This document shows positions 1 through 64,000 of a DNA stretch of 64,000 nt, in pieces. How positions within the stretch are numbered: position 1 is the first letter of the stretch; each line of letters begins with the position of its first letter. The position numbers were made by a program, and so were the translations under genes. Below the pieces are notes generated by a model, which was not told the origin of the DNA, did not search any database, and saw nothing but the letters and a program-made list of their open reading frames with translations. The stretch is from Salinicola avicenniae (lineage in GTDB: Bacteria > Pseudomonadota > Gammaproteobacteria > Pseudomonadales > Halomonadaceae): positions 124,001 through 188,000 of the forward strand of contig NZ_JAKQZC010000006.1 of assembly GCF_023736115.1 (NCBI RefSeq), given 5' to 3'.

Positions 1-177
1 CGAGAGAGAGAGCGTGCGCGTATCACCGCGAGAGAGCCGGCGCGAGGGCACGGCGGAGGCTGGCTGGGACATGAGATCTTCCGGAGACGTCAACGTCGAG
101 ATGCCGGCCCTTACCGGCAGGCCGATCGCGATGACAGGCGCACATCGCGATCGGCCGGGGCCGGACCGGCGGGCAAA
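1..177. other. Left-edge non-coding stretch
   Basis: I see no supportable gene between the window edge and the stop of the MFS permease. The first 50 bases are GA-rich with no clear hairpin. Confidence 0.5.
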
Positions 178-1485
178 TCAGTGTTGCATGATGGCAAGCC
201 GCTGGCCGCTTGGCGCGCGCAGCAGGAACAGGCCGATCAATACGCCGAGCAGTGCCAGCCCGGCGATGTAATACGCCGGCGACCCAGGATACGTGGCGAT
301 CAGCGAGGAGACCGCGATCGGCGTGAAACCGCCGAAGATGGCGTAAGCCACGTTGTAGGAGAACGAGAGCCCCGTGAAGCGCACCGCAGCCGGGAAAGAC
401 TTGACCGCGACGGTCGGCACCACGCCGACGATCCCGACGCCGAAGCCGACCAGGCAGTAGAGCGGCATCAGCATGTCAGGGTTCTCGGGCACGGTGTGCA
501 TCATGACCCAGTAGCTGATGCCCAGCAGGACGCTCCAGATCATCAGCGTCACGCCGCTGCCCAGCTTGTCGCAGCACCAGCCGGAGACGACGCAGCCCAG
601 CACCACGAAGACGATCGCCCAGACATTGGCCAGCGAGGCATCGATCCCGTAGAGCGACTGCAGCAGGCTCGGCGTCATCAGGATCGACACCACGATCGCC
701 CCGGTCAGAATCCAGGTCACGCCCATTGAGAGCGCAACGCTGTCCAGATGACGGCTGAGCACGCGCTTGACCGGCAGGCCGTCGTTGAGTGCCTTCTTGG
801 CACGCAGCTCGGCGAAGACCGGCGTCTCTTCCAGATAACGCCGCAGGTAGACAGAGAGAAAGCCGAAGACGCCGCCGATAATGAACGGAATGCGCCAGGC
901 GTAGGCGTTCATCGCCTCGGCGCTGTACGACGATTTCAGTGCCGCGGAGATGATCGAGCCGATCAGGATACCCGCCACCAGACCAGAAGCCAGCGTGCCG
1001 CAGGCCAGTCCGACATGCTTGCGCGACACGTGCTCGGTGACGAAGACCCAGGCGCCGGGGACCTCGCCGCCCACGGCAGCGCCCTGCAGGATACGCATCA
1101 ACACTAGTAGCAACGGCGCCAGGTAGCCGATGGTGTCGTAGGTCGGCAGACAGCCGATCAGCAGTGTCGGCAACGACATCATGAAGATCGACAGCGTAAA
1201 CATGCGCTTGCGACCCAGCAGGTCACCGAAGTGCGCCATGATGATGCCACCGAGCGGACGCGCCAGGTAGCCGGCGGCGAAGATGCCGTAGGTCTGCACC
1301 ATGCGCAGCCACTCCGGCATGTCGGCCGGGAAGAACAGGTGGCCGATCACCGTGGCAAAGTAGACGAAAATGATGAAGTCGTAGAATTCCAGCGCACCGC
1401 CCAGGGCGGAAAGCGAGAGAACCTTGATGTCACCGCGTGACAAGGGACGCGACGGAGCCGCATCGTATTGAGGTGCGTTAGCCAT
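178..1485 (-). CDS. MFS transporter, metabolite:H+ symporter (MHS) type
   Basis: Inner-membrane permease of about 435 residues with twelve predicted membrane segments. It resembles the MHS branch of the major facilitator superfamily (alpha-ketoglutarate/shikimate/proline-betaine permeases). The cytoplasmic loop between TM2 and TM3 carries GDLLGRKR, the superfamily motif, and the N-terminal LGGALEFYDFIIF segment is typical of MHS members. I chose the ATG at 1485 (MANAPQ) because the upstream in-frame extension is polar and unlike the family. The gene stands alone; its 3' neighbour is outside the window. The substrate is probably an organic acid or osmolyte but cannot be fixed from sequence. 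Confidence 0.85.
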   Translation of the reverse strand: MANAPQYDAAPSRPLSRGDIKVLSLSALGGALEFYDFIIFVYFATVIGHLFFPADMPEWLRMVQTYGIFAAGYLARPLGGIIMAHFGDLLGRKRMFTLSIFMMSLPTLLIGCLPTYDTIGYLAPLLLVLMRILQGAAVGGEVPGAWVFVTEHVSRKHVGLACGTLASGLVAGILIGSIISAALKSSYSAEAMNAYAWRIPFIIGGVFGFLSVYLRRYLEETPVFAELRAKKALNDGLPVKRVLSRHLDSVALSMGVTWILTGAIVVSILMTPSLLQSLYGIDASLANVWAIVFVVLGCVVSGWCCDKLGSGVTLMIWSVLLGISYWVMMHTVPENPDMLMPLYCLVGFGVGIVGVVPTVAVKSFPAAVRFTGLSFSYNVAYAIFGGFTPIAVSSLIATYPGSPAYYIAGLALLGVLIGLFLLRAPSGQRLAIMQH

Positions 1486-1723
1486 AGCCCTGTTTCTTTT
1501 ATCTGAGGCGTTGAGTCTTGCTTGTGTCCAGTGGCCCTTCGCACCTGTCGGAGACGCGACAGAGGGTGCCGCCCGCAGCACGAGGGGGCGTGTACATTAC
1601 CAGACTTTACAACGCCGCGTCATGGCGGCTGGCGGGCGATTCAGGGGAAAGGTCGATGGGAGTGCCAACAACAGAGCCGGCCACTTGGGCCGGCTCCTCG
1701 ATACGCCGAGACGATGTCGCAGC
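1486..1723. other. Intergenic region between MFS permease and osmC-like gene
   Basis: This 238-base gap holds the upstream region of the permease (reverse strand) and the terminator-like hairpin at 1674-1696 behind the OsmC-like gene. No further gene is supported. Confidence 0.5.
1674..1696 (-). terminator. Hairpin downstream of osmC-like gene
   Basis: Perfect 9-bp arms GAGCCGGCC / GGCCGGCTC around a 5-base loop, 28 bases past the stop of the OsmC-like gene. The trailing tract on the reverse strand is only moderately T-rich (TGTTGTTGG), so it is a weak intrinsic terminator. Confidence 0.6.
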
Positions 1724-2155
1724 TCAGCTCTGCAACGTAGCGTCCAGCGAAATCTTCGCGTTCAACAGCTTGGAAATCGGGCAGCCTTCCTTCGCCTTCT
1801 GCGCGGCGCTGTCGAAAGTCGCCTGATCACCGCCAGGAATCTTGGCAACCGTTTTGAGCTGCACTTCGGTGATGGTGAAACCGCTGTCGTCCTGCTCCAT
1901 GATCACCGTGGCGTCGGTCTTGATGCTATCCGCCTCGACGCCTTCTTCGCCCAGCATCATCGAGAGTGCCATGGAAAAACAGCTGGCATGCGCTGATGCG
2001 ATCAGCTCCTCGGGGTTGGTTCCGGGCTGTCCCTCGAAGCGCGTGTTGAAACCGTAAGGGTTGGCCTGGAGCGCACCGCTTTCGGTGGAAACCACGCCCT
2101 TGCCCTGCTTCAGACTACCTGTCCATTCGGCGGAACCGGATTTCTTGATCGTCAT
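1724..2155 (-). CDS. OsmC/Ohr-family thiol peroxidase
   Basis: Small cytoplasmic peroxiredoxin-like protein (143 residues) that reduces organic hydroperoxides with a reactive thiol. The two family cysteines are visible: Cys59 in HASCFSMAL and Cys125 in EGCPISKL, with Glu49/50 in NPEELIASA. Length and the position of the cysteine pair fit OsmC rather than Ohr, but the subgroup is uncertain. A TTG lies in frame at 2161; I prefer the ATG at 2155, which has AAGGAG six bases upstream. A tandem repeat lies just upstream (2189-2240). It neighbours thiol peroxidase tpx, making a small oxidative-stress pair with separate promoters. Confidence 0.9.
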   Translation of the reverse strand: MTIKKSGSAEWTGSLKQGKGVVSTESGALQANPYGFNTRFEGQPGTNPEELIASAHASCFSMALSMMLGEEGVEADSIKTDATVIMEQDDSGFTITEVQLKTVAKIPGGDQATFDSAAQKAKEGCPISKLLNAKISLDATLQS

Positions 2156-2188
2156 CGTCAACTCCTTCTGATGTGATGCGACTGTTGG

Positions 2189-2240
2189 GACACCACTATT
2201 TATTGAGACGCAACTATTTGTTGAGGCGCCACTATCGTGG
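2189..2240. repeat. 18-bp imperfect tandem repeat, about 2.9 copies
   Basis: Copies start at 2189, 2207 and 2225. Copies 1 and 2 agree at 15 of 18 positions (core CACTATTTATTGA / CAACTATTTGTTGA); copy 3 is truncated (GCGCCACTATCGTGG). It lies in the upstream region of the osmC-like gene and could contain promoter elements. Confidence 0.8.
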
Positions 2241-2366
2241 CGGCGGGCATCGCTGGTCCCTCGACCGGGGAAGCCCTACCTTGTACTACCTGCCGGATTA
2301 CGACGGCAGACATCGCCCATCGCGTCGGATGGCGTGCCCGTCAGTGTAGACCAAGGTACGCAGGCG

Positions 2367-2879
2367 TCATCCCGCGCGACGATTCAGTGCGGCTGTCGCC
2401 GCGTCATAGTCGGGCTCGTTCTTGATCTCGCTGACCAGCTCGGCATGCACAATCTCGTCGTTGGCATCGGCCACGATCACCGCGCGAGCACAGAGCCCTG
2501 CCATCGAGCCACTGTCCAGCGCCACGCCGTAACGTTCGCGAAATTCAGGATGGCGAAAGCAGGACAGCGTGGTCACACTATCCAGCCCTTCGGCACCGCA
2601 GAAACGGGTTTGCGCGAATGGCAGATCGGCGGAAATCACCAGCACCACCGTGTTCTCCAGCTCGCTGGCATAGGCATTGAACTTGCGCGTCGACAGGGCA
2701 CAGGTCGGCGTATCCACACTGGGGATGATATTGAGCACCTTGCGCTTGCCGGCGTAGGTATCCAGCGAGACATCGTTCATTTGACTATCCGTCAGCGTGA
2801 ACGACGGCAGCGATTCGCCCTCCTCGGGAAAGCGGCCGCTGACCTCCACAGTCACACCGCCTCGGGTCACGGTTTGCAT
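2367..2879 (-). CDS. tpx: Thiol peroxidase (atypical 2-Cys peroxiredoxin)
   Basis: Tpx, a thioredoxin-dependent lipid/organic hydroperoxide peroxidase, 170 residues against about 168 in E. coli. The peroxidatic cysteine is Cys60 within [14 protein letters not shown] and the resolving cysteine is Cys94 in TRFCGAEG, the spacing expected for atypical 2-Cys Tpx. The ATG at 2879 has AGGGAG upstream. It is probably monocistronic: a 211-base gap separates it from the osmC-like gene. Confidence 0.97.
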
Positions 2880-2918
2880 GGCAGGACTCCCTCTGAATAG
2901 CAGGCTTCGAAGTTGAAT

Positions 2919-2946
2919 GCGTGAATGACAACGCGTGAATAACAGG
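2919..2946. repeat. 14-bp tandem duplication upstream of tpx
   Basis: GCGTGAATGACAAC at 2919-2932 is followed directly by GCGTGAATAACAGG at 2933-2946 (11 of 14 identical). It sits about 40 bases upstream of the tpx start codon. Confidence 0.7.
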
Positions 2947-3036
2947 TTCGCCTCGCACGCCGCGCTGCCACCCTATCGAGAACGGCGAACCGTGACGCGA
3001 TCTTCCGTCGCCAGCATAGCGCATCACACTCGGCTG

Positions 3037-3612
3037 TCAGCCACGCTCACAGGCCCGAGCTGCTGCCAGGGCCTGAGAATCGGGCGCTCGCAGCCGCTCC
3101 ACGTTACGTTCGGGGATCCCCTCGGGGTCCGCATGACTCGCCAGCGCCCGCTCAAGCGACGCTTCGCGCAGCAGATGCAGCATCGGGTAAGGCGAGCGAT
3201 TGGTCGCATTGGCCGGGTCATCTGCCTCGACGCCATCGAATAAATAGTCAGGGTGAAAGCTCGCCAGCTGGTAGACACCCTCATAGCCCAGCGATGCCAG
3301 CAGCGCCTCGGCCAGCGACAGCAATGTCAGGTAGTCGTCGAAATCCTCCAGCCCCTGAGGCAGGATGAAAAGCGTGGTGGCGATATCGGCGTCGCGATCC
3401 AGCAGGCGACACTCATCGGCCAGCTCGTGCAGCCAGCCCTCGACGGCGTTCGACTCGGCGATGGCGTAACGCACGGCCCGGCGGCGCACCTCTCGACCGG
3501 CGAAGGGGCAGATATCGTGGGCGACCACGAAGGTCTCGAGCCATTGCTGCGTGGCAGGAACAATGGCGCTGTCGGCTGAAAAATCGATGATGGTGGTCTC
3601 GTAAGCAGGCAT
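3037..3612 (-). CDS. DUF1415 family protein
   Basis: Conserved 191-residue cytoplasmic protein of unknown function. The family hallmark WLETFVVAHDICPFAGR (Cys35 in CPFA) lies near the N-terminus, followed by the conserved FHPDYLFDG and NRSPYPMLHLLRE segments typical of DUF1415. No membrane segments or signal peptide. The ATG at 3612 faces an aldo/keto reductase across an 88-base divergent promoter region. Confidence 0.9.
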   Translation of the reverse strand: MPAYETTIIDFSADSAIVPATQQWLETFVVAHDICPFAGREVRRRAVRYAIAESNAVEGWLHELADECRLLDRDADIATTLFILPQGLEDFDDYLTLLSLAEALLASLGYEGVYQLASFHPDYLFDGVEADDPANATNRSPYPMLHLLREASLERALASHADPEGIPERNVERLRAPDSQALAAARACERG

Positions 3613-3700
3613 GGGAACCGATAGCCGAGCTAAGTAAAGTTGCGAACCCGGCGAGTGACGACCAGCATAACAGTACCGATTTCCCGAAGAAGGTATTTCG

Positions 3701-4600
3701 ATGGCCTATACGACTCCTCAGATCGTCTTCCCCGCCGACGACCGCGAAGCGACGATGGCCCTGCCGGCCATCGGCCAGGGAACCTGGTATATGGGCGAAA
3801 ACATCGCACCGCGACAACAGGAGATCGACGCGCTCCGCCATGGCCTGGATCTCGGCCTGCGCCTGATCGATACCGCCGAGATGTACGGTGATGGAGAGGC
3901 CGAGGCCGTCGTCGGCGAGGCGGTACGGGGAAGGCGCGACGACGCCTTTATCGTCTCCAAGGTCTACCCCTGGAATGCCGGACGCGATAGCGCCATCGCC
4001 GCCTGCGAACGCAGCCTCTCGAGGCTCGGTATCGAAACGCTCGATCTCTACCTGCTGCACTGGCCCGGGGGCATCCCGCTCGACGAGACGTTCGAAGCCT
4101 TCGAGCGGCTGCGTGATCAGGGCAAGATCCGCCGTTTCGGCGTTTCCAACTTCGATATCGACAACCTGCGTGCGATGGCATCGATTCCGGCCGCCGCCGA
4201 CTGCGCCACCAACCAAGTGCTCTACCATCTCGGTTCCCGCGGGCTCGAGGTCGACGTCAAGGACTGGATGCACGATCAGCATCTGCCGATCATGGCCTAC
4301 TGCCCGCTCGCCCAAGGCGGGCGCCTGCGGGCCAAACTGCTCACGTCCGCCGTCGTCAACGACATCGCCGCCAAGCATCAGGCCGATGCGGCCCAGGTCC
4401 TGCTCGCCTGGTGCATTCGCCCGGCCAACGGCAACCCGGAAGCGCCCCGCCCCATCATCGCGATTCCCAAGGCGGCCAGTCTCGAGCACGTCCGCGCCAA
4501 CGCCGCCGCGCTCGAGCTGGACCTCGACGACGAGGACTTGGCACGACTCGACAACGCCTTCCCCGCCCCCCGAGAGCCGGTACCGCTGGATATCGTCTAA
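3701..4600 (+). CDS. Aldo/keto reductase
   Basis: NAD(P)H-dependent carbonyl reductase of the AKR superfamily, 299 residues. The catalytic tetrad is complete: Asp57 (LIDTAEMYG), Tyr62, Lys87 (SKVYPWN) and His120 (LYLLHWPG). The C-terminal cofactor segment with IAIPKAAS is also present. The substrate cannot be assigned; it resembles the YeaE/2,5-diketogluconate reductase-like branch. The start at 3701 has AGAAGG eight bases upstream. It precedes the secreted hydrolase gene by 84 bases in the same direction and may be co-transcribed. Confidence 0.92.
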   Translation: MAYTTPQIVFPADDREATMALPAIGQGTWYMGENIAPRQQEIDALRHGLDLGLRLIDTAEMYGDGEAEAVVGEAVRGRRDDAFIVSKVYPWNAGRDSAIAACERSLSRLGIETLDLYLLHWPGGIPLDETFEAFERLRDQGKIRRFGVSNFDIDNLRAMASIPAAADCATNQVLYHLGSRGLEVDVKDWMHDQHLPIMAYCPLAQGGRLRAKLLTSAVVNDIAAKHQADAAQVLLAWCIRPANGNPEAPRPIIAIPKAASLEHVRANAAALELDLDDEDLARLDNAFPAPREPVPLDIV

Positions 4601-4684
4601 TCTCGTCAGGCGCCTCTTCCTTACGACCAGATCTGACAAGCATGACCCGCTGACTCATCCCGCACGCCCTCGAAGGAGTTCGAC

Positions 4685-5752
4685 ATGCAGGACCGTAGCC
4701 CGATATCCGCTTTCCTCTCGGCACGCCCGCGCCGGCCTGCGCTGGGCCTCGTACTCGGTGCCGCGCTGATCGGTCTTGCGGCGCCCGCCGTGGCCGAGGA
4801 GAGCGAGACGCCGCGCTATGGCGGTGAACTGCAAGGGTTCGACTACCCCTATCCCGTGGAACGCTTCCGCTTTACCTCACAGCGCCAGGATCTGCAGATG
4901 GCCTACCTGGACGTACCCGCCGACACTCCCAACGGCCGCACCGTGGTGCTGCTGCACGGCAAGAATTTCTGTGCCGCCACCTGGGAGGACTCGATCGACC
5001 GGCTGACCGCCGCCGGGTATCGCGTCATCGCGCCAGACCAGGTCGGCTTCTGCAAGTCGAGCAAGCCGGAGGCTTATCAGTTCAGTTTCCATCAATTGGC
5101 CAGCAATACTCACGCCCTGCTGGAGAGCCTCGATCTAGGCGACGTAACCGTCATGGGCCACTCCATGGGCGGCATGCTCGCCAGTCGCTATGCGCTCATG
5201 TATCCGGAGCAGACCGAACAACTGGTACTGGTCAACCCGATCGGCCTCGAGGACTGGAAAGCGATGGGCGTACCCTATCAGCCCGTGGATGAGGGCTTCG
5301 CCAGCGAACGGCAGAAGGACGCCGAGTCGATCCGTGCCTACCAGCAGTCGACCTACTATGTCGGCGACTGGGAGCCGCGCTACGACCGCTGGGTGAATAT
5401 GCTGGCCGGCATGTATGCAGGGCGTGACGGCGAACGTGTCGCCTGGAACCAGGCGTTGACCTCGGACATGGTCTTTACCCAGCCGGTCATCCACGAATTC
5501 GGCGAGATTGAGGTTCCGACACTGCTGCTGATCGGCGAGCAGGACAACACCGCCATTGGCAAGGGGCGGGCCTCCGAGGCCGTACAGCAGACGTTGGGGC
5601 ACTACGACGTACTCGGCGAACGCGCCGCCGAGCGCATTCCGGATGCCGAGTTGATCGAGTTTCCCGAGCTGGGACACTCACCGCATATCCAGCAGCCGGA
5701 TCGCTTTCACAAAGTGCTGCTGGACGGCCTGGAAGGTCTCGACGACAGCTAA
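4685..5752 (+). CDS. Secreted alpha/beta hydrolase
   Basis: Alpha/beta hydrolase of 355 residues with an N-terminal signal peptide (hydrophobic stretch about 18-33, likely cleavage after AVA at 37), so it acts in the periplasm or outside the cell. The triad is readable: Ser160 in GHSMGG, Asp287 in GEQDNT and His331 in LGHSPHI; HGKNFCAATW holds the oxyanion-hole segment. Strong ribosome binding site GAAGGAG. The family covers haloalkane dehalogenases, epoxide hydrolases and esterases; the serine nucleophile points to an esterase/peptidase-type activity. Confidence 0.9.
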   Translation: MQDRSPISAFLSARPRRPALGLVLGAALIGLAAPAVAEESETPRYGGELQGFDYPYPVERFRFTSQRQDLQMAYLDVPADTPNGRTVVLLHGKNFCAATWEDSIDRLTAAGYRVIAPDQVGFCKSSKPEAYQFSFHQLASNTHALLESLDLGDVTVMGHSMGGMLASRYALMYPEQTEQLVLVNPIGLEDWKAMGVPYQPVDEGFASERQKDAESIRAYQQSTYYVGDWEPRYDRWVNMLAGMYAGRDGERVAWNQALTSDMVFTQPVIHEFGEIEVPTLLLIGEQDNTAIGKGRASEAVQQTLGHYDVLGERAAERIPDAELIEFPELGHSPHIQQPDRFHKVLLDGLEGLDDS

Positions 5753-5774
5753 GACAGCCGCACGGCACCGCTCT

Positions 5775-6524
5775 TCAAAACGAGAGCTGTCCGCTCCCTG
5801 CCACCTCGCCGCGCCGCGAGGCCAGCCGATCCGCCAGCCGGGTCGGTTCCGGCAGTTTGGTCGTGCCCAGACACGCCGTCACCCAATCGACCGCCGTCAG
5901 CAGTGACAGCCGGTGGCCGGGAGAGACGAACAGCGGCTTGACGTTCTCCCGCGAGCGCAGCACGGCGCCAATCGTCACGCGGCCTTCCGCGTCCAGCGCG
6001 ACGTCCTTCGGGTCCTCCTCGCGCCGGCGGTCGGTTAATGGCGTCCAGGCGCCCTTGGCCGTTGGCACCTCACCGAAGCGGCCGCAGAGCCGGCTCTTGC
6101 CGACGCCGATGGTCGGCAGGTCGAGCCACAACCCCAGATGCGAGGCGATGCCCAGTCGCCGCGGGTGCGCGATCCCCTGCCCGTCGACCATGACCAGATC
6201 CGGCAAGGTCGAAAGACGCTCGAATGCGCCAAGCGCCGCCGGTATCTCGCGAAACGACAAGAGTCCCGGCACATAGGGCATCCGCGTCGGCTCGCGATGG
6301 ACCACCTGCTCCCGCAGCACCAGCGACGGCCACTCGAGCAGCACCAGGGCCGCCCGCGTCGTCTCGCCGCCATTCTCGAAGCCGATATCCATGCCCGCGA
6401 CCGTCGCCACCTCGCCGATTCGATCCTCGCGCACCAGCGAGGGCGCCAGACGCTTCTGCAGCGCAATGGCCGCTTCCGGGCTCAGGTTCCAGTCGTGCAG
6501 TGGCATACGCGCTAAAGTCGGCAT
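5775..6524 (-). CDS. nfi: Endonuclease V (deoxyinosine 3' endonuclease)
   Basis: DNA repair nuclease that nicks the second phosphodiester 3' to deoxyinosine. Catalytic acids align with the family: Asp46 (GMDIGFE), Glu93 (LLSFREIP) and Asp114 (VMVDGQGIAHPR); GVGKSRLCG follows. 249 residues against 223 in E. coli Nfi. An ATG six codons downstream (MPLHDW) is possible, but GGGAG lies well placed for 6524. Convergent with the secreted hydrolase. Confidence 0.95.
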   Translation of the reverse strand: MPTLARMPLHDWNLSPEAAIALQKRLAPSLVREDRIGEVATVAGMDIGFENGGETTRAALVLLEWPSLVLREQVVHREPTRMPYVPGLLSFREIPAALGAFERLSTLPDLVMVDGQGIAHPRRLGIASHLGLWLDLPTIGVGKSRLCGRFGEVPTAKGAWTPLTDRRREEDPKDVALDAEGRVTIGAVLRSRENVKPLFVSPGHRLSLLTAVDWVTACLGTTKLPEPTRLADRLASRRGEVAGSGQLSF

Positions 6525-6769
6525 TCAAGGCTCCCATGGTGGCTGGCAATTGTGGCTGGTGGCAGTGACTTGGCAGAGGTGGCTAACGAGCTGGTCAAGG
6601 CGCCAGGCAGAGAGACGATGGTTGGCATGCCCTCAAGGTGACCGATTTCCAGCGTAGGCGCCGACCACCCCAAACACCAATCGCTCGGCCGGTCACGACT
6701 GCCAGTTACGCTACCGCGCGTTACACTGTGGCGCTCGTTTATCCGTCGTCAGCTGCAACAGGCCTCGCC

Positions 6770-8011
6770 GTGAAACTGATCCACACCGCCGACTGGCACC
6801 TCGGTCAATCCTTCCACGGTCAGGAGCGCCACGCCGAACATCGCGCCTTTCTCGACTGGCTGCTGGTGACGCTTCAGGCGCGCCAGCCAGATGCGCTGCT
6901 GATCGCCGGCGACGTCTTCGACGTGGTCAATCCGTCGCTGCGCGCCCAGGAGCTGCTCTACGACTTCATCGTCAGCGCCCATGCGGCACTGCCCGAGCTG
7001 ACAATCGTGATGATCGCCGGCAACCACGACAGCGGTTCGCGCATCGAGCTGCCGGCACCGCTGATGCGCCGCTTGCGAACGCATGCTCTGGGACGAGTGC
7101 ACTGGCTCGACGACGGCCGCCTCGACTGCGACCACCTGCTGGTACCGTTGCCCGATCACCACGGCGATGTGCGAGCCTGGTGCCTGGCGCTCCCCTTTCT
7201 GCGCCCGGCGGAGGTGACCGGCGGCGACGTCACGGACTACCGTGACGGCATCGCCCGCGTTCACCGTGAGCTGATCGCGGCCGCCGAGGCGCGCCGCCAG
7301 CCGGGTCAGGCGCTCGTGGCGATGAGCCACGCCCACCTCACCGGCGCCGCCGTATCGGAGGCGAGCGAGCGACCTATCGTCATCGGCGGCGAGGAGTCGA
7401 TCCCCGCCTCCCTCTTCCCGCCGGCGATCGCCTATGTCGCGCTGGGGCACCTGCATCGACCACAGCAGGTCGGCGAACCACGCATCCGCTACAGCGGCTC
7501 CCCCTTGCCGCTGGACTTCAGCGAGAGCCACTATCCGCACCAGGTGCTCGAAGTCACGCTGGCCGAAGCGCAGGTCGAGCACATCGAATCGCTGGCGATC
7601 CCGCGTCACGTCGCGCTGACGCGCGTCGGCCCTGGCGATCTCGAGGCGGTCGAAGCCACCATCGCCACGCTCGAGATCGACCCCGAGCTGCCGCGCGAAC
7701 GCTGGCCCTGGCTGGAAGTCCGGGTCGAGCTCGAGACGCCGCGCCCCGACCTGCGCGCGCGTATCGAAGCCGCCATTGCCGACAAGCCCCTGCGTCTATT
7801 GCGCATCCATAGCCGCTATCCCAACGCCGACACCACGGATACCGAGCACACCGATGCGGATCTCGACACGCTGACGCCACAGGAGGTGTTCACGCGAACC
7901 TGGCAGTCCCAGTACGGTGAAAATCCGCCTGATGCGGTGATGCGCGACTTCGCCAGCCTGCTGCAACAGGTACAGGACACCCAAGAAGACGAGGAGCAGC
8001 ACGACGCATGA
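6770..8011 (+). CDS. sbcD: Exonuclease subunit SbcD
   Basis: Mre11-type phosphoesterase subunit of the SbcCD nuclease, which opens DNA hairpins and processes double-strand ends. Metal-binding motifs appear in order: HTADWHLGQ, IAGDVFD, AGNHDSG, MSHAHLTG and GHLHRPQ. The start is GTG at 6770, giving MKLIHTADWHLGQ as in homologues; the longer in-frame extension upstream is low-complexity and not conserved. 413 residues. The stop codon overlaps the sbcC start (ATGA), indicating translational coupling. Confidence 0.96.
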   Translation: MKLIHTADWHLGQSFHGQERHAEHRAFLDWLLVTLQARQPDALLIAGDVFDVVNPSLRAQELLYDFIVSAHAALPELTIVMIAGNHDSGSRIELPAPLMRRLRTHALGRVHWLDDGRLDCDHLLVPLPDHHGDVRAWCLALPFLRPAEVTGGDVTDYRDGIARVHRELIAAAEARRQPGQALVAMSHAHLTGAAVSEASERPIVIGGEESIPASLFPPAIAYVALGHLHRPQQVGEPRIRYSGSPLPLDFSESHYPHQVLEVTLAEAQVEHIESLAIPRHVALTRVGPGDLEAVEATIATLEIDPELPRERWPWLEVRVELETPRPDLRARIEAAIADKPLRLLRIHSRYPNADTTDTEHTDADLDTLTPQEVFTRTWQSQYGENPPDAVMRDFASLLQQVQDTQEDEEQHDA

Positions 8012-11000
8012 AGATTCTGGCCATTCGTCTCGAGAACCTCGCCTCGCTCGCTGGACGCCACGAGCTCGATTTCACCACGCCGCCGCTGGCCGATCAGGGC
8101 CTTTTCGCGATTACCGGGCCCACCGGTGCCGGCAAGAGCACCCTGCTCGATGCGCTCTGCCTAGCGCTCTATGGCAACACGCCGAGACTGCGCCAGGCAC
8201 CGGCACGCGACTCGCAGATCGCCGATATCGGCAGCGATACGCTGACGACCGCCGATGCCCGAACGCTCTTGCGGCGAGGCTCGGCCAGCGGTTTCGCCGA
8301 GGTCGATTTCGTCGGCCGGGATGGCCGCCGTTATCGTGCGCGCTGGTCGGTACGCCGCGCACGCGACAGGATCGACGGCAGCCTGCAGAAAATCGAACAG
8401 TCGCTGACCGACCTCGAGTCGAATCAGTTGCTGACCGCGCAGAAAAACGAGTTCAAACAGCTCCTGCCACAGCGGCTCGGCCTCACCTTCGATCAGTTCA
8501 CCCGAGCAGTGCTGCTGGCGCAGAGCGAGTTCGCGGCCTTTCTCAAGGCCGACGACAACGACCGCAGCGAGCTGCTCGAACGACTGACCGATACCCAGCA
8601 CTACTCGGCCATTTCACGCGCGGCTTATCAACGCGTACGCACCGCGAAAAGCGTGCTCGAGGCAATCGACGCGCGGCTCGCCGATGCCGTACCGGCAGAC
8701 GCGGAAACACGCAAGCAGCTCGAGCAGGAGGCCAGCGTCGAGGAAAAGGCCTTGGCCGAGCTGCAGGCGCACATCGCCACGCAGCAGCGCGAGCAGGCCG
8801 AGCTGGAACGCGAGGCCGAGATGGCCAATGCCTGGCGGGAAGCCGAGAACGGACTGCAGCAGGCCGAGTCGGCCTGTCGTGACCGCGACGACGATCGCCG
8901 GACCTTCGAGCAGCTGCAATCGCTGGCCCCCTGGCGGGAGCGCGCCCAACGTCACCGGACGCTGGAACGCAACCTCGCAAACCGGGCCCGGGAGCTGAGC
9001 CAGGCGCAGGAAACGCTTCGCGATCGTGAGCAGGAAGCGCACACTCTCGACACGCAGCGACAAGCCGCCGAGGCAGACCGCGACCGCGCTGACGCGGATT
9101 ATCAGGCGGCGCAGCCGACGCTGGAGGAGGCTCGCCGATTGGGGGCCGCCCTAGAACGCCAGCAGCAGCAGTTCGAGCAGGAGAGCGAAGAGCGGCGTCA
9201 GCTGGCCGCCCGTATCGAGACCGACCAACGCCAGGCCGAGGTGCTGACCGAGGAACGTCAGCGCATCGATCACGATCTGGAAGCGCAGCGCCAGGCGCTC
9301 GAACACCTGCTGGCGGAGAGCGCCGATGCGGTGCCGAAAGCGACACTGGAGACCTTGCGCAGCGATCTCAACCGACACCGTGACGCGGCCCAGGCGTCGC
9401 TCGGCGCTCTGCAGACGCTGACGCAGGCGTGGCAGGAAGCCGAGCGACTGGCGCAGGAATCAGCCTCGGTCACGCGGCAGCAGGAGAGCGAACACGCACG
9501 CCTGCACCAGCTCGAACGCGACGGCCAGCAAGCGAAATCGACACTTGCGGCACAGGAGACACAAGCTCGCCACGTCACCGAACAGGTCGAGCGCGCCCGC
9601 ATCGCGCGCAGCGACAGCGTCGAGCAGCTGCGGCAGTGGCTGCGCAACGACGAACCCTGCCCGGTCTGCGGCGGAACGGATCACCCCTATCTCAACGACC
9701 CGCACGCCACGCCGCCGACGCATCCCGGCGAGGCCATGCTCGAGGCGATCGAAGCGCAGGAACGCGAGCAGCTCGAAACCGAGACGCGTCAGCTCGAGGC
9801 GGCACGGGAGCGCCATCATCGGCTCGGTGCCGAATGGCGCGCCTGTCGAGACGGCCTCAAGGCGCTTGAGCAGCAGCTCGCCTCGCTGCTCCCCCGTCGG
9901 CAAGCCGCCGACCGGGCACTGGATGCCTACGAGGAGGCCGCCGCGCTGCTTCGGGCCGAGGACGCCCGGACCTGGCTGGCAGCCCGACGCGAACAGTCAC
10001 AGCGCGACTACGATCGTCACGGCGAGCGTCTGGCGCGGCTGGATACCATCGAGAGGCAGCAGCGCCCGCGGGAGGCCGAACGCCAGCGCAACGCGCTGTC
10101 GCTCGGTAAGCTCGAAGCACGCCAGGCGCTGTCTCGCCAGCGTCTGGCGGCACTCGACGACAGCCTGCCCACGCTCGCCCGGTCCCGCGACGACACCGAG
10201 GCCGCGTTGCGAGCGTGCCTCGGTGAGCACGCTTCCGCCACGGCCTGGCAGGCGGCGCTGGAGCAGCGCCGACAGCAGGCGCAACAACAGCTCGAGTCGC
10301 TTCAGACACGCTGGCAGAGCGCCAGTCAGGCGCAGACACAGCAGGCGCAGCAGCTCACTTACCTGCGCCAGCGGCAACAGGAAGAGCAGCAGGAGTTCGA
10401 GAGGTTGGACGCCGGGTGGCGGGCCTGGCGAGCGGATCAACCGGCCCTGAGCGACGCGCGCATCGATCAGTTGCTTGCCTGGAACGAGGCCGATATCCGT
10501 GAACTGGGCGACACGCTGGACGCGCTGGCGCGTGAGCGCGACACCGCTCGCATCACACGCGACGAACGTCGTCGCGCCCTGCTCGCCCAGCGTCAGGCGC
10601 TGCTGCCGGACGCGCCATCCGATATCGGCAATCCACGACTCGACGATGCCACGAGCCGGCACCTGGCCGAGCGGCTCGAGGCCCGGCGCCAGCAAGCACT
10701 CGAACTCGAGCAGCAGCGCCACGACCTGCAGGAACGCCGCGATGTCGCCCAGCAGCACCTGCGCGAGGATGACCGGCGCCGGCAGGCGCAGCAGGAAGGC
10801 GCTCGCAAACGCGAGTCGGCACGACAGGAAGTCAACCGCTGGGAACGCCTCAATGGGCTGATCGGCAGCGCCGACGGCAAGCGCTTCCGGCGTATCGCTC
10901 AGGCCTACAATCTGGATCGTCTGTTGCTACACGCCAACCAGCACCTCAAGTCGTTGACCCCGCGCTACCGCCTGCGACGTGGCGGCAGCGATCTGGGGAT

Positions 11001-11337
11001 TCTGGTCATCGACGGCGATATGGCGGATGAACAGCGCTCGGTCCATTCGCTCTCCGGCGGTGAAACCTTTCTGGTCTCACTGGCACTGGCGCTAGGCCTG
11101 GCCTCGATGGCCTCGCGTCAGCTGGCGATCGAATCGCTGTTCATCGACGAGGGGTTCGGCAGTCTCGATCCCCAGTCGCTGGCACTCGCCATGGACGCAC
11201 TGGACGGGCTACAAGCGCAGGGTCGGCGCGTCGGCGTCATCTCTCACGTGCAGGAGATGCACGAAAGAATTCCGCTGCAGATTCGCGTCGAGCCGAGCGG
11301 CAACGGCGCCAGCAGCGTGACGACGGTTCAGCGCTGA
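8008..11337 (+). CDS. sbcC: Exonuclease subunit SbcC (SMC-like ATPase)
   Basis: Rad50-like ATPase partner of SbcD, 1109 residues. N-terminal Walker A is GPTGAGKS at 37-44. Long Gln/Glu/Arg-rich coiled coils flank a zinc hook CPVC at residues 551-554. The C-terminal half has the ABC signature LSGGE at 1015-1019 and a Walker B/D-loop region with FIDEGFGSLD. Overlaps sbcD by four bases. Confidence 0.97.
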   Translation: MKILAIRLENLASLAGRHELDFTTPPLADQGLFAITGPTGAGKSTLLDALCLALYGNTPRLRQAPARDSQIADIGSDTLTTADARTLLRRGSASGFAEVDFVGRDGRRYRARWSVRRARDRIDGSLQKIEQSLTDLESNQLLTAQKNEFKQLLPQRLGLTFDQFTRAVLLAQSEFAAFLKADDNDRSELLERLTDTQHYSAISRAAYQRVRTAKSVLEAIDARLADAVPADAETRKQLEQEASVEEKALAELQAHIATQQREQAELEREAEMANAWREAENGLQQAESACRDRDDDRRTFEQLQSLAPWRERAQRHRTLERNLANRARELSQAQETLRDREQEAHTLDTQRQAAEADRDRADADYQAAQPTLEEARRLGAALERQQQQFEQESEERRQLAARIETDQRQAEVLTEERQRIDHDLEAQRQALEHLLAESADAVPKATLETLRSDLNRHRDAAQASLGALQTLTQAWQEAERLAQESASVTRQQESEHARLHQLERDGQQAKSTLAAQETQARHVTEQVERARIARSDSVEQLRQWLRNDEPCPVCGGTDHPYLNDPHATPPTHPGEAMLEAIEAQEREQLETETRQLEAARERHHRLGAEWRACRDGLKALEQQLASLLPRRQAADRALDAYEEAAALLRAEDARTWLAARREQSQRDYDRHGERLARLDTIERQQRPREAERQRNALSLGKLEARQALSRQRLAALDDSLPTLARSRDDTEAALRACLGEHASATAWQAALEQRRQQAQQQLESLQTRWQSASQAQTQQAQQLTYLRQRQQEEQQEFERLDAGWRAWRADQPALSDARIDQLLAWNEADIRELGDTLDALARERDTARITRDERRRALLAQRQALLPDAPSDIGNPRLDDATSRHLAERLEARRQQALELEQQRHDLQERRDVAQQHLREDDRRRQAQQEGARKRESARQEVNRWERLNGLIGSADGKRFRRIAQAYNLDRLLLHANQHLKSLTPRYRLRRGGSDLGILVIDGDMADEQRSVHSLSGGETFLVSLALALGLASMASRQLAIESLFIDEGFGSLDPQSLALAMDALDGLQAQGRRVGVISHVQEMHERIPLQIRVEPSGNGASSVTTVQR

Positions 11338-11376
11338 CAACCGCCGATGACGATCCATTTTATCGCCCATTTCGCT

Positions 11377-11390
11377 TAGACTTTGGTCTA
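11377..11390. promoter_or_regulatory. Candidate operator TAGAC-N4-GTCTA
   Basis: Perfect inverted repeat TAGACTTTGGTCTA about 280 bases upstream of the citrate-type transporter. The same motif occurs at 39586-39599 and, with one change, at 24399-24412. The binding protein is unknown; one of the local FadR-type regulators is a reasonable guess. Confidence 0.45.
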
Positions 11391-11408
11391 TCGAATGCCC
11401 ACTTTGCC

Positions 11409-11446
11409 GGCATCCAATCCTTTCATAACCGCAAGGATTGGATGCC
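11409..11446. other. Long perfect hairpin downstream of sbcC
   Basis: Arms GGCATCCAATCCTT and AAGGATTGGATGCC (14 bp, perfect) around a 10-base loop. It is about 70 bases past the sbcC stop but lacks a following T-tract on the + strand, so a standard intrinsic terminator is doubtful. It may be an RNA-stabilising stem, a protein site or a REP-like element. Confidence 0.7.
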
Positions 11447-11672
11447 CACAACCGTCTTCCACTTCCCCGTAAAAGCCTGAAAATACAACGATCAATCGAT
11501 AAAAAACACGCCAAATGGTTATGACAAAAACCAGTAAAAAACCTTTCAAATCAGTAATTTTTACAATTTTGTAAGAGTTGCTAAGTCAATTTCACGCGCC
11601 CTAACATCCGCTCACTCGGGTTCTGATATCGCTGCTAATTCGGCACGAACCCGCCTGATTATGGAGGGTGTT

Positions 11673-12968
11673 TTGCTGACGTTCATTGGCCTTGGCATCA
11701 TCGTTGCCATCGTGGCGCTGCTTTTGACCGAGCGTGTCACACCTATCATTGCGCTATCGATGGTGCCGCTGATCGGCGCCTTCATCGCCGGCTTCGGCAT
11801 CGGCGATATCGCTGGCTTCTTCGAAAGCGGGCTGCAGGATGTCACCGATGTCGCGGTGATGTTCATCTTCGCGATTCTCTTCTTCGGCGTGCTGCAGGAC
11901 GTCGGTCTGTTCGATCCACTGATCAACCGCGTGGTCGCGCTGACCCGCGGCAACGTCGTCGCCGTCACCATGGGCACCGGTGTGATCGGCACCATCGGCC
12001 ACCTGGATGGCTCCGGCGCCTCGACCTTTCTGATCTCGGTACCCGCGCTGCTGCCGCTTTATCAGCGTCTGCGCATGAGCCCCTATCTGCTGCTGCTGAT
12101 CGTGTCGGCCAGCATCGGCATCATGAACCTGGTGCCCTGGGCCGGGCCGATCGGGCGCGCCGCCGCCGTCACCAACCTGAACCCTACCGATCTCTGGCGC
12201 GATCTGTTGCCGGTCCAGATCGCGGGGTTCGTGCTGCTGATGATCTTCGCCGCGTTGCTGGGGCTACGCGAGCAGCGCCGTATCGCCAAACTACCGGCGG
12301 ACACGAGCCGCCCGGACAGCTCGGAAGTCGTCGCCGACGCGGAGAACGGCAAGGCACTGCCAAAGCGCTTTTGGCTCAACCTGGCAATTGCGATCGCGAC
12401 GATCGGCGTGCTTGCCTCGGGGCTGCTGCCACCGGCCTATATCTTCATGATCGCGCTCGGCGTCGTGCTGCTGGCCAACTACCCCAAACCCAGCGAGCAG
12501 ATGGAACGCATCAAGGCACACGCCGCCGGCGCCCTGATGATGGCATCGATCATCAGCGCCGCCGGCGCCTTTCTCGGGATTCTCTCGGGAACCGGCATGC
12601 TGGAGTCGATCGCCACCGATCTGGCCCAGGTCCTGCCGCAGCCACTGGTGCCCTATCTGCACCTGGTGATCGGTGCCTTCGGCGTGCCGCTGGACATGCT
12701 GACCAGCACTGACGCCTACTACTTCGCGCTATTGCCGGTCGTCGAGCACGTCGCCTCGACCCAGGGCATTGCCCCGGAGAGCGTGATCTACGCCATGACG
12801 ATCGGCAACAACGTGGGCAAGATGATCAGCCCCTTCTCGCCCGCCATGTGGCTGGCTCTGGGGCTGGCCGGTGCCGAGATGGGTCGCCACATCCGTTATT
12901 CGTTCCTGCTGTTGTGGCTGTTCAGCCTGGTGATGCTCGCCTTCGCCTTCTTGATCGGCCTGCTGTAG
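11673..12968 (+). CDS. CitMHS-family citrate/organic-acid transporter
   Basis: Inner-membrane carrier of about 431 residues with roughly 11-12 membrane segments, related to the Mg2+/Ca2+-citrate:H+ symporters CitM/CitH (LTLIG-type N-terminus, GTIGHLDGSGASTF, MNLVPWAGP, NNVGKMISPFSPAMWLA). I prefer TTG at 11673 as the start: GGAGG lies four bases upstream and the product begins MLTFIGLG like homologues. An ATG at 11661 in the same frame has no ribosome binding site and itself overlaps the GGAGG. It stands alone downstream of a regulated-looking AT-rich region. Confidence 0.88.
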   Translation: MLTFIGLGIIVAIVALLLTERVTPIIALSMVPLIGAFIAGFGIGDIAGFFESGLQDVTDVAVMFIFAILFFGVLQDVGLFDPLINRVVALTRGNVVAVTMGTGVIGTIGHLDGSGASTFLISVPALLPLYQRLRMSPYLLLLIVSASIGIMNLVPWAGPIGRAAAVTNLNPTDLWRDLLPVQIAGFVLLMIFAALLGLREQRRIAKLPADTSRPDSSEVVADAENGKALPKRFWLNLAIAIATIGVLASGLLPPAYIFMIALGVVLLANYPKPSEQMERIKAHAAGALMMASIISAAGAFLGILSGTGMLESIATDLAQVLPQPLVPYLHLVIGAFGVPLDMLTSTDAYYFALLPVVEHVASTQGIAPESVIYAMTIGNNVGKMISPFSPAMWLALGLAGAEMGRHIRYSFLLLWLFSLVMLAFAFLIGLL

Positions 12969-12988
12969 GCCCGGCCGCCATGCCACGT

Positions 12989-13022
12989 CTAGAGTTCTAC
13001 CAAGCCTAGAGTTCTACCGCCG
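12989..13022. repeat. 17-bp tandem duplication over the ROK gene stop codon
   Basis: CTAGAGTTCTACC occurs at 12989-13001 and 13006-13018, period 17. The second copy holds the last codons and TAG stop (reverse strand) of the ROK regulator; the first is a spare copy just downstream of it. Confidence 0.85.
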
Positions 13023-14196
13023 CGCGAGCCATGACCTCCGCGGCGGCCCCTCGCGCCGCCGTAAAGGTGCTGTCGCCAATGACCTTCACCGGAATCGACA
13101 GCGGCTGTCGCAGCAACCCATTCTGGTGCGCCTCGAAATAGGCCAGCGCCGGCGCGATCAAAGGCTCGCCGAGTCGCGTCAGCGACCCGCCGAGTATCAG
13201 CATGGCCGGGTTGAGCGTGTGATGGAGATTGAGCAGCAGCCAGCCCAGCGCCTCTCCCGCCTGCGCCAGCGATGCCTTCACCCGGGGTTCATCGCCGCGC
13301 CGAGCCAGCGCCTCGCTGAGGCTGGCATCGGCCGCGACATCCAGCTGTTCACGCAGTTTCCAGCCGCTGACCAACGTCTCCGCGCAGCCCCGATTGCCGC
13401 AGTGACAGGGCGCCCCGCCGGGCTGCAGCACGGTATGCCCGATCTCGCCGAACAGCCCCTGCGCGCCGCGCGAGATGAAGGGAAAATTGTCGCCGCTGAC
13501 CACGCCGCAGCCGATACCGCTGCTGGCACACAGATAGGCGATCGACTCCGGCGGCGTGCCGTCGAAGAAGTAGAACTCGCCGAAGGCGGCGGCGTTGGCT
13601 TCATTGTCGAGCAGCCAGCTGCCGGCGATCTCCAGCGACTGCTGGCGCAGCAGGTCGAGAAACTCGACATCCACCCAGCCAAGGTTGGGCGCCAGTCGCA
13701 GCACCGGGGCATCGGGCTTCACCGGCCCGGGCAGCGCCACGCCTAGCCCCAGGCAGGTTCGCGACTGCAGATCCGGTGAGCGGCACAGGTCGGTGAGCAT
13801 GCCGGCCAACCGCGCTGCGGTCGCCTCGGGCGAAGTCGGCGCCTGTTCGCTCTGCTGCTGGGCGAGTACATCCCCCTGCAGATTGCAGGCGACCAGCCGT
13901 AGCCCCTTCACCCCGACCTCGGTGCCCAGCATGAAGTGGCGGCTGCCATCGAGATAGAGTGCCCGCCCCGGCCGGCCGCCACCGCGCGCATGTAGTTCGC
14001 CCTCGCGCAGCCAGCCGCGCGCCAGCAGCACCTGGACCACCCCACCCACGGTCGCCTTGGTCAGCCCGGTATGCGTGGCAATATCGGCCCGTGACAGGCC
14101 GGGATGACGCCTGACCGTGGCGAGAATCGTGCTGCGATTGAGGCTTTTCAGATAGTTGAGATCACCGGCGGCCTGAGGGGTGAAGGCATTGGGCAT
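13006..14196 (-). CDS. ROK-family transcriptional repressor (XylR/NagC-like)
   Basis: Sugar-responsive repressor of 396 residues. The N-terminal winged helix (about 10-70) includes RADIATHTGLTKATVGG; the ROK sugar-kinase-like domain carries the Zn site CHCGNRGCAE preceded by GEIGHTVLQ. The ATG at 14196 (MPNAFTP) has AAGGTGA upstream; a further upstream extension would encode an unlikely HYHYHYH run. It is divergent from xylB, so it probably controls xylB and the sugar porter and responds to D-xylose or a related sugar. That effector is inference from context. Confidence 0.9.
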   Translation of the reverse strand: MPNAFTPQAAGDLNYLKSLNRSTILATVRRHPGLSRADIATHTGLTKATVGGVVQVLLARGWLREGELHARGGGRPGRALYLDGSRHFMLGTEVGVKGLRLVACNLQGDVLAQQQSEQAPTSPEATAARLAGMLTDLCRSPDLQSRTCLGLGVALPGPVKPDAPVLRLAPNLGWVDVEFLDLLRQQSLEIAGSWLLDNEANAAAFGEFYFFDGTPPESIAYLCASSGIGCGVVSGDNFPFISRGAQGLFGEIGHTVLQPGGAPCHCGNRGCAETLVSGWKLREQLDVAADASLSEALARRGDEPRVKASLAQAGEALGWLLLNLHHTLNPAMLILGGSLTRLGEPLIAPALAYFEAHQNGLLRQPLSIPVKVIGDSTFTAARGAAAEVMARAAVEL

Positions 14197-14469
14197 GCGG
14201 CGGTCACCTTCGTGGTAGTGATAGTGGTAGTGAATAGGAGTAGTGGCGGTGTCGATGACTATATCAGACGACCCTGTACCGTAGAGCCACCTGTCGGCGC
14301 CATGCTCCGCTCCGGAAATCCGGCCCGACACGACAACGGCCGAGACAACGACAGACGGGCTATCGAAAAGCCTTAACAGCACAAAGTCTTAACACCAATG
14401 GTCAATGGCGACCGTCACGTGGCGGCCGCATGCTGGAGCGACCATTAGTTAAGAGAAATTACTAAAGCC
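14197..14469. other. Divergent promoter region between ROK repressor and xylB
   Basis: 273 bases. A low-complexity TAGTGG/TAGTGA tract lies at about 14213-14244 beside the repressor start. CTTAAC occurs at 14372 and 14388 and its complement GTTAAG at 14448, just ahead of xylB. The stretch TTAGTTAA...TTACTAA (14445-14465) is an imperfect inverted repeat next to the xylB start. Confidence 0.5.
14372..14465. promoter_or_regulatory. Candidate ROK-repressor operator half-sites
   Basis: CTTAACA at 14372-14378 and 14388-14394 (16-base spacing), plus GTTAAG inside the inverted repeat 14445-14465. Their position between the repressor and its likely target, one set overlapping the xylB translation start, suits an operator. 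Confidence 0.4.
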
Positions 14470-15222
14470 ATGACACTCGCCAAGGGCCGCTCGGCCCGCT
14501 ACCCCAGCCTGGAAGGCAAGCGCGTGGTCATTACCGGCGGCGGCTCCGGCATCGGCGCCGGACTGGTCGAAGCCTTTGTCGATCAGGGAGCCGACGTGCA
14601 CTTCCTGGACATTGTCGAGGCGCCCTCGCGTGCGTTGGTCGAGCAGTGTCACGGCCTGCCGCGCTTCCACCACTGCGACCTGACCGACGTGACCGCCCTG
14701 CAAGCGGCGCTGGCCGATATCGGCCAGGTCGACGTGCTGGTCAACAATGCCGCCAACGATGACCGCCATTCCCTGGCAGAGATCGATACCGACTATTTCT
14801 CGCGCAGCCTGGATACCAACCTGCGCCATCTCCTGTTCGCGACCCAGGCCGTGGCGCCCGGCATGGCCGAGGCCGGCGGCGGCGCGATCATCAATTTCGG
14901 CTCGATCAGCTGGCATCTGGGACTCGAGAACCTGTCGCTCTACGAGACGGCCAAGGCCGGCATCGAGGGCATGACGCGAGCCCTCGCCCGGGAACTGGGC
15001 GGCGACGATATCCGCGTCACCTGCGTGCTGCCGGGCAACGTCGAGACCCCGCGCCAGAAGCGGTGGTACAGCCCGGAAGGCGAGCAGGAAATCCTCGACG
15101 CCCAGGCACTCAAGCATCGGCTGCAGCCGCACCACGTGGCCGGGTTGGTGCTGTTCCTGGCCGCGGACGACGCCGCGCTGTGCACCGGTCACAGCTACTG
15201 GATCGATGCAGGCTGGCGATAA
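14470..15222 (+). CDS. xylB: D-xylose 1-dehydrogenase (SDR family)
   Basis: First enzyme of the oxidative xylose pathway: D-xylose + NAD+ to D-xylonolactone. 250 residues. SDR features: TGGGSGIGAG at 22-31, NNA at 92-94, catalytic Ser145 (NFGSISWHLGLE), Tyr158 and Lys162 (LYETAKAGIEG). The segments around YPSLEGKRVVITGG and LCTGHSYWIDAGWR closely match the Caulobacter crescentus XylB I know. It precedes a sugar porter and is divergent from a ROK repressor. L-arabinose or other aldoses are possible side substrates. Confidence 0.88.
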   Translation: MTLAKGRSARYPSLEGKRVVITGGGSGIGAGLVEAFVDQGADVHFLDIVEAPSRALVEQCHGLPRFHHCDLTDVTALQAALADIGQVDVLVNNAANDDRHSLAEIDTDYFSRSLDTNLRHLLFATQAVAPGMAEAGGGAIINFGSISWHLGLENLSLYETAKAGIEGMTRALARELGGDDIRVTCVLPGNVETPRQKRWYSPEGEQEILDAQALKHRLQPHHVAGLVLFLAADDAALCTGHSYWIDAGWR

Positions 15223-15347
15223 CGCGCCGTCGCGCGCTTGTCGCCTTGAAACTCGAAGGCGCCGAGCCTTCACAGAAACGATCGCAAACCCAACGTCATA
15301 CCCCCAAGGATTCCCACAACGATAATCCACCTTCAAGGGAGCACGTC

Positions 15348-16754
15348 ATGCCAACCCAAGTGAACTCGCAGCGCCCCTTTGTGGTACTGCTCACCTGCTG
15401 CGTCGCCGCCATCGGCGGCTTCCTGTTCGGCTTCGACAGCGGCGTCATCAATGGCACGGTCGACGGCCTGCAGCAGGCCTTCGAGTCGCAGAGCGTCGGC
15501 ACCGGCTTCAATGTGGCCTCGATGCTGCTCGGCTGCGCCGTCGGTGCCTTCTTCGCCGGCCGCCTGGCGGACAGGCTGGGCCGCCGCACGTTGCTGCTGA
15601 TCGCGGCGGTTTTCTTCCTGATCAGCGCCTGGGGTTCCGGCATCGCCGGTGGCTCACTGGAGTTCGTGCTCTACCGGGTGCTCGGCGGGCTGGCGGTCGG
15701 TGCCGCCAGCGTCATGTCGCCGGCCTATATCAGTGAAATTGCGCCTTCACACCTGCGCGGTCGGCTGGCCACCATCCAGCAGGTCGCGATCATCGCCGGC
15801 CTGTTCTGCTCGTTTCTCAACAACTATGCCCTGGCCAATATCGCCGGCGGGTCGATGTCGACACTGTGGTTCGGCTTCGAGGCGTGGCGCTGCATGTTCT
15901 GGATGGAGATGCTGCCAGCCGGGATCTTCCTGATCGCGCTGTTGTTCATTCCCGAAAGCCCTCGCTTTCTGGTGAGCGCCGGCCGGACGACCCAGGCCCA
16001 GCGCGTGCTGCGACTGGTCTATGACGAGGCCGGCACGCGCCAGCGTCTGGAAGAGATTCGCGAGTCGCTCTCCAGCCGCCACAAACCGCGTCTTTCCGAC
16101 CTGATCAACCCGGCCACCGGCAAGGTGCTCAAACTCGTCTGGGTGGGGATCGGCCTGGCGGTCTTCCAGCAGCTGGTCGGCATCAACGTGGTGTTCTACT
16201 ACGGGGCGGTACTGTGGCAGGCCGTCGGCTTTTCCGAAAACGATGCGCTGATGATCAATGTCATCAGTGGCGCCGTGAGTATTGCCGCGTGCCTGATCAC
16301 CATCGGCCTGATCGACCGTATCGGCCGCAAGCCGCTGCTCTGGGCGGGCTCGCTGGGGATGGCCGTCACGCTGGCCATCCTGGTCTATGCCTTCTCCACG
16401 GCGGAGATCGTCGAGGGTCGCCTGGCGCTCTCCTCCGGCAACGGCGTCCTGGCACTACTCGCGGCCAACACCTATGTCTTCTTCTTCAATGTCTCCTGGG
16501 GGCCGGTCATGTGGGTCATGCTCGGCGAGATGTTCCCCAACCAGGTTCGCGGCTCGGGCCTGGCGATCGCAGGCCTGTTCCAGTGGGTGGCCAACTTCGC
16601 GATCACCATGACCTTCCCGATCATGCTCGCGTCTATCGGCCTGACCGGCGCCTACGGTTTTTACGCGGTCTGCGCGGTACTGTCGGTCATCTTCGTGATC
16701 CGCTTCGTCGGTGAAACCAACGGGCGCGAACTCGAGGAGATGGTCTACGAGTAA
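15348..16754 (+). CDS. Sugar porter (MFS, XylE/AraE/GLUT-like)
   Basis: Sugar:H+ symporter of 468 residues with twelve membrane segments. Sugar-porter signatures are visible: GFDSGVINGT in TM1, GRLADRLGRR, PESPRFLVSAGR after TM6, DRIGRKPLL and a C-terminal GETNGRELEE. ATG 15348 follows AAGGGAG. Placed 125 bases after xylB and presumably in the same ROK-controlled unit, so D-xylose is the most likely substrate. Confidence 0.9.
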   Translation: MPTQVNSQRPFVVLLTCCVAAIGGFLFGFDSGVINGTVDGLQQAFESQSVGTGFNVASMLLGCAVGAFFAGRLADRLGRRTLLLIAAVFFLISAWGSGIAGGSLEFVLYRVLGGLAVGAASVMSPAYISEIAPSHLRGRLATIQQVAIIAGLFCSFLNNYALANIAGGSMSTLWFGFEAWRCMFWMEMLPAGIFLIALLFIPESPRFLVSAGRTTQAQRVLRLVYDEAGTRQRLEEIRESLSSRHKPRLSDLINPATGKVLKLVWVGIGLAVFQQLVGINVVFYYGAVLWQAVGFSENDALMINVISGAVSIAACLITIGLIDRIGRKPLLWAGSLGMAVTLAILVYAFSTAEIVEGRLALSSGNGVLALLAANTYVFFFNVSWGPVMWVMLGEMFPNQVRGSGLAIAGLFQWVANFAITMTFPIMLASIGLTGAYGFYAVCAVLSVIFVIRFVGETNGRELEEMVYE

Positions 16755-16830
16755 GCCGTATCTCTCGCCGGCGAGCCGAAACGTCATCGGCCATCGCCGG
16801 CGAGATCGGGTGCCCGCCCGGCAAACGCCA

Positions 16831-16860
16831 GGACCCGCACCGATGGCGCGGGTCCTTCCT
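16831..16860 (+). terminator. Terminator-like hairpin after sugar porter
   Basis: GGACCCGC at 16831-16838 pairs with GCGGGTCC at 16848-16855, followed by TTCCTCTC. The stem is strong and the tail is pyrimidine-rich rather than pure T. Confidence 0.6.
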
Positions 16861-16908
16861 CTCTAACGACCGTCACCTCTAACGGCCATCATTTCTAGCG
16901 GCCGTCAT
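16861..16908. repeat. 16-bp tandem repeat, three copies
   Basis: CTCTAACGACCGTCAC, CTCTAACGGCCATCAT and TTCTAGCGGCCGTCAT follow each other without gaps at 16861, 16877 and 16893, directly after the hairpin behind the sugar porter. Neighbouring copies differ at three positions. Confidence 0.85.
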
Positions 16909-16956
16909 CTCCGGGGTGGCCTTCAAGGCGGCGTCACTACCGGGCCACCCGCGCGG

Positions 16957-17562
16957 TCAGCTGGCGAGCTTCGCGGCCAGCTCGGCAACATGCTTGCCCT
17001 GAAAGCGCGCGATGGCCAGCTCGTTCTCGCTCGGCGTGCGCGCACCGTCCGCCTCCGCCAGCGTCGAAGCGCCGTAGGGCGTACCACCCGTGATTTCATC
17101 CATGTTGGCAAGCTCGGCGCAGCTGTACGGGACACCGGCGATCACCATACCGTGATGGAGCAGCGTGGTGTGAATCGAGGTCAGTGTGGTCTCCTGCCCG
17201 CCATGCTGAGTCGCCGTCGAGGTGAAGGCGCTGCCGACCTTGCCGATCAACTTGCCCTGCGCCCAGGGGCCACCGGTCATGTCCCAGAAGTTGCGCATCT
17301 GGGAGGCCATGTTGCCGAAGCGTGTCGGCGTACCGACGATGATCGCATCGTAGGCGGCGAGCACATCCGGGCTCTCGATCAGCGGCGCGCCCTGATCGGT
17401 CTTGTAGCCGGACTTCTCTGCCACGTCCTCGGGTACCAGCTCGGGCACGCGACGGATATCGACCTCGGTCCCGGCGACGCTGCCGGCGCCTTCCGCGACC
17501 GCATTCGCCATGGTTTCGACATGGCCGTAGCTCGAGTAGTACAGCACCAGCACCTTGCTCAT
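16957..17562 (-). CDS. wrbA: NAD(P)H:quinone oxidoreductase, WrbA type
   Basis: FMN flavodoxin-like enzyme that reduces quinones by two electrons, giving protection against oxidative stress. 201 residues. Seen: the N-terminal FMN phosphate loop [12 protein letters not shown], the [24 protein letters not shown] region, [12 protein letters not shown], and [11 protein letters not shown] near the C-terminus, all WrbA hallmarks. AGGAG lies eight bases before the ATG. A 20-bp tandem repeat sits immediately upstream (17577-17615). Confidence 0.96.
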
Positions 17563-17576
17563 GGGTGAGACTCCTG

Positions 17577-17615
17577 GAATCGGGGTAACAACTTGAGAAT
17601 CGGGTTATGGCTTGA
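17577..17615. repeat. 19-20-bp tandem duplication upstream of wrbA
   Basis: Two copies beginning GAATCGGG and ending CTTGA at 17577-17596 and 17597-17615, differing at a few positions and by one base in length. They lie 15 bases upstream of the wrbA start, next to its ribosome binding site. Confidence 0.75.
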
Positions 17616-17836
17616 GACTGAAGGCCTTCGCCCGACTGTCGGAAACGCGAACCTGCCCGCACAGGCTAGCCGCTGTTGGAAAATCCCGGCAAGGCGACAT
17701 CGACGCATAATTTGCGGCCATTCGATGCAGTCGGTCGAATCATCGAGATCCGTCACCGGTTTCGCGCTTGGCCCGGCGCTCACGGGCCGTTACTCTGAAG
17801 CCACACCGCTTGTGAACCCTCAGGCCTGGATGCCGC

Positions 17837-18994
17837 ATGGATACTCGTGAACTGCTGACAGCGCTCGTCGGCTTCGACACTGTCTCTCGTCATTCGAATC
17901 TCGCGCTGATCGACTTCGTCGAGCGTTATCTGGCCAAGCACCGCGTACCGGCCCAGCGCATCGCCAATACTGACGGCAGCAAGGCCAACCTGCTGGCACG
18001 CATCGGCCCGGCGGTCGAGGGCGGCGTCGTGCTTTCCGGTCATACGGACGTGGTGCCGGTCGACGGCCAACCCTGGTCGAGCGCGCCGTTCTCGCTGACC
18101 GACATCGGCGATGGCCGACTCTACGCGCGCGGCAGCTGCGACATGAAGGGCTTTATCGCCTGCGCCCTGGCCCAGGTGCCAAGGTGGCGCGCGCTCGACC
18201 TGAGGCGTCCGATCTATCTGGCCTTCTCCTATGACGAGGAGATCGGCTGTCTCGGTGCGCCGTCGATGATCGAGCGACTGATGGCGGACGAACCGCGCCC
18301 CGCCGCCGTGATCATCGGTGAACCGACGCTGATGCAGCCGGTCGTGGCGCAGAAAGGGATCACCACACTGCGTACCACCGTGACCGGTCGCGAGTCTCAC
18401 TCGAGCCAGGTCAATCAGGGCGTCTCGGCGATCCACGTGGCCGCTCGGCTGATTACCCGCATCGAGGAGATCATGGCCGAGCTGGTCGCCGAGGGCGCCG
18501 TCGAGAACGTGTTCAACGTGCCCCACTCGAGCCTGCATGTCGGGCGCATCGAGGGCGGTACCGCGATCAACATCATGGCGCGCGAGTGTCACTTCGAGTG
18601 GGAGATTCGGCACCTGCCGAACGACGGTTTCGAGGCCGTCTACCAACGCTTTGCGCAGTACGCCGACGCACTGCAGGCGACGCTTCGCGAGCGCGCCCCG
18701 GAGGTCTCGATCGTGACCGAAAAACTGGTCGAGACGGTGCCGGCTCTCGCCGACCGGGACAACGCACCCGCCCTGTCGCTGTGCCGGGCTCTGCTCGACG
18801 ATGCCAATACCGACACCGGTGGCGTCGCCTACGCCACCGAAGGTGGCCAGTTTCAGCGTGTCGGCCTGCCGACGGTGATCTGCGGCCCGGGCAGCATCGC
18901 GCAGGCGCACCAACCGGACGAATATATCGAAATCCGCGAGCTCGAGGCCGGCGACCGCTTCATGCGTCGACTCGGCGAGAGACTCGCCGGCTGA
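17837..18994 (+). CDS. argE: Acetylornithine deacetylase (M20 family)
   Basis: Zn/Co-dependent amidohydrolase, 385 residues, converting N-acetylornithine to ornithine in arginine biosynthesis. M20 ligands are visible: His69 and Asp71 (SGHTDVVPV), Asp102 (GSCDMKG), the Glu pair 134/135 (YDEEIGC), and a C-terminal His in AQAHQPDEYI. Length and motif spacing fit ArgE. It is not next to other arg genes here, so a related N-acyl-amino-acid deacylase cannot be excluded. The start at 17837 has only a weak GGA-type ribosome binding site. Confidence 0.88.
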   Translation: MDTRELLTALVGFDTVSRHSNLALIDFVERYLAKHRVPAQRIANTDGSKANLLARIGPAVEGGVVLSGHTDVVPVDGQPWSSAPFSLTDIGDGRLYARGSCDMKGFIACALAQVPRWRALDLRRPIYLAFSYDEEIGCLGAPSMIERLMADEPRPAAVIIGEPTLMQPVVAQKGITTLRTTVTGRESHSSQVNQGVSAIHVAARLITRIEEIMAELVAEGAVENVFNVPHSSLHVGRIEGGTAINIMARECHFEWEIRHLPNDGFEAVYQRFAQYADALQATLRERAPEVSIVTEKLVETVPALADRDNAPALSLCRALLDDANTDTGGVAYATEGGQFQRVGLPTVICGPGSIAQAHQPDEYIEIRELEAGDRFMRRLGERLAG

Positions 18995-19088
18995 TGCGGC
19001 AGGCCGCGCCGCCGTTTCACGAACGACACGCGAGGGCTCCGCATCGCGGCTAACCTCGCCCGCCCACACGACAGGACACCCCCAGCCC

Positions 19089-19481
19089 ATGTACTCTCCC
19101 GCTCTCGCCATTCGCCGCACTTCGCTGGTCGCCGTCTATGGCACCTTGAAACGCGGGCTGCGCAATCACCACTGGCTGCAAGGCGCCGCGTTCGTTGGCC
19201 CCGACATCATCACCAGCGCGACGCTTTACGATATCGGTCCCTACCCGGGGGCTCGCGCGGAGCCGTCGCGCGGCATCGAGATCGAGGTCTATCGTGTCGA
19301 TGCTGCCGGCCTGCAAGCGCTGGATCGCCTGGAGGACTACCGCGTGCGAGCGCCGTTGTCGGGTGACTACAACCGCGCCGTGCACCGCACCGTCTTCGGC
19401 CCGGCGTGGCTCTATCTCTACAACCGGGATGTCAGTGGCTGTCCGGTGATTCGAGAAGGCGGCTGGCCGGCCGCGGCCTAG
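19089..19481 (+). CDS. Gamma-glutamylcyclotransferase-like (GGCT/AIG2) protein
   Basis: Small 130-residue protein with the GGCT-like fold. VAVYGTLKRGLRNHHWL near the N-terminus is the family's substrate-binding signature; LDRLEDY carries acidic residues. YtfP/AIG2-like; activity unproven. It follows argE by 94 bases in the same direction and may be co-transcribed. Confidence 0.85.
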   Translation: MYSPALAIRRTSLVAVYGTLKRGLRNHHWLQGAAFVGPDIITSATLYDIGPYPGARAEPSRGIEIEVYRVDAAGLQALDRLEDYRVRAPLSGDYNRAVHRTVFGPAWLYLYNRDVSGCPVIREGGWPAAA

Positions 19482-19497
19482 GCGGGATCGCCAGTGG

Positions 19498-20589
19498 CTA
19501 CTGGCTGTCGCTTCGCCACTGGCGCGGGCTGACACCCTGCCAGCGACGAAACGCACGTGAGAACGCGCTCGCCTCCGAAAAGCCCAGCAAGAGCGCGATT
19601 TCCGAGATCGACAGGTGTGGCTGGCGGAGATAGTGGTCGGCCATCTCACGACGTACGCCGTCGATCAGCCCGCTGAAGCTCGCGCCCTCATGATGCAGGC
19701 GCCGTTGCAGCGTCCAGCTCGACAGGTCGAGGCGATGGGCGACGCTTTCCAGCGTCGGTTCCTCGTTCGACAGCGTCTGGCGTACCTGATCCCGCACGTG
19801 ATCGATGAGCCCCTGTGGCCGGCGCTGTCCGTCGAGCCGACGTATCGCATCGACAATCACCCCGAGCAGCAGCGGGTCACGCTCCGGCATCGGTCGATTC
19901 AGGTCGCGCTTGGGGATCAACATCGCGTTGAGTGGCTGATCGAAATAGACCGGCGAATCGAAGGATTTACAGTGGTCATGCCACTGCTCCGGGCGCGGAT
20001 GCTCGAACATGACGGCACGCGGCGCCCAGTGCGGCCCGGCAGCGTGACGGATCAGATTGAGCGCCATCCCCATGGTCAGCTCGGCATCCTGACGCCGACA
20101 CAGAATGCGGCCATGACGCACCTGATAGTCCAGCCGCCAGCAGTCGTCGGCCTCCACCAACCGGATGAGCGTGTCGTGCTGGTGGTAGGGGAAGGCCGCC
20201 ACCCAGTTGTGCAACGCCGCCTCGAGGGTCGACGAGCAGAGCCCGATATAACCGATCAGCCCCAGTGCCTGCGGCTTGAACTGCTGGCCATAGTAGAGGC
20301 CGAAGTTGTCGCATCGAGAGTCACGCGCCGCGTTTTCCATGACCTGACAGTAGTCGTCGAGGCCGAGGCTGAGCGTCGGCTGGGCGAGCAGTTCCGGGTC
20401 GACCCCGCTGGTGCCAAGAATCCGGTCGGCATCGCCACCCTGATGGCCGATGAAATCGCACAGACCGCTGGCCGCAGCGGACAGCACGCCCCGGTTACCC
20501 GCCGTGGGCTCGCCGGTCATGGCGCCGAAGGCGGTCTCGGTCCCGTCCGGGAGAAGCGATATCCCGCCCGAGAGAAGCGATAGGTTCAT
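19498..20589 (-). CDS. AraC-family transcriptional regulator (OruR/ArgR-like architecture)
   Basis: Regulator of 363 residues with a long N-terminal ligand domain of the arabinose-binding-like type seen in OruR-like proteins. The C-terminal double HTH (about 265-360) includes ESVAHRLDLSSWTLQRRLHHEG and ISEIALLLGFSEASAFSRAFRRWQGVSPRQWR. The first residues contain a heptad repeat (SLLSGGI / SLLPDGT) produced by a DNA duplication (20542-20583), so the exact start is uncertain. It ends close to the GGCT gene and lies beside the kinase/PLP-lyase pair, which it may control. Confidence 0.88.
   Translation of the reverse strand: MNLSLLSGGISLLPDGTETAFGAMTGEPTAGNRGVLSAAASGLCDFIGHQGGDADRILGTSGVDPELLAQPTLSLGLDDYCQVMENAARDSRCDNFGLYYGQQFKPQALGLIGYIGLCSSTLEAALHNWVAAFPYHQHDTLIRLVEADDCWRLDYQVRHGRILCRRQDAELTMGMALNLIRHAAGPHWAPRAVMFEHPRPEQWHDHCKSFDSPVYFDQPLNAMLIPKRDLNRPMPERDPLLLGVIVDAIRRLDGQRRPQGLIDHVRDQVRQTLSNEEPTLESVAHRLDLSSWTLQRRLHHEGASFSGLIDGVRREMADHYLRQPHLSISEIALLLGFSEASAFSRAFRRWQGVSPRQWRSDSQ
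20542..20583. repeat. 21-bp tandem duplication in the 5' end of the AraC gene
   Basis: Two copies at 20542-20562 and 20563-20583 share the core GAGAAGCGATA and agree at 18 of 21 positions. In frame, they add seven codons near the N-terminus. Confidence 0.8.
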
Positions 20590-20840
20590 GAGCGTCTATC
20601 CGCTGATGCGAGTTCATGGTCAGGCAGCAAATTTCATACCAGCAGCAGCCTCCCTGCCCCTCCACCGTTTGAATTCACGCGCCTGCCGGCCAGCCCGATT
20701 GGCCGCGCGATCGCGCCTTGCCAAAACGAGACAGCCCGACCGCTTCGGATTGGTGCGGACAGAGACGCGACTGCACCCGGTCGTGTCACGAGTCCGCTCT
20801 TCTTTCTTCGCGCCACGGGTCCGCTCTTCGCGCCACGGTA
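20590..20840. other. Intergenic region between AraC gene and kinase gene
   Basis: 251 bases carrying the upstream region of the AraC regulator and, at its right end, the repeat 20787-20840 next to the kinase stop codon. No gene seen. Confidence 0.5.
20787..20840. repeat. Imperfect tandem repeat abutting the kinase stop codon
   Basis: Copies beginning CACGAGTCCGCTCTTC (20787), CACGGGTCCGCTCTTC (20814) and a fragment CACGG (20834). The first has a seven-base insert TTTCTTC. The array ends exactly at the stop codon of the phosphotransferase gene. Confidence 0.75.
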
Positions 20841-21899
20841 TCAGTCGGCGCCGAGCGGCAGCCTGCCGTCCAGATAACGGCTCACCAACCGCACCGAGTG
20901 ATCCGCCCAATCCGCACCGAGGTCGGCGACCTGTTGTGTCCGGGCATGGGAGCCGGTCCAGGCGAGCAGCTGGATGCGTCGCTGCGCGATCATGGCCGGG
21001 ATAATGGCGAGATCGGCCGGATCGAGCGTTGCCACCTCGCGGTAGCCCGCGAGCCACTGTAACAGCCACTCCCCGGCGCGCGGATGGTGTTCCTCGAAGC
21101 TCAACGCCGCCGCGAGGTCGTGCAGGTACCAGCCGAAACCGCAGTCGTCGAAGTCGATCACGCGGGTTTCGTCGCCTTCCAGCAGCAGGTTGGTCAGGCG
21201 TAGGTCGGCATGAATCAAGCCGAAGCGCTCGGGGGCCTGGCCATAGGCTTCGAGCTCGGCGCCGATCCGCGAGATCGCCGTTTCAATCGTCGGCCAGTCG
21301 CGGGTCTGCAGGTTGGGCGCGTCTCGCCAGTCGCCCCAGTGGCCGCGCTCACCGACCATGGTGTCGTGATTCCAAAGCAGGCGCCGGAACCCCGGCGGCC
21401 GTTGCCAGTGGCGACTGTGACGATGCAGATGCGCGGTGGTTTCGCCAAGACGCCGAAATGCCCGGGGATCGACAGCATTGGTCGGCATATCGCCCGCCAT
21501 CCAGCCGAACATCACAGCGTGACGCACCTCCCGTGTCTCGCTTGCCGACCCAGCCAGCGGCAAGGTCAGCACCGTCTCGCCGGCGGCATCGGCCACCGGC
21601 TCGGGCACTTGATGGCCCGCCTCGCGTAGCGCCGCCAGCCACGCCAATTCACTGACGATATCCTCCCGTTCATGGTAACCGCCGCGATGCAGACGCAGCG
21701 CGTGGCGCACGCCATCCACCCTCTCGACGACAAAGGTCGCGTTCTCCGAGCGGCACAACAGCCTGACCGTGCCGCGTACCGGCACCGGATAGCGCGCGAC
21801 GGCCGCCTCTGCGAGACGTGTCAGCGTATCGTCGTCGAGATCATCCGCCTGCGGTGCATTCGCCCTCGAATCCGTCTCGAGCGTCGATGGATAAGCCAT
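20841..21899 (-). CDS. APH-fold small-molecule kinase (hydroxylysine-kinase-like)
   Basis: Aminoglycoside/choline-kinase superfamily protein, 352 residues. Brenner motif His230-Asp232-Asn237 in LIHADLRLTNLLL, and Mg-binding Asp249 in IDFDDCGFG. AGGAG lies before the ATG. It is divergent from a class III PLP enzyme of the AGXT2L type across 265 bases. In animals, hydroxylysine kinase acts ahead of such a phospholyase, and kinase-lyase fusions are known in bacteria. I infer it phosphorylates an amino alcohol such as hydroxylysine or ethanolamine. An antibiotic-resistance role is unlikely in this context. Confidence 0.82.
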   Translation of the reverse strand: MAYPSTLETDSRANAPQADDLDDDTLTRLAEAAVARYPVPVRGTVRLLCRSENATFVVERVDGVRHALRLHRGGYHEREDIVSELAWLAALREAGHQVPEPVADAAGETVLTLPLAGSASETREVRHAVMFGWMAGDMPTNAVDPRAFRRLGETTAHLHRHSRHWQRPPGFRRLLWNHDTMVGERGHWGDWRDAPNLQTRDWPTIETAISRIGAELEAYGQAPERFGLIHADLRLTNLLLEGDETRVIDFDDCGFGWYLHDLAAALSFEEHHPRAGEWLLQWLAGYREVATLDPADLAIIPAMIAQRRIQLLAWTGSHARTQQVADLGADWADHSVRLVSRYLDGRLPLGAD

Positions 21900-22164
21900 G
21901 GAAATCTCCTGTCAGCCGTGAACGTTGGCGCGACTTCTCATCGCGATTCACAGCATGGAGCGCGCAAGTCCACGCCGGCTTGACCCGGCGTCACACGTCC
22001 TTGACCGGGGATGACAGGAAATAGGGCCTCGGCAGGCAGTTGACCGCCGGACACAGCCATCGCTGCCTCACGGTCAAGTCGTCGTCTCGCTGCTCGAGGC
22101 ATCATCCGCGTCATCACGCCGATTCGAGACACAAGGGCTGTCCAGCCCTGCCCAGGAGAGAACG
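21900..22164. other. Divergent promoter region of the kinase/PLP-lyase pair
   Basis: 265 bases between the two starts. CTTGACC occurs at 21979 and 22000 as part of a loose 21-base repeat (about 13 of 19 identical). No clear operator for the nearby AraC protein could be defined. Confidence 0.4.
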
Positions 22165-23487
22165 ATGCTCAAGACCAACGCCTTCGACGCCAGCACCGGC
22201 GATACCCTCTCGGCGGCAAAGCGGGACATGATCGAGCGTCGTCGACGCCTGCTCGGCCCCGCCTATCAGCTGTTCTATCAGGACCCGCTCCATCTCGTCC
22301 GCGGTGAGGGCGTCTGGGTATTCGATGCCGATGGCAATCGCTATCTCGACGTCTACAACAACGTGCCGTCGGTCGGGCATTGCCATCCGCATGTCCTCGA
22401 GGCGCTCACGCGTCAGGCGAGCGAACTCAACACGCACACCCGCTATCTGCACGACAACGTGCTCGACTTCGCCGAGAAACTGATCGGGACCATGCCCGAA
22501 GCGCTCAGTCAGGTGATGTTTACCTGTACCGGTAGCGAGGCCAACGACCTGGCGTTACGTATTGCCGAGGACTATACCGGCGGCACCGGCGTGATCGTCA
22601 CTGACTACAGCTATCACGGGATGACCAAGTCGATAGCGGCGCTATCGGCGTCGATGGGCCCCTACGTCAAGCTCGACCGCGACGCCCGCGCGATTCCCGC
22701 GCCAATCCACGACCCGGCCAATCCGGCGGCGGTCGGCAAGCGCTTCGCCGCCGATGTGCGCGCCGCGGTCGCCGACATGCGACGCCACGGCATCCGGCCG
22801 GCGGCCCTGTTGATCGATACCTTCTTCACCAGCGACGGCGGCTTCTTCGATCCCCCCGGCTTCCTTCAGGAAGCGGTAGCGGCCATCCGCGAGGCCGGCG
22901 GTCTCTACATTGCCGACGAGGTGCAACCGGGCTACGGCCGCAGCGGTGAGCACATGTGGGGCTTCGAGCGTCACGCCCTGGTCCCGGACCTGGTCACGCT
23001 GGGCAAGCCGATGGGCAACGGGCATCCGATGGCCGCGACCGTGGTCAAGCCGCATATCCTTGAGCGTTTCGGCAGCGAATCGAGCTATTTCAATACGTTC
23101 GGCGGTAATACCGTCTCTGCCGCCGTGGGTCTGGCCGTGCTCGAAGTGATCGAACAGGAGAATCTGCTGCCCTCGATCCAACGGGCCGGCAAGGCGATCG
23201 TCGAGGGCATCTCGGCGCTGGTGCCACGCTATCCCGTTCTCGCCAACGTCCGCGGTGCAGGACTCTACGCGAGCGTCGAGATCATCGACTCGAAGGGCAA
23301 ACCCGATGCCGCCATGGCACTGGCCATCGTCAATGGCTTACGTGATGAAGGCATACTGATCGGCGCCATCGGCCCGCATGCCAACATCCTCAAGATCCGC
23401 CCGCCGCTGGTGTTTCAGGCAACGCATAGCAGGATGCTGGTGGAAGGGCTGGAAAAAGCACTGACAAAGCTGATGTCGCACGCCTGA
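22165..23487 (+). CDS. Class III PLP enzyme, AGXT2L-type (phospholyase-like)
   Basis: PLP-dependent class III aminotransferase fold, 440 residues. PLP Lys281 in VTLGKPMGNGHPM, Asp251 in IADEVQPGYGR, and GSEAND at 123-128. YNNVPSVGHCHP and LNTHTRYLHDN match the human ETNPPL/PHYKPL (phosphoethanolamine / phosphohydroxylysine phospholyase) group rather than ordinary omega-transaminases. Likely reaction: elimination of phosphate from an O-phospho amino alcohol, giving an aldehyde plus NH3. It has a strong RBS (AGGAGAG) and is divergent from the matching kinase. A conventional transaminase remains possible. Confidence 0.85.
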   Translation: MLKTNAFDASTGDTLSAAKRDMIERRRRLLGPAYQLFYQDPLHLVRGEGVWVFDADGNRYLDVYNNVPSVGHCHPHVLEALTRQASELNTHTRYLHDNVLDFAEKLIGTMPEALSQVMFTCTGSEANDLALRIAEDYTGGTGVIVTDYSYHGMTKSIAALSASMGPYVKLDRDARAIPAPIHDPANPAAVGKRFAADVRAAVADMRRHGIRPAALLIDTFFTSDGGFFDPPGFLQEAVAAIREAGGLYIADEVQPGYGRSGEHMWGFERHALVPDLVTLGKPMGNGHPMAATVVKPHILERFGSESSYFNTFGGNTVSAAVGLAVLEVIEQENLLPSIQRAGKAIVEGISALVPRYPVLANVRGAGLYASVEIIDSKGKPDAAMALAIVNGLRDEGILIGAIGPHANILKIRPPLVFQATHSRMLVEGLEKALTKLMSHA

Positions 23488-23613
23488 CGGCGCGATTCTG
23501 GCCAAGCAGCGGCCACGGATAGCCACCGCGGCCATCAGGGCAGGGATCAGCGCCGCTGTCGAGCGACGCGAACGAGGCGCCCCGCGGGATTTCGCACATC
23601 ATTGCCGTAGGCG

Positions 23614-24369
23614 TCACGCATCGAAAAACACCCGCAGCACATGATCCAGGTGGACCTCCATGGCGTGCCGCGCGGCATCCGGGTCGCGGCGCTCGATCGC
23701 GTCGAGAATGCGCTGGTGATCATGCTGTGACTGGCGCGGCATGTCGGTTTCCATGAACAGCTCCTGCAGCCGGCGAAACATCATGCCGTACTGATGGCCA
23801 AGCAGATGCTTGATCGTCATGGCGTAGGCCGCGTTACCCGAGGCTTCGGCAATGCGAATGTGCAGTAGCCGGTCGCCGGCCTGGTTGCGCCCGCCCTGCA
23901 GATTGTCCTCGACGTTACGCGCATAGGCGGCGCGCATGGCAACGAGATCCGCTTCACTGGCATTGGTCGCCGCCAGGGCTGCCGTTTCCGGCTCCAGATA
24001 GCGCCGTGCCTGCAGCAGCGAAAACGGCGGAATTTCCTGGTCCAGATCGAGCTCGATCTCACTATCGAATTCGGGGTCGAGCGACCACGGCGCCTTGCGA
24101 CGCGCTTCGCTCATCACCGAGCTGCCGACGGCTTCGTCGCGTTCCAGCACCAGCACGCCGTGTCCGACACGCACCTCCACCTGCCCCACCACTTCCAGCG
24201 CGATCAGGGCTTCCCGCACCGAGGCACGGCTGACACCGAGCTGCTGCGCCAGATCGCGCTCGGGTGGCAACAGCGTACCGGGCGGGAATTCTCCCTGCTG
24301 GATCAAGACCAGCAACTGATCGGCAATCTGGCGATAGAGCCGCTGGGCACGAATGGACTGAATCGGCAT
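23614..24369 (-). CDS. FadR/GntR-family regulator with FCD domain
   Basis: Transcription factor of 251 residues: N-terminal winged helix (about 10-75, with ERDLAQQLGVSRASVREALIALE) and a C-terminal FCD ligand domain (about 95-240). The FCD domain carries His residues in LLHIRIAEASGN and DHQRILDAIERRDPDAARHAMEVHL, which form a metal/carboxylate site in this family. AGGAGG precedes the ATG. Divergent from the deoxyfuconate dehydrogenase operon and very likely its repressor, with a sugar acid or its keto derivative as effector. Confidence 0.92.
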   Translation of the reverse strand: MPIQSIRAQRLYRQIADQLLVLIQQGEFPPGTLLPPERDLAQQLGVSRASVREALIALEVVGQVEVRVGHGVLVLERDEAVGSSVMSEARRKAPWSLDPEFDSEIELDLDQEIPPFSLLQARRYLEPETAALAATNASEADLVAMRAAYARNVEDNLQGGRNQAGDRLLHIRIAEASGNAAYAMTIKHLLGHQYGMMFRRLQELFMETDMPRQSQHDHQRILDAIERRDPDAARHAMEVHLDHVLRVFFDA

Positions 24370-24577
24370 CTATCGACCTCCTGATACGAGTCAAAGATTA
24401 GACATAAGTCGAAAAAATCGGCGAATTCATGGGATTTCGTCACGATATTAGACGTTTGGCGATTTGCGGCCCGCTACGGCGAAGCCTAATACTCGGACCA
24501 AAGGTCAGGCCTTTAGACATTAGAACCAAAAACCGGGGTGCCTTGCCAGCATGCCGCGATTCAGGAGACGACTGCTC
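24370..24577. promoter_or_regulatory. Divergent control region with three TAGAC motifs
   Basis: 208 bases between the FadR regulator and the fuconate operon. TAGAC occurs at 24399 (TAGAC-ATAA-GTCGA, near-palindrome), 24449 (TAGAC-GTTT-GGCGA) and 24514 (TAGAC-ATTA-GAACC), always preceded by T. A separate palindrome GACCAAAGGTC lies at 24496-24506. Together they look like multiple operators for the divergent regulator. Confidence 0.5.
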
Positions 24578-25318
24578 ATGCGACTCGCCGACAAGACCGC
24601 GCTGATCACCGCCGCCGGACAGGGGATCGGTCGCGCTTCCGCCGAGCGGTTCCTGGCGGAGGGCGCTCGAGTCATCGCCACCGATGTCGACCCTGACAAG
24701 CTGGCGGGTCTGAAAGACGCCGAGTGCTATGCCCTGGATGTCACCGATGCCGCAGCCGTCGCCTCGCTGATCGAATCGCTGCCGCCGCTGGACATTCTGT
24801 TCAACTGTGCCGGTACGGTGCCCGCCGGGTCGATTCTCGACTGCGACGATGCACAGTGGACCTTTGCGCACCGCCTCAACGTCGATGCCATGTTCTACAC
24901 CATTCGCGCCGCCCTGCCGGCCATGCTGGCCAACAGCGGCGGCAACATCATCAACATGTCTTCACTCGCCTCGAGCGTCAAAGGCGTGGTCAACCGCTGC
25001 GCCTACGGCACCTCCAAGGCTGCCGTCATCGGCCTGACCAAATCCGTCGCCGCCGACTTCATGACCCGGGGCATTCGCTGCAACGCGATCTGTCCCGGCA
25101 CCGTCGACTCCCCCTCCCTGCGCGAGCGGGTCGCGGAACAGGCGCGACAACAGGGGCGTACCGCCGACGACGTCTTCGCCGATTTTGTCGCCCGACAACC
25201 GATGGGGCGGCTCGGCAAGGTAGAAGAGATCGCTGCACTGGCCGCGCATCTGGCCAGCGACGACGCCGGTTTTATCACGGGGACCGTGCAGATGATCGAT
25301 GGCGGCTGGTCCAACTGA
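24578..25318 (+). CDS. 2-keto-3-deoxy-L-fuconate dehydrogenase (SDR)
   Basis: NAD+-dependent SDR of 246 residues that oxidises 2-keto-3-deoxy-L-fuconate to 2,4-diketo-3-deoxy-L-fuconate in the non-phosphorylating L-fucose pathway. Seen: TAAGQGIGRA at 11-20, NCAG at 76-79, Ser129, Tyr143 and Lys147 (CAYGTSKAAVIGLTKSVAADF), and a C-terminal TGTVQMIDGGWSN. It resembles the Xanthomonas campestris enzyme and BDH2-type SDRs. I chose ATG 24578, which has AGGAGA upstream. First gene of the operon; the downstream hydrolase supports the assignment. Confidence 0.85.
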   Translation: MRLADKTALITAAGQGIGRASAERFLAEGARVIATDVDPDKLAGLKDAECYALDVTDAAAVASLIESLPPLDILFNCAGTVPAGSILDCDDAQWTFAHRLNVDAMFYTIRAALPAMLANSGGNIINMSSLASSVKGVVNRCAYGTSKAAVIGLTKSVAADFMTRGIRCNAICPGTVDSPSLRERVAEQARQQGRTADDVFADFVARQPMGRLGKVEEIAALAAHLASDDAGFITGTVQMIDGGWSN

Positions 25319-25383
25319 TCCCCATCACGAGCGCCGATTGCGCGTCATCCCCCCTCACTTACTGCTACAGGAAAGGAAATCGC

Positions 25384-26226
25384 ATGAAACTGCTGCGCCA
25401 TGGCCCCAAGGGGCAGGAAAAACCCGGCATTGTCGATGCCAACGGTGTCGTCCGTGACCTCTCCGGTGAAATCGACGATATCGCCGGTGAGACACTGTCG
25501 GACGAGCACCTCGCCGCGCTGGCCCAGGTCGATCTCGCCAACCTGCCGGCAGTCGCTTCCGATACCCGCCTCGGCCCCTGCGTCGGTCGCGTCGGCAAGT
25601 TCATCTGCATTGGCCTCAACTACTCCGATCACGCCGCAGAGACCGGCTCGGACGTGCCGGCCGAGCCGGTCATCTTCAACAAGTGGACCAGCGCCATCTG
25701 CGGCCCCGACGACGATATCGAGATCCCGCGCGGCTCGACCAAGACCGACTGGGAAGTCGAACTGGGCGTGGTCATCGGCAAGGGCGGGCGCTATATCGAG
25801 GAAGCCGATGCCATGAGCCATGTGGCCGGCTTCTGCGTGGTCAACGACGTCTCCGAACGCGAGTTCCAGCTCGAACGCAGTGGCACCTGGGACAAGGGCA
25901 AGGGCTGCGACACCTTCGGCCCGCTCGGCCCATGGCTGGTCACCCGCGACGAGATCGAGGACCCGCACGATCTGGACATGTGGCTCGAGGTCGACGGCAA
26001 GCGCTATCAGGACGGCTCCACGCGCACCATGGTGTACCAGGTTCCCCATCTCGTCTCGTACCTGAGCCAGTTCATGAGCCTGCAGCCGGGCGACGTCATC
26101 TCCACCGGTACACCACCGGGCGTCGGCATGGGGCAGAACCCGAAAATCTTCCTCAAGCCGGGACAGGTCATGCGCCTGGGTATCGAGGGGCTCGGCGAAC
26201 AGCAGCAGCGCTGCATCGAGAGCTGA
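25384..26226 (+). CDS. 2,4-diketo-3-deoxy-L-fuconate hydrolase (FAH family)
   Basis: Fumarylacetoacetate-hydrolase-fold enzyme, 280 residues, expected to split 2,4-diketo-3-deoxy-L-fuconate into pyruvate and L-lactate. FAH features: FICIGLNYSDHA, PVIFNKWTSA, metal-binding acids in DWEVELGVVIG and GFCVVNDVSERE, and the C-terminal GDVISTGTPPGVGMG. AAAGGA precedes ATG 25384. It is 65 bases after the SDR gene, the same order as in known fuconate clusters. Confidence 0.86.
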   Translation: MKLLRHGPKGQEKPGIVDANGVVRDLSGEIDDIAGETLSDEHLAALAQVDLANLPAVASDTRLGPCVGRVGKFICIGLNYSDHAAETGSDVPAEPVIFNKWTSAICGPDDDIEIPRGSTKTDWEVELGVVIGKGGRYIEEADAMSHVAGFCVVNDVSEREFQLERSGTWDKGKGCDTFGPLGPWLVTRDEIEDPHDLDMWLEVDGKRYQDGSTRTMVYQVPHLVSYLSQFMSLQPGDVISTGTPPGVGMGQNPKIFLKPGQVMRLGIEGLGEQQQRCIES

Positions 26227-26355
26227 AGCGGAGACCTCCCAGCGACAGGCGGAATCCAGCCCCCCTGCCGAAGCGGATCGGCGGGGCGAGGCCTCCGCCA
26301 ATTGGTCAGGCCTTTGAACCGATAGCGCCGTACGCCGGCCCCAGGAGAAGCCAAT

Positions 26356-27417
26356 ATGCAAGTCGTCGTCTGTTCCCAGCCCGGCGAGATGAATCTCATC
26401 GAGCGGCCGACGCCCGACTGTGCGCCGGGTGAAGCCCGCGTCGCCATTCGCCGCATCGGCATCTGCGGCACCGATATCCATGCCTTCGGTGGCAACCAGC
26501 CCTACTTCGTTTACCCGCGGGTACTGGGGCATGAGCTCGGCGGCGAGGTGGTCGCCACGGCTGACGATGTCGACTCCGGTCTTGTTGGCCAGTCGGTCTA
26601 CGTCATTCCCTACCTGCACTGCGGCGAGTGCCGCGCCTGCCGCCAGGGCCGTACCAACTGCTGCCAGTCGCTCGAGGTGATCGGCGTACATCGCGACGGC
26701 GGCATGGCAGAGACGCTGAACGTGCCCGCCACGCATCTGATCCCGGTACCGGCGCTGTCACCGGATCAGCTGGCGCTGGTCGAATGTCAAGCGATCGGCG
26801 CCCACGCGGTTCGTCGCGCCCAGGTTGCCGCGGCCGAACTGGTGGTCGTGGTCGGCGCCGGGCCGATCGGCATGGGCGTGCTGCAGGTGGCGAAAAGCCG
26901 CGGCGCGCGGGTGGCGATGGTCGACACCAACCGTGAACGCCTGGCGCTGTGTCGCGATGCCTTCGGCGCGGATGCGGTATGGCACGCCGTCGAGGAAGAC
27001 GTGGTCGCCGAGATTGTGGCGATGAACGATGGCGCTCTCGCCGACGTCGTCTTCGACGCCACCGGCAATCCCGAGGCGATGAATCGTGGCTTCGACTTTG
27101 CCGGTCACGGCGGTCGCTATGTGCTGGTGAGCGTGGTCAAGGCGGATATCACCTTCAATGACCCGGACTTCCACAAGAAGGAGCTCACCCTGCTCGGCAG
27201 CCGCAACGCCACCAAGGAGGATTTCGAGACGGTGACACGGCTGATGGCAAGTGGCGAACTGCAGACTACCCCGCTTATCACCCACCGCGGCACGCTCGCG
27301 GACCTGCCGACCTTGATGCCCCAGTGGTGCGACCCCGCCAGCGGCGTGGTCAAGGCCATGGTGACACTCGACGGCACAGACACATTCGAAGGGGAACCCG
27401 CGGGAGCCGGCGCATGA
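26356..27417 (+). CDS. Zn-dependent L-galactonate 5-dehydrogenase-like MDR enzyme
   Basis: Medium-chain Zn alcohol dehydrogenase, 353 residues. Catalytic Zn ligands Cys37 (GICGTDIHAFGGNQP), His59 and Glu60; structural Zn Cys89/92/95/103; NAD-binding GAGPIG at 167-172. The segments GGNQPYFVYPRVLGHE, CRQGRTNCC, VIGVHRDGG and FHKKELTLLGSRNAT closely recall E. coli LgoD (YjjN), which oxidises L-galactonate to D-tagaturonate. Its place directly before uxaA and a uxaB-like gene supports that role. Stop overlaps the uxaA start. Confidence 0.82.
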   Translation: MQVVVCSQPGEMNLIERPTPDCAPGEARVAIRRIGICGTDIHAFGGNQPYFVYPRVLGHELGGEVVATADDVDSGLVGQSVYVIPYLHCGECRACRQGRTNCCQSLEVIGVHRDGGMAETLNVPATHLIPVPALSPDQLALVECQAIGAHAVRRAQVAAAELVVVVGAGPIGMGVLQVAKSRGARVAMVDTNRERLALCRDAFGADAVWHAVEEDVVAEIVAMNDGALADVVFDATGNPEAMNRGFDFAGHGGRYVLVSVVKADITFNDPDFHKKELTLLGSRNATKEDFETVTRLMASGELQTTPLITHRGTLADLPTLMPQWCDPASGVVKAMVTLDGTDTFEGEPAGAGA

Positions 27418-29090
27418 GCGGCACGACCTCCCCTACCGGCAACGACGCTATCGCGACCGATGGCCTCGCACGCGCCGCCCTGCGCATCCACCCCGACGAC
27501 GACGTGGCGGTTGCCCTGACCGACCTGCCCGCCGGCCGCGAGGTGGCGGTCGACCGACAGACGTTCACGCTGGTCGATAACGTGCGTGCCAAGCACAAGT
27601 TCGCGCTGGTCGACTTCGCGCCGGGCGACACCGTCACCATGTATGGCGTGGTGGTCGGTAAAGCGACACAGCCGATCGTCGCCGGCGGCGCCCTCACCAC
27701 GGACAACCTGGCCCATGCCACGGGTGGCGACAAAGCCATGCCTGGCACCAAGGACTGGACGCCGCCGGAGACGTCGCGCTTTCAGGCGACGACCTTCGAA
27801 GGGTTCCACCGCCCCGATGGCAGCGTTGGCACCGCCAACGTCTGGCTGGTGATTCCGCTGGTCTTCTGTGAGAACCGCAATATCGAGGTGCTGCGCCAGT
27901 GTGTCAGCGATGCCCTAGGCGATGACCCTTATCGCGACTACAAACGCATGGCGCGGCAGATGCTGGATGGCACCGATAACCCGGCAAGTGACGGCGACGA
28001 GGCACCGTCTGACGTCCCGCGGCGCTTCCCCAACGTCGACGGCGTGCGCTTTCTCAATCACACCCTCGGTTGCGGCGGCACCGACGACGACGCCCAGGCG
28101 CTGTGTCAGTTGCTCGCGGGCTATGTCTGTCATCCCAATGTCGCCGGCGCGACGGTGTTGAGCCTAGGGTGTCAGAAAGCGCAGATTCGCATGCTCAAGT
28201 CGGCCATTGCCGAACGCGATCCCCACGCGCTGAAAACGGTGGACTATTTCGACCAACAGTCCTCGCCCAGCGAAGAGGCACTGATACGAGGCGCCCTGCG
28301 CTCGATCTTCGACGGTCTGGCGGCCGCCGATCGGATCACCCGCCAGCCGGCACCGCTGTCGAAGCTCATCCTTGGCGTCGAATGCGGCGGCTCGGACGGC
28401 TTTTCGGGGATCTCGGCCAATCCGCTGGTCGGTGCGGTCGTCGACCGTCTGGTAGCCCTTGGCGGCAGCGGTATCCTCGCGGAATTCCCCGAGCTCTGCG
28501 GCGTCGAGCACGAGCTGATTGCCCGCTGCACCGAGACCGCGATCGCCGAGCGCTTCAGCCAGTTGATCGAATCGTATCAGCGTCATGCCGAGGCGGTAGG
28601 CGCCGACTTCGCCATGAACCCCTCGCCCGGCAATATCCGCGATGGCCTGATCACCGATGCGATGAAATCCGCCGGGGCCGCCAAGAAAGGCGGCGATAGC
28701 CCGGTCGTCGACGTGCTCGACTACACCGAACCACAGCGTCGCCTGGGCCTGAGCCTGCTCTGCACGCCCGGCAACGATGTCGAATCGACCACCGCCCTGG
28801 CCGGATCCGGCGCCAATCTGATCCTCTTCACGACCGGGCTGGGCACGCCGACCGGCAACCCGGTGGCGCCGGTGCTCAAGATCGCCAGCAATAGCGAGTT
28901 GGCGAACCGCATGCGAGACATCATCGACTTCGATGCTGGCCCCATCGTGCGCGGCGAGCGCGCCATCGGCGAGCTGGCCGATGACCTGCTGATGCTGTGT
29001 CTCGAGACCGCGTCCGGGCGCTATCGATCATGCGCCCAGCGACTCTCGCAACACGACTTCATCCCCTGGAAACGTGGGGTCTCTCTATGA
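27414..29090 (+). CDS. uxaA: Altronate dehydratase (UxaA family)
   Basis: D-altronate to 2-keto-3-deoxy-D-gluconate, 558 residues. The N-terminal SAF domain (about 20-95, with RAKHKFALVDFAPGD) is joined to the UxaA core (NTLGCGGTDDD with Cys220, GVECGGSDGFSG, SPGN, TTGLGTPTGNPVAPV), a one-protein form. The start ATG overlaps the previous stop (ATGA) and the last codon overlaps the uxaB-like start, so translation is coupled. A related galactarate dehydratase activity is less likely given the neighbours. Confidence 0.9.
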   Translation: MSGTTSPTGNDAIATDGLARAALRIHPDDDVAVALTDLPAGREVAVDRQTFTLVDNVRAKHKFALVDFAPGDTVTMYGVVVGKATQPIVAGGALTTDNLAHATGGDKAMPGTKDWTPPETSRFQATTFEGFHRPDGSVGTANVWLVIPLVFCENRNIEVLRQCVSDALGDDPYRDYKRMARQMLDGTDNPASDGDEAPSDVPRRFPNVDGVRFLNHTLGCGGTDDDAQALCQLLAGYVCHPNVAGATVLSLGCQKAQIRMLKSAIAERDPHALKTVDYFDQQSSPSEEALIRGALRSIFDGLAAADRITRQPAPLSKLILGVECGGSDGFSGISANPLVGAVVDRLVALGGSGILAEFPELCGVEHELIARCTETAIAERFSQLIESYQRHAEAVGADFAMNPSPGNIRDGLITDAMKSAGAAKKGGDSPVVDVLDYTEPQRRLGLSLLCTPGNDVESTTALAGSGANLILFTTGLGTPTGNPVAPVLKIASNSELANRMRDIIDFDAGPIVRGERAIGELADDLLMLCLETASGRYRSCAQRLSQHDFIPWKRGVSL

Positions 29091-29131
29091 AGAACGCCGC
29101 CATGAAGAACGTCGCCATGACGAGCGCCACC
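29087..29131 (+). repeat. 15-bp tandem repeat carrying successive ATG codons
   Basis: ATGAAGAACGCCGCC, ATGAAGAACGTCGCC and ATGACGAGCGCCACC in direct succession, then ATGACATCT. Each unit starts with an in-frame ATG, giving the peptide MKNAA-MKNVA-MTSAT-MTS. Confidence 0.9.
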
Positions 29132-30277
29132 ATGACATCTGACCTTTCCGACTTCCCGTCGGGCGCATCGATCATCCAGTTCGGCACCGGCCGCTTTCTG
29201 CTCGCCCACGTCGACGCACTGGTGTCGGCCTCGCTCGAGGCCGGCACCAGCGATCAGCGCATTCTGGTGGTCCAGACCTCGCCGCGCGAGGAAGGTAAGC
29301 GCAAGGCGCGCGCGCTGGCCCGACAGTGTCGCTATCCGGTGCGTGTTCGCGGTCGGCGCGACGGCGTGACAATCGACCGGGAGGAAACGATCGCCAGCAT
29401 TGCCGGCTGCCTGATCGCCGACGAGCAGTGGCGCACGCTGGAGCGACACGTAGTCGAGCGGGCGCGAATCGTGGTCTCCAATACCGCGGACAATGGCTAT
29501 GAGATCGGCGATGACTCCAGTCTGGCCGCGGTGCCGGCGAGCTTCCCGGGCAAGCTGACGCGGCTGCTTCGTGCGCGCTTCACGGCCGGCAAGGATGGCC
29601 TCACGATCCTGCCGTGCGAGCTGATCGACCGCAACGCCGATCAGCTGCGCTCACTGGTTGTCGCCATGGCCCGTCGCGACGGCGGGGAAACAGCCGAGAC
29701 CGCCGACTTCGTCGCCTGGCTGGAACAGCGATGCGTCTGGGCCAGCACGCTGGTCGACCGCATCGTTTCGGCACCGCTCGACCCTTTGGGAGCCGTGGCC
29801 GAACCCTACGCCCTATGGGCAATCGAGCAACGCCCCGGGATGGCCGTGCCGTGCGTTCATCCCGACGTTCAGGTTGTCGACGACCTCACGCCGATGGCGA
29901 CCTGCAAGCTGCACATCCTCAATCTGGCACATACCTTCCTGGTGCATCTCTGGCAGCAGCAGGGGCACCCCGTCGCGCTGGTCCGTGAGGCCATGGAGAC
30001 GCCGTCGCTGCGCGACCCGCTGACAGCGGTACTCGAGACGGAGGTGCTGCCGACGCTGGCCGCCGAGCTGCCGCAGACACAGCTCGAAACCTATCTGGCC
30101 GCGACACTCGAACGTTTCGCCAACCCGTATCTGGACCACCGCATCGCCGATATCGCCCAGAACCACGACGCCAAGCTGATACGCCGCCTGCGCCCAGTGG
30201 TGGAAAAAGCGCGTCTGCTGGACCGCGCCACGCCGGCGCTCCAGGCCGCACTCGACGGCTCGAGCTCATCGAACTGA
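29087..30277 (+). CDS. Tagaturonate reductase-like (mannitol dehydrogenase family)
   Basis: NADH-linked reductase expected to convert D-tagaturonate to D-altronate between the LgoD-like enzyme and UxaA. The N-terminal Rossmann part is SIIQFGTGRFLLAHVD; VSNTADNGYEI and the catalytic CKLHILNLAHTFLVH segment identify the mannitol-dehydrogenase/UxaB family. With 396 residues it is notably shorter than E. coli UxaB (483). The N-terminus has four in-frame ATGs in a 15-bp repeat (29087-29131), so the true start is open; 29087 overlaps the uxaA stop. Confidence 0.82.
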   Translation: MKNAAMKNVAMTSATMTSDLSDFPSGASIIQFGTGRFLLAHVDALVSASLEAGTSDQRILVVQTSPREEGKRKARALARQCRYPVRVRGRRDGVTIDREETIASIAGCLIADEQWRTLERHVVERARIVVSNTADNGYEIGDDSSLAAVPASFPGKLTRLLRARFTAGKDGLTILPCELIDRNADQLRSLVVAMARRDGGETAETADFVAWLEQRCVWASTLVDRIVSAPLDPLGAVAEPYALWAIEQRPGMAVPCVHPDVQVVDDLTPMATCKLHILNLAHTFLVHLWQQQGHPVALVREAMETPSLRDPLTAVLETEVLPTLAAELPQTQLETYLAATLERFANPYLDHRIADIAQNHDAKLIRRLRPVVEKARLLDRATPALQAALDGSSSSN

Positions 30278-30351
30278 TGGCAGAGACGCAAACGACAGAT
30301 CGATGCTGTTCACACGCCACACGATAATCAGGACGAAACAGGAGCACGCCC

Positions 30352-31341
30352 ATGACAACCCAACGATGGATCCAAGTGACCGCCTCTCTCACCCTGGCGA
30401 GCTTGAGCGCCCTGGCCGGCAGCGCGCAGGCCGCCACCGAGATTCGAGTCGCCTACGGCAACCAGCCGAGTGAACCGGTCGACGTGGCCGTCAAGGCCTG
30501 GGCAGACCGCGTGGCCGAAGAAAGCGACGGCGAATTGACACTCAAGGCCTTTCCCGCCAGCCAGCTCGGCGGGGAGACCGAGGTGATGGAGCAGGCCCGC
30601 TTCGGTTCGCCGCTGATCACCATCACCGCCTACTCCAACTTCATGAGTTCGGTGCCGGACCTGGCGGTGCTCGACGCGCCCTATCTCGCCGATGACTTCG
30701 ACAGCAAGCTCAAGGTCTTCGATTCCGACTGGTTCGCTGAACAGGAGAGCAAGGTCGAGGCGTCCGGCTATCACATCGTGATACCCGATACGGTCTACGG
30801 CGTTCGCCATCTGCTTTCCCGCGACCCGGTCACCACGCCCGACGATCTCGCGGGCGTCAAGATACGCGTGCAGAACTCGCCGATGTACGTCGCCGCCATC
30901 GAAGCCATGGGTGCCGTACCGACCCCCATGTCGCTGGGCGATGTCTATCCGGCGCTGGCCCAAGGCCTGGTCGACGGCGTCGAGAATCCGCTGCCGGTAC
31001 TCTACGGCGGCAAGTTCCAAGAGGTCGTGAAACAGCTCAACCTGACCGCGCACATGCATACGGTGGCTCCGTTCGTGACCGGCGAAACGTTCTGGTCGCA
31101 GTTGAGCCCGGCGGAGCAACAGATCCTGACCGAGACCGGCGAAGAGATGGCCGATAACCTGCGCGGGCTTGTCGAACAGGCGACGGAAACCTCGCTGCAG
31201 CAGCTCAAGGATGCCGGTGTCGAGGTCAACGAGGTCGATACCGCGCCGTTTCGCGAACGCGCCGCCGCCCAGATTCCGGCAGCCTTCCCGCAGTGGAGCG
31301 ACGGTCTCTACGAGCAGGTCAGCCAGATCATGACGCCGTGA
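30352..31341 (+). CDS. dctP: TRAP transporter solute-binding protein (DctP)
   Basis: Periplasmic binding protein of a TRAP carrier, 329 residues with a signal peptide (about 1-25, ending GSAQA). DctP features: the loop IRVQNSPMYVAAIEAMGAVPTPMSLGDVYPALAQGLVDGVENP includes the Arg that binds the ligand carboxylate. AGGAG before ATG. The operon context (fuconate, galactonate and altronate enzymes) suggests sugar acids such as uronates or aldonates as ligands. Confidence 0.93.
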   Translation: MTTQRWIQVTASLTLASLSALAGSAQAATEIRVAYGNQPSEPVDVAVKAWADRVAEESDGELTLKAFPASQLGGETEVMEQARFGSPLITITAYSNFMSSVPDLAVLDAPYLADDFDSKLKVFDSDWFAEQESKVEASGYHIVIPDTVYGVRHLLSRDPVTTPDDLAGVKIRVQNSPMYVAAIEAMGAVPTPMSLGDVYPALAQGLVDGVENPLPVLYGGKFQEVVKQLNLTAHMHTVAPFVTGETFWSQLSPAEQQILTETGEEMADNLRGLVEQATETSLQQLKDAGVEVNEVDTAPFRERAAAQIPAAFPQWSDGLYEQVSQIMTP

Positions 31342-31446
31342 TGACGTGCCTGCGCGACACGCTCGCGCAGGCTTCTATCGCGCTCCCGGCGGCAACGACT
31401 CGCGCTGTCGGGGCAGCGGCATCGCGTCCACGTCAAAGGATTGCCC

Positions 31447-31968
31447 ATGAAGAAAACGCTGTTCAAGACACTCGACCGACTGATGCGGCTCGATGAGGCA
31501 GTCGCCAGCCTGGCGCTGTTCGGTCTGTTCGTGGTCGCCATCGCCAACGTCATCATGCGCTACCTGTTTGCCTCACCGCTCGCGTGGAGCGAGGAGATAC
31601 TGCAGCTGCTGCTGGTCTGGGCGACATTCCTCGGCGCCAGTGCGCTGGTGCGCCGCAATGAGCACGTGTTGATCGGCCTGCTTGGCGACCGGCTGCCACC
31701 GAGGCTGGCACGCTGGAACACCCGAATTTTCAACGTCGGCATCGTCATGCTGTGTGCCTCGGCCATGCTCGTCTGGGGCCTGGAACTGCTGCCGTTCTCG
31801 CGCTTTCGCAGCACACCGATGCTGCAGATCCCTTATTACTGGATTCACGTCGCTATTCCGATCAGCGCCGTCATCATGCTCTATCACGGGCTGGTGCGTC
31901 TGATCGACGGCGACCGCGCTCTCTCCCCGCCGGCCGCGGAGACTTCCGCCGCCAAGGCCAGCGAGTGA
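31447..31968 (+). CDS. dctQ: TRAP transporter small permease (DctQ)
   Basis: Four-TM small membrane subunit, 173 residues, with LAWSEEILQLLLVWATFLGAS, the DctQ signature. A TTG lies six bases upstream, but ATG 31447 has AAAGGA at proper spacing. Its stop codon lies in the first copy of a 15-bp duplication whose second copy holds the dctM ribosome binding site and start. Confidence 0.9.
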   Translation: MKKTLFKTLDRLMRLDEAVASLALFGLFVVAIANVIMRYLFASPLAWSEEILQLLLVWATFLGASALVRRNEHVLIGLLGDRLPPRLARWNTRIFNVGIVMLCASAMLVWGLELLPFSRFRSTPMLQIPYYWIHVAIPISAVIMLYHGLVRLIDGDRALSPPAAETSAAKASE

Positions 31969-31992
31969 CCTCAACAGGAGTGACCTGAATGG
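31963..31992 (+). repeat. 15-bp tandem duplication joining dctQ stop and dctM start
   Basis: GAGTGACCTCAACAG (31963-31977) is followed by GAGTGACCTGAATGG (31978-31992). The first copy holds the dctQ TGA. The junction creates AGGAG, and the second copy holds the dctM ATG. Confidence 0.8.
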
Positions 31993-33272
31993 CTGTCGGA
32001 TTCGCGCTCGCCGCCCTCTTCATTCTTTTCTGCCTTGGCACGCCGGTCGCCTTCGCCCTGTTCGCCTCCAGCCTGGTCTATTTCCTGGTTGGCGCCGACC
32101 AACCGATGGTGATGCTGATCCAGCGCCTCGCCGGCGGTCTGGAGTCGATCTCGCTACTGGCGATTCCGTTCTTCATCATGGCCGGTGTCTTCATGAATCA
32201 CTCCGGCATCACCGAGCAACTGCTCAAGCTCGCCGAATTGATGACTCGCCGCCTGCACGGCGGGCTTGCCCAGGCCAATGTCCTGCTGAGCACCTTCATG
32301 GGCGGGCTTTCCGGTTCCAACATCGCCGACGCCGCCATGAATGCCAAGTTGCTGGTGCCGAGCATGAGTCGCGCCGGCTACCCCAAGGCCTTTTCCAGCG
32401 CGATCACCGCCTCGTCGTCGCTGATCACCTCGACCATCCCCCCCGGCATCGCGCTGATCGTCTATGGCTACGTCAACAATGTCTCCATCGGCCGGCTGTT
32501 CCTGGCCGGCGTCGTCCCCGGCGTGCTGATGGCCGTGGCGCTGATGATCATGGTCTCGCGCCAGTGTCGCCGTCGCGGCTACCAGCCCCCGCGCCGCGAG
32601 CGCGTGACCCGCCACGAGTGGATCAGCGTGACCCGTGCCGGAATCATCGCCCTGCTGCTGCCGGTGGTGGTGATCGGCGGTATCCGTATCGGTATCTTCA
32701 CGCCGACCGAAGCGGGCGCGATGGCCGTGCTCTATGCGCTGATCGTGGGGCTGTTCGTCTACCGAGAAATGGGACTCGGCAGCGTTGCCATCGCTACGCG
32801 GGAGTCCCTCATGGCCTCGGTCAACGTGCTCTTCATCATCGCCGTCGCATCGGGCTTCGCGCGCGTGCTGACCTGGGAGCAGATTCCCCAACAGATCGCC
32901 CTGCTGCTGTCGTCGGAGGTCGGCAGCGCCGTGGCGTTTCTGCTGATCGCCAATCTGCTGCTGCTGGTTTTGGGGATGTTCCTCGAGGGCAACGCCATCC
33001 TGATCGTGCTTTCGCCGCTGTTAGCCCCGGTCGCCGCACAGTTCGGCATCGATCCGGTGCATTTCGGCATCATCTTCATCCTCAATGCCTCCACCGGCAC
33101 CGTGACGCCCCCGCTGGGCACGGTCATGTTTACGACCTGTTCAATCACCGGCGTCTCGATACCGGATTTCATTCGCGCGGTCATGCCTTACTGGCTGCTG
33201 CTCGTCGCGCTGTTGCTGGTAGTGACCTTCGTACCGGCACTGTCACTGACGCTGCCCGGCTGGGTGTTCTAG
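31989..33272 (+). CDS. dctM: TRAP transporter large permease (DctM)
   Basis: Large membrane subunit (about 12 segments, 427 residues) that forms the Na+-coupled transport path with DctQ. Family motifs: LAIPFFIMAGVFMNHSGI, FMGGLSGSNIADAAMNAK, STIPPGIALIVYGY and ASTGTVTPPLGTVMF. Last gene of the fuconate/galactonate operon. Confidence 0.94.
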   Translation: MAVGFALAALFILFCLGTPVAFALFASSLVYFLVGADQPMVMLIQRLAGGLESISLLAIPFFIMAGVFMNHSGITEQLLKLAELMTRRLHGGLAQANVLLSTFMGGLSGSNIADAAMNAKLLVPSMSRAGYPKAFSSAITASSSLITSTIPPGIALIVYGYVNNVSIGRLFLAGVVPGVLMAVALMIMVSRQCRRRGYQPPRRERVTRHEWISVTRAGIIALLLPVVVIGGIRIGIFTPTEAGAMAVLYALIVGLFVYREMGLGSVAIATRESLMASVNVLFIIAVASGFARVLTWEQIPQQIALLLSSEVGSAVAFLLIANLLLLVLGMFLEGNAILIVLSPLLAPVAAQFGIDPVHFGIIFILNASTGTVTPPLGTVMFTTCSITGVSIPDFIRAVMPYWLLLVALLLVVTFVPALSLTLPGWVF

Positions 33273-33359
33273 GCAAGCAAGGCTAAGACCATCGCCGTAT
33301 GTCGATCTTTCACGGTCGCCACCGACGCGGCGAGACGGGTAAGATGAGATTGAACGCGG

Positions 33360-33373
33360 CTATGTTGACCATA
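33360..33373. promoter_or_regulatory. Candidate operator CTATGTTGACCATA
   Basis: Lies 38 bases upstream of the second FadR-type regulator's start. A near-identical copy (CTATGTTGAACATA, 13 of 14) lies at 39368-39381 in the dctP/tctC divergent region, which suggests autoregulation plus control of that promoter. Confidence 0.45.
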
Positions 33374-33410
33374 CGCCGCGCCTTTCTTCGACCGCCGGGA
33401 CCCGATTTTC

Positions 33411-34166
33411 GTGAAGGACGCACCGCCACCGCATTCCCGACAACGCATTAGCGTCGCCGAGGCACTGGCCAGTGATATCTTCGCCGGACGCTATCCGCCG
33501 GGGGCCTTTGTCCCTCGCGAGATCGACCTGTGCGAGCAGTTCTCGCTCAATCGCTCGGCGGTGCGCAGCGACCTGCGTCGATTGGTGGATGCCGGCATCA
33601 TCGAGCGCATCTCCGGCTATGGATCGCGCGTGCGGGACTACGCCGAGTGGAACATCCTCGATCCGCAGGTCACCGCCTGGATGACCCGTTTCGCCACGCC
33701 GAATCCCGGCATCCAGCGCGAGATTCTCGCCTTCCGCCTGGACGTCGAGCCCTACGTGGCGATGACCGCGGCCAAACGCGCCACGGCACACGACCTGGTC
33801 GCTATCGAGGAAGCCTTCGACGGCATGGGCCAGGAACTGCGCGACCCGGGCGGCCGCCTGCACAGCGAGCACGATGTCGCCTTTCACGTCGCCATCTTCA
33901 AGGCCACCCACAACATCGTCTGGACCCAGCTTTCGCATATCCTGCAGCCGTCGATTCACCTACTGGTCGAGACATCCAATGTCAGCGCCAGCGACCCGGA
34001 AGAGAGCCTGGAGCGTCACCGGCAGCTGATGGAGTGCATCCGCACCCGTCGGCCACGAGACGCCTTCTTCGCCTCGGTCGCGGTACTCGAGGGCACGGCC
34101 GCTGCGCTGGGCCTCGAGATGCCGGAAACGCTATTGGGCGAGATACCGGAAACGGCACGCGGCTGA
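33411..34166 (+). CDS. FadR/GntR-family regulator with FCD domain
   Basis: Transcription factor of 251 residues, GTG start. Winged helix (about 12-75) with EIDLCEQFSLNRSAVRSDLRRLVDAGIIERI; C-terminal FCD domain with FHVAIFKATHNIVWTQL and HRQLMECIRTRRPRDAF. The ribosome binding site is weak. It follows dctM by 138 bases and precedes an SDR gene in the same direction. A candidate operator lies just upstream, so it may regulate itself and the neighbouring sugar-acid genes. Confidence 0.9.
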   Translation: MKDAPPPHSRQRISVAEALASDIFAGRYPPGAFVPREIDLCEQFSLNRSAVRSDLRRLVDAGIIERISGYGSRVRDYAEWNILDPQVTAWMTRFATPNPGIQREILAFRLDVEPYVAMTAAKRATAHDLVAIEEAFDGMGQELRDPGGRLHSEHDVAFHVAIFKATHNIVWTQLSHILQPSIHLLVETSNVSASDPEESLERHRQLMECIRTRRPRDAFFASVAVLEGTAAALGLEMPETLLGEIPETARG

Positions 34167-34194
34167 CCCCAGGCGCCGGCGAGGCTAGACGATC

Positions 34195-34257
34195 ATCGAC
34201 CAAGGCGACACGAATATCGACCAAGGCGATACGAACATCCACCAAGGAGAGCGTCAT
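34195..34257 (+). repeat. 21-bp tandem repeat ending at an SDR start codon
   Basis: Three copies at 34195, 34216 and 34237. Core ATCGACCAAGGCGA in copies 1 and 2 becomes ATCCACCAAGGAGA in copy 3. The ribosome binding site AAGGAGA and the start of the SDR gene lie in copy 3; the earlier copies hold AAGGCGA at the same place. Confidence 0.9.
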
Positions 34258-35044
34258 GGATCTGGGAATTCGCGGCCGCTGGGCCGTCGTCTGCGCGGCC
34301 AGCCAAGGCCTGGGCAAGGGATGCGCAATAGCGCTGGCGCAAGAGGGCGTCAACCTGGTCATCAACTCGCGGCGGGCCGAGTCCCTGGACGCCGTCGCCA
34401 CCGAGCTGCGTGAGTTGAATACCGGGATCGAGGTTCGTACGGTGGCCGGTGATATCGGCGACCCCGTGGTGCAGAAAGCGGTGCTGGCCGCAGCGCCGCA
34501 GGTCGATATTCTCGTCAACAACAACGGCGGGCCACCGCCGGGCGATTTTCGCGACTGGTCACGCGAGCACTGGATCGCCGCCGTGGACGGCAATATGCTC
34601 ACGCCGATCGCCCTGATTCAGGCCTGCGTCGACGGCATGGCCGAACGCGGCTTCGGCCGCATCGTCAATATCACTTCTTCCGCCGTCAAGGCACCGATCG
34701 ACGTGCTCGGGCTCTCCAACGGCGCCCGCAGCGGGCTGACCGGCTTCGTCGCCGGCACTGCCCGCCAGTCGAGCCTGGCCAGCCGCAACGTCACCCTCAA
34801 CAATCTGCTGCCAGGTAGCTTCGATACCCAACGCCTGCGCGGCAATATCGAACGGGCGGCCAGCCAGCGCGGGCTAGACGCCGACGATTTGGCTCAAGCC
34901 CGTGCGGCGGCGATACCCGCCGGCCGCTTCGGCACATCCGAAGAGTTCGGGGCCTTCTGCGCCTTTCTCTGCAGCCAGCAGGCCGGCTACCTGACCGGAC
35001 AGAACGTGCTGCTTGATGGGGGCGCCTACCCGGGGACTTTTTAG
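34256..35044 (+). CDS. SDR-like oxidoreductase lacking the YxxxK motif
   Basis: 262 residues with the SDR Rossmann fold (CAASQGLGKG at 13-22, NNNGG at 88-92). Ser141/142 is in place, but the expected Tyr and Lys are Ser154 and Arg158 (LSNGARSG). This matches a known BKR-like SDR subgroup with an incomplete catalytic tetrad. The unusual NNNGGPPPGDF segment is also typical of it. Function unknown; its neighbourhood suggests a sugar-acid substrate or a ligand-sensing role. The ribosome binding site is provided by the third copy of a tandem repeat. Confidence 0.85.
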   Translation: MDLGIRGRWAVVCAASQGLGKGCAIALAQEGVNLVINSRRAESLDAVATELRELNTGIEVRTVAGDIGDPVVQKAVLAAAPQVDILVNNNGGPPPGDFRDWSREHWIAAVDGNMLTPIALIQACVDGMAERGFGRIVNITSSAVKAPIDVLGLSNGARSGLTGFVAGTARQSSLASRNVTLNNLLPGSFDTQRLRGNIERAASQRGLDADDLAQARAAAIPAGRFGTSEEFGAFCAFLCSQQAGYLTGQNVLLDGGAYPGTF

Positions 35045-35081
35045 GACGCCCAAAGCCGCGTTTAGGACGCCCGAAGCCACG
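35040..35081. repeat. 21-bp tandem duplication over the SDR stop codon
   Basis: Copies at 35040-35060 and 35061-35081 share TTTAGGACGCCC and agree at 19 of 21 positions. The first contains the TAG stop of the SDR gene. An inverted copy GGGCGTCC lies at 35097-35104. Confidence 0.88.
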
Positions 35082-35104
35082 GCGCTGTCTATACCAGGGC
35101 GTCC
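35065..35104. terminator. Stem-loop between convergent SDR and xylD genes
   Basis: GGACGCCC (35065-35072) can pair with GGGCGTCC (35097-35104), with TTT/AAA extending the stem past one mismatch. It sits between two convergent genes and may act as a shared terminator, though there is no long T-tract. Confidence 0.4.
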
Positions 35105-35175
35105 GAAACTACGCCGTTATGCTGTCCCAGGCGCCTGATGCCGCCCTTGGGCTTTGGTGACGGCGTTCTCGTGGC

Positions 35176-36975
35176 TCAGTGATTGTCCCGCGGCAGATCC
35201 CAGGCGATGGCACGGTACTTGGTCGCCGGCGCCAGCGTCATGCCGCGGTCCAGCTGTTCGACCATCAAGCGCTGAATCTCCTGCCACGGTGTCTGGTGAT
35301 CGCGGTAGGGATAGCCCCCGTTGGCTTCGAGCTTGGCGCGTCTTGCCGCCAGTTCCTCGTCATCGATCAGCAGTTTGGCTTCGCCGCGTTTGAGATCGAT
35401 ACGAAGACGATCGCCGGTCTCGAGCAGCGCCAGTGTGCCGCCGGTTGCTGCTTCCGGCGAGGCGTTGAGGATCGACGGCGAACCGGAAGTGCCCGACTGA
35501 CGCCCGTCACCCAGACACGGCAGTGACTCGATGCCGCGTTTGAGCAGCGCCTCCGGCGGCTGCATATTGACCACTTCCGCCCCGCCCGGATGCCCCACCG
35601 GCCCGGCGCCACGCATGACCAGAATCGTGTTCTCGTCGATCTCGAGCGCTGGATCGTCGATGCGAGCGTGGTAATCCTCCGAACCATCGAACACGGCAAC
35701 CTTGCCTTCGAACGCCTCCGGATCATCCGGATTGGAGAGATAGCGACGTCGGAAATCCTCCGAGATCACGCTGGTCTTCATCAGCGCTGAATCGAACAGG
35801 TTACCCTTCAGGTTGAGAAAACCCGCCGACTCGACCAGCGGGTCGGCATAGCGGCGAATGACGTCGTCATCCTGGGTTTCCCGGCCAAAGCAGTTGTCCT
35901 GCAGCGAGCGTCCGTTGACGGTCAGCGCATCGCCGTGAAGTCGTCCGGCCGCCAGCAGTTCATGGACCACTGCCGGGACACCGCCGGCACGGAAAAACTC
36001 CTCGCCGAGATAGGCACCCGCCGGCATCACGTTGGCCAGCAGCGGAATGTCGTGGCCAAGGCGCTGCCAGTCGTCGTTGGTGAGTTCGATGCCGGCGTGG
36101 CGCGCGATCGCATTGATATGCACCGGCGCATTGCTCGAGCCACCCAGGGCGGAGCAGACGACGACCGCGTTCTCGAACGCTTCCCGGGTCAAAATGCGGC
36201 TCGGACGAATATCTTCCCAGACCATCTCGACGATGCGCGCACCGGTGGCGTAGGCGACCATCGGTCGCTCCTTGTAGGGCGCCGGAATCATCGCCGAGCC
36301 GGGCAGGCTCATGCCCAATGCTTCGGCCATCGAATTCATCGTCGAGGCCGTGCCCATGGTGTTGCAGTGCCCCACCGAGGGCGCCGAATCGGCGATCCGT
36401 GCCAGGAAGGTGGGGTAGTCGATCTCGCCGGTGGCCAGGCGCTTGCGCAGCTCCCAGACGATAGTGCCGGAGCCGACCCGCTCCTTGCCGCGCCAACCGT
36501 TGAGCATCGGCCCGCCGGAGAGCACGATCGCGGGAATATCCGCCGTCGCGGCGGCCATCAGACACGCCGGTGTGGTCTTGTCGCAGCCGGTGGTCAACAC
36601 GACGCCGTCGAGCGGATAGCCGTGCAGCACCTCGACCAGGCCCAGATAGGCCAGATTGCGATCCAGTGCGGCCGTCGGCCGGCGCACGTTCTCGTGGATC
36701 GGGTGCAGCGGAAATTCGAAAGGCACGCCACCGGCGGCACGAATCCCCGCCTTGGTCCGTTCGACCAGGTCGAGGTGATGCCGGTTGCACGGCGTCAGAT
36801 CCGAGCCGGACTGGGCGATACCGATGATCGGCTTGCCGGAAGAGAGCTCCTCTAGCGTGATGCCGTAGTTCATGTAGCGCTCGAGGCAGAGCGCCGTGGT
36901 GCCGGCATGCTCGGGATTGTCGAACCACCAGCGCGAGCGCAGGCGCTCGGGCGTGACGCGGGGATGATCGCTCAT
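35176..36975 (-). CDS. xylD: D-xylonate dehydratase (IlvD/EDD family)
   Basis: Fe-S dehydratase of 599 residues converting D-xylonate to 2-keto-3-deoxy-D-xylonate. Cluster cysteines Cys63 ([12 protein letters not shown]), Cys131 ([10 protein letters not shown]) and Cys204 ([12 protein letters not shown]) fall at nearly the same positions as in Caulobacter Xyl[19 protein letters not shown] and [16 protein letters not shown] are also shared with that subgroup and differ from dihydroxyacid dehydratase IlvD. L-arabinonate is a possible alternative substrate. Last gene of the dctP-gguC-xylD operon. I chose ATG 36975 (MSDHP) over an in-frame ATG eight codons upstream. Confidence 0.87.
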
Positions 36976-37043
36976 GATGCGCTTCCGGATTGCTTTCACG
37001 TGTCGTCGTCGAATACGGGGGCCAGATGGGCGACAGCGCCGCT

Positions 37044-38036
37044 CTAGAGCGCCGTGGCCGCCGAATAGCCGAAGTCCGACTCGCTCCCCAGCGGGTTGCG
37101 CAGCGGCCGCCCCAACGCTGGCAGGTCGATCTCGTAGCGGTCGCCCGGTTCGACGACGATCTTGTCGGCGAAACTCAGGGTGGCGGTGCCGAAGAAATGG
37201 ACGTGCACATCACCGGGGCGACGAAAGTTGCGGTACTTGAAGTGGTGATGCTCGAGGTTCGCCAGGCTATGTGCCATGTTGGCCTCGCCGGTCAGGAACG
37301 GCTTCTCCCACAACGTACGGCCATCGCGCACGATTCGACTGGTACCTTCGAGGTTCGCGGGCAGCTCGCCGACGAACAGTTCCGGCCCGAAGCTGCAGGC
37401 GCGCAGTTTGGAGTGCGCCAGCCACAGGTAGTTGAAGCGTTCGGTAACGTGGTCGGAAAACTCGTTGCCGATCGCGTAACCGACCCGCCACGGCGTGCCG
37501 TCTCCGCCGATCACGTAGAGCCCGGCCAGCTCCGGCTCTTCGCCGGCGTCCTGCGCAAAGGTTGGAGACGGGATCTCGGTTTCCGGCGCGACCACGCAGT
37601 CGCCGTCCCCCTTGTAGAACCATTCCGGCTGTGGCCCGACCTCGCCCGCCTTCGGCTTGCCGGCTTCCACGCCCATGCGGAACATGCGCATCGAATCGGT
37701 CAACTCGCTCTCGTCGATCTTGTCGGTGGCATGCATGGCAGATCGCGTATCGGCGCTGCCGAGGTGCGTCAGCCCGGTGCCGGTGACCAGACAGTGCGCG
37801 GGATCGGGATGCGTCATCGGCGGTAGCAGGCGGCGTTCTTCGACGAGCTGCGCGTAATCGAGACGCGTCTCGGTCAGCGCCGCCTCGACAACGGCCGTTA
37901 ACGATGTGCCCTCGGCGATGGCACGTCTGGCCAGGCCATAGACGCCCTCGTCGCCTTCGACGACCTGGACTTCGGTATCGCTCACGACACGGGCGACGGT
38001 CAGCCTGTCGTCGTTCAGGCATTGAATCAGGCGCAT
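37044..38036 (-). CDS. GguC/AraD1-family protein (FAH superfamily)
   Basis: 330-residue FAH-fold protein of the GguC/AraD1 type found in pentose-acid gene clusters. Seen: [64 protein letters not shown]-like [12 protein letters not shown] near the end. Likely acts on a 2-keto-3-deoxy-pentonate (dehydratase or related lyase). It is distinct from the XylX-type protein at 43.9-45.1 kb. AAGGAGAG precedes the ATG. Sits 68 bases upstream of xylD on the same strand. Confidence 0.8.
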
Positions 38037-38174
38037 GCCTCTCTCCTTTCTCTGTATCGGGTTTTCACTGCGATTTTGTGAGCCAATTCGGCACCGAGCG
38101 GTTCGAGTGCCGGTGCCGCTGGCCGGATCTCCAGTACGGTTCACGCTCGCCCGACCTGAGGCCGGGCGCCTCGA

Positions 38175-39218
38175 TCATTCGCCGGCGTCCAGCAGGCCGC
38201 GCGATTGCAGAAACGCGACCGCGGAGTCGTAGACCTGCTGCGTCTGGGCGTTGCGACCGGCCCACTCCTGCCACTCCTGACGCGCCGCTTCACGGAAGCG
38301 CTTGCGCTCCTCGGGCGAGAGGTCGATCGGATGCACGTCCGGGTCTGCCTGCAGCTTGGCCAAGGTCTCGAGATCCTGGACCTTCAGACGCGCCACCAGG
38401 TCGTAAGCCATGGCATCGAAGCCGGTCTCGAGGATGCTCTTGAGATCTTCCGGCAGGCCGTCCCAGATCTGCTTGTTGAGCGAGATCGCGATCATCGGCA
38501 TCGAATGGAAGCCGGGATAGAGCGGATACGGGGCGAAGGCGTGCAGGCCCATGGCATCGTTGTTGGAAAGCACGGTGGAGTCGGCCGCGTCGATCACGCC
38601 CTTTTCCAGCGCGGTATAGACTTCCGAGCCCGGCAGGTTGACCGGGGAGGCACCCAGCCGTTCGAAGATGTTGTAGACCATGCCCTGCGGCGCGCGGATC
38701 TTGAGCCCCTGAAAGTCCTCCATCGAGTCGATCTCGCGCGTCGAGGGAATCGACTCCAGCGGGAACGTCCCGGCGGCGATCAGGTGGGCACCGTAGGGTT
38801 CGGTGATCTCGTTGTAGATCGCCTCCCCACCGCCCTGATTCATGTACTCGAGAAAGTCGTAGGGATCACTCCAGGCACCAACGAGATTGCCCATCATGCC
38901 GTAGGCAGGATTCTGGCCCGAAAAGTAGCTCGGATCGGTCATATGTCCCTGCAGGATGCCGGATGAAACCGCCTGCAGCGTTTCCGTGGGGCCGACGACG
39001 GCATTGATCGGCAGCAGCTCGATCGAGACACGCCCGCCAGTCATGGTCTCGATACGTTCGAGCCACGCCTGCTTGATCTTGAAGCTCGGCTCGCCCGAGG
39101 TCTCGGACGCCTGAAAGGTCCATTCGTACTCGGCAGCCTGTGCACTGAGCGTGGCTAGCATCAGTGCGCAGGCTGCCGTCGCGGCGGCGATTCCGGTCGT
39201 GCGTGTCATGGCGTTCAT
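38175..39218 (-). CDS. Orphan TRAP solute-binding protein (DctP family)
   Basis: Periplasmic binding protein, 347 residues with a signal peptide (about 1-28, ending LSAQA). Family features: LPINAVVGPTETLQAVSSGILQ, the ligand-binding Arg region GLKIRAPQGMVYNIFERLGASPVNLPGSEVYTALEKGVIDAAD. It heads the dctP-gguC-xylD operon without dctQ or dctM beside it. Its membrane partners must be elsewhere or shared with one of the two complete TRAP sets in this window. Context suggests a pentonate ligand. Confidence 0.9.
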   Translation of the reverse strand: MNAMTRTTGIAAATAACALMLATLSAQAAEYEWTFQASETSGEPSFKIKQAWLERIETMTGGRVSIELLPINAVVGPTETLQAVSSGILQGHMTDPSYFSGQNPAYGMMGNLVGAWSDPYDFLEYMNQGGGEAIYNEITEPYGAHLIAAGTFPLESIPSTREIDSMEDFQGLKIRAPQGMVYNIFERLGASPVNLPGSEVYTALEKGVIDAADSTVLSNNDAMGLHAFAPYPLYPGFHSMPMIAISLNKQIWDGLPEDLKSILETGFDAMAYDLVARLKVQDLETLAKLQADPDVHPIDLSPEERKRFREAARQEWQEWAGRNAQTQQVYDSAVAFLQSRGLLDAGE

Positions 39219-39367
39219 CCCCCACCTCTCGCTAGGAATATCGTTGTAAAAGTTCGCTACCGGTATCGATCGCTCGGCGCGTTATCGTCCGCTCGCGTAT
39301 CGAAACGGGCCAAGGGCACGACCTGGCGGCGCGATCACCGGCAGCGCGCTCCATTAAACGCCATCAC

Positions 39368-39402
39368 CTATGTTGAACATATGACCAATAAGTACAACAT
39401 AG
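39368..39402. promoter_or_regulatory. Candidate operator with CTATGTTG...CAACATAG arms
   Basis: CTATGTTG (39368-39375) and CAACATAG (39395-39402) are perfect 8-bp inverted arms around 19 bases. The left half extends to CTATGTTGAACATA, shared with 33360-33373 ahead of the second FadR-type regulator. Confidence 0.5.
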
Positions 39403-39584
39403 ACTTTTGGCGCAAATACGTGCTTCGAGAAGCGGCGTAGGCTGACAAAGAAGACGTGGTCGGAAATCGCGAAATTTAAGGCAAGCGAAACCTGAAGTTG
39501 CTGATATCGATGATATTAACCGTCATTAATTTGCGGTTTAAACCATCATATTTCGCGCCATTAATCGCGAAAATCCAGCACAGA

Positions 39585-39600
39585 CTAGACCAATGTCTAG
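39585..39600. promoter_or_regulatory. Candidate operator CTAGAC-CAAT-GTCTAG
   Basis: Perfect 6-bp inverted arms around four bases, about 105 bases upstream of tctC. Shares the TAGAC-N4-GTCTA core with 11377-11390 and the variants at 24399-24518. Confidence 0.5.
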
Positions 39601-39705
39601 ACAATACGAATATTGCACTCAATGGTCATAAAACATAGCTTCAGGGAGCGGAAGCAAGACAAGAAAAGCCGGATCGCACCCGACTCATTGCTCTGGAGAT
39701 ACGCC

Positions 39706-40683
39706 ATGACGTTTTCGATACCACGCCGACATCTCGCCGGTCTGCTGGGCCTGACACTGCTGTTGCCGCTACCGGCGCTGGCCGACTATCCGGAAAAACC
39801 GATCACGCTGATCGTGCCCTGGGCAGCCGGCGGCGGCACCGATGCCACGGCTCGCACCATCGCCGCAGCCCTGGAGGAAGAGCTGGGCCAAACCGTCAAC
39901 GTGGTCAACCGCACCGGTGGTAGCGGCGTGGTGGGTCATACCGCGATGGCGATGGCCAAGCCGGACGGTTACACGCTTGGCCTGATCACGGGCGAGATCA
40001 ACATGATGCACTGGCAGGGGCTGACCCAGCTGACCTACGAGGACTACACCCCGATCGCCCAGATCAACTACGACTACGCGGGCATACAGGTGGCCGCCGA
40101 TGGCCCGTTCAGTTCGGTCGAGTCGCTGGTCGAGCAGATTCGCGAAGAGCCGGCGGGCACCTACAACGCTTCCGGCACCGGCCAGGGCGGCGTCTGGCAC
40201 CTGGCGTTTGCCGGCTTCCTGCTCGATCAGGGCATGGAACCGCAGCGCGTGTCGTGGATTCCGAGCCAGGGCGCGGCGCCAGCCATGACCGAGATGGCCG
40301 CGGGCAGCATCGATATCGTGCCGAGTTCGGTACCCGAAGGTCGCTCGATGATCGATGCCGGCAAGGTGCAGAGTCTGGCCATCATGGCCCCGGATCGGCT
40401 CGACAGCTTTCCCGACGTGCCCACGCTGAATGAAGCGATCGGCAGCGACTACACCATCGGCGAATGGCGTGGCATCGCCGGTCCGAAAGGGATGGACCCG
40501 GCCATCGTCGAAACGCTGGAAAGCGCCATCGAAGCGGCCTACGAGAGCGATACCTATCAGGACTTCATGTCCCGGCAGGGCTTTGGCACCGAATGGCGCG
40601 GCGCCGAGGCTTTCGGCACCTTCATGGCCGAGCAGGATGAGCGCTTCGGCGAGATCGTCGACCAGGTCGGTCTGGCCAAGTAA
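39706..40683 (+). CDS. tctC: Tripartite tricarboxylate transporter binding protein (TctC)
   Basis: Periplasmic binding protein (Bug/TctC family), 325 residues with signal peptide (about 1-25, ending LPALA). Family segments: YPEKPITLIVPWAAGGGTDATARTIA, VVNRTGGSGVVGHTAMAMAKPDGYTLG, and the SIDIVPSSVPE region. CTGGAGAT precedes ATG 39706. First gene of tctCBA. The downstream Ldh2 and XylX genes make a sugar-derived acid a more likely ligand than citrate. Confidence 0.92.
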   Translation: MTFSIPRRHLAGLLGLTLLLPLPALADYPEKPITLIVPWAAGGGTDATARTIAAALEEELGQTVNVVNRTGGSGVVGHTAMAMAKPDGYTLGLITGEINMMHWQGLTQLTYEDYTPIAQINYDYAGIQVAADGPFSSVESLVEQIREEPAGTYNASGTGQGGVWHLAFAGFLLDQGMEPQRVSWIPSQGAAPAMTEMAAGSIDIVPSSVPEGRSMIDAGKVQSLAIMAPDRLDSFPDVPTLNEAIGSDYTIGEWRGIAGPKGMDPAIVETLESAIEAAYESDTYQDFMSRQGFGTEWRGAEAFGTFMAEQDERFGEIVDQVGLAK

Positions 40684-40709
40684 CGCCAGGCACCGACAGG
40701 AGAAACCCG

Positions 40710-41189
40710 ATGAGAGATTTCCTGCTCGGGCTGGCATTCGTGATCGGCGGCGGCGTGGTGATTGCCGTCGCCCGCACCTACCCCACGATGCCCACCTTGC
40801 AGTTCGGCCCTTCACTGTTTCCGTCATTGATCGGCGCCGGCATGGTGCTGGGCGGCGCGATACTGGCCCTGACGAGGCTGGCATCGGTGAAAACGGCCTG
40901 GCGTAGCGCTGGCGGTGCCCTCTCGGCCTACGACTATCGCGGCCTGGCGATCTCACTGGTGCCCTGTGCGCTGATCGTCTTCTACATTCTGGCCAGCGAT
41001 ACCCTCGGCGCACCGCTCTGCATGGCGCTCGGCATGCTGCTGCTGATGCTGATCCGCGGGGCGAAACTGTGGCTGGCACTACTGGTATCGATCGTCATCG
41101 CCGTCGTGATCTATCTGCTGTTCTCGCGCTACCTGCTGATTCCCCTGCCGGAAGGCACCCTCCTTCCCCCAAGCCTCCTTGCCTGGTGA
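40710..41189 (+). CDS. tctB: Tripartite tricarboxylate transporter small permease (TctB)
   Basis: 159-residue membrane protein with four predicted TM segments; the FGPSLFPSLIGAGMVLGGAIL region is typical of TctB. AGGAG lies eight bases before the ATG. It sits between tctC and tctA. Confidence 0.9.
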   Translation: MRDFLLGLAFVIGGGVVIAVARTYPTMPTLQFGPSLFPSLIGAGMVLGGAILALTRLASVKTAWRSAGGALSAYDYRGLAISLVPCALIVFYILASDTLGAPLCMALGMLLLMLIRGAKLWLALLVSIVIAVVIYLLFSRYLLIPLPEGTLLPPSLLAW

Positions 41190-41195
41190 TTGCCC

Positions 41196-42713
41196 ATGGA
41201 ACCGTTTCTGCAGGGTCTGGGGATGGTCTTCAATGCCCAGACCTTACTGGTCATCCTCGCTGCCGCCGTGTTCGGCCTCTTTGTCGGCGCCATCCCGGGG
41301 CTGACCGCCACCATGGCGGTCGCCCTGCTGGTACCGATCACCTTCTACATGGATTCGACGCCAGCGATCGCAGCGATCGTCGCCACTTCGGCGATGGCGA
41401 TCTTCGCCGGTGATATCCCCGGCACCTATCTCAATATTCCCGGTACGCCAGCCTCCGCCGCGTATGTCGGCGAGTCACACCGCCTGGCACAACTTGGCCG
41501 CGCCCGGGAAACGCTGGGCACCAACCTGATCTGTTCGGTGATCGGCGGCCTCTTCGGCACCCTCGTGCTGGTGCTGGTCTCGCCATCGCTGGCCGAGATC
41601 GCGCTCAATTTCAGCTCGTTCGAGTACTTTTGGCTGGCCCTGCTGGGGCTCAGCAGCTCGATCTTCATCGCCATCGGTTCGCGCCTCAAGGCCTTCCTGT
41701 CGTTGACCGTCGGCCTGCTGCTGTCGACCGTGGGGCTGGACATGATGAGCGGCGCCCCGCGCTTCACCTTCGGCATCCCTGATCTGATGGCCGGCATCAA
41801 TTTCATTCCGGTAATGATCGGCATGTTCGCGCTCAACGAAATCATGATGTTCTACGGCACGAAGAACGAGTCGCGCCAGGTGCCGGTCACGGCCCGCGAC
41901 AGCGTTTTCGCCAGCGTACCCGGCCACCTGCGCCACTATTGGCGCAACGTGCTGCGTGGCAGTTCGCTGGGCACACTGATCGGTGCCCTGCCTGGTGCCG
42001 GCGCGGACATCGCCGCCTGGATCGCCTATGCCCTGGGCAAGAGCCGTTCGAAACACAAGGAGAAGTACGGCAGCGGCCACATCGAGGGCATCGTCGATGC
42101 CAGCTCGGCCAACAATTCCGGTATCAGCGGCGCCTGGGTGCCGGCGCTGGTGTTCGGGATTCCGGGCGACACCATCACTGCCATCGTGATCGGCGTGCTG
42201 TACATGAAGGGCATGAATCCGGGACCGACGATCTTCATGGAGGGCGGCGGTCAGGTCTATGCCCTGTTCACGGTCTTCTTCGTCGCCAACCTCATCATGC
42301 TGCCGCTCGGCTATCTGGCAATCCGCGCCTCGAAGGTCTTCATCCTCACCCCGCGCAAGATGCTGATGCCGGTGATCCTGAGCTTCTGCATCGTCGGCGC
42401 GTTCGCGATCAACAACTCGGTCACCGATATCTGGATCATGCTGGTCATCGGCCTGGTCGCGTTCGTGCTCGCCCGCAACGACTTCCCGATGGCACCGGCC
42501 ATCCTCGGCCTGGTGCTCGGCGGTACGCTGGAGAACAGCTTCATGAGCTCGATGCTCAAGTCGAACGGTGACCTGCTCGCCTTCTTCGAGCGCCCGATCA
42601 GCGCCGCGCTGGGCGCGCTGGTCATCCTGATCTGGTTCCTGCCATTGCTGCTGCGGCTGATGCGTCGCCTGCGCGGTCGGCCCGCCCCCCAACAGACACC
42701 GAGGTCCCCATGA
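41196..42713 (+). CDS. tctA: Tripartite tricarboxylate transporter large permease (TctA)
   Basis: 505-residue, about 12-TM channel subunit. Family motifs: VGAIPGLTATMAVALLVPITF, GDIPGTYLNIPGTPASAAY, GALPGAGADIAAWIAYALGKSRSKH, NNSGISGAWVPALVFGIPGD. An in-frame TTG lies six bases before the ATG at 41196. The stop overlaps the next start (ATGA). Confidence 0.94.
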   Translation: MEPFLQGLGMVFNAQTLLVILAAAVFGLFVGAIPGLTATMAVALLVPITFYMDSTPAIAAIVATSAMAIFAGDIPGTYLNIPGTPASAAYVGESHRLAQLGRARETLGTNLICSVIGGLFGTLVLVLVSPSLAEIALNFSSFEYFWLALLGLSSSIFIAIGSRLKAFLSLTVGLLLSTVGLDMMSGAPRFTFGIPDLMAGINFIPVMIGMFALNEIMMFYGTKNESRQVPVTARDSVFASVPGHLRHYWRNVLRGSSLGTLIGALPGAGADIAAWIAYALGKSRSKHKEKYGSGHIEGIVDASSANNSGISGAWVPALVFGIPGDTITAIVIGVLYMKGMNPGPTIFMEGGGQVYALFTVFFVANLIMLPLGYLAIRASKVFILTPRKMLMPVILSFCIVGAFAINNSVTDIWIMLVIGLVAFVLARNDFPMAPAILGLVLGGTLENSFMSSMLKSNGDLLAFFERPISAALGALVILIWFLPLLLRLMRRLRGRPAPQQTPRSP

Positions 42714-43765
42714 CACACTTTGATGCCGCCACGCTACGCGAGACATTGACGACGCTCTTTACCGAGAACGGCGCCACGCCCACGGTTGCCGAGACCACGG
42801 CCCGCATCCTGGTCGAGGGCGACCTGCTCGGCCACCATACCCACGGCGTCAAACTCGCCAACGGCTATCTCAAGGACCTGCGCGCGGGCCATGCCAAGGG
42901 CGACGACGCGCTCCTCGAGATTCACCGCAACAGCCCGGTGGCGGCGCTGTTCGACGGCCACTATCTGCTGGGGCCCTACGTGGTGCAGCGGGCGTTGGAT
43001 CACGGTCGCGAGGCCGCCAAGCACTATGGCATCGGCATGGTCTGCGTGAAGCGCTCGCATCATATCGCCTGCCTGGCCGCCTATCTGCAGCCGCTGGTCG
43101 ACGCCAACCTGGTGCCGATGATCCTGAGTTCCGACCCGGCGGTCGCCTCGGTAGCCCCGTTCGGCGGCCTGGACCGCGTCTATACACCCAACCCCCTGGC
43201 GATCGGTATTCCCGGTCGCGAACAGCCGCAGCTGATCGACGTCAGCATGTCGACCCTTACCAATGGCACGGTCGGCAAGGCCCATGCCGCCGGCGACAAA
43301 CTCGCGCATCCGGCGATTCTCTCCGGTACGGGCGACGTTAGCGATGATCCGGCCGATTACTTCGCCGAGCCGCCGGGCAGCATTCTGCCACTGGGCGGAC
43401 TGGCCTTCGGCCACAAGGGGTTTGCGCTGGGCCTGATGGTGGAGGCGCTGACGTCGGCGCTGTCGGGCTTTGGTCGCAAGGATGCCCCTGAGGGATGGGG
43501 CGCATCGGTCATGGTGATGGTGATCGACCCGGCCAAGTTTGGCGGCACCGAGGCGTTCCTCGACGAGACCGATTTTGTCGCCCGGCGATGCCTGGATGCC
43601 AAGCCGCGAGATCCGGCACGGCCGGTACGCCTGCCCGGCCAGTCGGGCTTGAAGCGCCGCGACGACGCGCTCGCCAGCGGACTCGCGCTGCCGGATGACG
43701 TGGTCGCGAGCCTGCAAGAGGCCCTCGCCGGCTCCTCGCTGGCCGGCAAGACGCCCTTCGGCTAG
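42710..43765 (+). CDS. Ldh2/YlbC-family NAD(P)-dependent 2-keto acid reductase
   Basis: 351-residue member of the malate/L-lactate/ureidoglycolate dehydrogenase family, which has a non-Rossmann fold. GDLLGHHTHGVKL and the KRSHHIACLAAYLQPLV segment with catalytic His are family hallmarks, as are NPLAIGIPG and GGLAFGHKGFALGLMVEALTSALSG. The substrate is a 2-hydroxy/2-keto acid; relatives include 2,3-diketogulonate reductase. Coupled to tctA and followed by xylX, so it probably handles an imported sugar acid. Confidence 0.88.
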   Translation: MTHFDAATLRETLTTLFTENGATPTVAETTARILVEGDLLGHHTHGVKLANGYLKDLRAGHAKGDDALLEIHRNSPVAALFDGHYLLGPYVVQRALDHGREAAKHYGIGMVCVKRSHHIACLAAYLQPLVDANLVPMILSSDPAVASVAPFGGLDRVYTPNPLAIGIPGREQPQLIDVSMSTLTNGTVGKAHAAGDKLAHPAILSGTGDVSDDPADYFAEPPGSILPLGGLAFGHKGFALGLMVEALTSALSGFGRKDAPEGWGASVMVMVIDPAKFGGTEAFLDETDFVARRCLDAKPRDPARPVRLPGQSGLKRRDDALASGLALPDDVVASLQEALAGSSLAGKTPFG

Positions 43766-43881
43766 CCCCCTTTCGATCGAGACCTTTCCCTGAATCTCGA
43801 ATCGAGTGAACCGCATACCGCGTCGTCATGCTCTCGGCAGCCTGCCGACGCTCTTTTTCCTTCCTTCGGAGTTCGTTGTCC

Positions 43882-45057
43882 ATGACGCCAACCGATGATC
43901 TCGATTGCCTACCCGTCGACGCCGCGCGAGCCCTGCTCGTCGGCAGAGTCTGGCTAGCCCGCGAAGGCCAGGCTCCCGGCCCCGCGGTTGTCGCCCTGCG
44001 GGGTCATGCGCTGGTCGACCTGTCGGCGCAGGTGGCCACCATGGCCGACCTGCTGGAACGCCCGGACGCCGCCTGGCTGGTGCAGGAGGCCCCCGCGCCG
44101 GAAATCGGTAGCCTTGAGGCCGTACTGGCCAACGGCCGACAGACGGCGCCGGTCGCGCCCTTCCTGCTCGCCCCTTGCGATGTCCAGGCGATTAAGGCGT
44201 GTGGCGTGACCTTCGCCGTCAGCCTGCTCGAGCGGGTGATCGAGGAGCAGGCCGGCGGTGACCCGCACCGCGCACAGACCCTGCGGGAGGAGATTCAGAC
44301 CCTGATCGGCGGCGACCTGTCGCGCATCCAGCCCGGTTCGTCGGAGGCCATGGCGCTCAAGGCGGAGCTACAGGCGCGTGGTGGCTGGTCGCAGTACATG
44401 GAAGTGGGCATCGGCCCCGACGCCGAGGTGTTCTCCAAGGCGCAGCCGCTCTCGGCGGTCGGCCACGGTGCCCGCGTCGGCCTGCACCCGGCCTCCCAAT
44501 GGAACAATCCGGAGCCGGAAATCGTGCTCGCCGTGGACGCCGCCGGCCAGGCTCGCGGGGCCACGCTAGGCAATGACGTCAATCTGCGCGATATCGAGGG
44601 CCGTAGCGCCCTCCTGCTGGGCAAGGCCAAGGACAACAATGCCTCCTGCGCGATCGGTCCCTTCATCCGCCTGTTCGACGACGACTTCAGCCTTGACGAC
44701 GTGCGCACGGCCAAGGTCTCGATGCGTATCGAGGGCGCCGACGACGGTTTTATACTCGAGGGCGAAAGTGACATGCGCGAGATCAGCCGCGATCCGCTCG
44801 ACCTGGTCTCCCAGACCTGGGGCGCGCACCATCAGTACCCGGACGGCTTCATGCTGTTTCTCGGCACGATGTTCTCGCCGATTCAGGATCGCGATGGCGA
44901 GGGCCAAGGCTTCACCCACCACATCGATGACCGGGTCAGTATCAGCACGCCACGACTCGGCCGCCTGACCAACGTGGTCGACCGCAGCGACCGCCTGCCG
45001 CCCTGGACCTTCGGCATTCGCGCGCTTATCGAACATCTCGCACGGCGCCCTACCTGA
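43882..45057 (+). CDS. xylX: 2-keto-3-deoxy-D-xylonate dehydratase (FAH family)
   Basis: 391-residue FAH-superfamily enzyme converting 2-keto-3-deoxy-D-xylonate (identical to the D-arabinonate-derived product) to alpha-ketoglutarate semialdehyde. KACGVTFAVSLLERVIEEQ, WSQYMEVGIGPDAEVFSK, ASQWNNPEPEIVL, LGNDVNLRDIEGRSALLL and KAKDNNASCAIGPF correspond closely to Caulobacter XylX. ATG 43882 has CGGAG ten bases upstream. It lies 116 bases after the Ldh2 gene, apart from xylB and xylD, so the Weimberg genes are split over three transcripts here. Confidence 0.88.
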   Translation: MTPTDDLDCLPVDAARALLVGRVWLAREGQAPGPAVVALRGHALVDLSAQVATMADLLERPDAAWLVQEAPAPEIGSLEAVLANGRQTAPVAPFLLAPCDVQAIKACGVTFAVSLLERVIEEQAGGDPHRAQTLREEIQTLIGGDLSRIQPGSSEAMALKAELQARGGWSQYMEVGIGPDAEVFSKAQPLSAVGHGARVGLHPASQWNNPEPEIVLAVDAAGQARGATLGNDVNLRDIEGRSALLLGKAKDNNASCAIGPFIRLFDDDFSLDDVRTAKVSMRIEGADDGFILEGESDMREISRDPLDLVSQTWGAHHQYPDGFMLFLGTMFSPIQDRDGEGQGFTHHIDDRVSISTPRLGRLTNVVDRSDRLPPWTFGIRALIEHLARRPT

Positions 45058-45119
45058 AAGACACTCCCCGACACCGGCGGTGTGAGTCCGCCGGGTCGCC
45101 CTTCCGACCGATCCGACGC

Positions 45120-46049
45120 TCAAGACTCGCTGTGCAGCAAACGCTCAATGAATGCCTGGACCTGCTCCGAGGATTCTTCGTGCTTGCGCGTGAGCACGCC
45201 GTAATAGCCGAGCGGTTCGCCGATCGTCAGCGGTAGTGCCGTGAACTTGCCCGCCGACACGGCCGTTTTCAGCACCGACGTCGGCAGCAGCGCGATGGCA
45301 TCGGAAGCACTCACCATCTGCAGCGTGGTCTGTGTGGAGGTGGTCTCCACCACATTGCGTGGCGACGGTACGCCGGCCTCAGCCAGCGCCACCTCGAAGA
45401 GCCCGCGCATCGGGCTTCTCATCGGATGCAGAACCCACGGCCAGCGTATCACCTCGCCCAGCCCCGGCACCGCGTCGCACAGCGGATGCCCGACCCTGAC
45501 GACGACCGAGACCGGCTCCGCCTGCAGCGGCAGAAAGTGAAACAGATGTCGCTGCGCCGGATCGGTAAACCGCCCGATCACCACATCAAGCTGCTTGTAT
45601 TCCAGATCGGCCAGCAGCCGGTCGCTTGAGTTCTCCACCAGGCTAACGGCCAGATGCGGCCGCTGAGCCTTGATGGCGGTAATGGCCCACGGCAGCAGCA
45701 GCGGCGCGGCGCCGGGTACGGCACCGATTGCCAACTTGCCGTAACCGCCCTCGCGCAGCGAGACCAGGTCATCGATCAGCCGATCCGTGTCGTTGAGAAT
45801 GCTGCGCGCATAGCGCACCAGCAGTCGCCCGGCATCGGTGGTTTCCATCCGCCGTGGCAAGCGGCGAAACAGCGTCATGCCAAAGAATGTCTCGATGTCC
45901 TTGAGCATCTTGCTGGCGGCGGGCTGACTCATGTTCATGTGCCGCGAGGTGCTATGCAGGTTGCGACTTTCGTCCAGCATGACCAACAAGACGAGATGCT
46001 TGATTCGTAGCCAGCTTTTGACATGAACTCGACTTTCGTTGGAGATCAT
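45120..46049 (-). CDS. LysR-family transcriptional regulator
   Basis: 309-residue LTTR. N-terminal HTH with LHSTSRHMNMSQPAASKMLKDIETFFGMTLFRRLPRRMETTDAG; C-terminal periplasmic-binding-like effector domain. The GbpR/GalR-like branch responds to sugars or aromatics. Start ATG 46049 (MISNESR). Divergent from L-fuconate dehydratase across 254 bases, so it probably controls that dehydratase-TRAP operon. Confidence 0.9.
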   Translation of the reverse strand: MISNESRVHVKSWLRIKHLVLLVMLDESRNLHSTSRHMNMSQPAASKMLKDIETFFGMTLFRRLPRRMETTDAGRLLVRYARSILNDTDRLIDDLVSLREGGYGKLAIGAVPGAAPLLLPWAITAIKAQRPHLAVSLVENSSDRLLADLEYKQLDVVIGRFTDPAQRHLFHFLPLQAEPVSVVVRVGHPLCDAVPGLGEVIRWPWVLHPMRSPMRGLFEVALAEAGVPSPRNVVETTSTQTTLQMVSASDAIALLPTSVLKTAVSAGKFTALPLTIGEPLGYYGVLTRKHEESSEQVQAFIERLLHSES

Positions 46050-46303
46050 TTCCCTGAAATCACCACGCAAAATAGGCCTTTGGTCAAAAACAATAACCCC
46101 AGGTTAGTCAGGGTGCAAAAAAAACGATTGGCCCTGAATGCGGCGATCTCATTAGCCTGTGTGGCAGGAAAAAACTGCTTATCCTCGAAATAAAATCACG
46201 GCCTATTACTAAAGTTTTATCTCCGAAACAGGCCGAATTTCGGGAAATAAAGAGTGTTTCTCCAACTGACATTCTCGCCCATTGCCACAAGGACCCGGCC
46301 AGC
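46050..46303. other. AT-rich divergent promoter, LysR / L-fuconate dehydratase
   Basis: 254 bases, clearly AT-rich. Inverted arms ATAAAA (46190-46195) and TTTTAT (46215-46220) and direct copies GAAATAAA at 46187 and 46245 are candidate LysR contact sites. No gene. Confidence 0.45.
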
Positions 46304-47623
46304 ATGCCCAGGATCGCCCACATCGAGGTTCGCGACATTCGCTTTCCCACCTCGCGTCAGCTCGATGGCTCCGACGCCATGAACGCCGCACCGGACTACT
46401 CGGCAACCTACGTCATCCTGCACACCGACGCTGGCGACGCGCTCAGCGGGCATGGTCTGACCTTCACCATCGGGCGCGGCAACGACCTCTGCGTGGCCGC
46501 CGTCGAGGCGCTGGGTCAGCGCCTCGAGGGGCGCGAGCTTGACGAGATCACCGCCGACATGGGGTGCTTCTGGCGCGACCTGACCAGCGGTGACAGTCAG
46601 TTGCGCTGGCTGGGGCCGGAAAAAGGCGTCATCCATCTGGCCAGTGCCGCGCTCGTCAACGCTGTCTGGGACCTGTGGGCCAAGCAGGAAGGAAAACCGC
46701 TCTGGCAGCTGCTTGCCGACATGACACCGGAGGCATTGGTGCGCTGTCTCGATTTCCGCTTCGTGACCGACGCGCTGACGCCGGAAGAGGCCATCGGCCT
46801 GCTGAAGCGTCGGCAGGACGGCAAGGCCGAGCGCGAGGCGTGGCTGCGCGAGCACGGCTACCCGGGATACACCACGTCCGCCGGATGGCTCGGCTACTCC
46901 GAAGCGAAAATGCGTGATCTTTGCCGCGAGTCTCTGGCCCAGGGCTGGGAGCAGTTCAAGCAGAAGGTCGGCGGCGATATCGAGGAGGACCGACGCCGGG
47001 CGCGCATCCTGCGCGAGGAGATCGGCGAATCGCGCGTGCTGATGATGGACGCCAACCAGATGTGGGACGTCGACGAAGCGGTCGCCAACATGCGCCGTCT
47101 CGCCGAGTTCAACCCGTACTGGATCGAGGAGCCGACCAGCCCCGATGACATTCTCGGCCACGCCGAGATCCGTCATCGTCTCGGCCCGATCCGCGTCGCC
47201 ACCGGCGAACACTGCCATAACCGCATCATGTTCAAGCAGCTGTTTCAGGCGGAGGCACTGGATGTCTGTCAGCTCGACGCTGCGCGGCTCGGCGGGCTCA
47301 ACGAAGTCATTGTCGTGCTGCTGCTCGCCGCCAAGCACGACATCCCCGTGTGTCCGCACGGCGGCGGGGTCGGACTCTGCGAGTACACGCAGCATATCTC
47401 GATGTTCGACTACATCGCGGTGTCCGGCTCGCTCGAGGGACGTGTCCTCGAGTACGTCGACCACCTGCACGAACACTTCGTCGACCCGGTGCGCATCCAA
47501 CGCGGCCGTTATCAGTTGCCGGAGGCGCCCGGCTACAGCGCCACCATGAAACCGGCATCGCTGGCGGCACATCAGTTCCCCGACGGTAGTGCCTGGCGCG
47601 ACCCGTCGGACAAACCGTCATGA
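46304..47623 (+). CDS. L-fuconate dehydratase (enolase superfamily)
   Basis: 439-residue enolase-superfamily dehydratase. All catalytic positions of the Xanthomonas L-fuconate dehydratase are present with a one-residue offset: Lys219 and Lys221 (FKQKVGG), Asp249, Glu275 and Glu302 for Mg2+, Asp325 (CQLDAARLGG) and His352 (VCPHGGGVG). YPGYTTSAGWLGYS is also specific to that group. Characterised members also accept L-galactonate and D-arabinonate. It supplies the substrate for the dehydrogenase at 24.6 kb, 22 kb away, and heads a dctPQM operon. Confidence 0.9.
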   Translation: MPRIAHIEVRDIRFPTSRQLDGSDAMNAAPDYSATYVILHTDAGDALSGHGLTFTIGRGNDLCVAAVEALGQRLEGRELDEITADMGCFWRDLTSGDSQLRWLGPEKGVIHLASAALVNAVWDLWAKQEGKPLWQLLADMTPEALVRCLDFRFVTDALTPEEAIGLLKRRQDGKAEREAWLREHGYPGYTTSAGWLGYSEAKMRDLCRESLAQGWEQFKQKVGGDIEEDRRRARILREEIGESRVLMMDANQMWDVDEAVANMRRLAEFNPYWIEEPTSPDDILGHAEIRHRLGPIRVATGEHCHNRIMFKQLFQAEALDVCQLDAARLGGLNEVIVVLLLAAKHDIPVCPHGGGVGLCEYTQHISMFDYIAVSGSLEGRVLEYVDHLHEHFVDPVRIQRGRYQLPEAPGYSATMKPASLAAHQFPDGSAWRDPSDKPS

Positions 47624-47736
47624 CGTGACGCGCCCGGAGCCACCTTTCCACACCCACGCCACGCCTTACGCCTGCAACGCCACTCACACGAACGACGTCA
47701 CTGCCGCCCACCGCGCCAAACGTCCTGGAGCCGAAG

Positions 47737-48822
47737 ATGAAGACAGTTCCTACGCAATCCCGTGCCCTGCCGCTGTGCCGTTCCGTCGCCTCGTTGCTCA
47801 CGGCCGCGGCACTCGGGCTGGGTAGCCTCACCGCCCAGGCGGCAACGGAGATGCCGCCGTTCCCTGATGTGACCGGCGATGTCGTCCAGGGTGACGGCAG
47901 CGACTACAGCCTGAAGTTCAACATTGGCCTGACACAGTCCAGCGCCCAGTATCGCGGTCTCGAGTATTTCAAGCAGATCGTCGAGCAGCGCAGCGACGGC
48001 CATATCAACGTCCAGATGTTCCATAGCGCCCAGCTCGGCGACGATCTGCAATCGGTCAGCGCGCTACAGGCGGGAACGCTGGAGATGACCTCGCCCTCCA
48101 CCTCGCCGATGGTCAGCATGTTTCCGCAGTTCGCGGTCTTCGATCTGCCGTTCCTGTTTCCCGAGCCGGAGGTCGCCGATGAGGTGCTGGATGGCGAGAT
48201 CGGGCAGCGCATGCTGGAAGAAGCCTCCACGCAAGGGTTGGTGGCCATCGGCTGGTCGGAGAATGGCTACCGACAGCTGACCAACAGCAACCGTCCGGTG
48301 ACTCAACCGTCCGATCTCGAGGGCCTGAAGATCCGGACCATGCAGAACCCGATCCATCTCGATATCTGGCGTACGCTCGGCGCCAACCCGACGCCGATGT
48401 CTTTTGCCGAGCTGTTCACGGCGCTGGAGCAGCACGTGGTCGACGGCCAGGAGAACCCCTGGATCACGATCCAGTCTTCCAAGTTCAACGAGGTGCAGCA
48501 GTACGCCACCGAAACCAATCACGTCTACACACCGTTTATCACCCTGGTTTCCGAACGCTTCTGGAATCGTCTGCCGGAATCCTACCAGCAGCTCCTGCGC
48601 GAGGCGGCAACCCAGATGGGCGAGTACGAACGCCACGTCAGCCGCTCCCTCAATGATCAGATCAAGGCGGATCTCGCCAGCGAGGGCATGGAAGTGACCG
48701 AGCTGACGCCGGAACAGGTGCAGGTGTTCCAGGAGACGCTGGAGCCGGTCTACGACAACTGGCGCGACAAGATCGGCGGCGAGCTGATCGACAGCATTCG
48801 TAACGCCGTCCAGACCGAGTAA
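47737..48822 (+). CDS. dctP: TRAP transporter solute-binding protein (DctP)
   Basis: 361-residue periplasmic binding protein with a signal peptide (about 1-35, ending TAQA). FNIGLTQSSAQYRGLEYFKQIVEQRSDG, the ligand Arg in GLKIRTMQNPIHLDIWRTLGANPTPMSFAELFTALEQHVVDGQENP, and NHVYTPFITLVSE identify a DctP of the sugar-acid/dicarboxylate group. GGAG precedes the ATG. Downstream of L-fuconate dehydratase by 113 bases; likely brings in an aldonate such as L-fuconate or a galactonate. Confidence 0.93.
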   Translation: MKTVPTQSRALPLCRSVASLLTAAALGLGSLTAQAATEMPPFPDVTGDVVQGDGSDYSLKFNIGLTQSSAQYRGLEYFKQIVEQRSDGHINVQMFHSAQLGDDLQSVSALQAGTLEMTSPSTSPMVSMFPQFAVFDLPFLFPEPEVADEVLDGEIGQRMLEEASTQGLVAIGWSENGYRQLTNSNRPVTQPSDLEGLKIRTMQNPIHLDIWRTLGANPTPMSFAELFTALEQHVVDGQENPWITIQSSKFNEVQQYATETNHVYTPFITLVSERFWNRLPESYQQLLREAATQMGEYERHVSRSLNDQIKADLASEGMEVTELTPEQVQVFQETLEPVYDNWRDKIGGELIDSIRNAVQTE

Positions 48823-48910
48823 GCGCCCCAGGGCTGCCGTCGTGGAGGCCGTCAATCCTTGGCGGCCTCCTGCCGTCGGGCCCCGCCACTGTTATCGCCA
48901 GGAGATCGCC

Positions 48911-49399
48911 ATGAACGTGACGCCATCTACCCCGCGCGGGCTGCTGGGTTGGTTGAAGCTGACGCTGGAGATCGCCGTCGGGCTACTCGTCCTCGGCGTG
49001 GTCTTCTGCGTCACGGCCAACGTCTTCGGCCGCTACGTGCTGAACTATTCGTACACCTGGGCCGAGGAGCTCTCCCGCGTGCTCTTTATCTGGCTGGTCT
49101 TGCTGGGCGCCGGCGTCGGCAGTCTCGGCAACGAGCACGTCGCGGTCACCTTCTTCCGCGACAAGGCGCCCACGCGCCTCAAGCAGCTGGCGTCGCTGCT
49201 GGCCATCGCCATCATCTACCTCGTCTGCGTCTGCATCCTGCTGGGTTTCCGCGATCTGATCTCGGGGTACACCAGCGCCACCCCCATGCTCGGCATTCCC
49301 CAGACCTGGCTCTACAGCGCCATGCCGGTCATGGCCGGGCTCACCCTGATCGCCAACACGATCGCGCTCGTCGGCCTGCTGCGAGGTAAGACATCATGA
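48911..49399 (+). CDS. dctQ: TRAP transporter small permease (DctQ)
   Basis: 162 residues, four membrane segments, with the DctQ signature TWAEELSRVLFIWLVLLGAGVG. ATG 48911 follows AGGAGA. Its stop overlaps the dctM start (ATGA). Confidence 0.92.
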   Translation: MNVTPSTPRGLLGWLKLTLEIAVGLLVLGVVFCVTANVFGRYVLNYSYTWAEELSRVLFIWLVLLGAGVGSLGNEHVAVTFFRDKAPTRLKQLASLLAIAIIYLVCVCILLGFRDLISGYTSATPMLGIPQTWLYSAMPVMAGLTLIANTIALVGLLRGKTS

Positions 49400-50652
49400 T
49401 TCTATCGAGCATCCTGATCGGCCTGGCGATTTGCATCGTGATCGGCCTGCCGATCTCGTTCGGGCTGGGCGCCATCACCCTGTTCATCTTCTTCGAGGCC
49501 GACTATGCGCTGTCGCCGATCGTCGCCCAGGCGGTCAATGGCCTCGACTCCTTCCCGCTGCTGGCGATTCCACTCTTTATCCTGGTCGGCGAAGTCATGA
49601 GCGAAGGCGGAATCGCCACCCGGCTGGTGAGACTGGCCAGCGCACTCGTCGGCTTCGTCGCCGGTGGGCTGGGGCAGGTGGCCGTACTGACCTCGATGTT
49701 CTTCGGCGGGATCAGCGGCTCCGCGGTCGCCGATGCCTCGGCCGTCGGCAGCATGATGATCGAACCGATGAAGCAGCACCGCTACTCTGGCCCGTTAGCC
49801 ACGGCGATCGTGGTCGCCGCGTCGGTGGTCGGCATCATCATTCCACCTTCGATCCCGATGATCCTGTTCGGCGTGGTCACCGGCACCTCGATCTCGGAGC
49901 TGTTCCTGGCCGGCATCGTGCCCGGCATCCTGATCACGCTCGGCCTGGCCGTGACGACCTACGTGCAGTCGCGACAGAACGGGCGCGGGCAGCCGTTCTC
50001 CATGCAGGAGCTCGCCAGCGCCCTCAAGGATGCTGCGCTGGCGCTGTTGCTGCCGGTGATCATTGTCGGCGGCATTCTGTCGGGCGTGTTCACCCCTACC
50101 GAGAGCGCGGCCATTGCGCTGGTCTACGCCGTCGTGGTCTCTTTCGTGGTCTATCGCAGCCTGTCGCTCAAGCGCTTCTTCGAGCTGTGCATCAACACCG
50201 GCAAGCTCACCGGGGTCGTCATGCTGCTGCTGGCCTTCGCCAGCGTGCTGGCCTGGCTGCTGACCGCCAATATGATTCCTCAGCAGCTGGTGGTCAGTCT
50301 GTCCGCGGTAACCGACGACAAGCTCCTGCTGCTGCTGTTGCTGTCGGCGTTCCTGCTGGTGGTCGGCTTCTTCATGGACCTGACGCCGGCCATGGTGATT
50401 CTGGCGCCGCTAATGACGCCCGTGGTCGTCAAGCTGGGCATCGACCCGGTCTATTTCGGTGTCCTGATGTCGTTCATTCTCGGTATCGGCCTGATCACGC
50501 CGCCCGTCGGCACAGTGCTCTACGTCGGCTGCGGCGTCGGCAAGGTCGGCATGGAACAGCTGGTCAAGAGCCTGCTGCCCTTCTACTTCACGCTGGTCGG
50601 CCTGCTGGCCCTGTTTCTGATCTTTCCGCAGCTCGTGCTGTGGTTTCGCTGA
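49396..50652 (+). CDS. dctM: TRAP transporter large permease (DctM)
   Basis: 418-residue large membrane subunit. DSFPLLAIPLFILVGEVMSEGG, FFGGISGSAVADASAVGSMMI, GIIIPPSIPMILFGVVTGTS and ITPPVGTVLYVGCGV are DctM motifs. Third gene of the second complete TRAP set, followed 30 bases later by the FAD oxidoreductase gene. Confidence 0.94.
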   Translation: MILSSILIGLAICIVIGLPISFGLGAITLFIFFEADYALSPIVAQAVNGLDSFPLLAIPLFILVGEVMSEGGIATRLVRLASALVGFVAGGLGQVAVLTSMFFGGISGSAVADASAVGSMMIEPMKQHRYSGPLATAIVVAASVVGIIIPPSIPMILFGVVTGTSISELFLAGIVPGILITLGLAVTTYVQSRQNGRGQPFSMQELASALKDAALALLLPVIIVGGILSGVFTPTESAAIALVYAVVVSFVVYRSLSLKRFFELCINTGKLTGVVMLLLAFASVLAWLLTANMIPQQLVVSLSAVTDDKLLLLLLLSAFLLVVGFFMDLTPAMVILAPLMTPVVVKLGIDPVYFGVLMSFILGIGLITPPVGTVLYVGCGVGKVGMEQLVKSLLPFYFTLVGLLALFLIFPQLVLWFR

Positions 50653-50682
50653 CACACCGGCGCCATGAAGAAGAGAGATCCC

Positions 50683-52110
50683 ATGCCTTCAACCGCGAAG
50701 ATACTCGATGACCTCGCCCCCCTGCTCGACAAGGGCGGTCTGATCACCACCGCCGACGACATGGAGCGCTATCGGGTCGACTGGCCCGGCCATCGCGGCG
50801 CCTTGCCGCTTGCCGTGGCGCGCCCGGCAACCACGCAACAGGTCGCCGACGTGGTCGGCTACTGCCACCGCCATGACGTGCCCCTGGTGCCGCAAGGCGG
50901 ACACAGCGGCCTGGTCGGCGGCGCCCTACCGGACGCCGACACGCCCGAACTGGTGCTGAGCCTGGAACGCCTGGCGTCGATCCGCGACATCGACCCGATC
51001 AACTTCTCGATCAGCGTGGACGCCGGCTGCGTGCTGCAGACGGTCAAGGATGCCGCTGCCGAGGCGGATTGCGATTTCCCCCTGTCGCTTGGCGCCCAGG
51101 GGAGCTGCCAGATCGGCGGCAACGTCGCGACCAATGCCGGCGGCCTCAACGTGCTGCGCTACGGCATGATGCGCCAACTGGTATTGGGACTGGAGGTCGT
51201 GCTGCCGGACGGGCGCCTCTACAACGGCATGAAGACGCTGCACAAGAACAACGCCGGCTATGACCTCAAGCAGCTATTCATCGGCGCTGAAGGCACGCTC
51301 GGCATCGTGACCGGCGCCGTGCTGAAGCTCTTCCCGCGCGCACGCGAGACCCGCAGTGCCCTGCTGGCCTGCCCCGACGTGGAGGCCGTTCTGGGCCTCT
51401 ATGCGCTCGCGCGCCGCGCCTGCTGCGACCTGCTCACCGCCTTCGAGCTGGTGCCACGCGCCTGCCTGGAGCTGGCGCTGGAAGCCGCGCCGGATCTCCG
51501 CGACCCGTTGGATGCGCCTTCGCCGGTCTACGTGCTCATGGAGGTCGCCGCCAGCGGCCCGGTCGACCTTGATGCCATGATCGAAAGTCTGTTCGAGCAG
51601 GGCATGGAAGCCAATCTGCTGAGCGACGGTGTCCTGGCCGGCAGTGTCGTGCAAGCCGAACGCCTATGGCGGATTCGCGAAGCCATGCTGGAGGGCCAAC
51701 GCAATCGAGGCGAACATCTGCGCACCGATGTCGCGCTACCGATTTCGGCGCTAAGCGCGTTTCACGCCCGTGCCAGCGAAGCGATCGGGACCATGTCGCC
51801 GGAGGCCACCATCATCGCCTACGGTCACATCGGCGACGGCAACCTGCACTTCAATATTCTCCCGCCGGCGAATCTGACCCCCGACCGCTGCACGGCGCTG
51901 CTCCACACGCTGGAGGAGAGACTGTTCGAGATCGTCACCGAGTTCGATGGCAGCATCAGCGCCGAGCACGGCATCGGCCGCTTCAAGCAGGCGGCTTTTC
52001 TGGAGCGCCTATCGGAACCGGAGTTCGAGCTGATGCACGGCCTCAAGCATCTGCTCGACCCCCGCGGCCTGCTGTCACCGGGTCGCATCCTGCCACCGTC
52101 CGCGAAGTGA
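50683..52110 (+). CDS. FAD-linked 2-hydroxyacid dehydrogenase (GlcD / D-lactate DH type)
   Basis: 475-residue flavoprotein of the vanillyl-alcohol-oxidase fold. The FAD-binding part has PLVPQGGHSGLVGGALPD and QIGGNVATNAGGLNVLRYGMMRQLVLGLEVVLPDG; the C-terminal FAD-oxidase_C domain has AYGHIGDGNLHFNI and ISAEHGIGRFK. Substrates in the family are D-lactate, glycolate and D-2-hydroxyglutarate. I prefer ATG 50683 (AAGAGAG upstream) over one six codons earlier. It probably oxidises a hydroxyacid formed by the fuconate/pentonate pathways. The stop codon is inside an 18-bp duplication. Confidence 0.88.
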   Translation: MPSTAKILDDLAPLLDKGGLITTADDMERYRVDWPGHRGALPLAVARPATTQQVADVVGYCHRHDVPLVPQGGHSGLVGGALPDADTPELVLSLERLASIRDIDPINFSISVDAGCVLQTVKDAAAEADCDFPLSLGAQGSCQIGGNVATNAGGLNVLRYGMMRQLVLGLEVVLPDGRLYNGMKTLHKNNAGYDLKQLFIGAEGTLGIVTGAVLKLFPRARETRSALLACPDVEAVLGLYALARRACCDLLTAFELVPRACLELALEAAPDLRDPLDAPSPVYVLMEVAASGPVDLDAMIESLFEQGMEANLLSDGVLAGSVVQAERLWRIREAMLEGQRNRGEHLRTDVALPISALSAFHARASEAIGTMSPEATIIAYGHIGDGNLHFNILPPANLTPDRCTALLHTLEERLFEIVTEFDGSISAEHGIGRFKQAAFLERLSEPEFELMHGLKHLLDPRGLLSPGRILPPSAK

Positions 52111-52134
52111 CGCCCGCCCGCGAAGTGACGAACC
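52099..52134. repeat. 18-bp tandem duplication over the FAD dehydrogenase stop codon
   Basis: CCGCGAAGTGACG recurs with period 18 (52100-52112 and 52118-52130). The first TGA is the stop codon of the FAD dehydrogenase; the second is its copy. Confidence 0.8.
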
Positions 52135-52177
52135 GCCCCGACGAGACAGCCGGGGCAGCCGCGAGTCCCGGGCGTCA

Positions 52178-53158
52178 TCACCGACGATCGAGCCAGCGAA
52201 GATAGCCCGGCACATCGATTTGGCCGTCGTCGCGAAAGTTGGCGAGACGCGCCTGCACCAGCGATTCGGAGTCGTGAATATGATGGAAGAGCGCCTCGCT
52301 GGCCTGGCGCCCCTGGCGTGACAGCATCGCCTCGAAGACACGCCGGTGGGCAGCAAAGAAGGGATCGTCCGAGGGTAACGCCACGACGCCGCCGAGCAGG
52401 TGCTTGCTGATCAGCAGGATCGGGCGAGTACGCTGCAGCATGATCAGGATCTCCGGGTTGCCGCCCAACTCGAGCGCCTCGTGATGCAGATCGTTCTCGA
52501 GCGCATCGAGCTGACTGGCCTCCACCGCCGGATAGCGTGCCCAGGCATCGTCGAGCCGCGCGATATAGCGCTGGATCTCGCCGTCGCTGGCCCGCTCGCT
52601 GGCCCGCGCAATCATGTACGGCTCCAGTTGACGCCGCGCATCGTAGAGCTGGTGTAGCCGATCGGCATCGAGCGGCACGACGTTCCAGCTCGAATACTTG
52701 ATCTTCTCCACTACGCCGAGCGATTGTAGCTGTAGCAGGATGCGGTGCGTCATGGTTCGGCTGACATCAAGCGTCTTCGCTAGCTGCAGTTCGTTGAGCT
52801 CGAGCCGCCCCTTCATCGAACAGAGCACGATATCGTGCTCGACCTGCTCGGCCAGCGCGCGCCAGGACTCGGTGCGCCTGACCGAGGCCCGGCCGCCGGC
52901 AGCGCGAAAGTCCGCCGCGCTCAACGAACGACGCACGATCTCTCGCGGCGCCTGCCCTACCAGAAAGCCGCGGCCCTCGAAGCGGCTGATCGCCCCCTCC
53001 TCGTGGAGCCGACTGAGCGTCTGGCGCACCGGCGAACGGCTCATGCCGAAGATCTCGGCGATATTGCCCTCCAGCAGCACCAGCCCAGGCTCGAGATGGC
53101 CACTGGCCATGCTCCGCAACAGCGCGTCGTACAACTGATCCTTCAGCGTTTTGGCCAT
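52178..53158 (-). CDS. GntR-type regulator with two winged helices and FCD domain
   Basis: 326 residues, longer than the usual 220-250. First winged helix about 5-70 (NIAEIFGMSRSPVRQTLSRLHEEGAISRF). A second about 97-165 (LELNELQLAKTLDVSRTMTHRILLQLQSLGVVEKI). An FCD domain follows (LHQLYDARRQLEPYMIARASE, HHEALELGGNPEI, HRRVFEAMLSRQGRQASEALFHHI). The duplicated DNA-binding unit is uncommon. Convergent with the fuconate dehydratase-TRAP operon and a candidate second regulator of it. Confidence 0.88.
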   Translation of the reverse strand: MAKTLKDQLYDALLRSMASGHLEPGLVLLEGNIAEIFGMSRSPVRQTLSRLHEEGAISRFEGRGFLVGQAPREIVRRSLSAADFRAAGGRASVRRTESWRALAEQVEHDIVLCSMKGRLELNELQLAKTLDVSRTMTHRILLQLQSLGVVEKIKYSSWNVVPLDADRLHQLYDARRQLEPYMIARASERASDGEIQRYIARLDDAWARYPAVEASQLDALENDLHHEALELGGNPEILIMLQRTRPILLISKHLLGGVVALPSDDPFFAAHRRVFEAMLSRQGRQASEALFHHIHDSESLVQARLANFRDDGQIDVPGYLRWLDRR

Positions 53159-53325
53159 GGCATCACCGCTTCGCTTGTCCAGAGACCGAATCCGGCAACT
53201 GCCACGATTCAGCGATAACGATTATTGCATACAAAGGTCGCGCAGACTGCCCGACGATGGGCCAAGGGTCGATGATTCACGAGGACGCCGGGCAACAGCC
53301 AGACGGTAGATAGCCGATACCCGCC

Positions 53326-53357
53326 AAAAAAAAGCCGCCCACATAAGGTGGGCGGCT
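53326..53357 (-). terminator. Intrinsic terminator of the DEAD-box helicase gene
   Basis: On the reverse strand, AGCCGCCCAC/GTGGGCGGCT arms (10 bp, loop ACCTTAT-like five bases) are followed by a run of eight T. It lies 27 bases past the helicase stop codon. A textbook terminator. Confidence 0.92.
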
Positions 53358-53383
53358 CTGGCGGTCAGCGACGTGCAGCGAGA

Positions 53384-55099
53384 TCAGGCGCGCGAACGGC
53401 GCGCCGGCGCATCGCCGTCGTTGCGACGCCGGGGAGCGCGCTCGGGCGCGCCCTGATCTTCAGAGATCTCCAGCGGACGGCCGCCGACGCGGGCGCGGGA
53501 CATCTTCGCCAGAATCGAGGACGGCAGGCCGCTCGGCAGCTCGACCACGGAGAAGGCGTTGCGGATATCGATACGGCCGATACGCGCCCCTTCGATGCCA
53601 CCTTCATTGGCCAATGCACCGACCAGCTGGCCCGGCTTGACGCCATCCTTGTGGCCGACCGAAACGCGATAGCGGGTCATGCCTTCGCGCGGGGCGCTGT
53701 CGCGGCGGCGCGGGGCGCGCTCGCGGTTCCCTTCACGACCGCCGTCGCGACCGTTGTCGCGACGCGACGGGCCGCTGGTGATACGACCGATGCTCGGCTC
53801 TCCGGCACGCGCCAGCGTCGCCAGCGCGGCAGCCAGATCGACCGGATCGTGGCCTTCCTCGACCAGTTTCTCGATCAGCTCGCGCTGCTGATCGGCACCG
53901 GCTTCGAGCATCTGGCGCAGGCGAGCGCTGAAACGGTCGTCGCGATGACGGCGAATCGCGGACTCGTCCGGCAGTGGCATTTCCGTCATCGGCTGGCCAG
54001 TGGCCTGCTCGACCCAGCGCACCTTGCGCGTCTCGCGGCCACCGGCGAACGTGATGGCCGTGCCATCGCGACCGGCACGGCCGGTACGCCCGATACGGTG
54101 GATATACGCCTCGGAATCCTGCGGCAGATCGTAGTTGACCACGTGAGTAATCCGCGGCACATCGAGACCACGAGCCGCAACGTCGGTCGCCACCAGCACG
54201 TCCACCTTGCCACGCTTGAGACGCGTCACGGTGCGCTCGCGCAGGCTCTGGTCGAGATCGCCCGACAGACCGGCGGCGTTGATGCCGCGTGCGGTGAGCT
54301 GCTCGACCAGCGTGGTGCAGGCGGCACGCGTCCGCACGAAGACGATCGCCGCATCGACGGGCTCGACTTCGAGAATGCGCGCCAGGGCTTCCAGCTTGCT
54401 CGGCCCTTCGACACGCACGACGCGCTGTTCGATGTTTTCGCCGGTGCTGACCTTGGATTCGATCGCGACCTTGACGGGGTCCACCAGGTAGCGATTGACG
54501 ATGCGCTCGATCTCGGTCGGCAGCGTGGCAGAGAAGAACACGCGCTGAGAGCCTTCCGGAGTCTCCGAGACGACGCGCTTGACGTCGTCGATGAAGCCCA
54601 TGCGCAGCATCTCGTCGGCTTCGTCCAGCACCAGGGCGGAGAGACCGTCCAGCTTGAGGCTGCCGCGATCCAGGTGGTCGATGATACGGCCGGGCGTACC
54701 GACGACCACCTGCGCGCCACGCTTGAGCGCAGTCAGCTGTTCACGATAGTCCTGGCCGCCGCAGAGCGTGGCGATATCCAGACCCTTGAGGTTCTGGCCA
54801 TACTTGGAGAAGGAGACCGCGACCTGCTGTGCCAGTTCGCGGGTCGGTGCCAGCACGAGCACCTGGGGTTGGCGACGATCGAGATCGACGCGAGAAAGCA
54901 GCGGCAGAGCGAATGCCGCGGTCTTGCCGGTACCGGTCTGGGCCTGGCCGAGAACATCGCGGCCGTCGAGCAGCGCGGGGATGGTCTGCGCCTGAATCGG
55001 TGAAGGAGTTTCGTAGCCCAGCTTGTCGAGAGCGGACAGGACTTCCGGCAATAGCGCCAGATCGCCAAAGCTTGGCGTCGTAACGTCAGTCGAGGTCAT
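53384..55099 (-). CDS. deaD: DEAD-box RNA helicase (DeaD/CsdA-like)
   Basis: ATP-dependent RNA helicase, 571 residues, for ribosome assembly and cold growth. Motifs in order: Q-motif with F-x-P (ETPSPIQAQTIP), AQTGTGKT, PTRELA, TPGR, LDEADEM, FSATLP, ARGLD and HRIGRTGRAG. The C-terminus has an Arg-rich linker (RRDNGRDGGREGNRERAPRR) and a DbpA-type RNA-binding domain (RYRVSVGHKDGVKPGQLVGALANE). Shorter than E. coli DeaD (629). AAGGTG lies before the ATG. A 434-base upstream gap leaves room for a long leader. Confidence 0.93.
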   Translation of the reverse strand: MTSTDVTTPSFGDLALLPEVLSALDKLGYETPSPIQAQTIPALLDGRDVLGQAQTGTGKTAAFALPLLSRVDLDRRQPQVLVLAPTRELAQQVAVSFSKYGQNLKGLDIATLCGGQDYREQLTALKRGAQVVVGTPGRIIDHLDRGSLKLDGLSALVLDEADEMLRMGFIDDVKRVVSETPEGSQRVFFSATLPTEIERIVNRYLVDPVKVAIESKVSTGENIEQRVVRVEGPSKLEALARILEVEPVDAAIVFVRTRAACTTLVEQLTARGINAAGLSGDLDQSLRERTVTRLKRGKVDVLVATDVAARGLDVPRITHVVNYDLPQDSEAYIHRIGRTGRAGRDGTAITFAGGRETRKVRWVEQATGQPMTEMPLPDESAIRRHRDDRFSARLRQMLEAGADQQRELIEKLVEEGHDPVDLAAALATLARAGEPSIGRITSGPSRRDNGRDGGREGNRERAPRRRDSAPREGMTRYRVSVGHKDGVKPGQLVGALANEGGIEGARIGRIDIRNAFSVVELPSGLPSSILAKMSRARVGGRPLEISEDQGAPERAPRRRNDGDAPARRSRA

Positions 55100-55533
55100 T
55101 TCACACCTTGGAGTGGCCGGTGGGCACCGGCGAAAATGTCATGGCATCGGCGGCGAATGGCCTGCTCGATACCGGTCGCACCTGGCGTTGCCTATCGCGT
55201 CACGGCCAATGTGCGTGGCGTCGACGGCATATGTGGCGACCTTACATGCGCCCGATCGCGGAAAATGGCGAGGGCGCTCCATCGTTGCATCCGGACGCGA
55301 ACAATCGGCTTGCGCCGCGCGTCATTCAAGAGATACGTCCGATGAGGCATCGACTCACGGGTCGATGGCGCGATTGGCAGACATATCGGCTGGATGGTGG
55401 GGTCAACACATGCGAGGAAGCGCAACTATACCATTGGCGCAGCGATCTCACCACTGTAAACGTAAAATTCCGACGCGTGCCGCTGGCGCCGCCAGCGCGT
55501 AGACTGGCGCTCCCCAGGATACGAGAGATCGTC
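55100..55533. other. Divergent intergenic region, DEAD-box helicase / DUF188 gene
   Basis: 434 bases without a supportable gene. It could hold a long 5' leader of the helicase mRNA, as for other cold-shock helicases; no defined RNA structure or promoter pair could be picked with confidence. Confidence 0.45.
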
Positions 55534-55983
55534 ATGCCCACGCTCTGGATCGATGCCGACGCCTGCCCCCGCGCGGCCCGAGAAATCATCATACGCGCCG
55601 CCGAGCGCACCGAGACCCCCACCTGCATGGTCGCCAATCATGCCTTGCCCCTGCCGCCCTCTCGCTGGGTCAAGTCACGCACCGTCGCTCACGGCTTCGA
55701 CGCGGCCGACAGCGCGATTGTCGATGCGGTGGCAGCGGGGGACCTGGTCGTCACCAGCGACCTCCCGCTGGCACAGGCGGTGATCGAGCGTGGCGCCGAG
55801 GTGATGACCACTCGCGGGGAGGCCCTGACGACCGACAACGTTCGCGCCCGCGTGCAGATGCGCGACTTCATGGAGACCCTGCGCGCGAGCGGCGAGCACA
55901 CCGGTGGCCCCAACGCCTACGACGAAGGTGATCGCCGCGAGTTCGCCAACGCTCTGGATCGCTGGCTACGCCGTCACGCCTGA
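55534..55983 (+). CDS. DUF188 (YaiI/YqxD) family protein
   Basis: 149-residue protein of the PIN-like DUF188 family. IWIDADACP-type N-terminus (LWIDADACPRAAREIIIRAAERT), DAADSAIVDAVAAGDLVVTSDLPLA and the C-terminal DRREFANALDRWL are the conserved blocks. The acidic residues suggest a metal-dependent nuclease fold, but no activity is established. Its 3' end overlaps that of the convergent yqjG-like gene by 18 bases. Confidence 0.93.
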   Translation: MPTLWIDADACPRAAREIIIRAAERTETPTCMVANHALPLPPSRWVKSRTVAHGFDAADSAIVDAVAAGDLVVTSDLPLAQAVIERGAEVMTTRGEALTTDNVRARVQMRDFMETLRASGEHTGGPNAYDEGDRREFANALDRWLRRHA

Positions 55984-56994
55984 ACTCGACGCGGCTGCGT
56001 CGCGAATGCCGCGACCCGGCAGGCGCTCGCGATCGTGCGGGGCGTCCAGCGCCATCTCCGGCCCCAGCGGCACGATGCGCGTCGGATTGACGGTCGGATG
56101 GCTGTAATAGTAGTGGCGCTTGATATGGTCGAGGTTGACCGTCTCGGCAATGCCCGGCCACTGGTAGAGTTCGCGCAGGTAGTTCGACAGCTGGGGATAG
56201 TCGGCAATGCGCTGCCGGTTGCACTTGAAATGCCCATGATAGACAGGATCGAAGCGAACCAGCGTGGTGAACAGCCGGATATCGGCCTCGGTCAACCACT
56301 CGCCCGCGAGGTATCGCTGCTCCGCCAGGCGGGCCTCAAGGCGATCCAGGCAGGCAAATAGCGCCTGGAAATGCTTCTCGTAGACGGCCTGCTCGGTCGC
56401 GAAGCCGGTCTTGTAGACCCCGTTGTTGACGTTGTCGTAGACATCGGCATTGACGGCATCGATTGTCTCGCGCAGGTCCGCCGGATAGAAATCCAGATGA
56501 TTGCCGGTCAAGCCATCGAAGGCGCCGTTGAACATCCGCAGGAGCTCGGCCGATTCGTTGTTGACGATGCATCGCGCCTGCTTGTCCCACAGCGCCGGTA
56601 CCGTCACGCGGCCGGTATAGTGCGGGTCGGTCAGCGTATAGAGCTGGTGATGAAATTCGACATGGTTGATCGCATCACCGCTCGAGCCCTCGTCGACACG
56701 ATAGGACCACCCGCGCTCCAGCATCAGCGGGCTGGTATGCGACACCCCGATCAGCGACTCAAGCCCTTTCAGCTTGCGAAAAATCAATGCGCGATGCGCC
56801 CAAGGGCACGCCAAAGAGACGTAAAGGTGAAAGCGCCCGGCTGCTGCCGCGATGCCGGCCTGGCCCTCAGGCCCCGGTTCGCCGCCCGGCGTCACCCAGT
56901 CGCGCAGCTTCGCCGACTCCCGCACGAATTCGCCGCCATGGCTGGCCGTGTCGTACCACTGGTCGCGCCACTCTCCGTCGACAAGCAATCCCAT
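55966..56994 (-). CDS. yqjG: Glutathionyl-hydroquinone reductase (YqjG type, GST-omega/Xi)
   Basis: 342 residues. Reduces glutathionyl-(hydro)quinones with glutathione; catalytic Cys63 in YVSLACPWAHRAL, the position known in E. coli YqjG. GWSYRVDEGSS, VPALWDKQARCIVNNESAELLRMFN and LTEADIRLFTTLVRFDPVYHGHFKCN are Xi-class GST segments. ATG 56994 follows AAGGAC. A LysR gene of the YhaJ type lies upstream on the same strand, the same partnership as in E. coli. Overlaps the end of the DUF188 gene. Confidence 0.94.
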   Translation of the reverse strand: MGLLVDGEWRDQWYDTASHGGEFVRESAKLRDWVTPGGEPGPEGQAGIAAAAGRFHLYVSLACPWAHRALIFRKLKGLESLIGVSHTSPLMLERGWSYRVDEGSSGDAINHVEFHHQLYTLTDPHYTGRVTVPALWDKQARCIVNNESAELLRMFNGAFDGLTGNHLDFYPADLRETIDAVNADVYDNVNNGVYKTGFATEQAVYEKHFQALFACLDRLEARLAEQRYLAGEWLTEADIRLFTTLVRFDPVYHGHFKCNRQRIADYPQLSNYLRELYQWPGIAETVNLDHIKRHYYYSHPTVNPTRIVPLGPEMALDAPHDRERLPGRGIRDAAASSSGVTA

Positions 56995-57009
56995 GTTCGA
57001 TGTCCTTTT

Positions 57010-57045
57010 TACTGATCCGTCGATAGCTACTGATCCGTCGATAGC
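57010..57045. repeat. Perfect 18-bp tandem duplication upstream of yqjG
   Basis: TACTGATCCGTCGATAGC occurs at 57010-57027 and again at 57028-57045 without a mismatch, 16 bases ahead of the yqjG start codon and directly behind its ribosome binding site. Confidence 0.93.
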
Positions 57046-57091
57046 CACAGGATAAGCGTTGTGTCTCGAATATCGAGCGCAATGAATTGGC

Positions 57092-58024
57092 TCATTCATT
57101 CGGGAAACTCGACGCCGGGATCGCCGCCGTCTGTCGCTGGCAGCATCGAGCCACGCTGTCGGCCAGGGTTTCGGCCAGCGCCAGCGTCGCGGGTCCAGCG
57201 CCATCGATATCGCGGTGAATGATCTGCAGCGACTCATGGCGCACGGCGCCAACCCGCAGAGGCAAAGGCTTGAGACGTCCCAGCGCCAGCGACGTGCGAA
57301 TGCGATTTTCCGGCACCCAGGCAAAACCGAGGCCGCGTTCCAGCATGTCGATCGAGGTCGATAGATGACTCAGCGTCCAGCGCTGCTCAGCCTTGAGCCA
57401 ACCGACATCGACCCGATAACCGACCGCCGAATCCCGGATCACCAATTGGCGGTACTGCTCCAGATCGCGCAGATCCAGATCGCGCTCGAGCTGCTGCAGC
57501 GGATGATCGGGATGCGCCACGGCCACGAAGGGCACGTCCACCAGCGGCTGACCGAGGAATCCCTCGGCGCTGAAACCCGAGATAATCAGATCGGCGCGCG
57601 CCTGATACAACATTTCGACAGCGCCATTGAGCACGGTCTCGTGCAGTTGCACCCGCACATGCGGAAAGGTTTCCGAAAAACGGGTCAAGGCATCCGCCAG
57701 GGCATCTCCGGGAAATATCTGATCCACGGCCAGCACCACTTCTGCCTCCAGACCACCGGCCAGTCGATCCGCCACGTCCTCCAGCATCGCCGCGTTCTCG
57801 ATCAACTGACGCGCCCGACGCAGCAACATATCTCCCGCTTCGGTCAGTACCACCTGACGACCGCGAGGTTCGAACAGCTGTACGCCGAGCTGCTCCTCGA
57901 TCTTGTGAATCGCATGATTCAGCGTCGACGGGCTCTTGTGAATGATCTCTGCCGCCCTGGCAAATCCACCATGGTCGGCCACCGCGGCCAGCATCTGCCA
58001 CTGCAGCAAGGTCACTTTGGGCAC
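57092..58024 (-). CDS. LysR-family regulator, YhaJ-like
   Basis: 310-residue LTTR. HTH with FARAAEIIHKSPSTLNHAIHKIEEQLGVQLFEPRGRQVVLTEAG; effector domain follows. I chose GTG 58024 because AAGGAG lies seven bases upstream and the product (MPKVTLLQWQMLAAV) starts right at the HTH. Longer in-frame starts exist. Sits 97 bases upstream of yqjG; E. coli YhaJ, encoded near yqjG, responds to quinone-type compounds, so regulation of yqjG is likely. Confidence 0.9.
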   Translation of the reverse strand: MPKVTLLQWQMLAAVADHGGFARAAEIIHKSPSTLNHAIHKIEEQLGVQLFEPRGRQVVLTEAGDMLLRRARQLIENAAMLEDVADRLAGGLEAEVVLAVDQIFPGDALADALTRFSETFPHVRVQLHETVLNGAVEMLYQARADLIISGFSAEGFLGQPLVDVPFVAVAHPDHPLQQLERDLDLRDLEQYRQLVIRDSAVGYRVDVGWLKAEQRWTLSHLSTSIDMLERGLGFAWVPENRIRTSLALGRLKPLPLRVGAVRHESLQIIHRDIDGAGPATLALAETLADSVARCCQRQTAAIPASSFPNE

Positions 58025-58519
58025 GTCTTGGCTCCTTTCGAAATGGCCACCGCCGTTCGATAACCGGGATAATACTGCCATGAAAAGTGGCTTTTCGACG
58101 CTTTGGTCTCGGCAACGCGACGTAAGCTCGGCAGGACCGTCGGCACAGATTGCGAGACCCGCGCGCGGCCCTGTTCGCGATCGACAGGGACAATGCCTCC
58201 ATTGTTGGGGATCATGCGCGTCGAAAACCGTAAACCGGTGTCGGTTACGAAACTCGTACAACGGTTTTACAGCGCGTCAATCTTGCAAAAAGTGCGACTT
58301 TTAAACGCACCATGAAGGTGCAAAAAGCCTAGCATCCGTATTGACAAGGCGCATTCTCGGCCTTTGAAAGCATCGAGGCACAAACCGGTCAGTTGCCCGG
58401 ATGGCGTGCCTTTATGCACTGGATATAAACACAGACTAGGCAATTAATACTTCCTTGGGGTAAGGTTCTCGAGCCTTTCATTTACCTCTGTCATCTTTTT
58501 CTTTCGGGCCACCACTTTC
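58025..58519. other. Divergent intergenic region, LysR / OapA-M23 peptidase
   Basis: 495 bases. TTGACA at 58341 is a possible -35 for the peptidase gene, but the spacing-matched -10 (TTGAAA) is poor. No tRNA or other gene could be folded by eye. Confidence 0.45.
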
Positions 58520-60175
58520 ATGTTGCGAATCTTCCATTCGCTGCCCCGCACGCACAAGATCCTGTTATTGCCGGTCGCCACCATGGTTACCGTGCTGGGC
58601 GCGCAAAAGATCATCGGCGTTTTCGGCGATGCCGGAGATGCTCCATCGCAGACAACCGTCGTGACCGCGACCGTTTCCCAGTCACTCGTCAATGCCGCAG
58701 CGGACAATGATCCCGCCGAGACCGGCAACCGGGTCTCACTCGATATGCCACTGGCGCAACTGCAGCCGCTGGATATCATGGACGTCGACATCATTCCCCA
58801 GGCTCGCGCCGACGAGGCGTCGGTCGAAGAGGCCGCCCCCGCCACGGCCTTTGCGGCCCCCATTAAGCCGAGCCTGAACGCCGAGGCATTGCGCCTGGCG
58901 CTGCAGATTCCCAGCCGTAGCGCCACGAATGAAGATGGCGACATCGGCGGCACCTCCTACGAGGATTGGGTGCTGGATAGCGGACTGCCGATCGACGGAG
59001 ATCCTGAACTCGGCGACGAGATCGCCTCGCGCGAGAACTACGTGCCAGAGTGGCAGAGCTACACCATTCAGGGCGGCGATTCATTCGCGAGAACGGCGGA
59101 GCGCACGCTGGGACTGGATTACCCCGCGGTGATGCAGATTCTCGATACCGTGCCCGACAGCAAGGTGCTGACCCGCTGGCGCGTGGGTCGCAGTTTCGAC
59201 TACCAGCTCGACGAGAACGGTCAGTTGATCGCGCTGCGTCTGATGAAGAACCCTCGCGAGGGCTACCTCATCCAGCGCGACAACGAGAGCGAAGACTTCG
59301 CCTACTCGCCCATCGAACGGACCGGCGAGGCAACGCAGCGCGTCTTCAGCGGCACGGTCAATGGCTCCTTCGCGCTGTCTGCCCAATCGACCGGGTTGTC
59401 GAATGCGGAAGTAGCCGAGCTGACGCAGCTCCTCTCCAAGAAGCTCGATTTCCGTCGCAATGCTCGTGCCGGCGACCACTTCCAGGTCGTCGTCGAGTCC
59501 GACATGATCGACGGCCAGTCGATGGACTCGAAGATTCTCGCGGCGCAATACGAAGGTCAGCGAATGGACCTGACGGTCGTACGCAATAGCGCCGACGACC
59601 ACTTCTATACGCCCGACGGCAACAGCCTAGATCCGGCCTTCAATCGCTACCCGTTCGAGGGTCACTATCGGATCAGCTCGTCGTTCAACCTGCGTCGTCA
59701 CCATCCGGTGACCGGTCGTATCAGTCCGCACAAGGGCACCGACTTCGCGATGCGCACCGGCACGCCGATCGATGCCCCGGCCGACGGCGTGGTCGAGCGT
59801 GTGGTCAACCATCCGCTCGCCGGCCGCTATATCGTGATTCGTCACCCCAACGGCTACGTGACTCGCTACCTGCATCTGAGCCGATCGCTGGTCAGCCCCG
59901 GCGACCACGTCACGATGGGGCAGGAAATCGCCCTGTCCGGCAGTACCGGGCGAGTGACCGGCCCGCACCTGCACTACGAGGTCCTGGTCAACAACCACCA
60001 GGTCGACGCCATGCGCGTCAAGCTGCCGGAATCGCAGAGCCTGACCGGGGAAGCGCTCGCCGCTTTCCAGCGAGAGTCCGAAGAGTTGCTTGCCAAGCTC
60101 GATACCCGTGGCGGCAACGAACCGGCGATCGCACGCACCGACAGCAACGAGCGTAACGACGACGATAACTCCTGA
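58520..60175 (+). CDS. mepM: OapA/M23-family peptidoglycan DD-endopeptidase (MepM-like)
   Basis: 551 residues. N-terminal OapA-type segment with one membrane anchor (LPRTHKILLLPVATMVTVLGA, about 8-30). An OapA/LysM-like domain with WQSYTIQGGDSFARTAERTLG is followed by a C-terminal M23 metallopeptidase. Zn ligands are His404 and Asp408 (HKGTDFA) and His485 in GPHLHYEV. It cleaves peptide cross-links to let the cell wall expand. No strong ribosome binding site is visible before ATG 58520. A clear terminator follows. Confidence 0.93.
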   Translation: MLRIFHSLPRTHKILLLPVATMVTVLGAQKIIGVFGDAGDAPSQTTVVTATVSQSLVNAAADNDPAETGNRVSLDMPLAQLQPLDIMDVDIIPQARADEASVEEAAPATAFAAPIKPSLNAEALRLALQIPSRSATNEDGDIGGTSYEDWVLDSGLPIDGDPELGDEIASRENYVPEWQSYTIQGGDSFARTAERTLGLDYPAVMQILDTVPDSKVLTRWRVGRSFDYQLDENGQLIALRLMKNPREGYLIQRDNESEDFAYSPIERTGEATQRVFSGTVNGSFALSAQSTGLSNAEVAELTQLLSKKLDFRRNARAGDHFQVVVESDMIDGQSMDSKILAAQYEGQRMDLTVVRNSADDHFYTPDGNSLDPAFNRYPFEGHYRISSSFNLRRHHPVTGRISPHKGTDFAMRTGTPIDAPADGVVERVVNHPLAGRYIVIRHPNGYVTRYLHLSRSLVSPGDHVTMGQEIALSGSTGRVTGPHLHYEVLVNNHQVDAMRVKLPESQSLTGEALAAFQRESEELLAKLDTRGGNEPAIARTDSNERNDDDNS

Positions 60176-60496
60176 GCGGCATCACTCCGGCGTCCCCGAA
60201 AAGCCCCGCCCTGGCGGGGCTTTTTCGTGCCCGGCTCCCGTAGCGCTCGTGCCTGGCACGCGCGCCTGCCTCTTGCCGTGCGCAATATTTAGGGTCATCG
60301 GCACATCAAGGGGGTAGCGTTTTCGCGCCGACAGGATCATTCTGAAGATCATTCCTACCATCAGGGAGGTGACGCCGACACCGCCTACACGTTCGACACG
60401 CAACGTGGCGCTGATGGAGTGAGGCCCGCGACATCGATCTGTCACGGCGCTCTGTCAGGGTCGAGTAGCCTTGAACTCACAGGAGTGCTTTTGCCG
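60176..60496. other. Intergenic region between mepM and phoH
   Basis: 321 bases. It opens with the mepM terminator; the remainder is the phoH upstream region. No gene or clear promoter seen. Confidence 0.5.
60199..60225 (+). terminator. Intrinsic terminator of mepM
   Basis: AAAAGCCCCGCC at 60199-60210 pairs with GGCGGGGCTTTTT at 60213-60225: a GC-rich stem with very short loop and a T-tract, 23 bases after the stop codon. Confidence 0.95.
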
Positions 60497-61912
60497 ATGG
60501 TGCGAATCGACAAGAAAGCGAACAGGCTCTACGTACTGGACACCAACGTCCTGATCCACGACCCCGCAGCCCTCTATCAATTCGACGAGCATGACGTCGT
60601 GATCCCCATGACCGTGCTCGAGGAACTGGACAAGCACAAGAACGGCATGCGCGAGATCGCGCGAACCGCGCGCCAGATCAGCCGCACCCTTTCCGACCTG
60701 ACCACCAACGTTACCCCCGAAGAGATCCAGCAAGGCATTCCCATCCCGCGTGTCGACGGCGGCCAGGCCGGTCGGCTCCGCTTCCTCTGCTATCGCGACC
60801 TGAGCGTACCGGAATCGCTCGAACAGTCACCGGACAACCGCATTCTGACCGAGACCTGTCGTCTGCGCGATGAGCGCCGCGACGCCTCGGTCATCCTGGT
60901 CACCAAGGACATCAATCTGCGCGTCAAGGCCGCCGCGCTCGAGGTACCGGTCGAGGATTACCTTAACGACCGGGTCTTCGACGATCGCGATGCCATGATC
61001 GAAGGCGCCCGCATCTACACCGGCGCGGGCCGCGACGGTCACAGCCTGTGGGAATCGCTCGACGTCGACGTCATGGTCGAACGCAGCGACGGCCAGACGC
61101 TCTACCATCTGGAAGGACAGATACCCCAGGAGTGGCACCTCGGCATGCTGGTCTCCGATAGCGAGAACGGCGCCGAGTTCGAGGCCATCGTGCGTAGCCA
61201 CGGACCGAACCGGGCCACGCTTCAACTGCTCACCAACTATCGGCATCACGATGGCGTCTGGGGCGTTCACGCTCACGACAGTCGCCAGAATTTCGCACTC
61301 AATCTGCTGATGGACCCGGAGATAGACATCCTCACCATCGCCGGCAGCGCCGGCACGGGCAAGACCTTCATGACGCTGGCGGCGGCCTTCCAGCAGACGC
61401 TGGACGGCAAGCGATTCGAGCGCATCGTGTTTACCCGGGCACCGGTCCCCATGGGCGAGGACATCGGCTTCCTGCCCGGTACCGAGGAGGAGAAGATGTC
61501 GCCGTGGATGGGCGCCTTCCACGACAACATGGACAACTTGCTGCGCGACGAACGGGAGGGTTCGTCGAGCTGGAACGACGGCGCCACGCGCCAGCTGATC
61601 GGCTCACGCGTGCAGATCCGCTCACCGACTTTCATGCGCGGGCGGACGCTCAACGATACGCTGCTGATCATCGACGAAGCGCAGAATTTCACGCCCAAGC
61701 AGCTCAAGTCGTTGATCACCCGGGCCGGGCGCAACACCAAGATCATCTGTCTAGGCAACGTGGGGCAGATCGATACCCCCTATCTCACCGCCAACACCTG
61801 CGGCATGGCGGCCGTGGTGGAGCGGTTCCGCAACTGGCCCCACGCCGGCCATATTACTCTCAAGAGCGTCGAGCGCTCGCGATTGGCGCTTGCCGCCGAG
61901 GAGCTGCTCTAG
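60497..61912 (+). CDS. PhoH-family ATPase with N-terminal PIN domain
   Basis: 471 residues. PIN nuclease-like domain (about 1-140) starting LYVLDTNVLIHDP with acidic Asp15; the PhoH ATPase part has Walker A GSAGTGKT at 283-290 and Walker B TLLIIDEAQNFT. PIN-PhoH proteins couple RNA helicase and RNase functions. I use ATG 60497; a TTG at 60491 has AGGAG at better spacing, so the product may be two residues longer. The terminator-like palindrome at 61960 follows. Confidence 0.92.
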   Translation: MVRIDKKANRLYVLDTNVLIHDPAALYQFDEHDVVIPMTVLEELDKHKNGMREIARTARQISRTLSDLTTNVTPEEIQQGIPIPRVDGGQAGRLRFLCYRDLSVPESLEQSPDNRILTETCRLRDERRDASVILVTKDINLRVKAAALEVPVEDYLNDRVFDDRDAMIEGARIYTGAGRDGHSLWESLDVDVMVERSDGQTLYHLEGQIPQEWHLGMLVSDSENGAEFEAIVRSHGPNRATLQLLTNYRHHDGVWGVHAHDSRQNFALNLLMDPEIDILTIAGSAGTGKTFMTLAAAFQQTLDGKRFERIVFTRAPVPMGEDIGFLPGTEEEKMSPWMGAFHDNMDNLLRDEREGSSSWNDGATRQLIGSRVQIRSPTFMRGRTLNDTLLIIDEAQNFTPKQLKSLITRAGRNTKIICLGNVGQIDTPYLTANTCGMAAVVERFRNWPHAGHITLKSVERSRLALAAEELL

Positions 61913-61959
61913 CGGATCGACTCGCGATTGCACTATCGACATCCACATACGCAACGGCA

Positions 61960-61987
61960 AATGCCCCGGCCTATCGGCCGGGGCATT
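61960..61987. terminator. Bidirectional stem-loop between phoH and Zn-ribbon gene
   Basis: Perfect 12-bp arms AATGCCCCGGCC / GGCCGGGGCATT with a 4-base loop, between two convergent genes. T-tracts are short on both sides. Confidence 0.8.
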
Positions 61988-62013
61988 GGTTTCAGCCAGA
62001 AATCACCGCCCGT

Positions 62014-62253
62014 TCAAACGTCGTCATCCGTGGGTCGTTTGTTATTCTTGACGTCCTCGATCAGTTGCTCCGCCTCACTACGCGGTGTCTCGGCGAGAAT
62101 CTGCTCGGCATCCGCCCAACTGCACACTTCCGTATTGCAGGAGGCACAGAAAACGCCGTCGTCGGCGTTCTTCTCCTGGGAAACCTTCATCATGTGATTG
62201 CCGCAGTTAGGGCAACTCTTGGGCATGCGAAATTCTTCGGAAAAATCAGACAC
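62014..62253 (-). CDS. Small zinc-ribbon protein of unknown function
   Basis: 79 residues, GTG start with AAGGAG seven bases upstream. CPNC (residues about 14-17) and CASC (36-39) make a plausible four-Cys zinc ribbon, with a further Cys at about 44. The acidic tail ends KRPTDDDV. I do not recognise a named family. Good ribosome binding site and cysteine pairs argue that it is real. Confidence 0.75.
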   Translation of the reverse strand: MSDFSEEFRMPKSCPNCGNHMMKVSQEKNADDGVFCASCNTEVCSWADAEQILAETPRSEAEQLIEDVKNNKRPTDDDV

Positions 62254-62331
62254 GGCGTTACTCCTTGTCGGCCGTCGGGAATGGTCAGTGGTGTTATCGC
62301 TCAGTGTAGCTGAGTTGACGAGCCCTGCCGC

Positions 62332-62961
62332 TCAGCCGCGACGCCAGACCACGCAGAGATTGTTGGCCGGCAAGGCGTGAATCTGTTCGCGATCCAGATC
62401 ATTGGCCACCGCCAATGCCTCGATTCGCTCCAGATCGCGGATGCCCCAGCCGGGATCACGCGCACGCAGATCGGCATCGAACTGCGCATTGCTTGCAGCC
62501 GTGTGCTGACCGCCGCGCTTGAAAGGTCCGTAGACCACAAGCTTGCCACCGCGTGGTAGCGCACGGCCGGCCTCGGCAAACAGTGCCTCGCTGGCCGACC
62601 AGGGCGAGATATGCAGCAGGTTGATACAGACCACCGCGGCGAGGTTGTCGATGGCGGGCCAGCGGCCGGTCACGTCGAGCGCCAACGGGGCCCGCAGATT
62701 GGCCAGCCCCGCCTCTTTTCGCCACGCTGCGATCGACTGACGAGCCAACTCGCTGGGATCGCTCGGCTGCCATTCGAGCCGTGATAGCGCGGCGGCGAAG
62801 TGAATGGCGTGTTCGCCACTGCCGCTGGCGATCTCGAGCACCGTCCCCGTCGGCGGCAGCGCCGCCTCGAGTATCTCCAGAATGGGCTGGCGATTGCGTC
62901 GAGCCGCGGGACTCGAGAGTCGCTGATCGGCGCCGCCGTCGATATCGTCCATACTGTTCAT
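62332..62961 (-). CDS. DUF938 SAM-dependent methyltransferase-like protein
   Basis: 209 residues with a class I methyltransferase fold. SPAARRNRQPILEIL and VLEIASGSGEHAIHFA (SAM motif I) followed by WQPSDPSE, INLLHISPW and LVVYGPFKRGG are the DUF938 blocks. Substrate unknown. Its start overlaps the stop of the upstream carboxylesterase gene by four bases (ATGA). Confidence 0.92.
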   Translation of the reverse strand: MNSMDDIDGGADQRLSSPAARRNRQPILEILEAALPPTGTVLEIASGSGEHAIHFAAALSRLEWQPSDPSELARQSIAAWRKEAGLANLRAPLALDVTGRWPAIDNLAAVVCINLLHISPWSASEALFAEAGRALPRGGKLVVYGPFKRGGQHTAASNAQFDADLRARDPGWGIRDLERIEALAVANDLDREQIHALPANNLCVVWRRG

Positions 62962-63635
62962 GGCTCGCCCGGGCCTTCCAGATGGCGCGCCAGCCAGGCC
63001 GAGATATCCGCAGCCTGCTCGGGGCAGAGACTGTGCCCCATGTCGTAAGTGCGGTAGTTGACCGGATAACCGAAGGCTTCGGCACGCGAGGCACCCTCAC
63101 GCCCCAGCGCCTCGGGCACCACCGGGTCCTGCGTACCGTGGTGAACTTCGATCGGTAGCTGCCGGTTGGCCTCGGCCAGCACAATGTCCTCGGCGGTGGC
63201 GAAATAGGTCGACAGCGCCAGTAGTCCGGCAAGGGGACGCTCACAGGAGAGTGCCGCCTCGTAAGCCACCGCCCCGCCCTGGGAAAAACCGGCTATCACG
63301 ATCCGGCGGCTGTCGATGCCGGCCGCGACTTGCGCCTCGACCAGCGCCTGTACCCGACGCGCCGACGCGCGCAGCTGGGCCTCATCGACCCGCCGCGAAA
63401 GATTGGCCTCGAGAATGTCGTACCAGGCCGGCATTGTCATGCCGCCATTGATCGTCACCGGCAGCTTGGGCGCATGCGGCAGCACGAAGCGCACGCCGAG
63501 CGCCTCCGGCAGGTTCAAGGCCGGCACCAGCGGCTCGAAATCGTGACCATCCGCGCCCAGACCGTGAAGCAGAATGACGCAGGCTTTCGCCTCGCCACTG
63601 GCGGGCTCGATGATCAGTTCTTCCTGTGAAGACAT
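62958..63635 (-). CDS. Carboxylesterase/phospholipase family hydrolase
   Basis: 225-residue alpha/beta hydrolase of the acyl-protein-thioesterase/carboxylesterase type. Oxyanion segment LLHGLGADGHDF, nucleophile Ser118 (GFSQGG), Asp170 (HHGTQDPVVP) and His201 (DMGHSLC). ATG 63635 has AGGAG upstream. Translationally coupled to the DUF938 gene. Confidence 0.94.
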   Translation of the reverse strand: MSSQEELIIEPASGEAKACVILLHGLGADGHDFEPLVPALNLPEALGVRFVLPHAPKLPVTINGGMTMPAWYDILEANLSRRVDEAQLRASARRVQALVEAQVAAGIDSRRIVIAGFSQGGAVAYEAALSCERPLAGLLALSTYFATAEDIVLAEANRQLPIEVHHGTQDPVVPEALGREGASRAEAFGYPVNYRTYDMGHSLCPEQAADISAWLARHLEGPGEP

Positions 63636-63788
63636 GGCAATGGGCTCCTGAGGGAATAGGCCGGACCAAGATCCGTGACTGACGCATAGTCTAACGCGGC
63701 ATCCCGGACGATGCCCGCTGGCACCAAGATCATGGCGCCTCGCGGTGCTATGCTGAGGCGATTTCACGCAATGGCTCAAGGACGAGAC

Positions 63789-64000
63789 ATGATCGCTTCA
63801 CCCCCGCGAGCCTGGTACTGGCGCTTGCTGCTGGCCTTCCTGCTGCTCGACGTCCTGCTGCTCTCGCCGGAGTTTGTCTGGGCAGGTTTTCCGCCCCACC
63901 ACTGGGTTGCCCTGGAAGCCTCGTTGACCCTGGGCGTGCTGGCCATGCTGCCGCCCTTTCGGGGGCATCGAGCGCTCACCGGCGCCGTCTCCCTGTTCGC
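63789..64000 (+). CDS. Membrane protein, 5' end only (cut by window edge)
   Basis: ATG 63789 follows AAGGA six bases upstream. The first about 70 residues (MIASPPRAWYWRLLLAFLLL...) form at least two hydrophobic segments with a PPFRGHRALTGAVSLF stretch at the edge, so it is an integral membrane protein. The family cannot be named from this fragment. Confidence 0.65.
   Translation, partial: MIASPPRAWYWRLLLAFLLLDVLLLSPEFVWAGFPPHHWVALEASLTLGVLAMLPPFRGHRALTGAVSLF

Follow-up and report, generated by a model that had tools for sequence, protein, structure and literature searches.

A Salinicola avicenniae gene cluster predicted to import and degrade the sugar acids L-fuconate and L-galactonate

Results

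The window analyzed here is a 64,000 nucleotide stretch of contig NZ_JAKQZC010000006.1 from Salinicola avicenniae. Eight intact genes, assigned to families by NCBIfam and Pfam, lie on its forward strand between positions 24578 and 33272 in the order SDR, FAH, lgoD-type MDR, UxaA-like, UxaB-like, dctP, dctQ, and dctM. An earlier sequence-only reading had named these genes at this place, and all were found there intact and on the + strand, except that it had put UxaB before UxaA; the order is reversed, with the UxaA-like gene (27414-29090) preceding the UxaB-like gene (29087-30277). The overlapping ATGA junctions it described are present at two of the seven junctions (27414-27417 and 29087-29090), while the other five are gaps of 65, 129, 74, 105, and 20 bp. 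A gene-neighborhood search, proposed in the same reading and run here on 80 loci with dctQ left out as a query, identified the full set of SDR, FAH, LgoD, UxaA-like, UxaB-like, DctP, and DctM in 8/14 Halomonadaceae loci, such that the neighborhood is not due to chance.

A GntR/FCD regulator (23614..24369, - strand; Pfam GntR and FCD) is divergent from the cluster. Its best NCBIfam models were ExuR and UxuR, both below cut-off, it has 32-33% identity to E. coli UxuR and ExuR, and a relative of at least 67% was present in 10 of the 14 Halomonadaceae loci. Its position makes it the probable regulator of the cluster. The exact 12-mer GGTCAGGCCTTT, an operator-like motif, occurs on the + strand upstream of the SDR gene (24503..24514) and again upstream of lgoD inside the 129 bp gap (26304..26315). 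The single operon of the sequence-only reading is doubtful, as the same 12-mer stands before the SDR gene and in the gap before lgoD; the common motif suggests instead two predicted co-regulated units, SDR-FAH and lgoD-uxaAB-dctPQM, both of which the one GntR/FCD regulator would probably control via this operator. A degenerate motif core was identified upstream of the SDR gene in 12/16 loci and upstream of lgoD in 11/17 (window included in both), with 28/3205 background windows for comparison to the lgoD count, an enrichment that is only descriptive because the degenerate pattern was written after inspection of the sites. The 220 bp preceding fucD did not contain the motif in the two places checked, and a single match to its core falls within the fucD gene, at position 46453. 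A 13-base FCD-type consensus, TTGGTCNGACCAA, was rejected as a candidate, with 22 matches at up to three mismatches vs. 16.7 expected and 12/100 shuffles equaling that count.

The first two genes resemble the lower part of the L-fuconate route. The SDR (24578..25318, + strand) has 63% identity to the L-2-keto-3-deoxyfuconate (KDF) 4-dehydrogenase of Herbaspirillum huttiense (L-KDFDH; 8Y4J), and 12 of 13 active site positions checked were identical, the remaining one being I to V. The substrate-binding Arg148, Arg192, Arg214, and Trp252 plus the catalytic Ser137, Tyr151, and Lys155 were all identical (7/7; numbering with an offset of 5 between the paper and the 8Y4J chain, as read off the alignment), and the Trp packing against the C6 methyl is conserved. 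The adjoining FAH-family hydrolase (25384..26226, + strand) had L-2,4-diketo-3-deoxyrhamnonate hydrolase (8gsr) as its best PDB match and scored 420.5 bits against NCBIfam NF053535, below the cut-off of 500; its substrate is probably 2,4-diketo-3-deoxy-L-fuconate. The usual enzyme for L-fuconate dehydration is not encoded inside the cluster and sits 13 kb downstream as fucD (46304..47623, + strand), coding for an L-fuconate dehydratase of the enolase superfamily assigned from PDB matches. These were ENOSF1 4a35 (3.5e-175), 4ip4 (1.2e-172), and the L-fuconate dehydratases 1yey (2.8e-168) and 2hne (3e-168); the latter two aligned over residues 4-433 of 439, with ENOSF1 and the unassigned 4ip4 scoring slightly above them.

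The next three genes would convert L-galactonate to 2-keto-3-deoxygluconate (KDG). The product at 26356..27417 (+ strand) is a zinc MDR dehydrogenase of the LgoD type (L-galactonate 5-dehydrogenase) with 47.8% identity to E. coli LgoD; in the tree it groups with LgoD and is separated from gulonate-type paralogues by a 100/100 branch, at a split where long branches meet. The short (396 aa) UxaB-like tagaturonate reductase (29087..30277, + strand) has 33.5% identity to E. coli UxaB and is classed only as UxaB-like since its NF002969 score of 221 bits is below the cut-off of 359. It keeps K-x4-N-x2-H, the catalytic motif of UxaB tagaturonate reductase, and approximately 100 C-terminal residues are missing in all five short UxaB-like proteins aligned, window included. 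The UxaA/GarD-family dehydratase (27414..29090, + strand; SAF and GD_AH domains), with D-altronate and possibly also L-fuconate as predicted substrates, has four Cys columns conserved in 32/32 aligned rows, and an iron-binding role has been proposed for Cys residues of this family. It forms a 100/100 clade separate from E. coli UxaA on a stem of 3.5 changes per column and is therefore classed only to the UxaA/GarD family. An eda-like gene is present elsewhere in the genome. Probing the genome with E. coli KdgK gave two weak matches, of which L134 is a KDG kinase candidate with a weak assignment (164 bits vs. a cut-off of 400) and L135 was rejected as nearer to fructokinase; the PfkB kinase of locus L036 gave no match as a probe in a search run without a positive control.

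Gene neighborhoods in other genomes bear on the coupling of these modules. Genome G337 (L036) has LgoD, UxaB-like, and UxaA-like proteins of the same types next to an amidohydrolase, a PfkB kinase, and an aldo-keto reductase for which the top five PDB matches all bear the name L-galactose dehydrogenase, with no SDR or FAH match within the 20 kb examined. In L056 and L060 lgoD stays beside SDR and FAH with no UxaA-like gene of the cluster type within 10 kb and no UxaB-like orthologue genome-wide; in L060 a different UxaA-family gene adjoins the SDR gene. In 12/14 Flavobacterium loci a lactonase and a FAH gene lie near lgoD, and the stretch examined gave no match to UxaA or UxaB. Since these lineages keep lgoD near fuconate-type genes without the UxaA-like and UxaB-like partners, LgoD may have another role that is tied to the fuconate route.

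A TRAP importer completes the cluster on the + strand, consisting of the solute-binding protein DctP (30352..31341), the small permease DctQ (31447..31968; Pfam DctQ), and the large permease DctM (31989..33272; Pfam DctM and TIGR00786 over cut-off). DctP is 75% identical to its counterpart in the C. sarecensis locus L048, and its predicted structure had a mean pLDDT of 37.5 from the single sequence and 90.7 with an alignment. DctP proteins of this type also accompany lgoD in four loci that gave no SDR/FAH matches, two from Pasteurellaceae and one each from Vibrio and Metabacillus (L109, L119, L117, and L093). By similarity, dctPQM would import L-galactonate and probably L-fuconate; we take the solute-binding structures 4o8m and 4ovt to be those with L-galactonate and L-fuconate, respectively. 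A second TRAP importer identified by Pfam lies beside fucD (47737..50652, + strand; DctP 47737-48822 and DctM 49396-50652). In L034 its relatives adjoin the cluster, and in L058 they are found between the FAH gene and lgoD; this second importer probably belongs to the same metabolism.

The sequence-only reading had suggested that the cluster could degrade the sugars L-fucose and L-galactose, which the genome (99.99% complete) does not bear out. No protein exceeded the L-fucose dehydrogenase family cut-off (best 139.8 of 300 bits), a threshold passed by 0/14 control genomes and by the L048 protein with 411 bits, and the closest matches to the fucose dehydrogenase of L048 reached at most 36% identity. 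No close fuconolactonase relative was identified, the genome's single PF04909 protein giving part-length matches of 23-30% to the cluster lactonases, two even shorter ones aside; nor was a close relative of L-galactose dehydrogenase (best 28-35%, at most 82 bits). Sugar-level catabolism was thus set aside for want of recognizable entry enzymes, with non-orthologous replacements possible. Exactly this position is occupied by L-fucose genes in two relatives and by part of them in a third, whereas such enzymes are unrecognized here; the pathway therefore most likely begins with imported acids and not sugars.

Discussion

The analysis supports a predicted fuconate module (SDR and FAH) adjoining an L-galactonate-to-KDG module (LgoD, UxaB-like, and UxaA-like) and a TRAP importer, so that of the parallel pathways proposed earlier these three parts stand on homology and context and degradation at the sugar level does not. 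With good confidence, the cluster is predicted to import and degrade L-fuconate and L-galactonate, two sugar acids that agree in configuration from C2 to C5. L-fuconate would be dehydrated to KDF, chiefly by FucD; the SDR would then oxidize KDF at C4, and the FAH enzyme would split the product into pyruvate and L-lactate. L-galactonate would be oxidized at C5 by LgoD to D-tagaturonate, reduced to D-altronate by the short UxaB-like enzyme, and dehydrated to KDG by the UxaA-like enzyme, with a kinase and an Eda-type aldolase encoded elsewhere in the genome finishing the route. Homologues of FucD and of KDFDH have some activity on the L-galactonate series, and the branches may consequently leak together. 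We infer all activities and substrate specificities, how the genes are regulated, and which protein is the KDG kinase. The assignment places a sugar-acid pathway in a halophile and moves the earlier reading from sugars to acids.

A single linear route without a separate fuconate branch, in which the SDR oxidizes KDG at C4 and cleavage by the FAH enzyme gives pyruvate and D-glycerate, is very improbable. It would suit the lack of a KDG kinase inside the cluster, the 4(S)-hydroxyl that KDG and KDF have in common, and the activity of H. huttiense L-KDFDH on D-KDGlu, but that substrate is 105-fold worse than L-KDF for this enzyme and the SDR retains the Trp lying against the C6 methyl. In addition, FucD is encoded in the same window, and the LgoD, UxaB-like, and UxaA-like types occur in L036 beside a PfkB kinase without SDR/FAH. 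Lower still in probability is a galacturonate operon in which the UxaA/UxaB pair serves D-galacturonate after UxaC: E. coli UxaC had no match among 20 window proteins compared or in any of the 14 Halomonadaceae loci, LgoD is unnecessary for galacturonate, and the cluster DctP type tracks lgoD in other lineages, even though UxaA and UxaB classically belong to galacturonate catabolism and the regulator resembles ExuR.

Within the preferred reading of two sugar acids, the division of labor between the dehydratases may differ. The UxaA-like enzyme could represent a deep UxaA/GarD subfamily dehydrating both L-fuconate and D-altronate, a tentative proposal that we hold as somewhat less probable than its converse. 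The eight cluster genes alone would then suffice for both acids and FucD would be dispensable; the enzyme might perhaps take L-galactonate directly as well. D-arabinonate, D-altronate, L-fuconate, and L-galactonate agree in configuration at C2-C4, and all four served as substrates of one UxaA/GarD-family enzyme (100, 12, 5.6, and 2.4%, respectively), although this assayed relative preferred D-arabinonate approximately 6,700-fold over altronate. FucD was absent (E<=1e-40) in 5/17 halomonad genomes with SDR and FAH, window included (L051, L055, L057, L058, and L059), and as all five keep the UxaA-like gene it may serve both routes; however, dehydratase loss in these genomes was judged on FucD alone, and the association was not significant (5/5 vs. 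9/12, one-sided Fisher p 0.32). L055 and L059 have no UxaB-like orthologue genome-wide, leaving their UxaA-like enzyme without a visible altronate source, but in L036 and L091 this type occurs with LgoD and a UxaB and no SDR/FAH match in the stretch examined, which fits altronate alone. No paper assigning the subfamily was found, and Watanabe et al. (2019) on the UxaA/GarD superfamily may bear on it. A shared enzyme would bind both routes into one self-sufficient cluster and explain halomonads without fucD, give a deep dehydratase subfamily its substrates, and show two catabolic routes physically linked via common stereochemistry.

The sequence-only reading knew of no described system with this combination of genes. 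The available portion of Leyn et al. (2017; PMC5507952) gives this arrangement for related bacteria, as an L-fucose/L-fuconate/L-galactonate locus in Halomonas HL-48 and HL-93 and in Chromohalobacter salexigens (Csal_1738-1731), and the cluster is accordingly a further example and not a new system. Functions there were assigned by comparative genomics, the Halomonas and C. salexigens TRAP systems were called non-orthologous, and a shared regulator, with a FucR motif, was assigned sites in the locus. The locus in that account comprises COG1028, COG0179, lgoD, uxaA, uxaB or uxaF, and a TRAP importer; the COG1028 SDR, COG0179 FAH, lgoD, uxaA, uxaB-type, and TRAP genes are all present here, UxaA and UxaB at family level and not within the E. 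coli clade or above cut-off. According to the same account HL-48 has no entry steps for L-fucose, and the Salinicola genome appears to resemble it in this; the locus differs in that fucD here is 13 kb away. New here are the motif before both gene groups, the position of fucD 13 kb downstream, and the placement of the UxaA-like enzyme in a deep clade that excludes E. coli UxaA.

The non-phosphorylating L-fucose pathway of Xanthomonas and Herbaspirillum, as far as the portions of PMC11199699, PMC6336799, and PMC13406643 cover it, has the KDF dehydrogenase, diketo-acid hydrolase, and FucD in common with Salinicola, unlike which the latter genome has no recognized L-fucose dehydrogenase or fuconolactonase. 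The accessible parts of PMC5788505 and PMC11219438 deal with L-gulonate and L-KDGal and have no bearing on the present locus. The Luteolibacter LG18 lgu cluster carries out the same L-galactonate to D-tagaturonate to D-altronate to KDG conversion, enzyme-assayed there, and also takes L-glucose, with fuconate having 0 occurrences in the available text (PMC12632266). The reactions proposed for the Salinicola cluster are also those of the E. coli L-galactonate pathway (LgoD, UxaB, and UxaA), where the genes are scattered and served by the symporter LgoT; here they are clustered with a TRAP importer, the UxaB-like protein is short, and the UxaA-like protein belongs to a distant clade.

Architecture and conservation of the probable fuconate/galactonate cluster

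The cluster at 24578-33272 (forward strand) comprised eight intact genes in the order SDR, FAH-family hydrolase, MDR, UxaA-like, UxaB-like, dctP, dctQ, and dctM, with a GntR/FCD regulator divergent ahead of them. The sequence-only reading had placed the UxaB-like gene before uxaA, the reverse of the actual order, and the ATGA overlaps it described were present at two of the seven junctions, the other five having gaps of 20 to 129 bp. It had also regarded the combination as undescribed, a claim that fails because Leyn et al. (2017) report the same genes in Halomonas HL-48, HL-93, and Chromohalobacter salexigens (Csal_1738-1731; PMC5507952), with Vetting et al. (2015) cited for binding of both L-fuconate and L-galactonate.

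At least 577 relatives were confirmed and 80 named loci were taken; scoring was done on the 14 Halomonadaceae loci (L048-L061) among these. SDR and FAH were present together in 13 of the 14, the UxaA-like gene in 11, and the UxaB-like gene and the DctP type in nine each; eight of the 14 held all five plus DctM. Genomes G130 and G237 also carry the set, the G130 stretch ending inside the SDR gene. UxaB-like matches were identified in 15/390 genomes of the order (E<=1e-20), including five at >=45% identity, one being the S. avicenniae genome itself.

Fuconate half

The SDR shared 63% identity (155/246 aligned positions) with the assayed L-2-keto-3-deoxyfuconate (L-KDF) 4-dehydrogenase of Herbaspirillum huttiense and was identical to it at 12 of 13 active site positions checked, including Arg148, Arg192, Arg214, and Trp252. 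The H. huttiense enzyme is reported to favor L-KDF by a factor of 5.3 over L-KDGal, 12 over D-KDP, and 105 over D-KDGlu (PMC11199699). The closest match of the FAH protein was L-2,4-diketo-3-deoxyrhamnonate hydrolase, its NCBIfam score being under the cut-off.

No enolase-type dehydratase was found inside the cluster and one was identified elsewhere in the window (fucD, 46304-47623), matching solved L-fuconate dehydratases and ENOSF1. It adjoins a second TRAP importer and, after these TRAP genes, a GlcD-like FAD oxidase (50665-52110) that could oxidize the 2-hydroxy acid from the fuconate route. In G237, the regulator and cluster are immediately preceded by fucD (C1:75976-77280), the second TRAP, and the FAD oxidase, so the 13 kb between fucD and the cluster in the window seem to reflect a rearrangement. 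In the halomonad locus L058, from a genome with no fucD found, a relative (65%) of this importer's binding protein lies between FAH and lgoD, an arrangement that ties the fucD-linked importer to the fuconate half.

Galactonate half

The MDR was 47.8% identical to E. coli LgoD. When 95 MDR proteins were placed in a tree, it grouped with LgoD, a 100/100 split dividing this side from gulonate-type paralogues, and long branches meet at that split according to a tool warning. By this tree the organism is a halomonad close to Salinicola and Chromohalobacter. The best contextual evidence for this half is G337, a genome from another family of the order, with the three enzyme types of this half (57, 45, and 60% identity) accompanied by an amidohydrolase, a PfkB kinase, and an aldo-keto reductase (top five PDB matches all annotated as L-galactose dehydrogenase). 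No SDR or FAH match was found within the 20 kb examined, and the set reads as a putative stand-alone L-galactose route. The DctP type (44-50% identity) was linked to lgoD, with no SDR or FAH match at the locus, in Pasteurellaceae (L109 and L119), Vibrio (L117), and Metabacillus (L093); in Metabacillus L088 it occurred with lgoD and SDR/FAH. The nearest PDB chains of DctP, by sequence and by fold, were 4o8m and 4ovt.

An LgoD relative neighboring both an SDR and a lactonase-type amidohydrolase was also identified in 14 Flavobacterium loci (L073-L077, L079-L081, L084, L085, L087, L089, L090, and L092; e.g., L075 8054-12968), with the FAH hydrolase in 12/14 and a KDFDH-like SDR in 7/14. No UxaA or UxaB match was found within the stretches examined, and LgoD may have a different partner or role there.

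Acids rather than sugars as probable substrates

Degradation of L-fucose and L-galactose themselves, proposed from the sequence alone, was not borne out, as no fucose dehydrogenase, lactonase, or L-galactose dehydrogenase orthologue was found in the S. avicenniae genome (assembly rated 99.99% complete). The genome thus resembles Halomonas HL-48, described as able to use only L-fuconate (Leyn et al., 2017; PMC5507952). In the halomonad loci L048 and L050, a lactonase-type amidohydrolase and an SDR sit between FAH and lgoD, followed by further genes, some resembling by eye a sugar ABC transporter. In L048 this SDR was identified as L-fucose dehydrogenase (411 bits, cut-off 300), the amidohydrolase scored 350 bits against L-fucono-1,5-lactonase (cut-off 400), and the binding protein resembled allose and ribose binding proteins under the cut-off. 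The same interval in L033 (G130), as far as it was searched, held an SDR match and a similar binding protein; in the window it is a gap of only 129 bp.

Dehydratases of the two branches

The UxaA-like proteins of the locus formed a 100/100 clade (stem of 3.5 changes per column) of 16/32 rows, including L036 (G337) and L091, with the other 16, E. coli UxaA among them, outside; four Cys were kept in all 32. In one family member studied by assay, D-arabinonate, D-altronate, L-fuconate, and L-galactonate all serve as substrates, to differing degrees, and other members were assigned L-fuconate and L-galactonate from context by the same authors (PMC6336799). One dehydratase may thus possibly serve both branches, a testable proposal.

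FucD (E<=1e-40) was missing from 7/19 genomes searched. Two of these (G337 and L091) had no SDR/FAH within the stretch examined, and the other five (L051, L055, L057, L058, and L059) had SDR and FAH and each kept the UxaA-like gene. Among the 17 halomonad genomes with SDR and FAH (window included), the UxaA-like gene, scored within about 10 kb of lgoD, was present in 5/5 without fucD versus 9/12 with it, a difference that was not significant (p 0.32, hand-computed). It was lacking in G364, L056, and L060, with other UxaA-family genes near by in G364 and L060. A UxaB-like orthologue was missing from 5/17 genomes (L052, L055, L056, L059, and L060), so that L055 and L059 lack both this gene and fucD. 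The branches may also overlap in the other direction, via FucD, since the Xanthomonas campestris enzyme is reported to show residual turnover of L-galactonate and D-altronate (PMC13406643).

Two Bacillaceae loci (L088 and L097) each held LgoD, FAH, and two UxaA-family matches, perhaps one dehydratase per acid; L088 also had SDR and the DctP type, and L097 UxaB.

Regulation

The motif GGTCAGGCCTTT (<=1 mismatch allowed) gave two matches in the 64 kb window, each of them exact, at 24503 and 26304, one upstream of each half; as many matches arose in 1/100 shuffles. Within the 220 bp preceding the gene, a degenerate core was found for the SDR in 12/16 loci and for lgoD in 11/17 (window included), against 28/3205 background windows, and an extended form in 10/16, 11/17, and 2/3205, respectively; the loci are related to each other, and the patterns were drawn up once the sites had been inspected. 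For fucD, the two upstream regions checked lacked the core, although a match occurs within the gene itself, at 46453. FucR sites were predicted in these loci by Leyn et al. (2017), according to a figure legend (PMC5507952).

Later steps and other probable sugar acid clusters

For the later steps, the S. avicenniae genome encodes an Eda-type aldolase (C6:526564) and a candidate 2-keto-3-deoxygluconate kinase (C3:706293; 164 bits, cut-off 400), whose top PDB match is called only PfkB, followed by 2-keto-3-deoxygluconate kinase. Window positions 33411-39218 encode GntR, an SDR, an IlvD/EDD-family dehydratase (PRK13017), an AraD1 family protein, and DctP, a second sugar acid cluster, possibly for L-arabinonate. 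Window positions 39613-45057 hold transporter genes of the TctC and TctA types together with genes for an Ldh_2 dehydrogenase and for a 409 aa protein whose only FAH match was borderline, just short of the cut-off (23.8 against 23.9 bits). Elsewhere in the genome, a UxuB/UxaB-family reductase, TRAP importer, gulonate-type MDR, and enolase-family protein (C5:86287-92482; L040, L009) constitute a probable L-gulonate pathway, its logic parallel to the galactonate half. A probable D-galactonate cluster (C8:405127-409764; L003, L012) carries KDPG-aldolase-family and enolase-family genes and, by eye only, a DgoK-like kinase and a TRAP-type permease.
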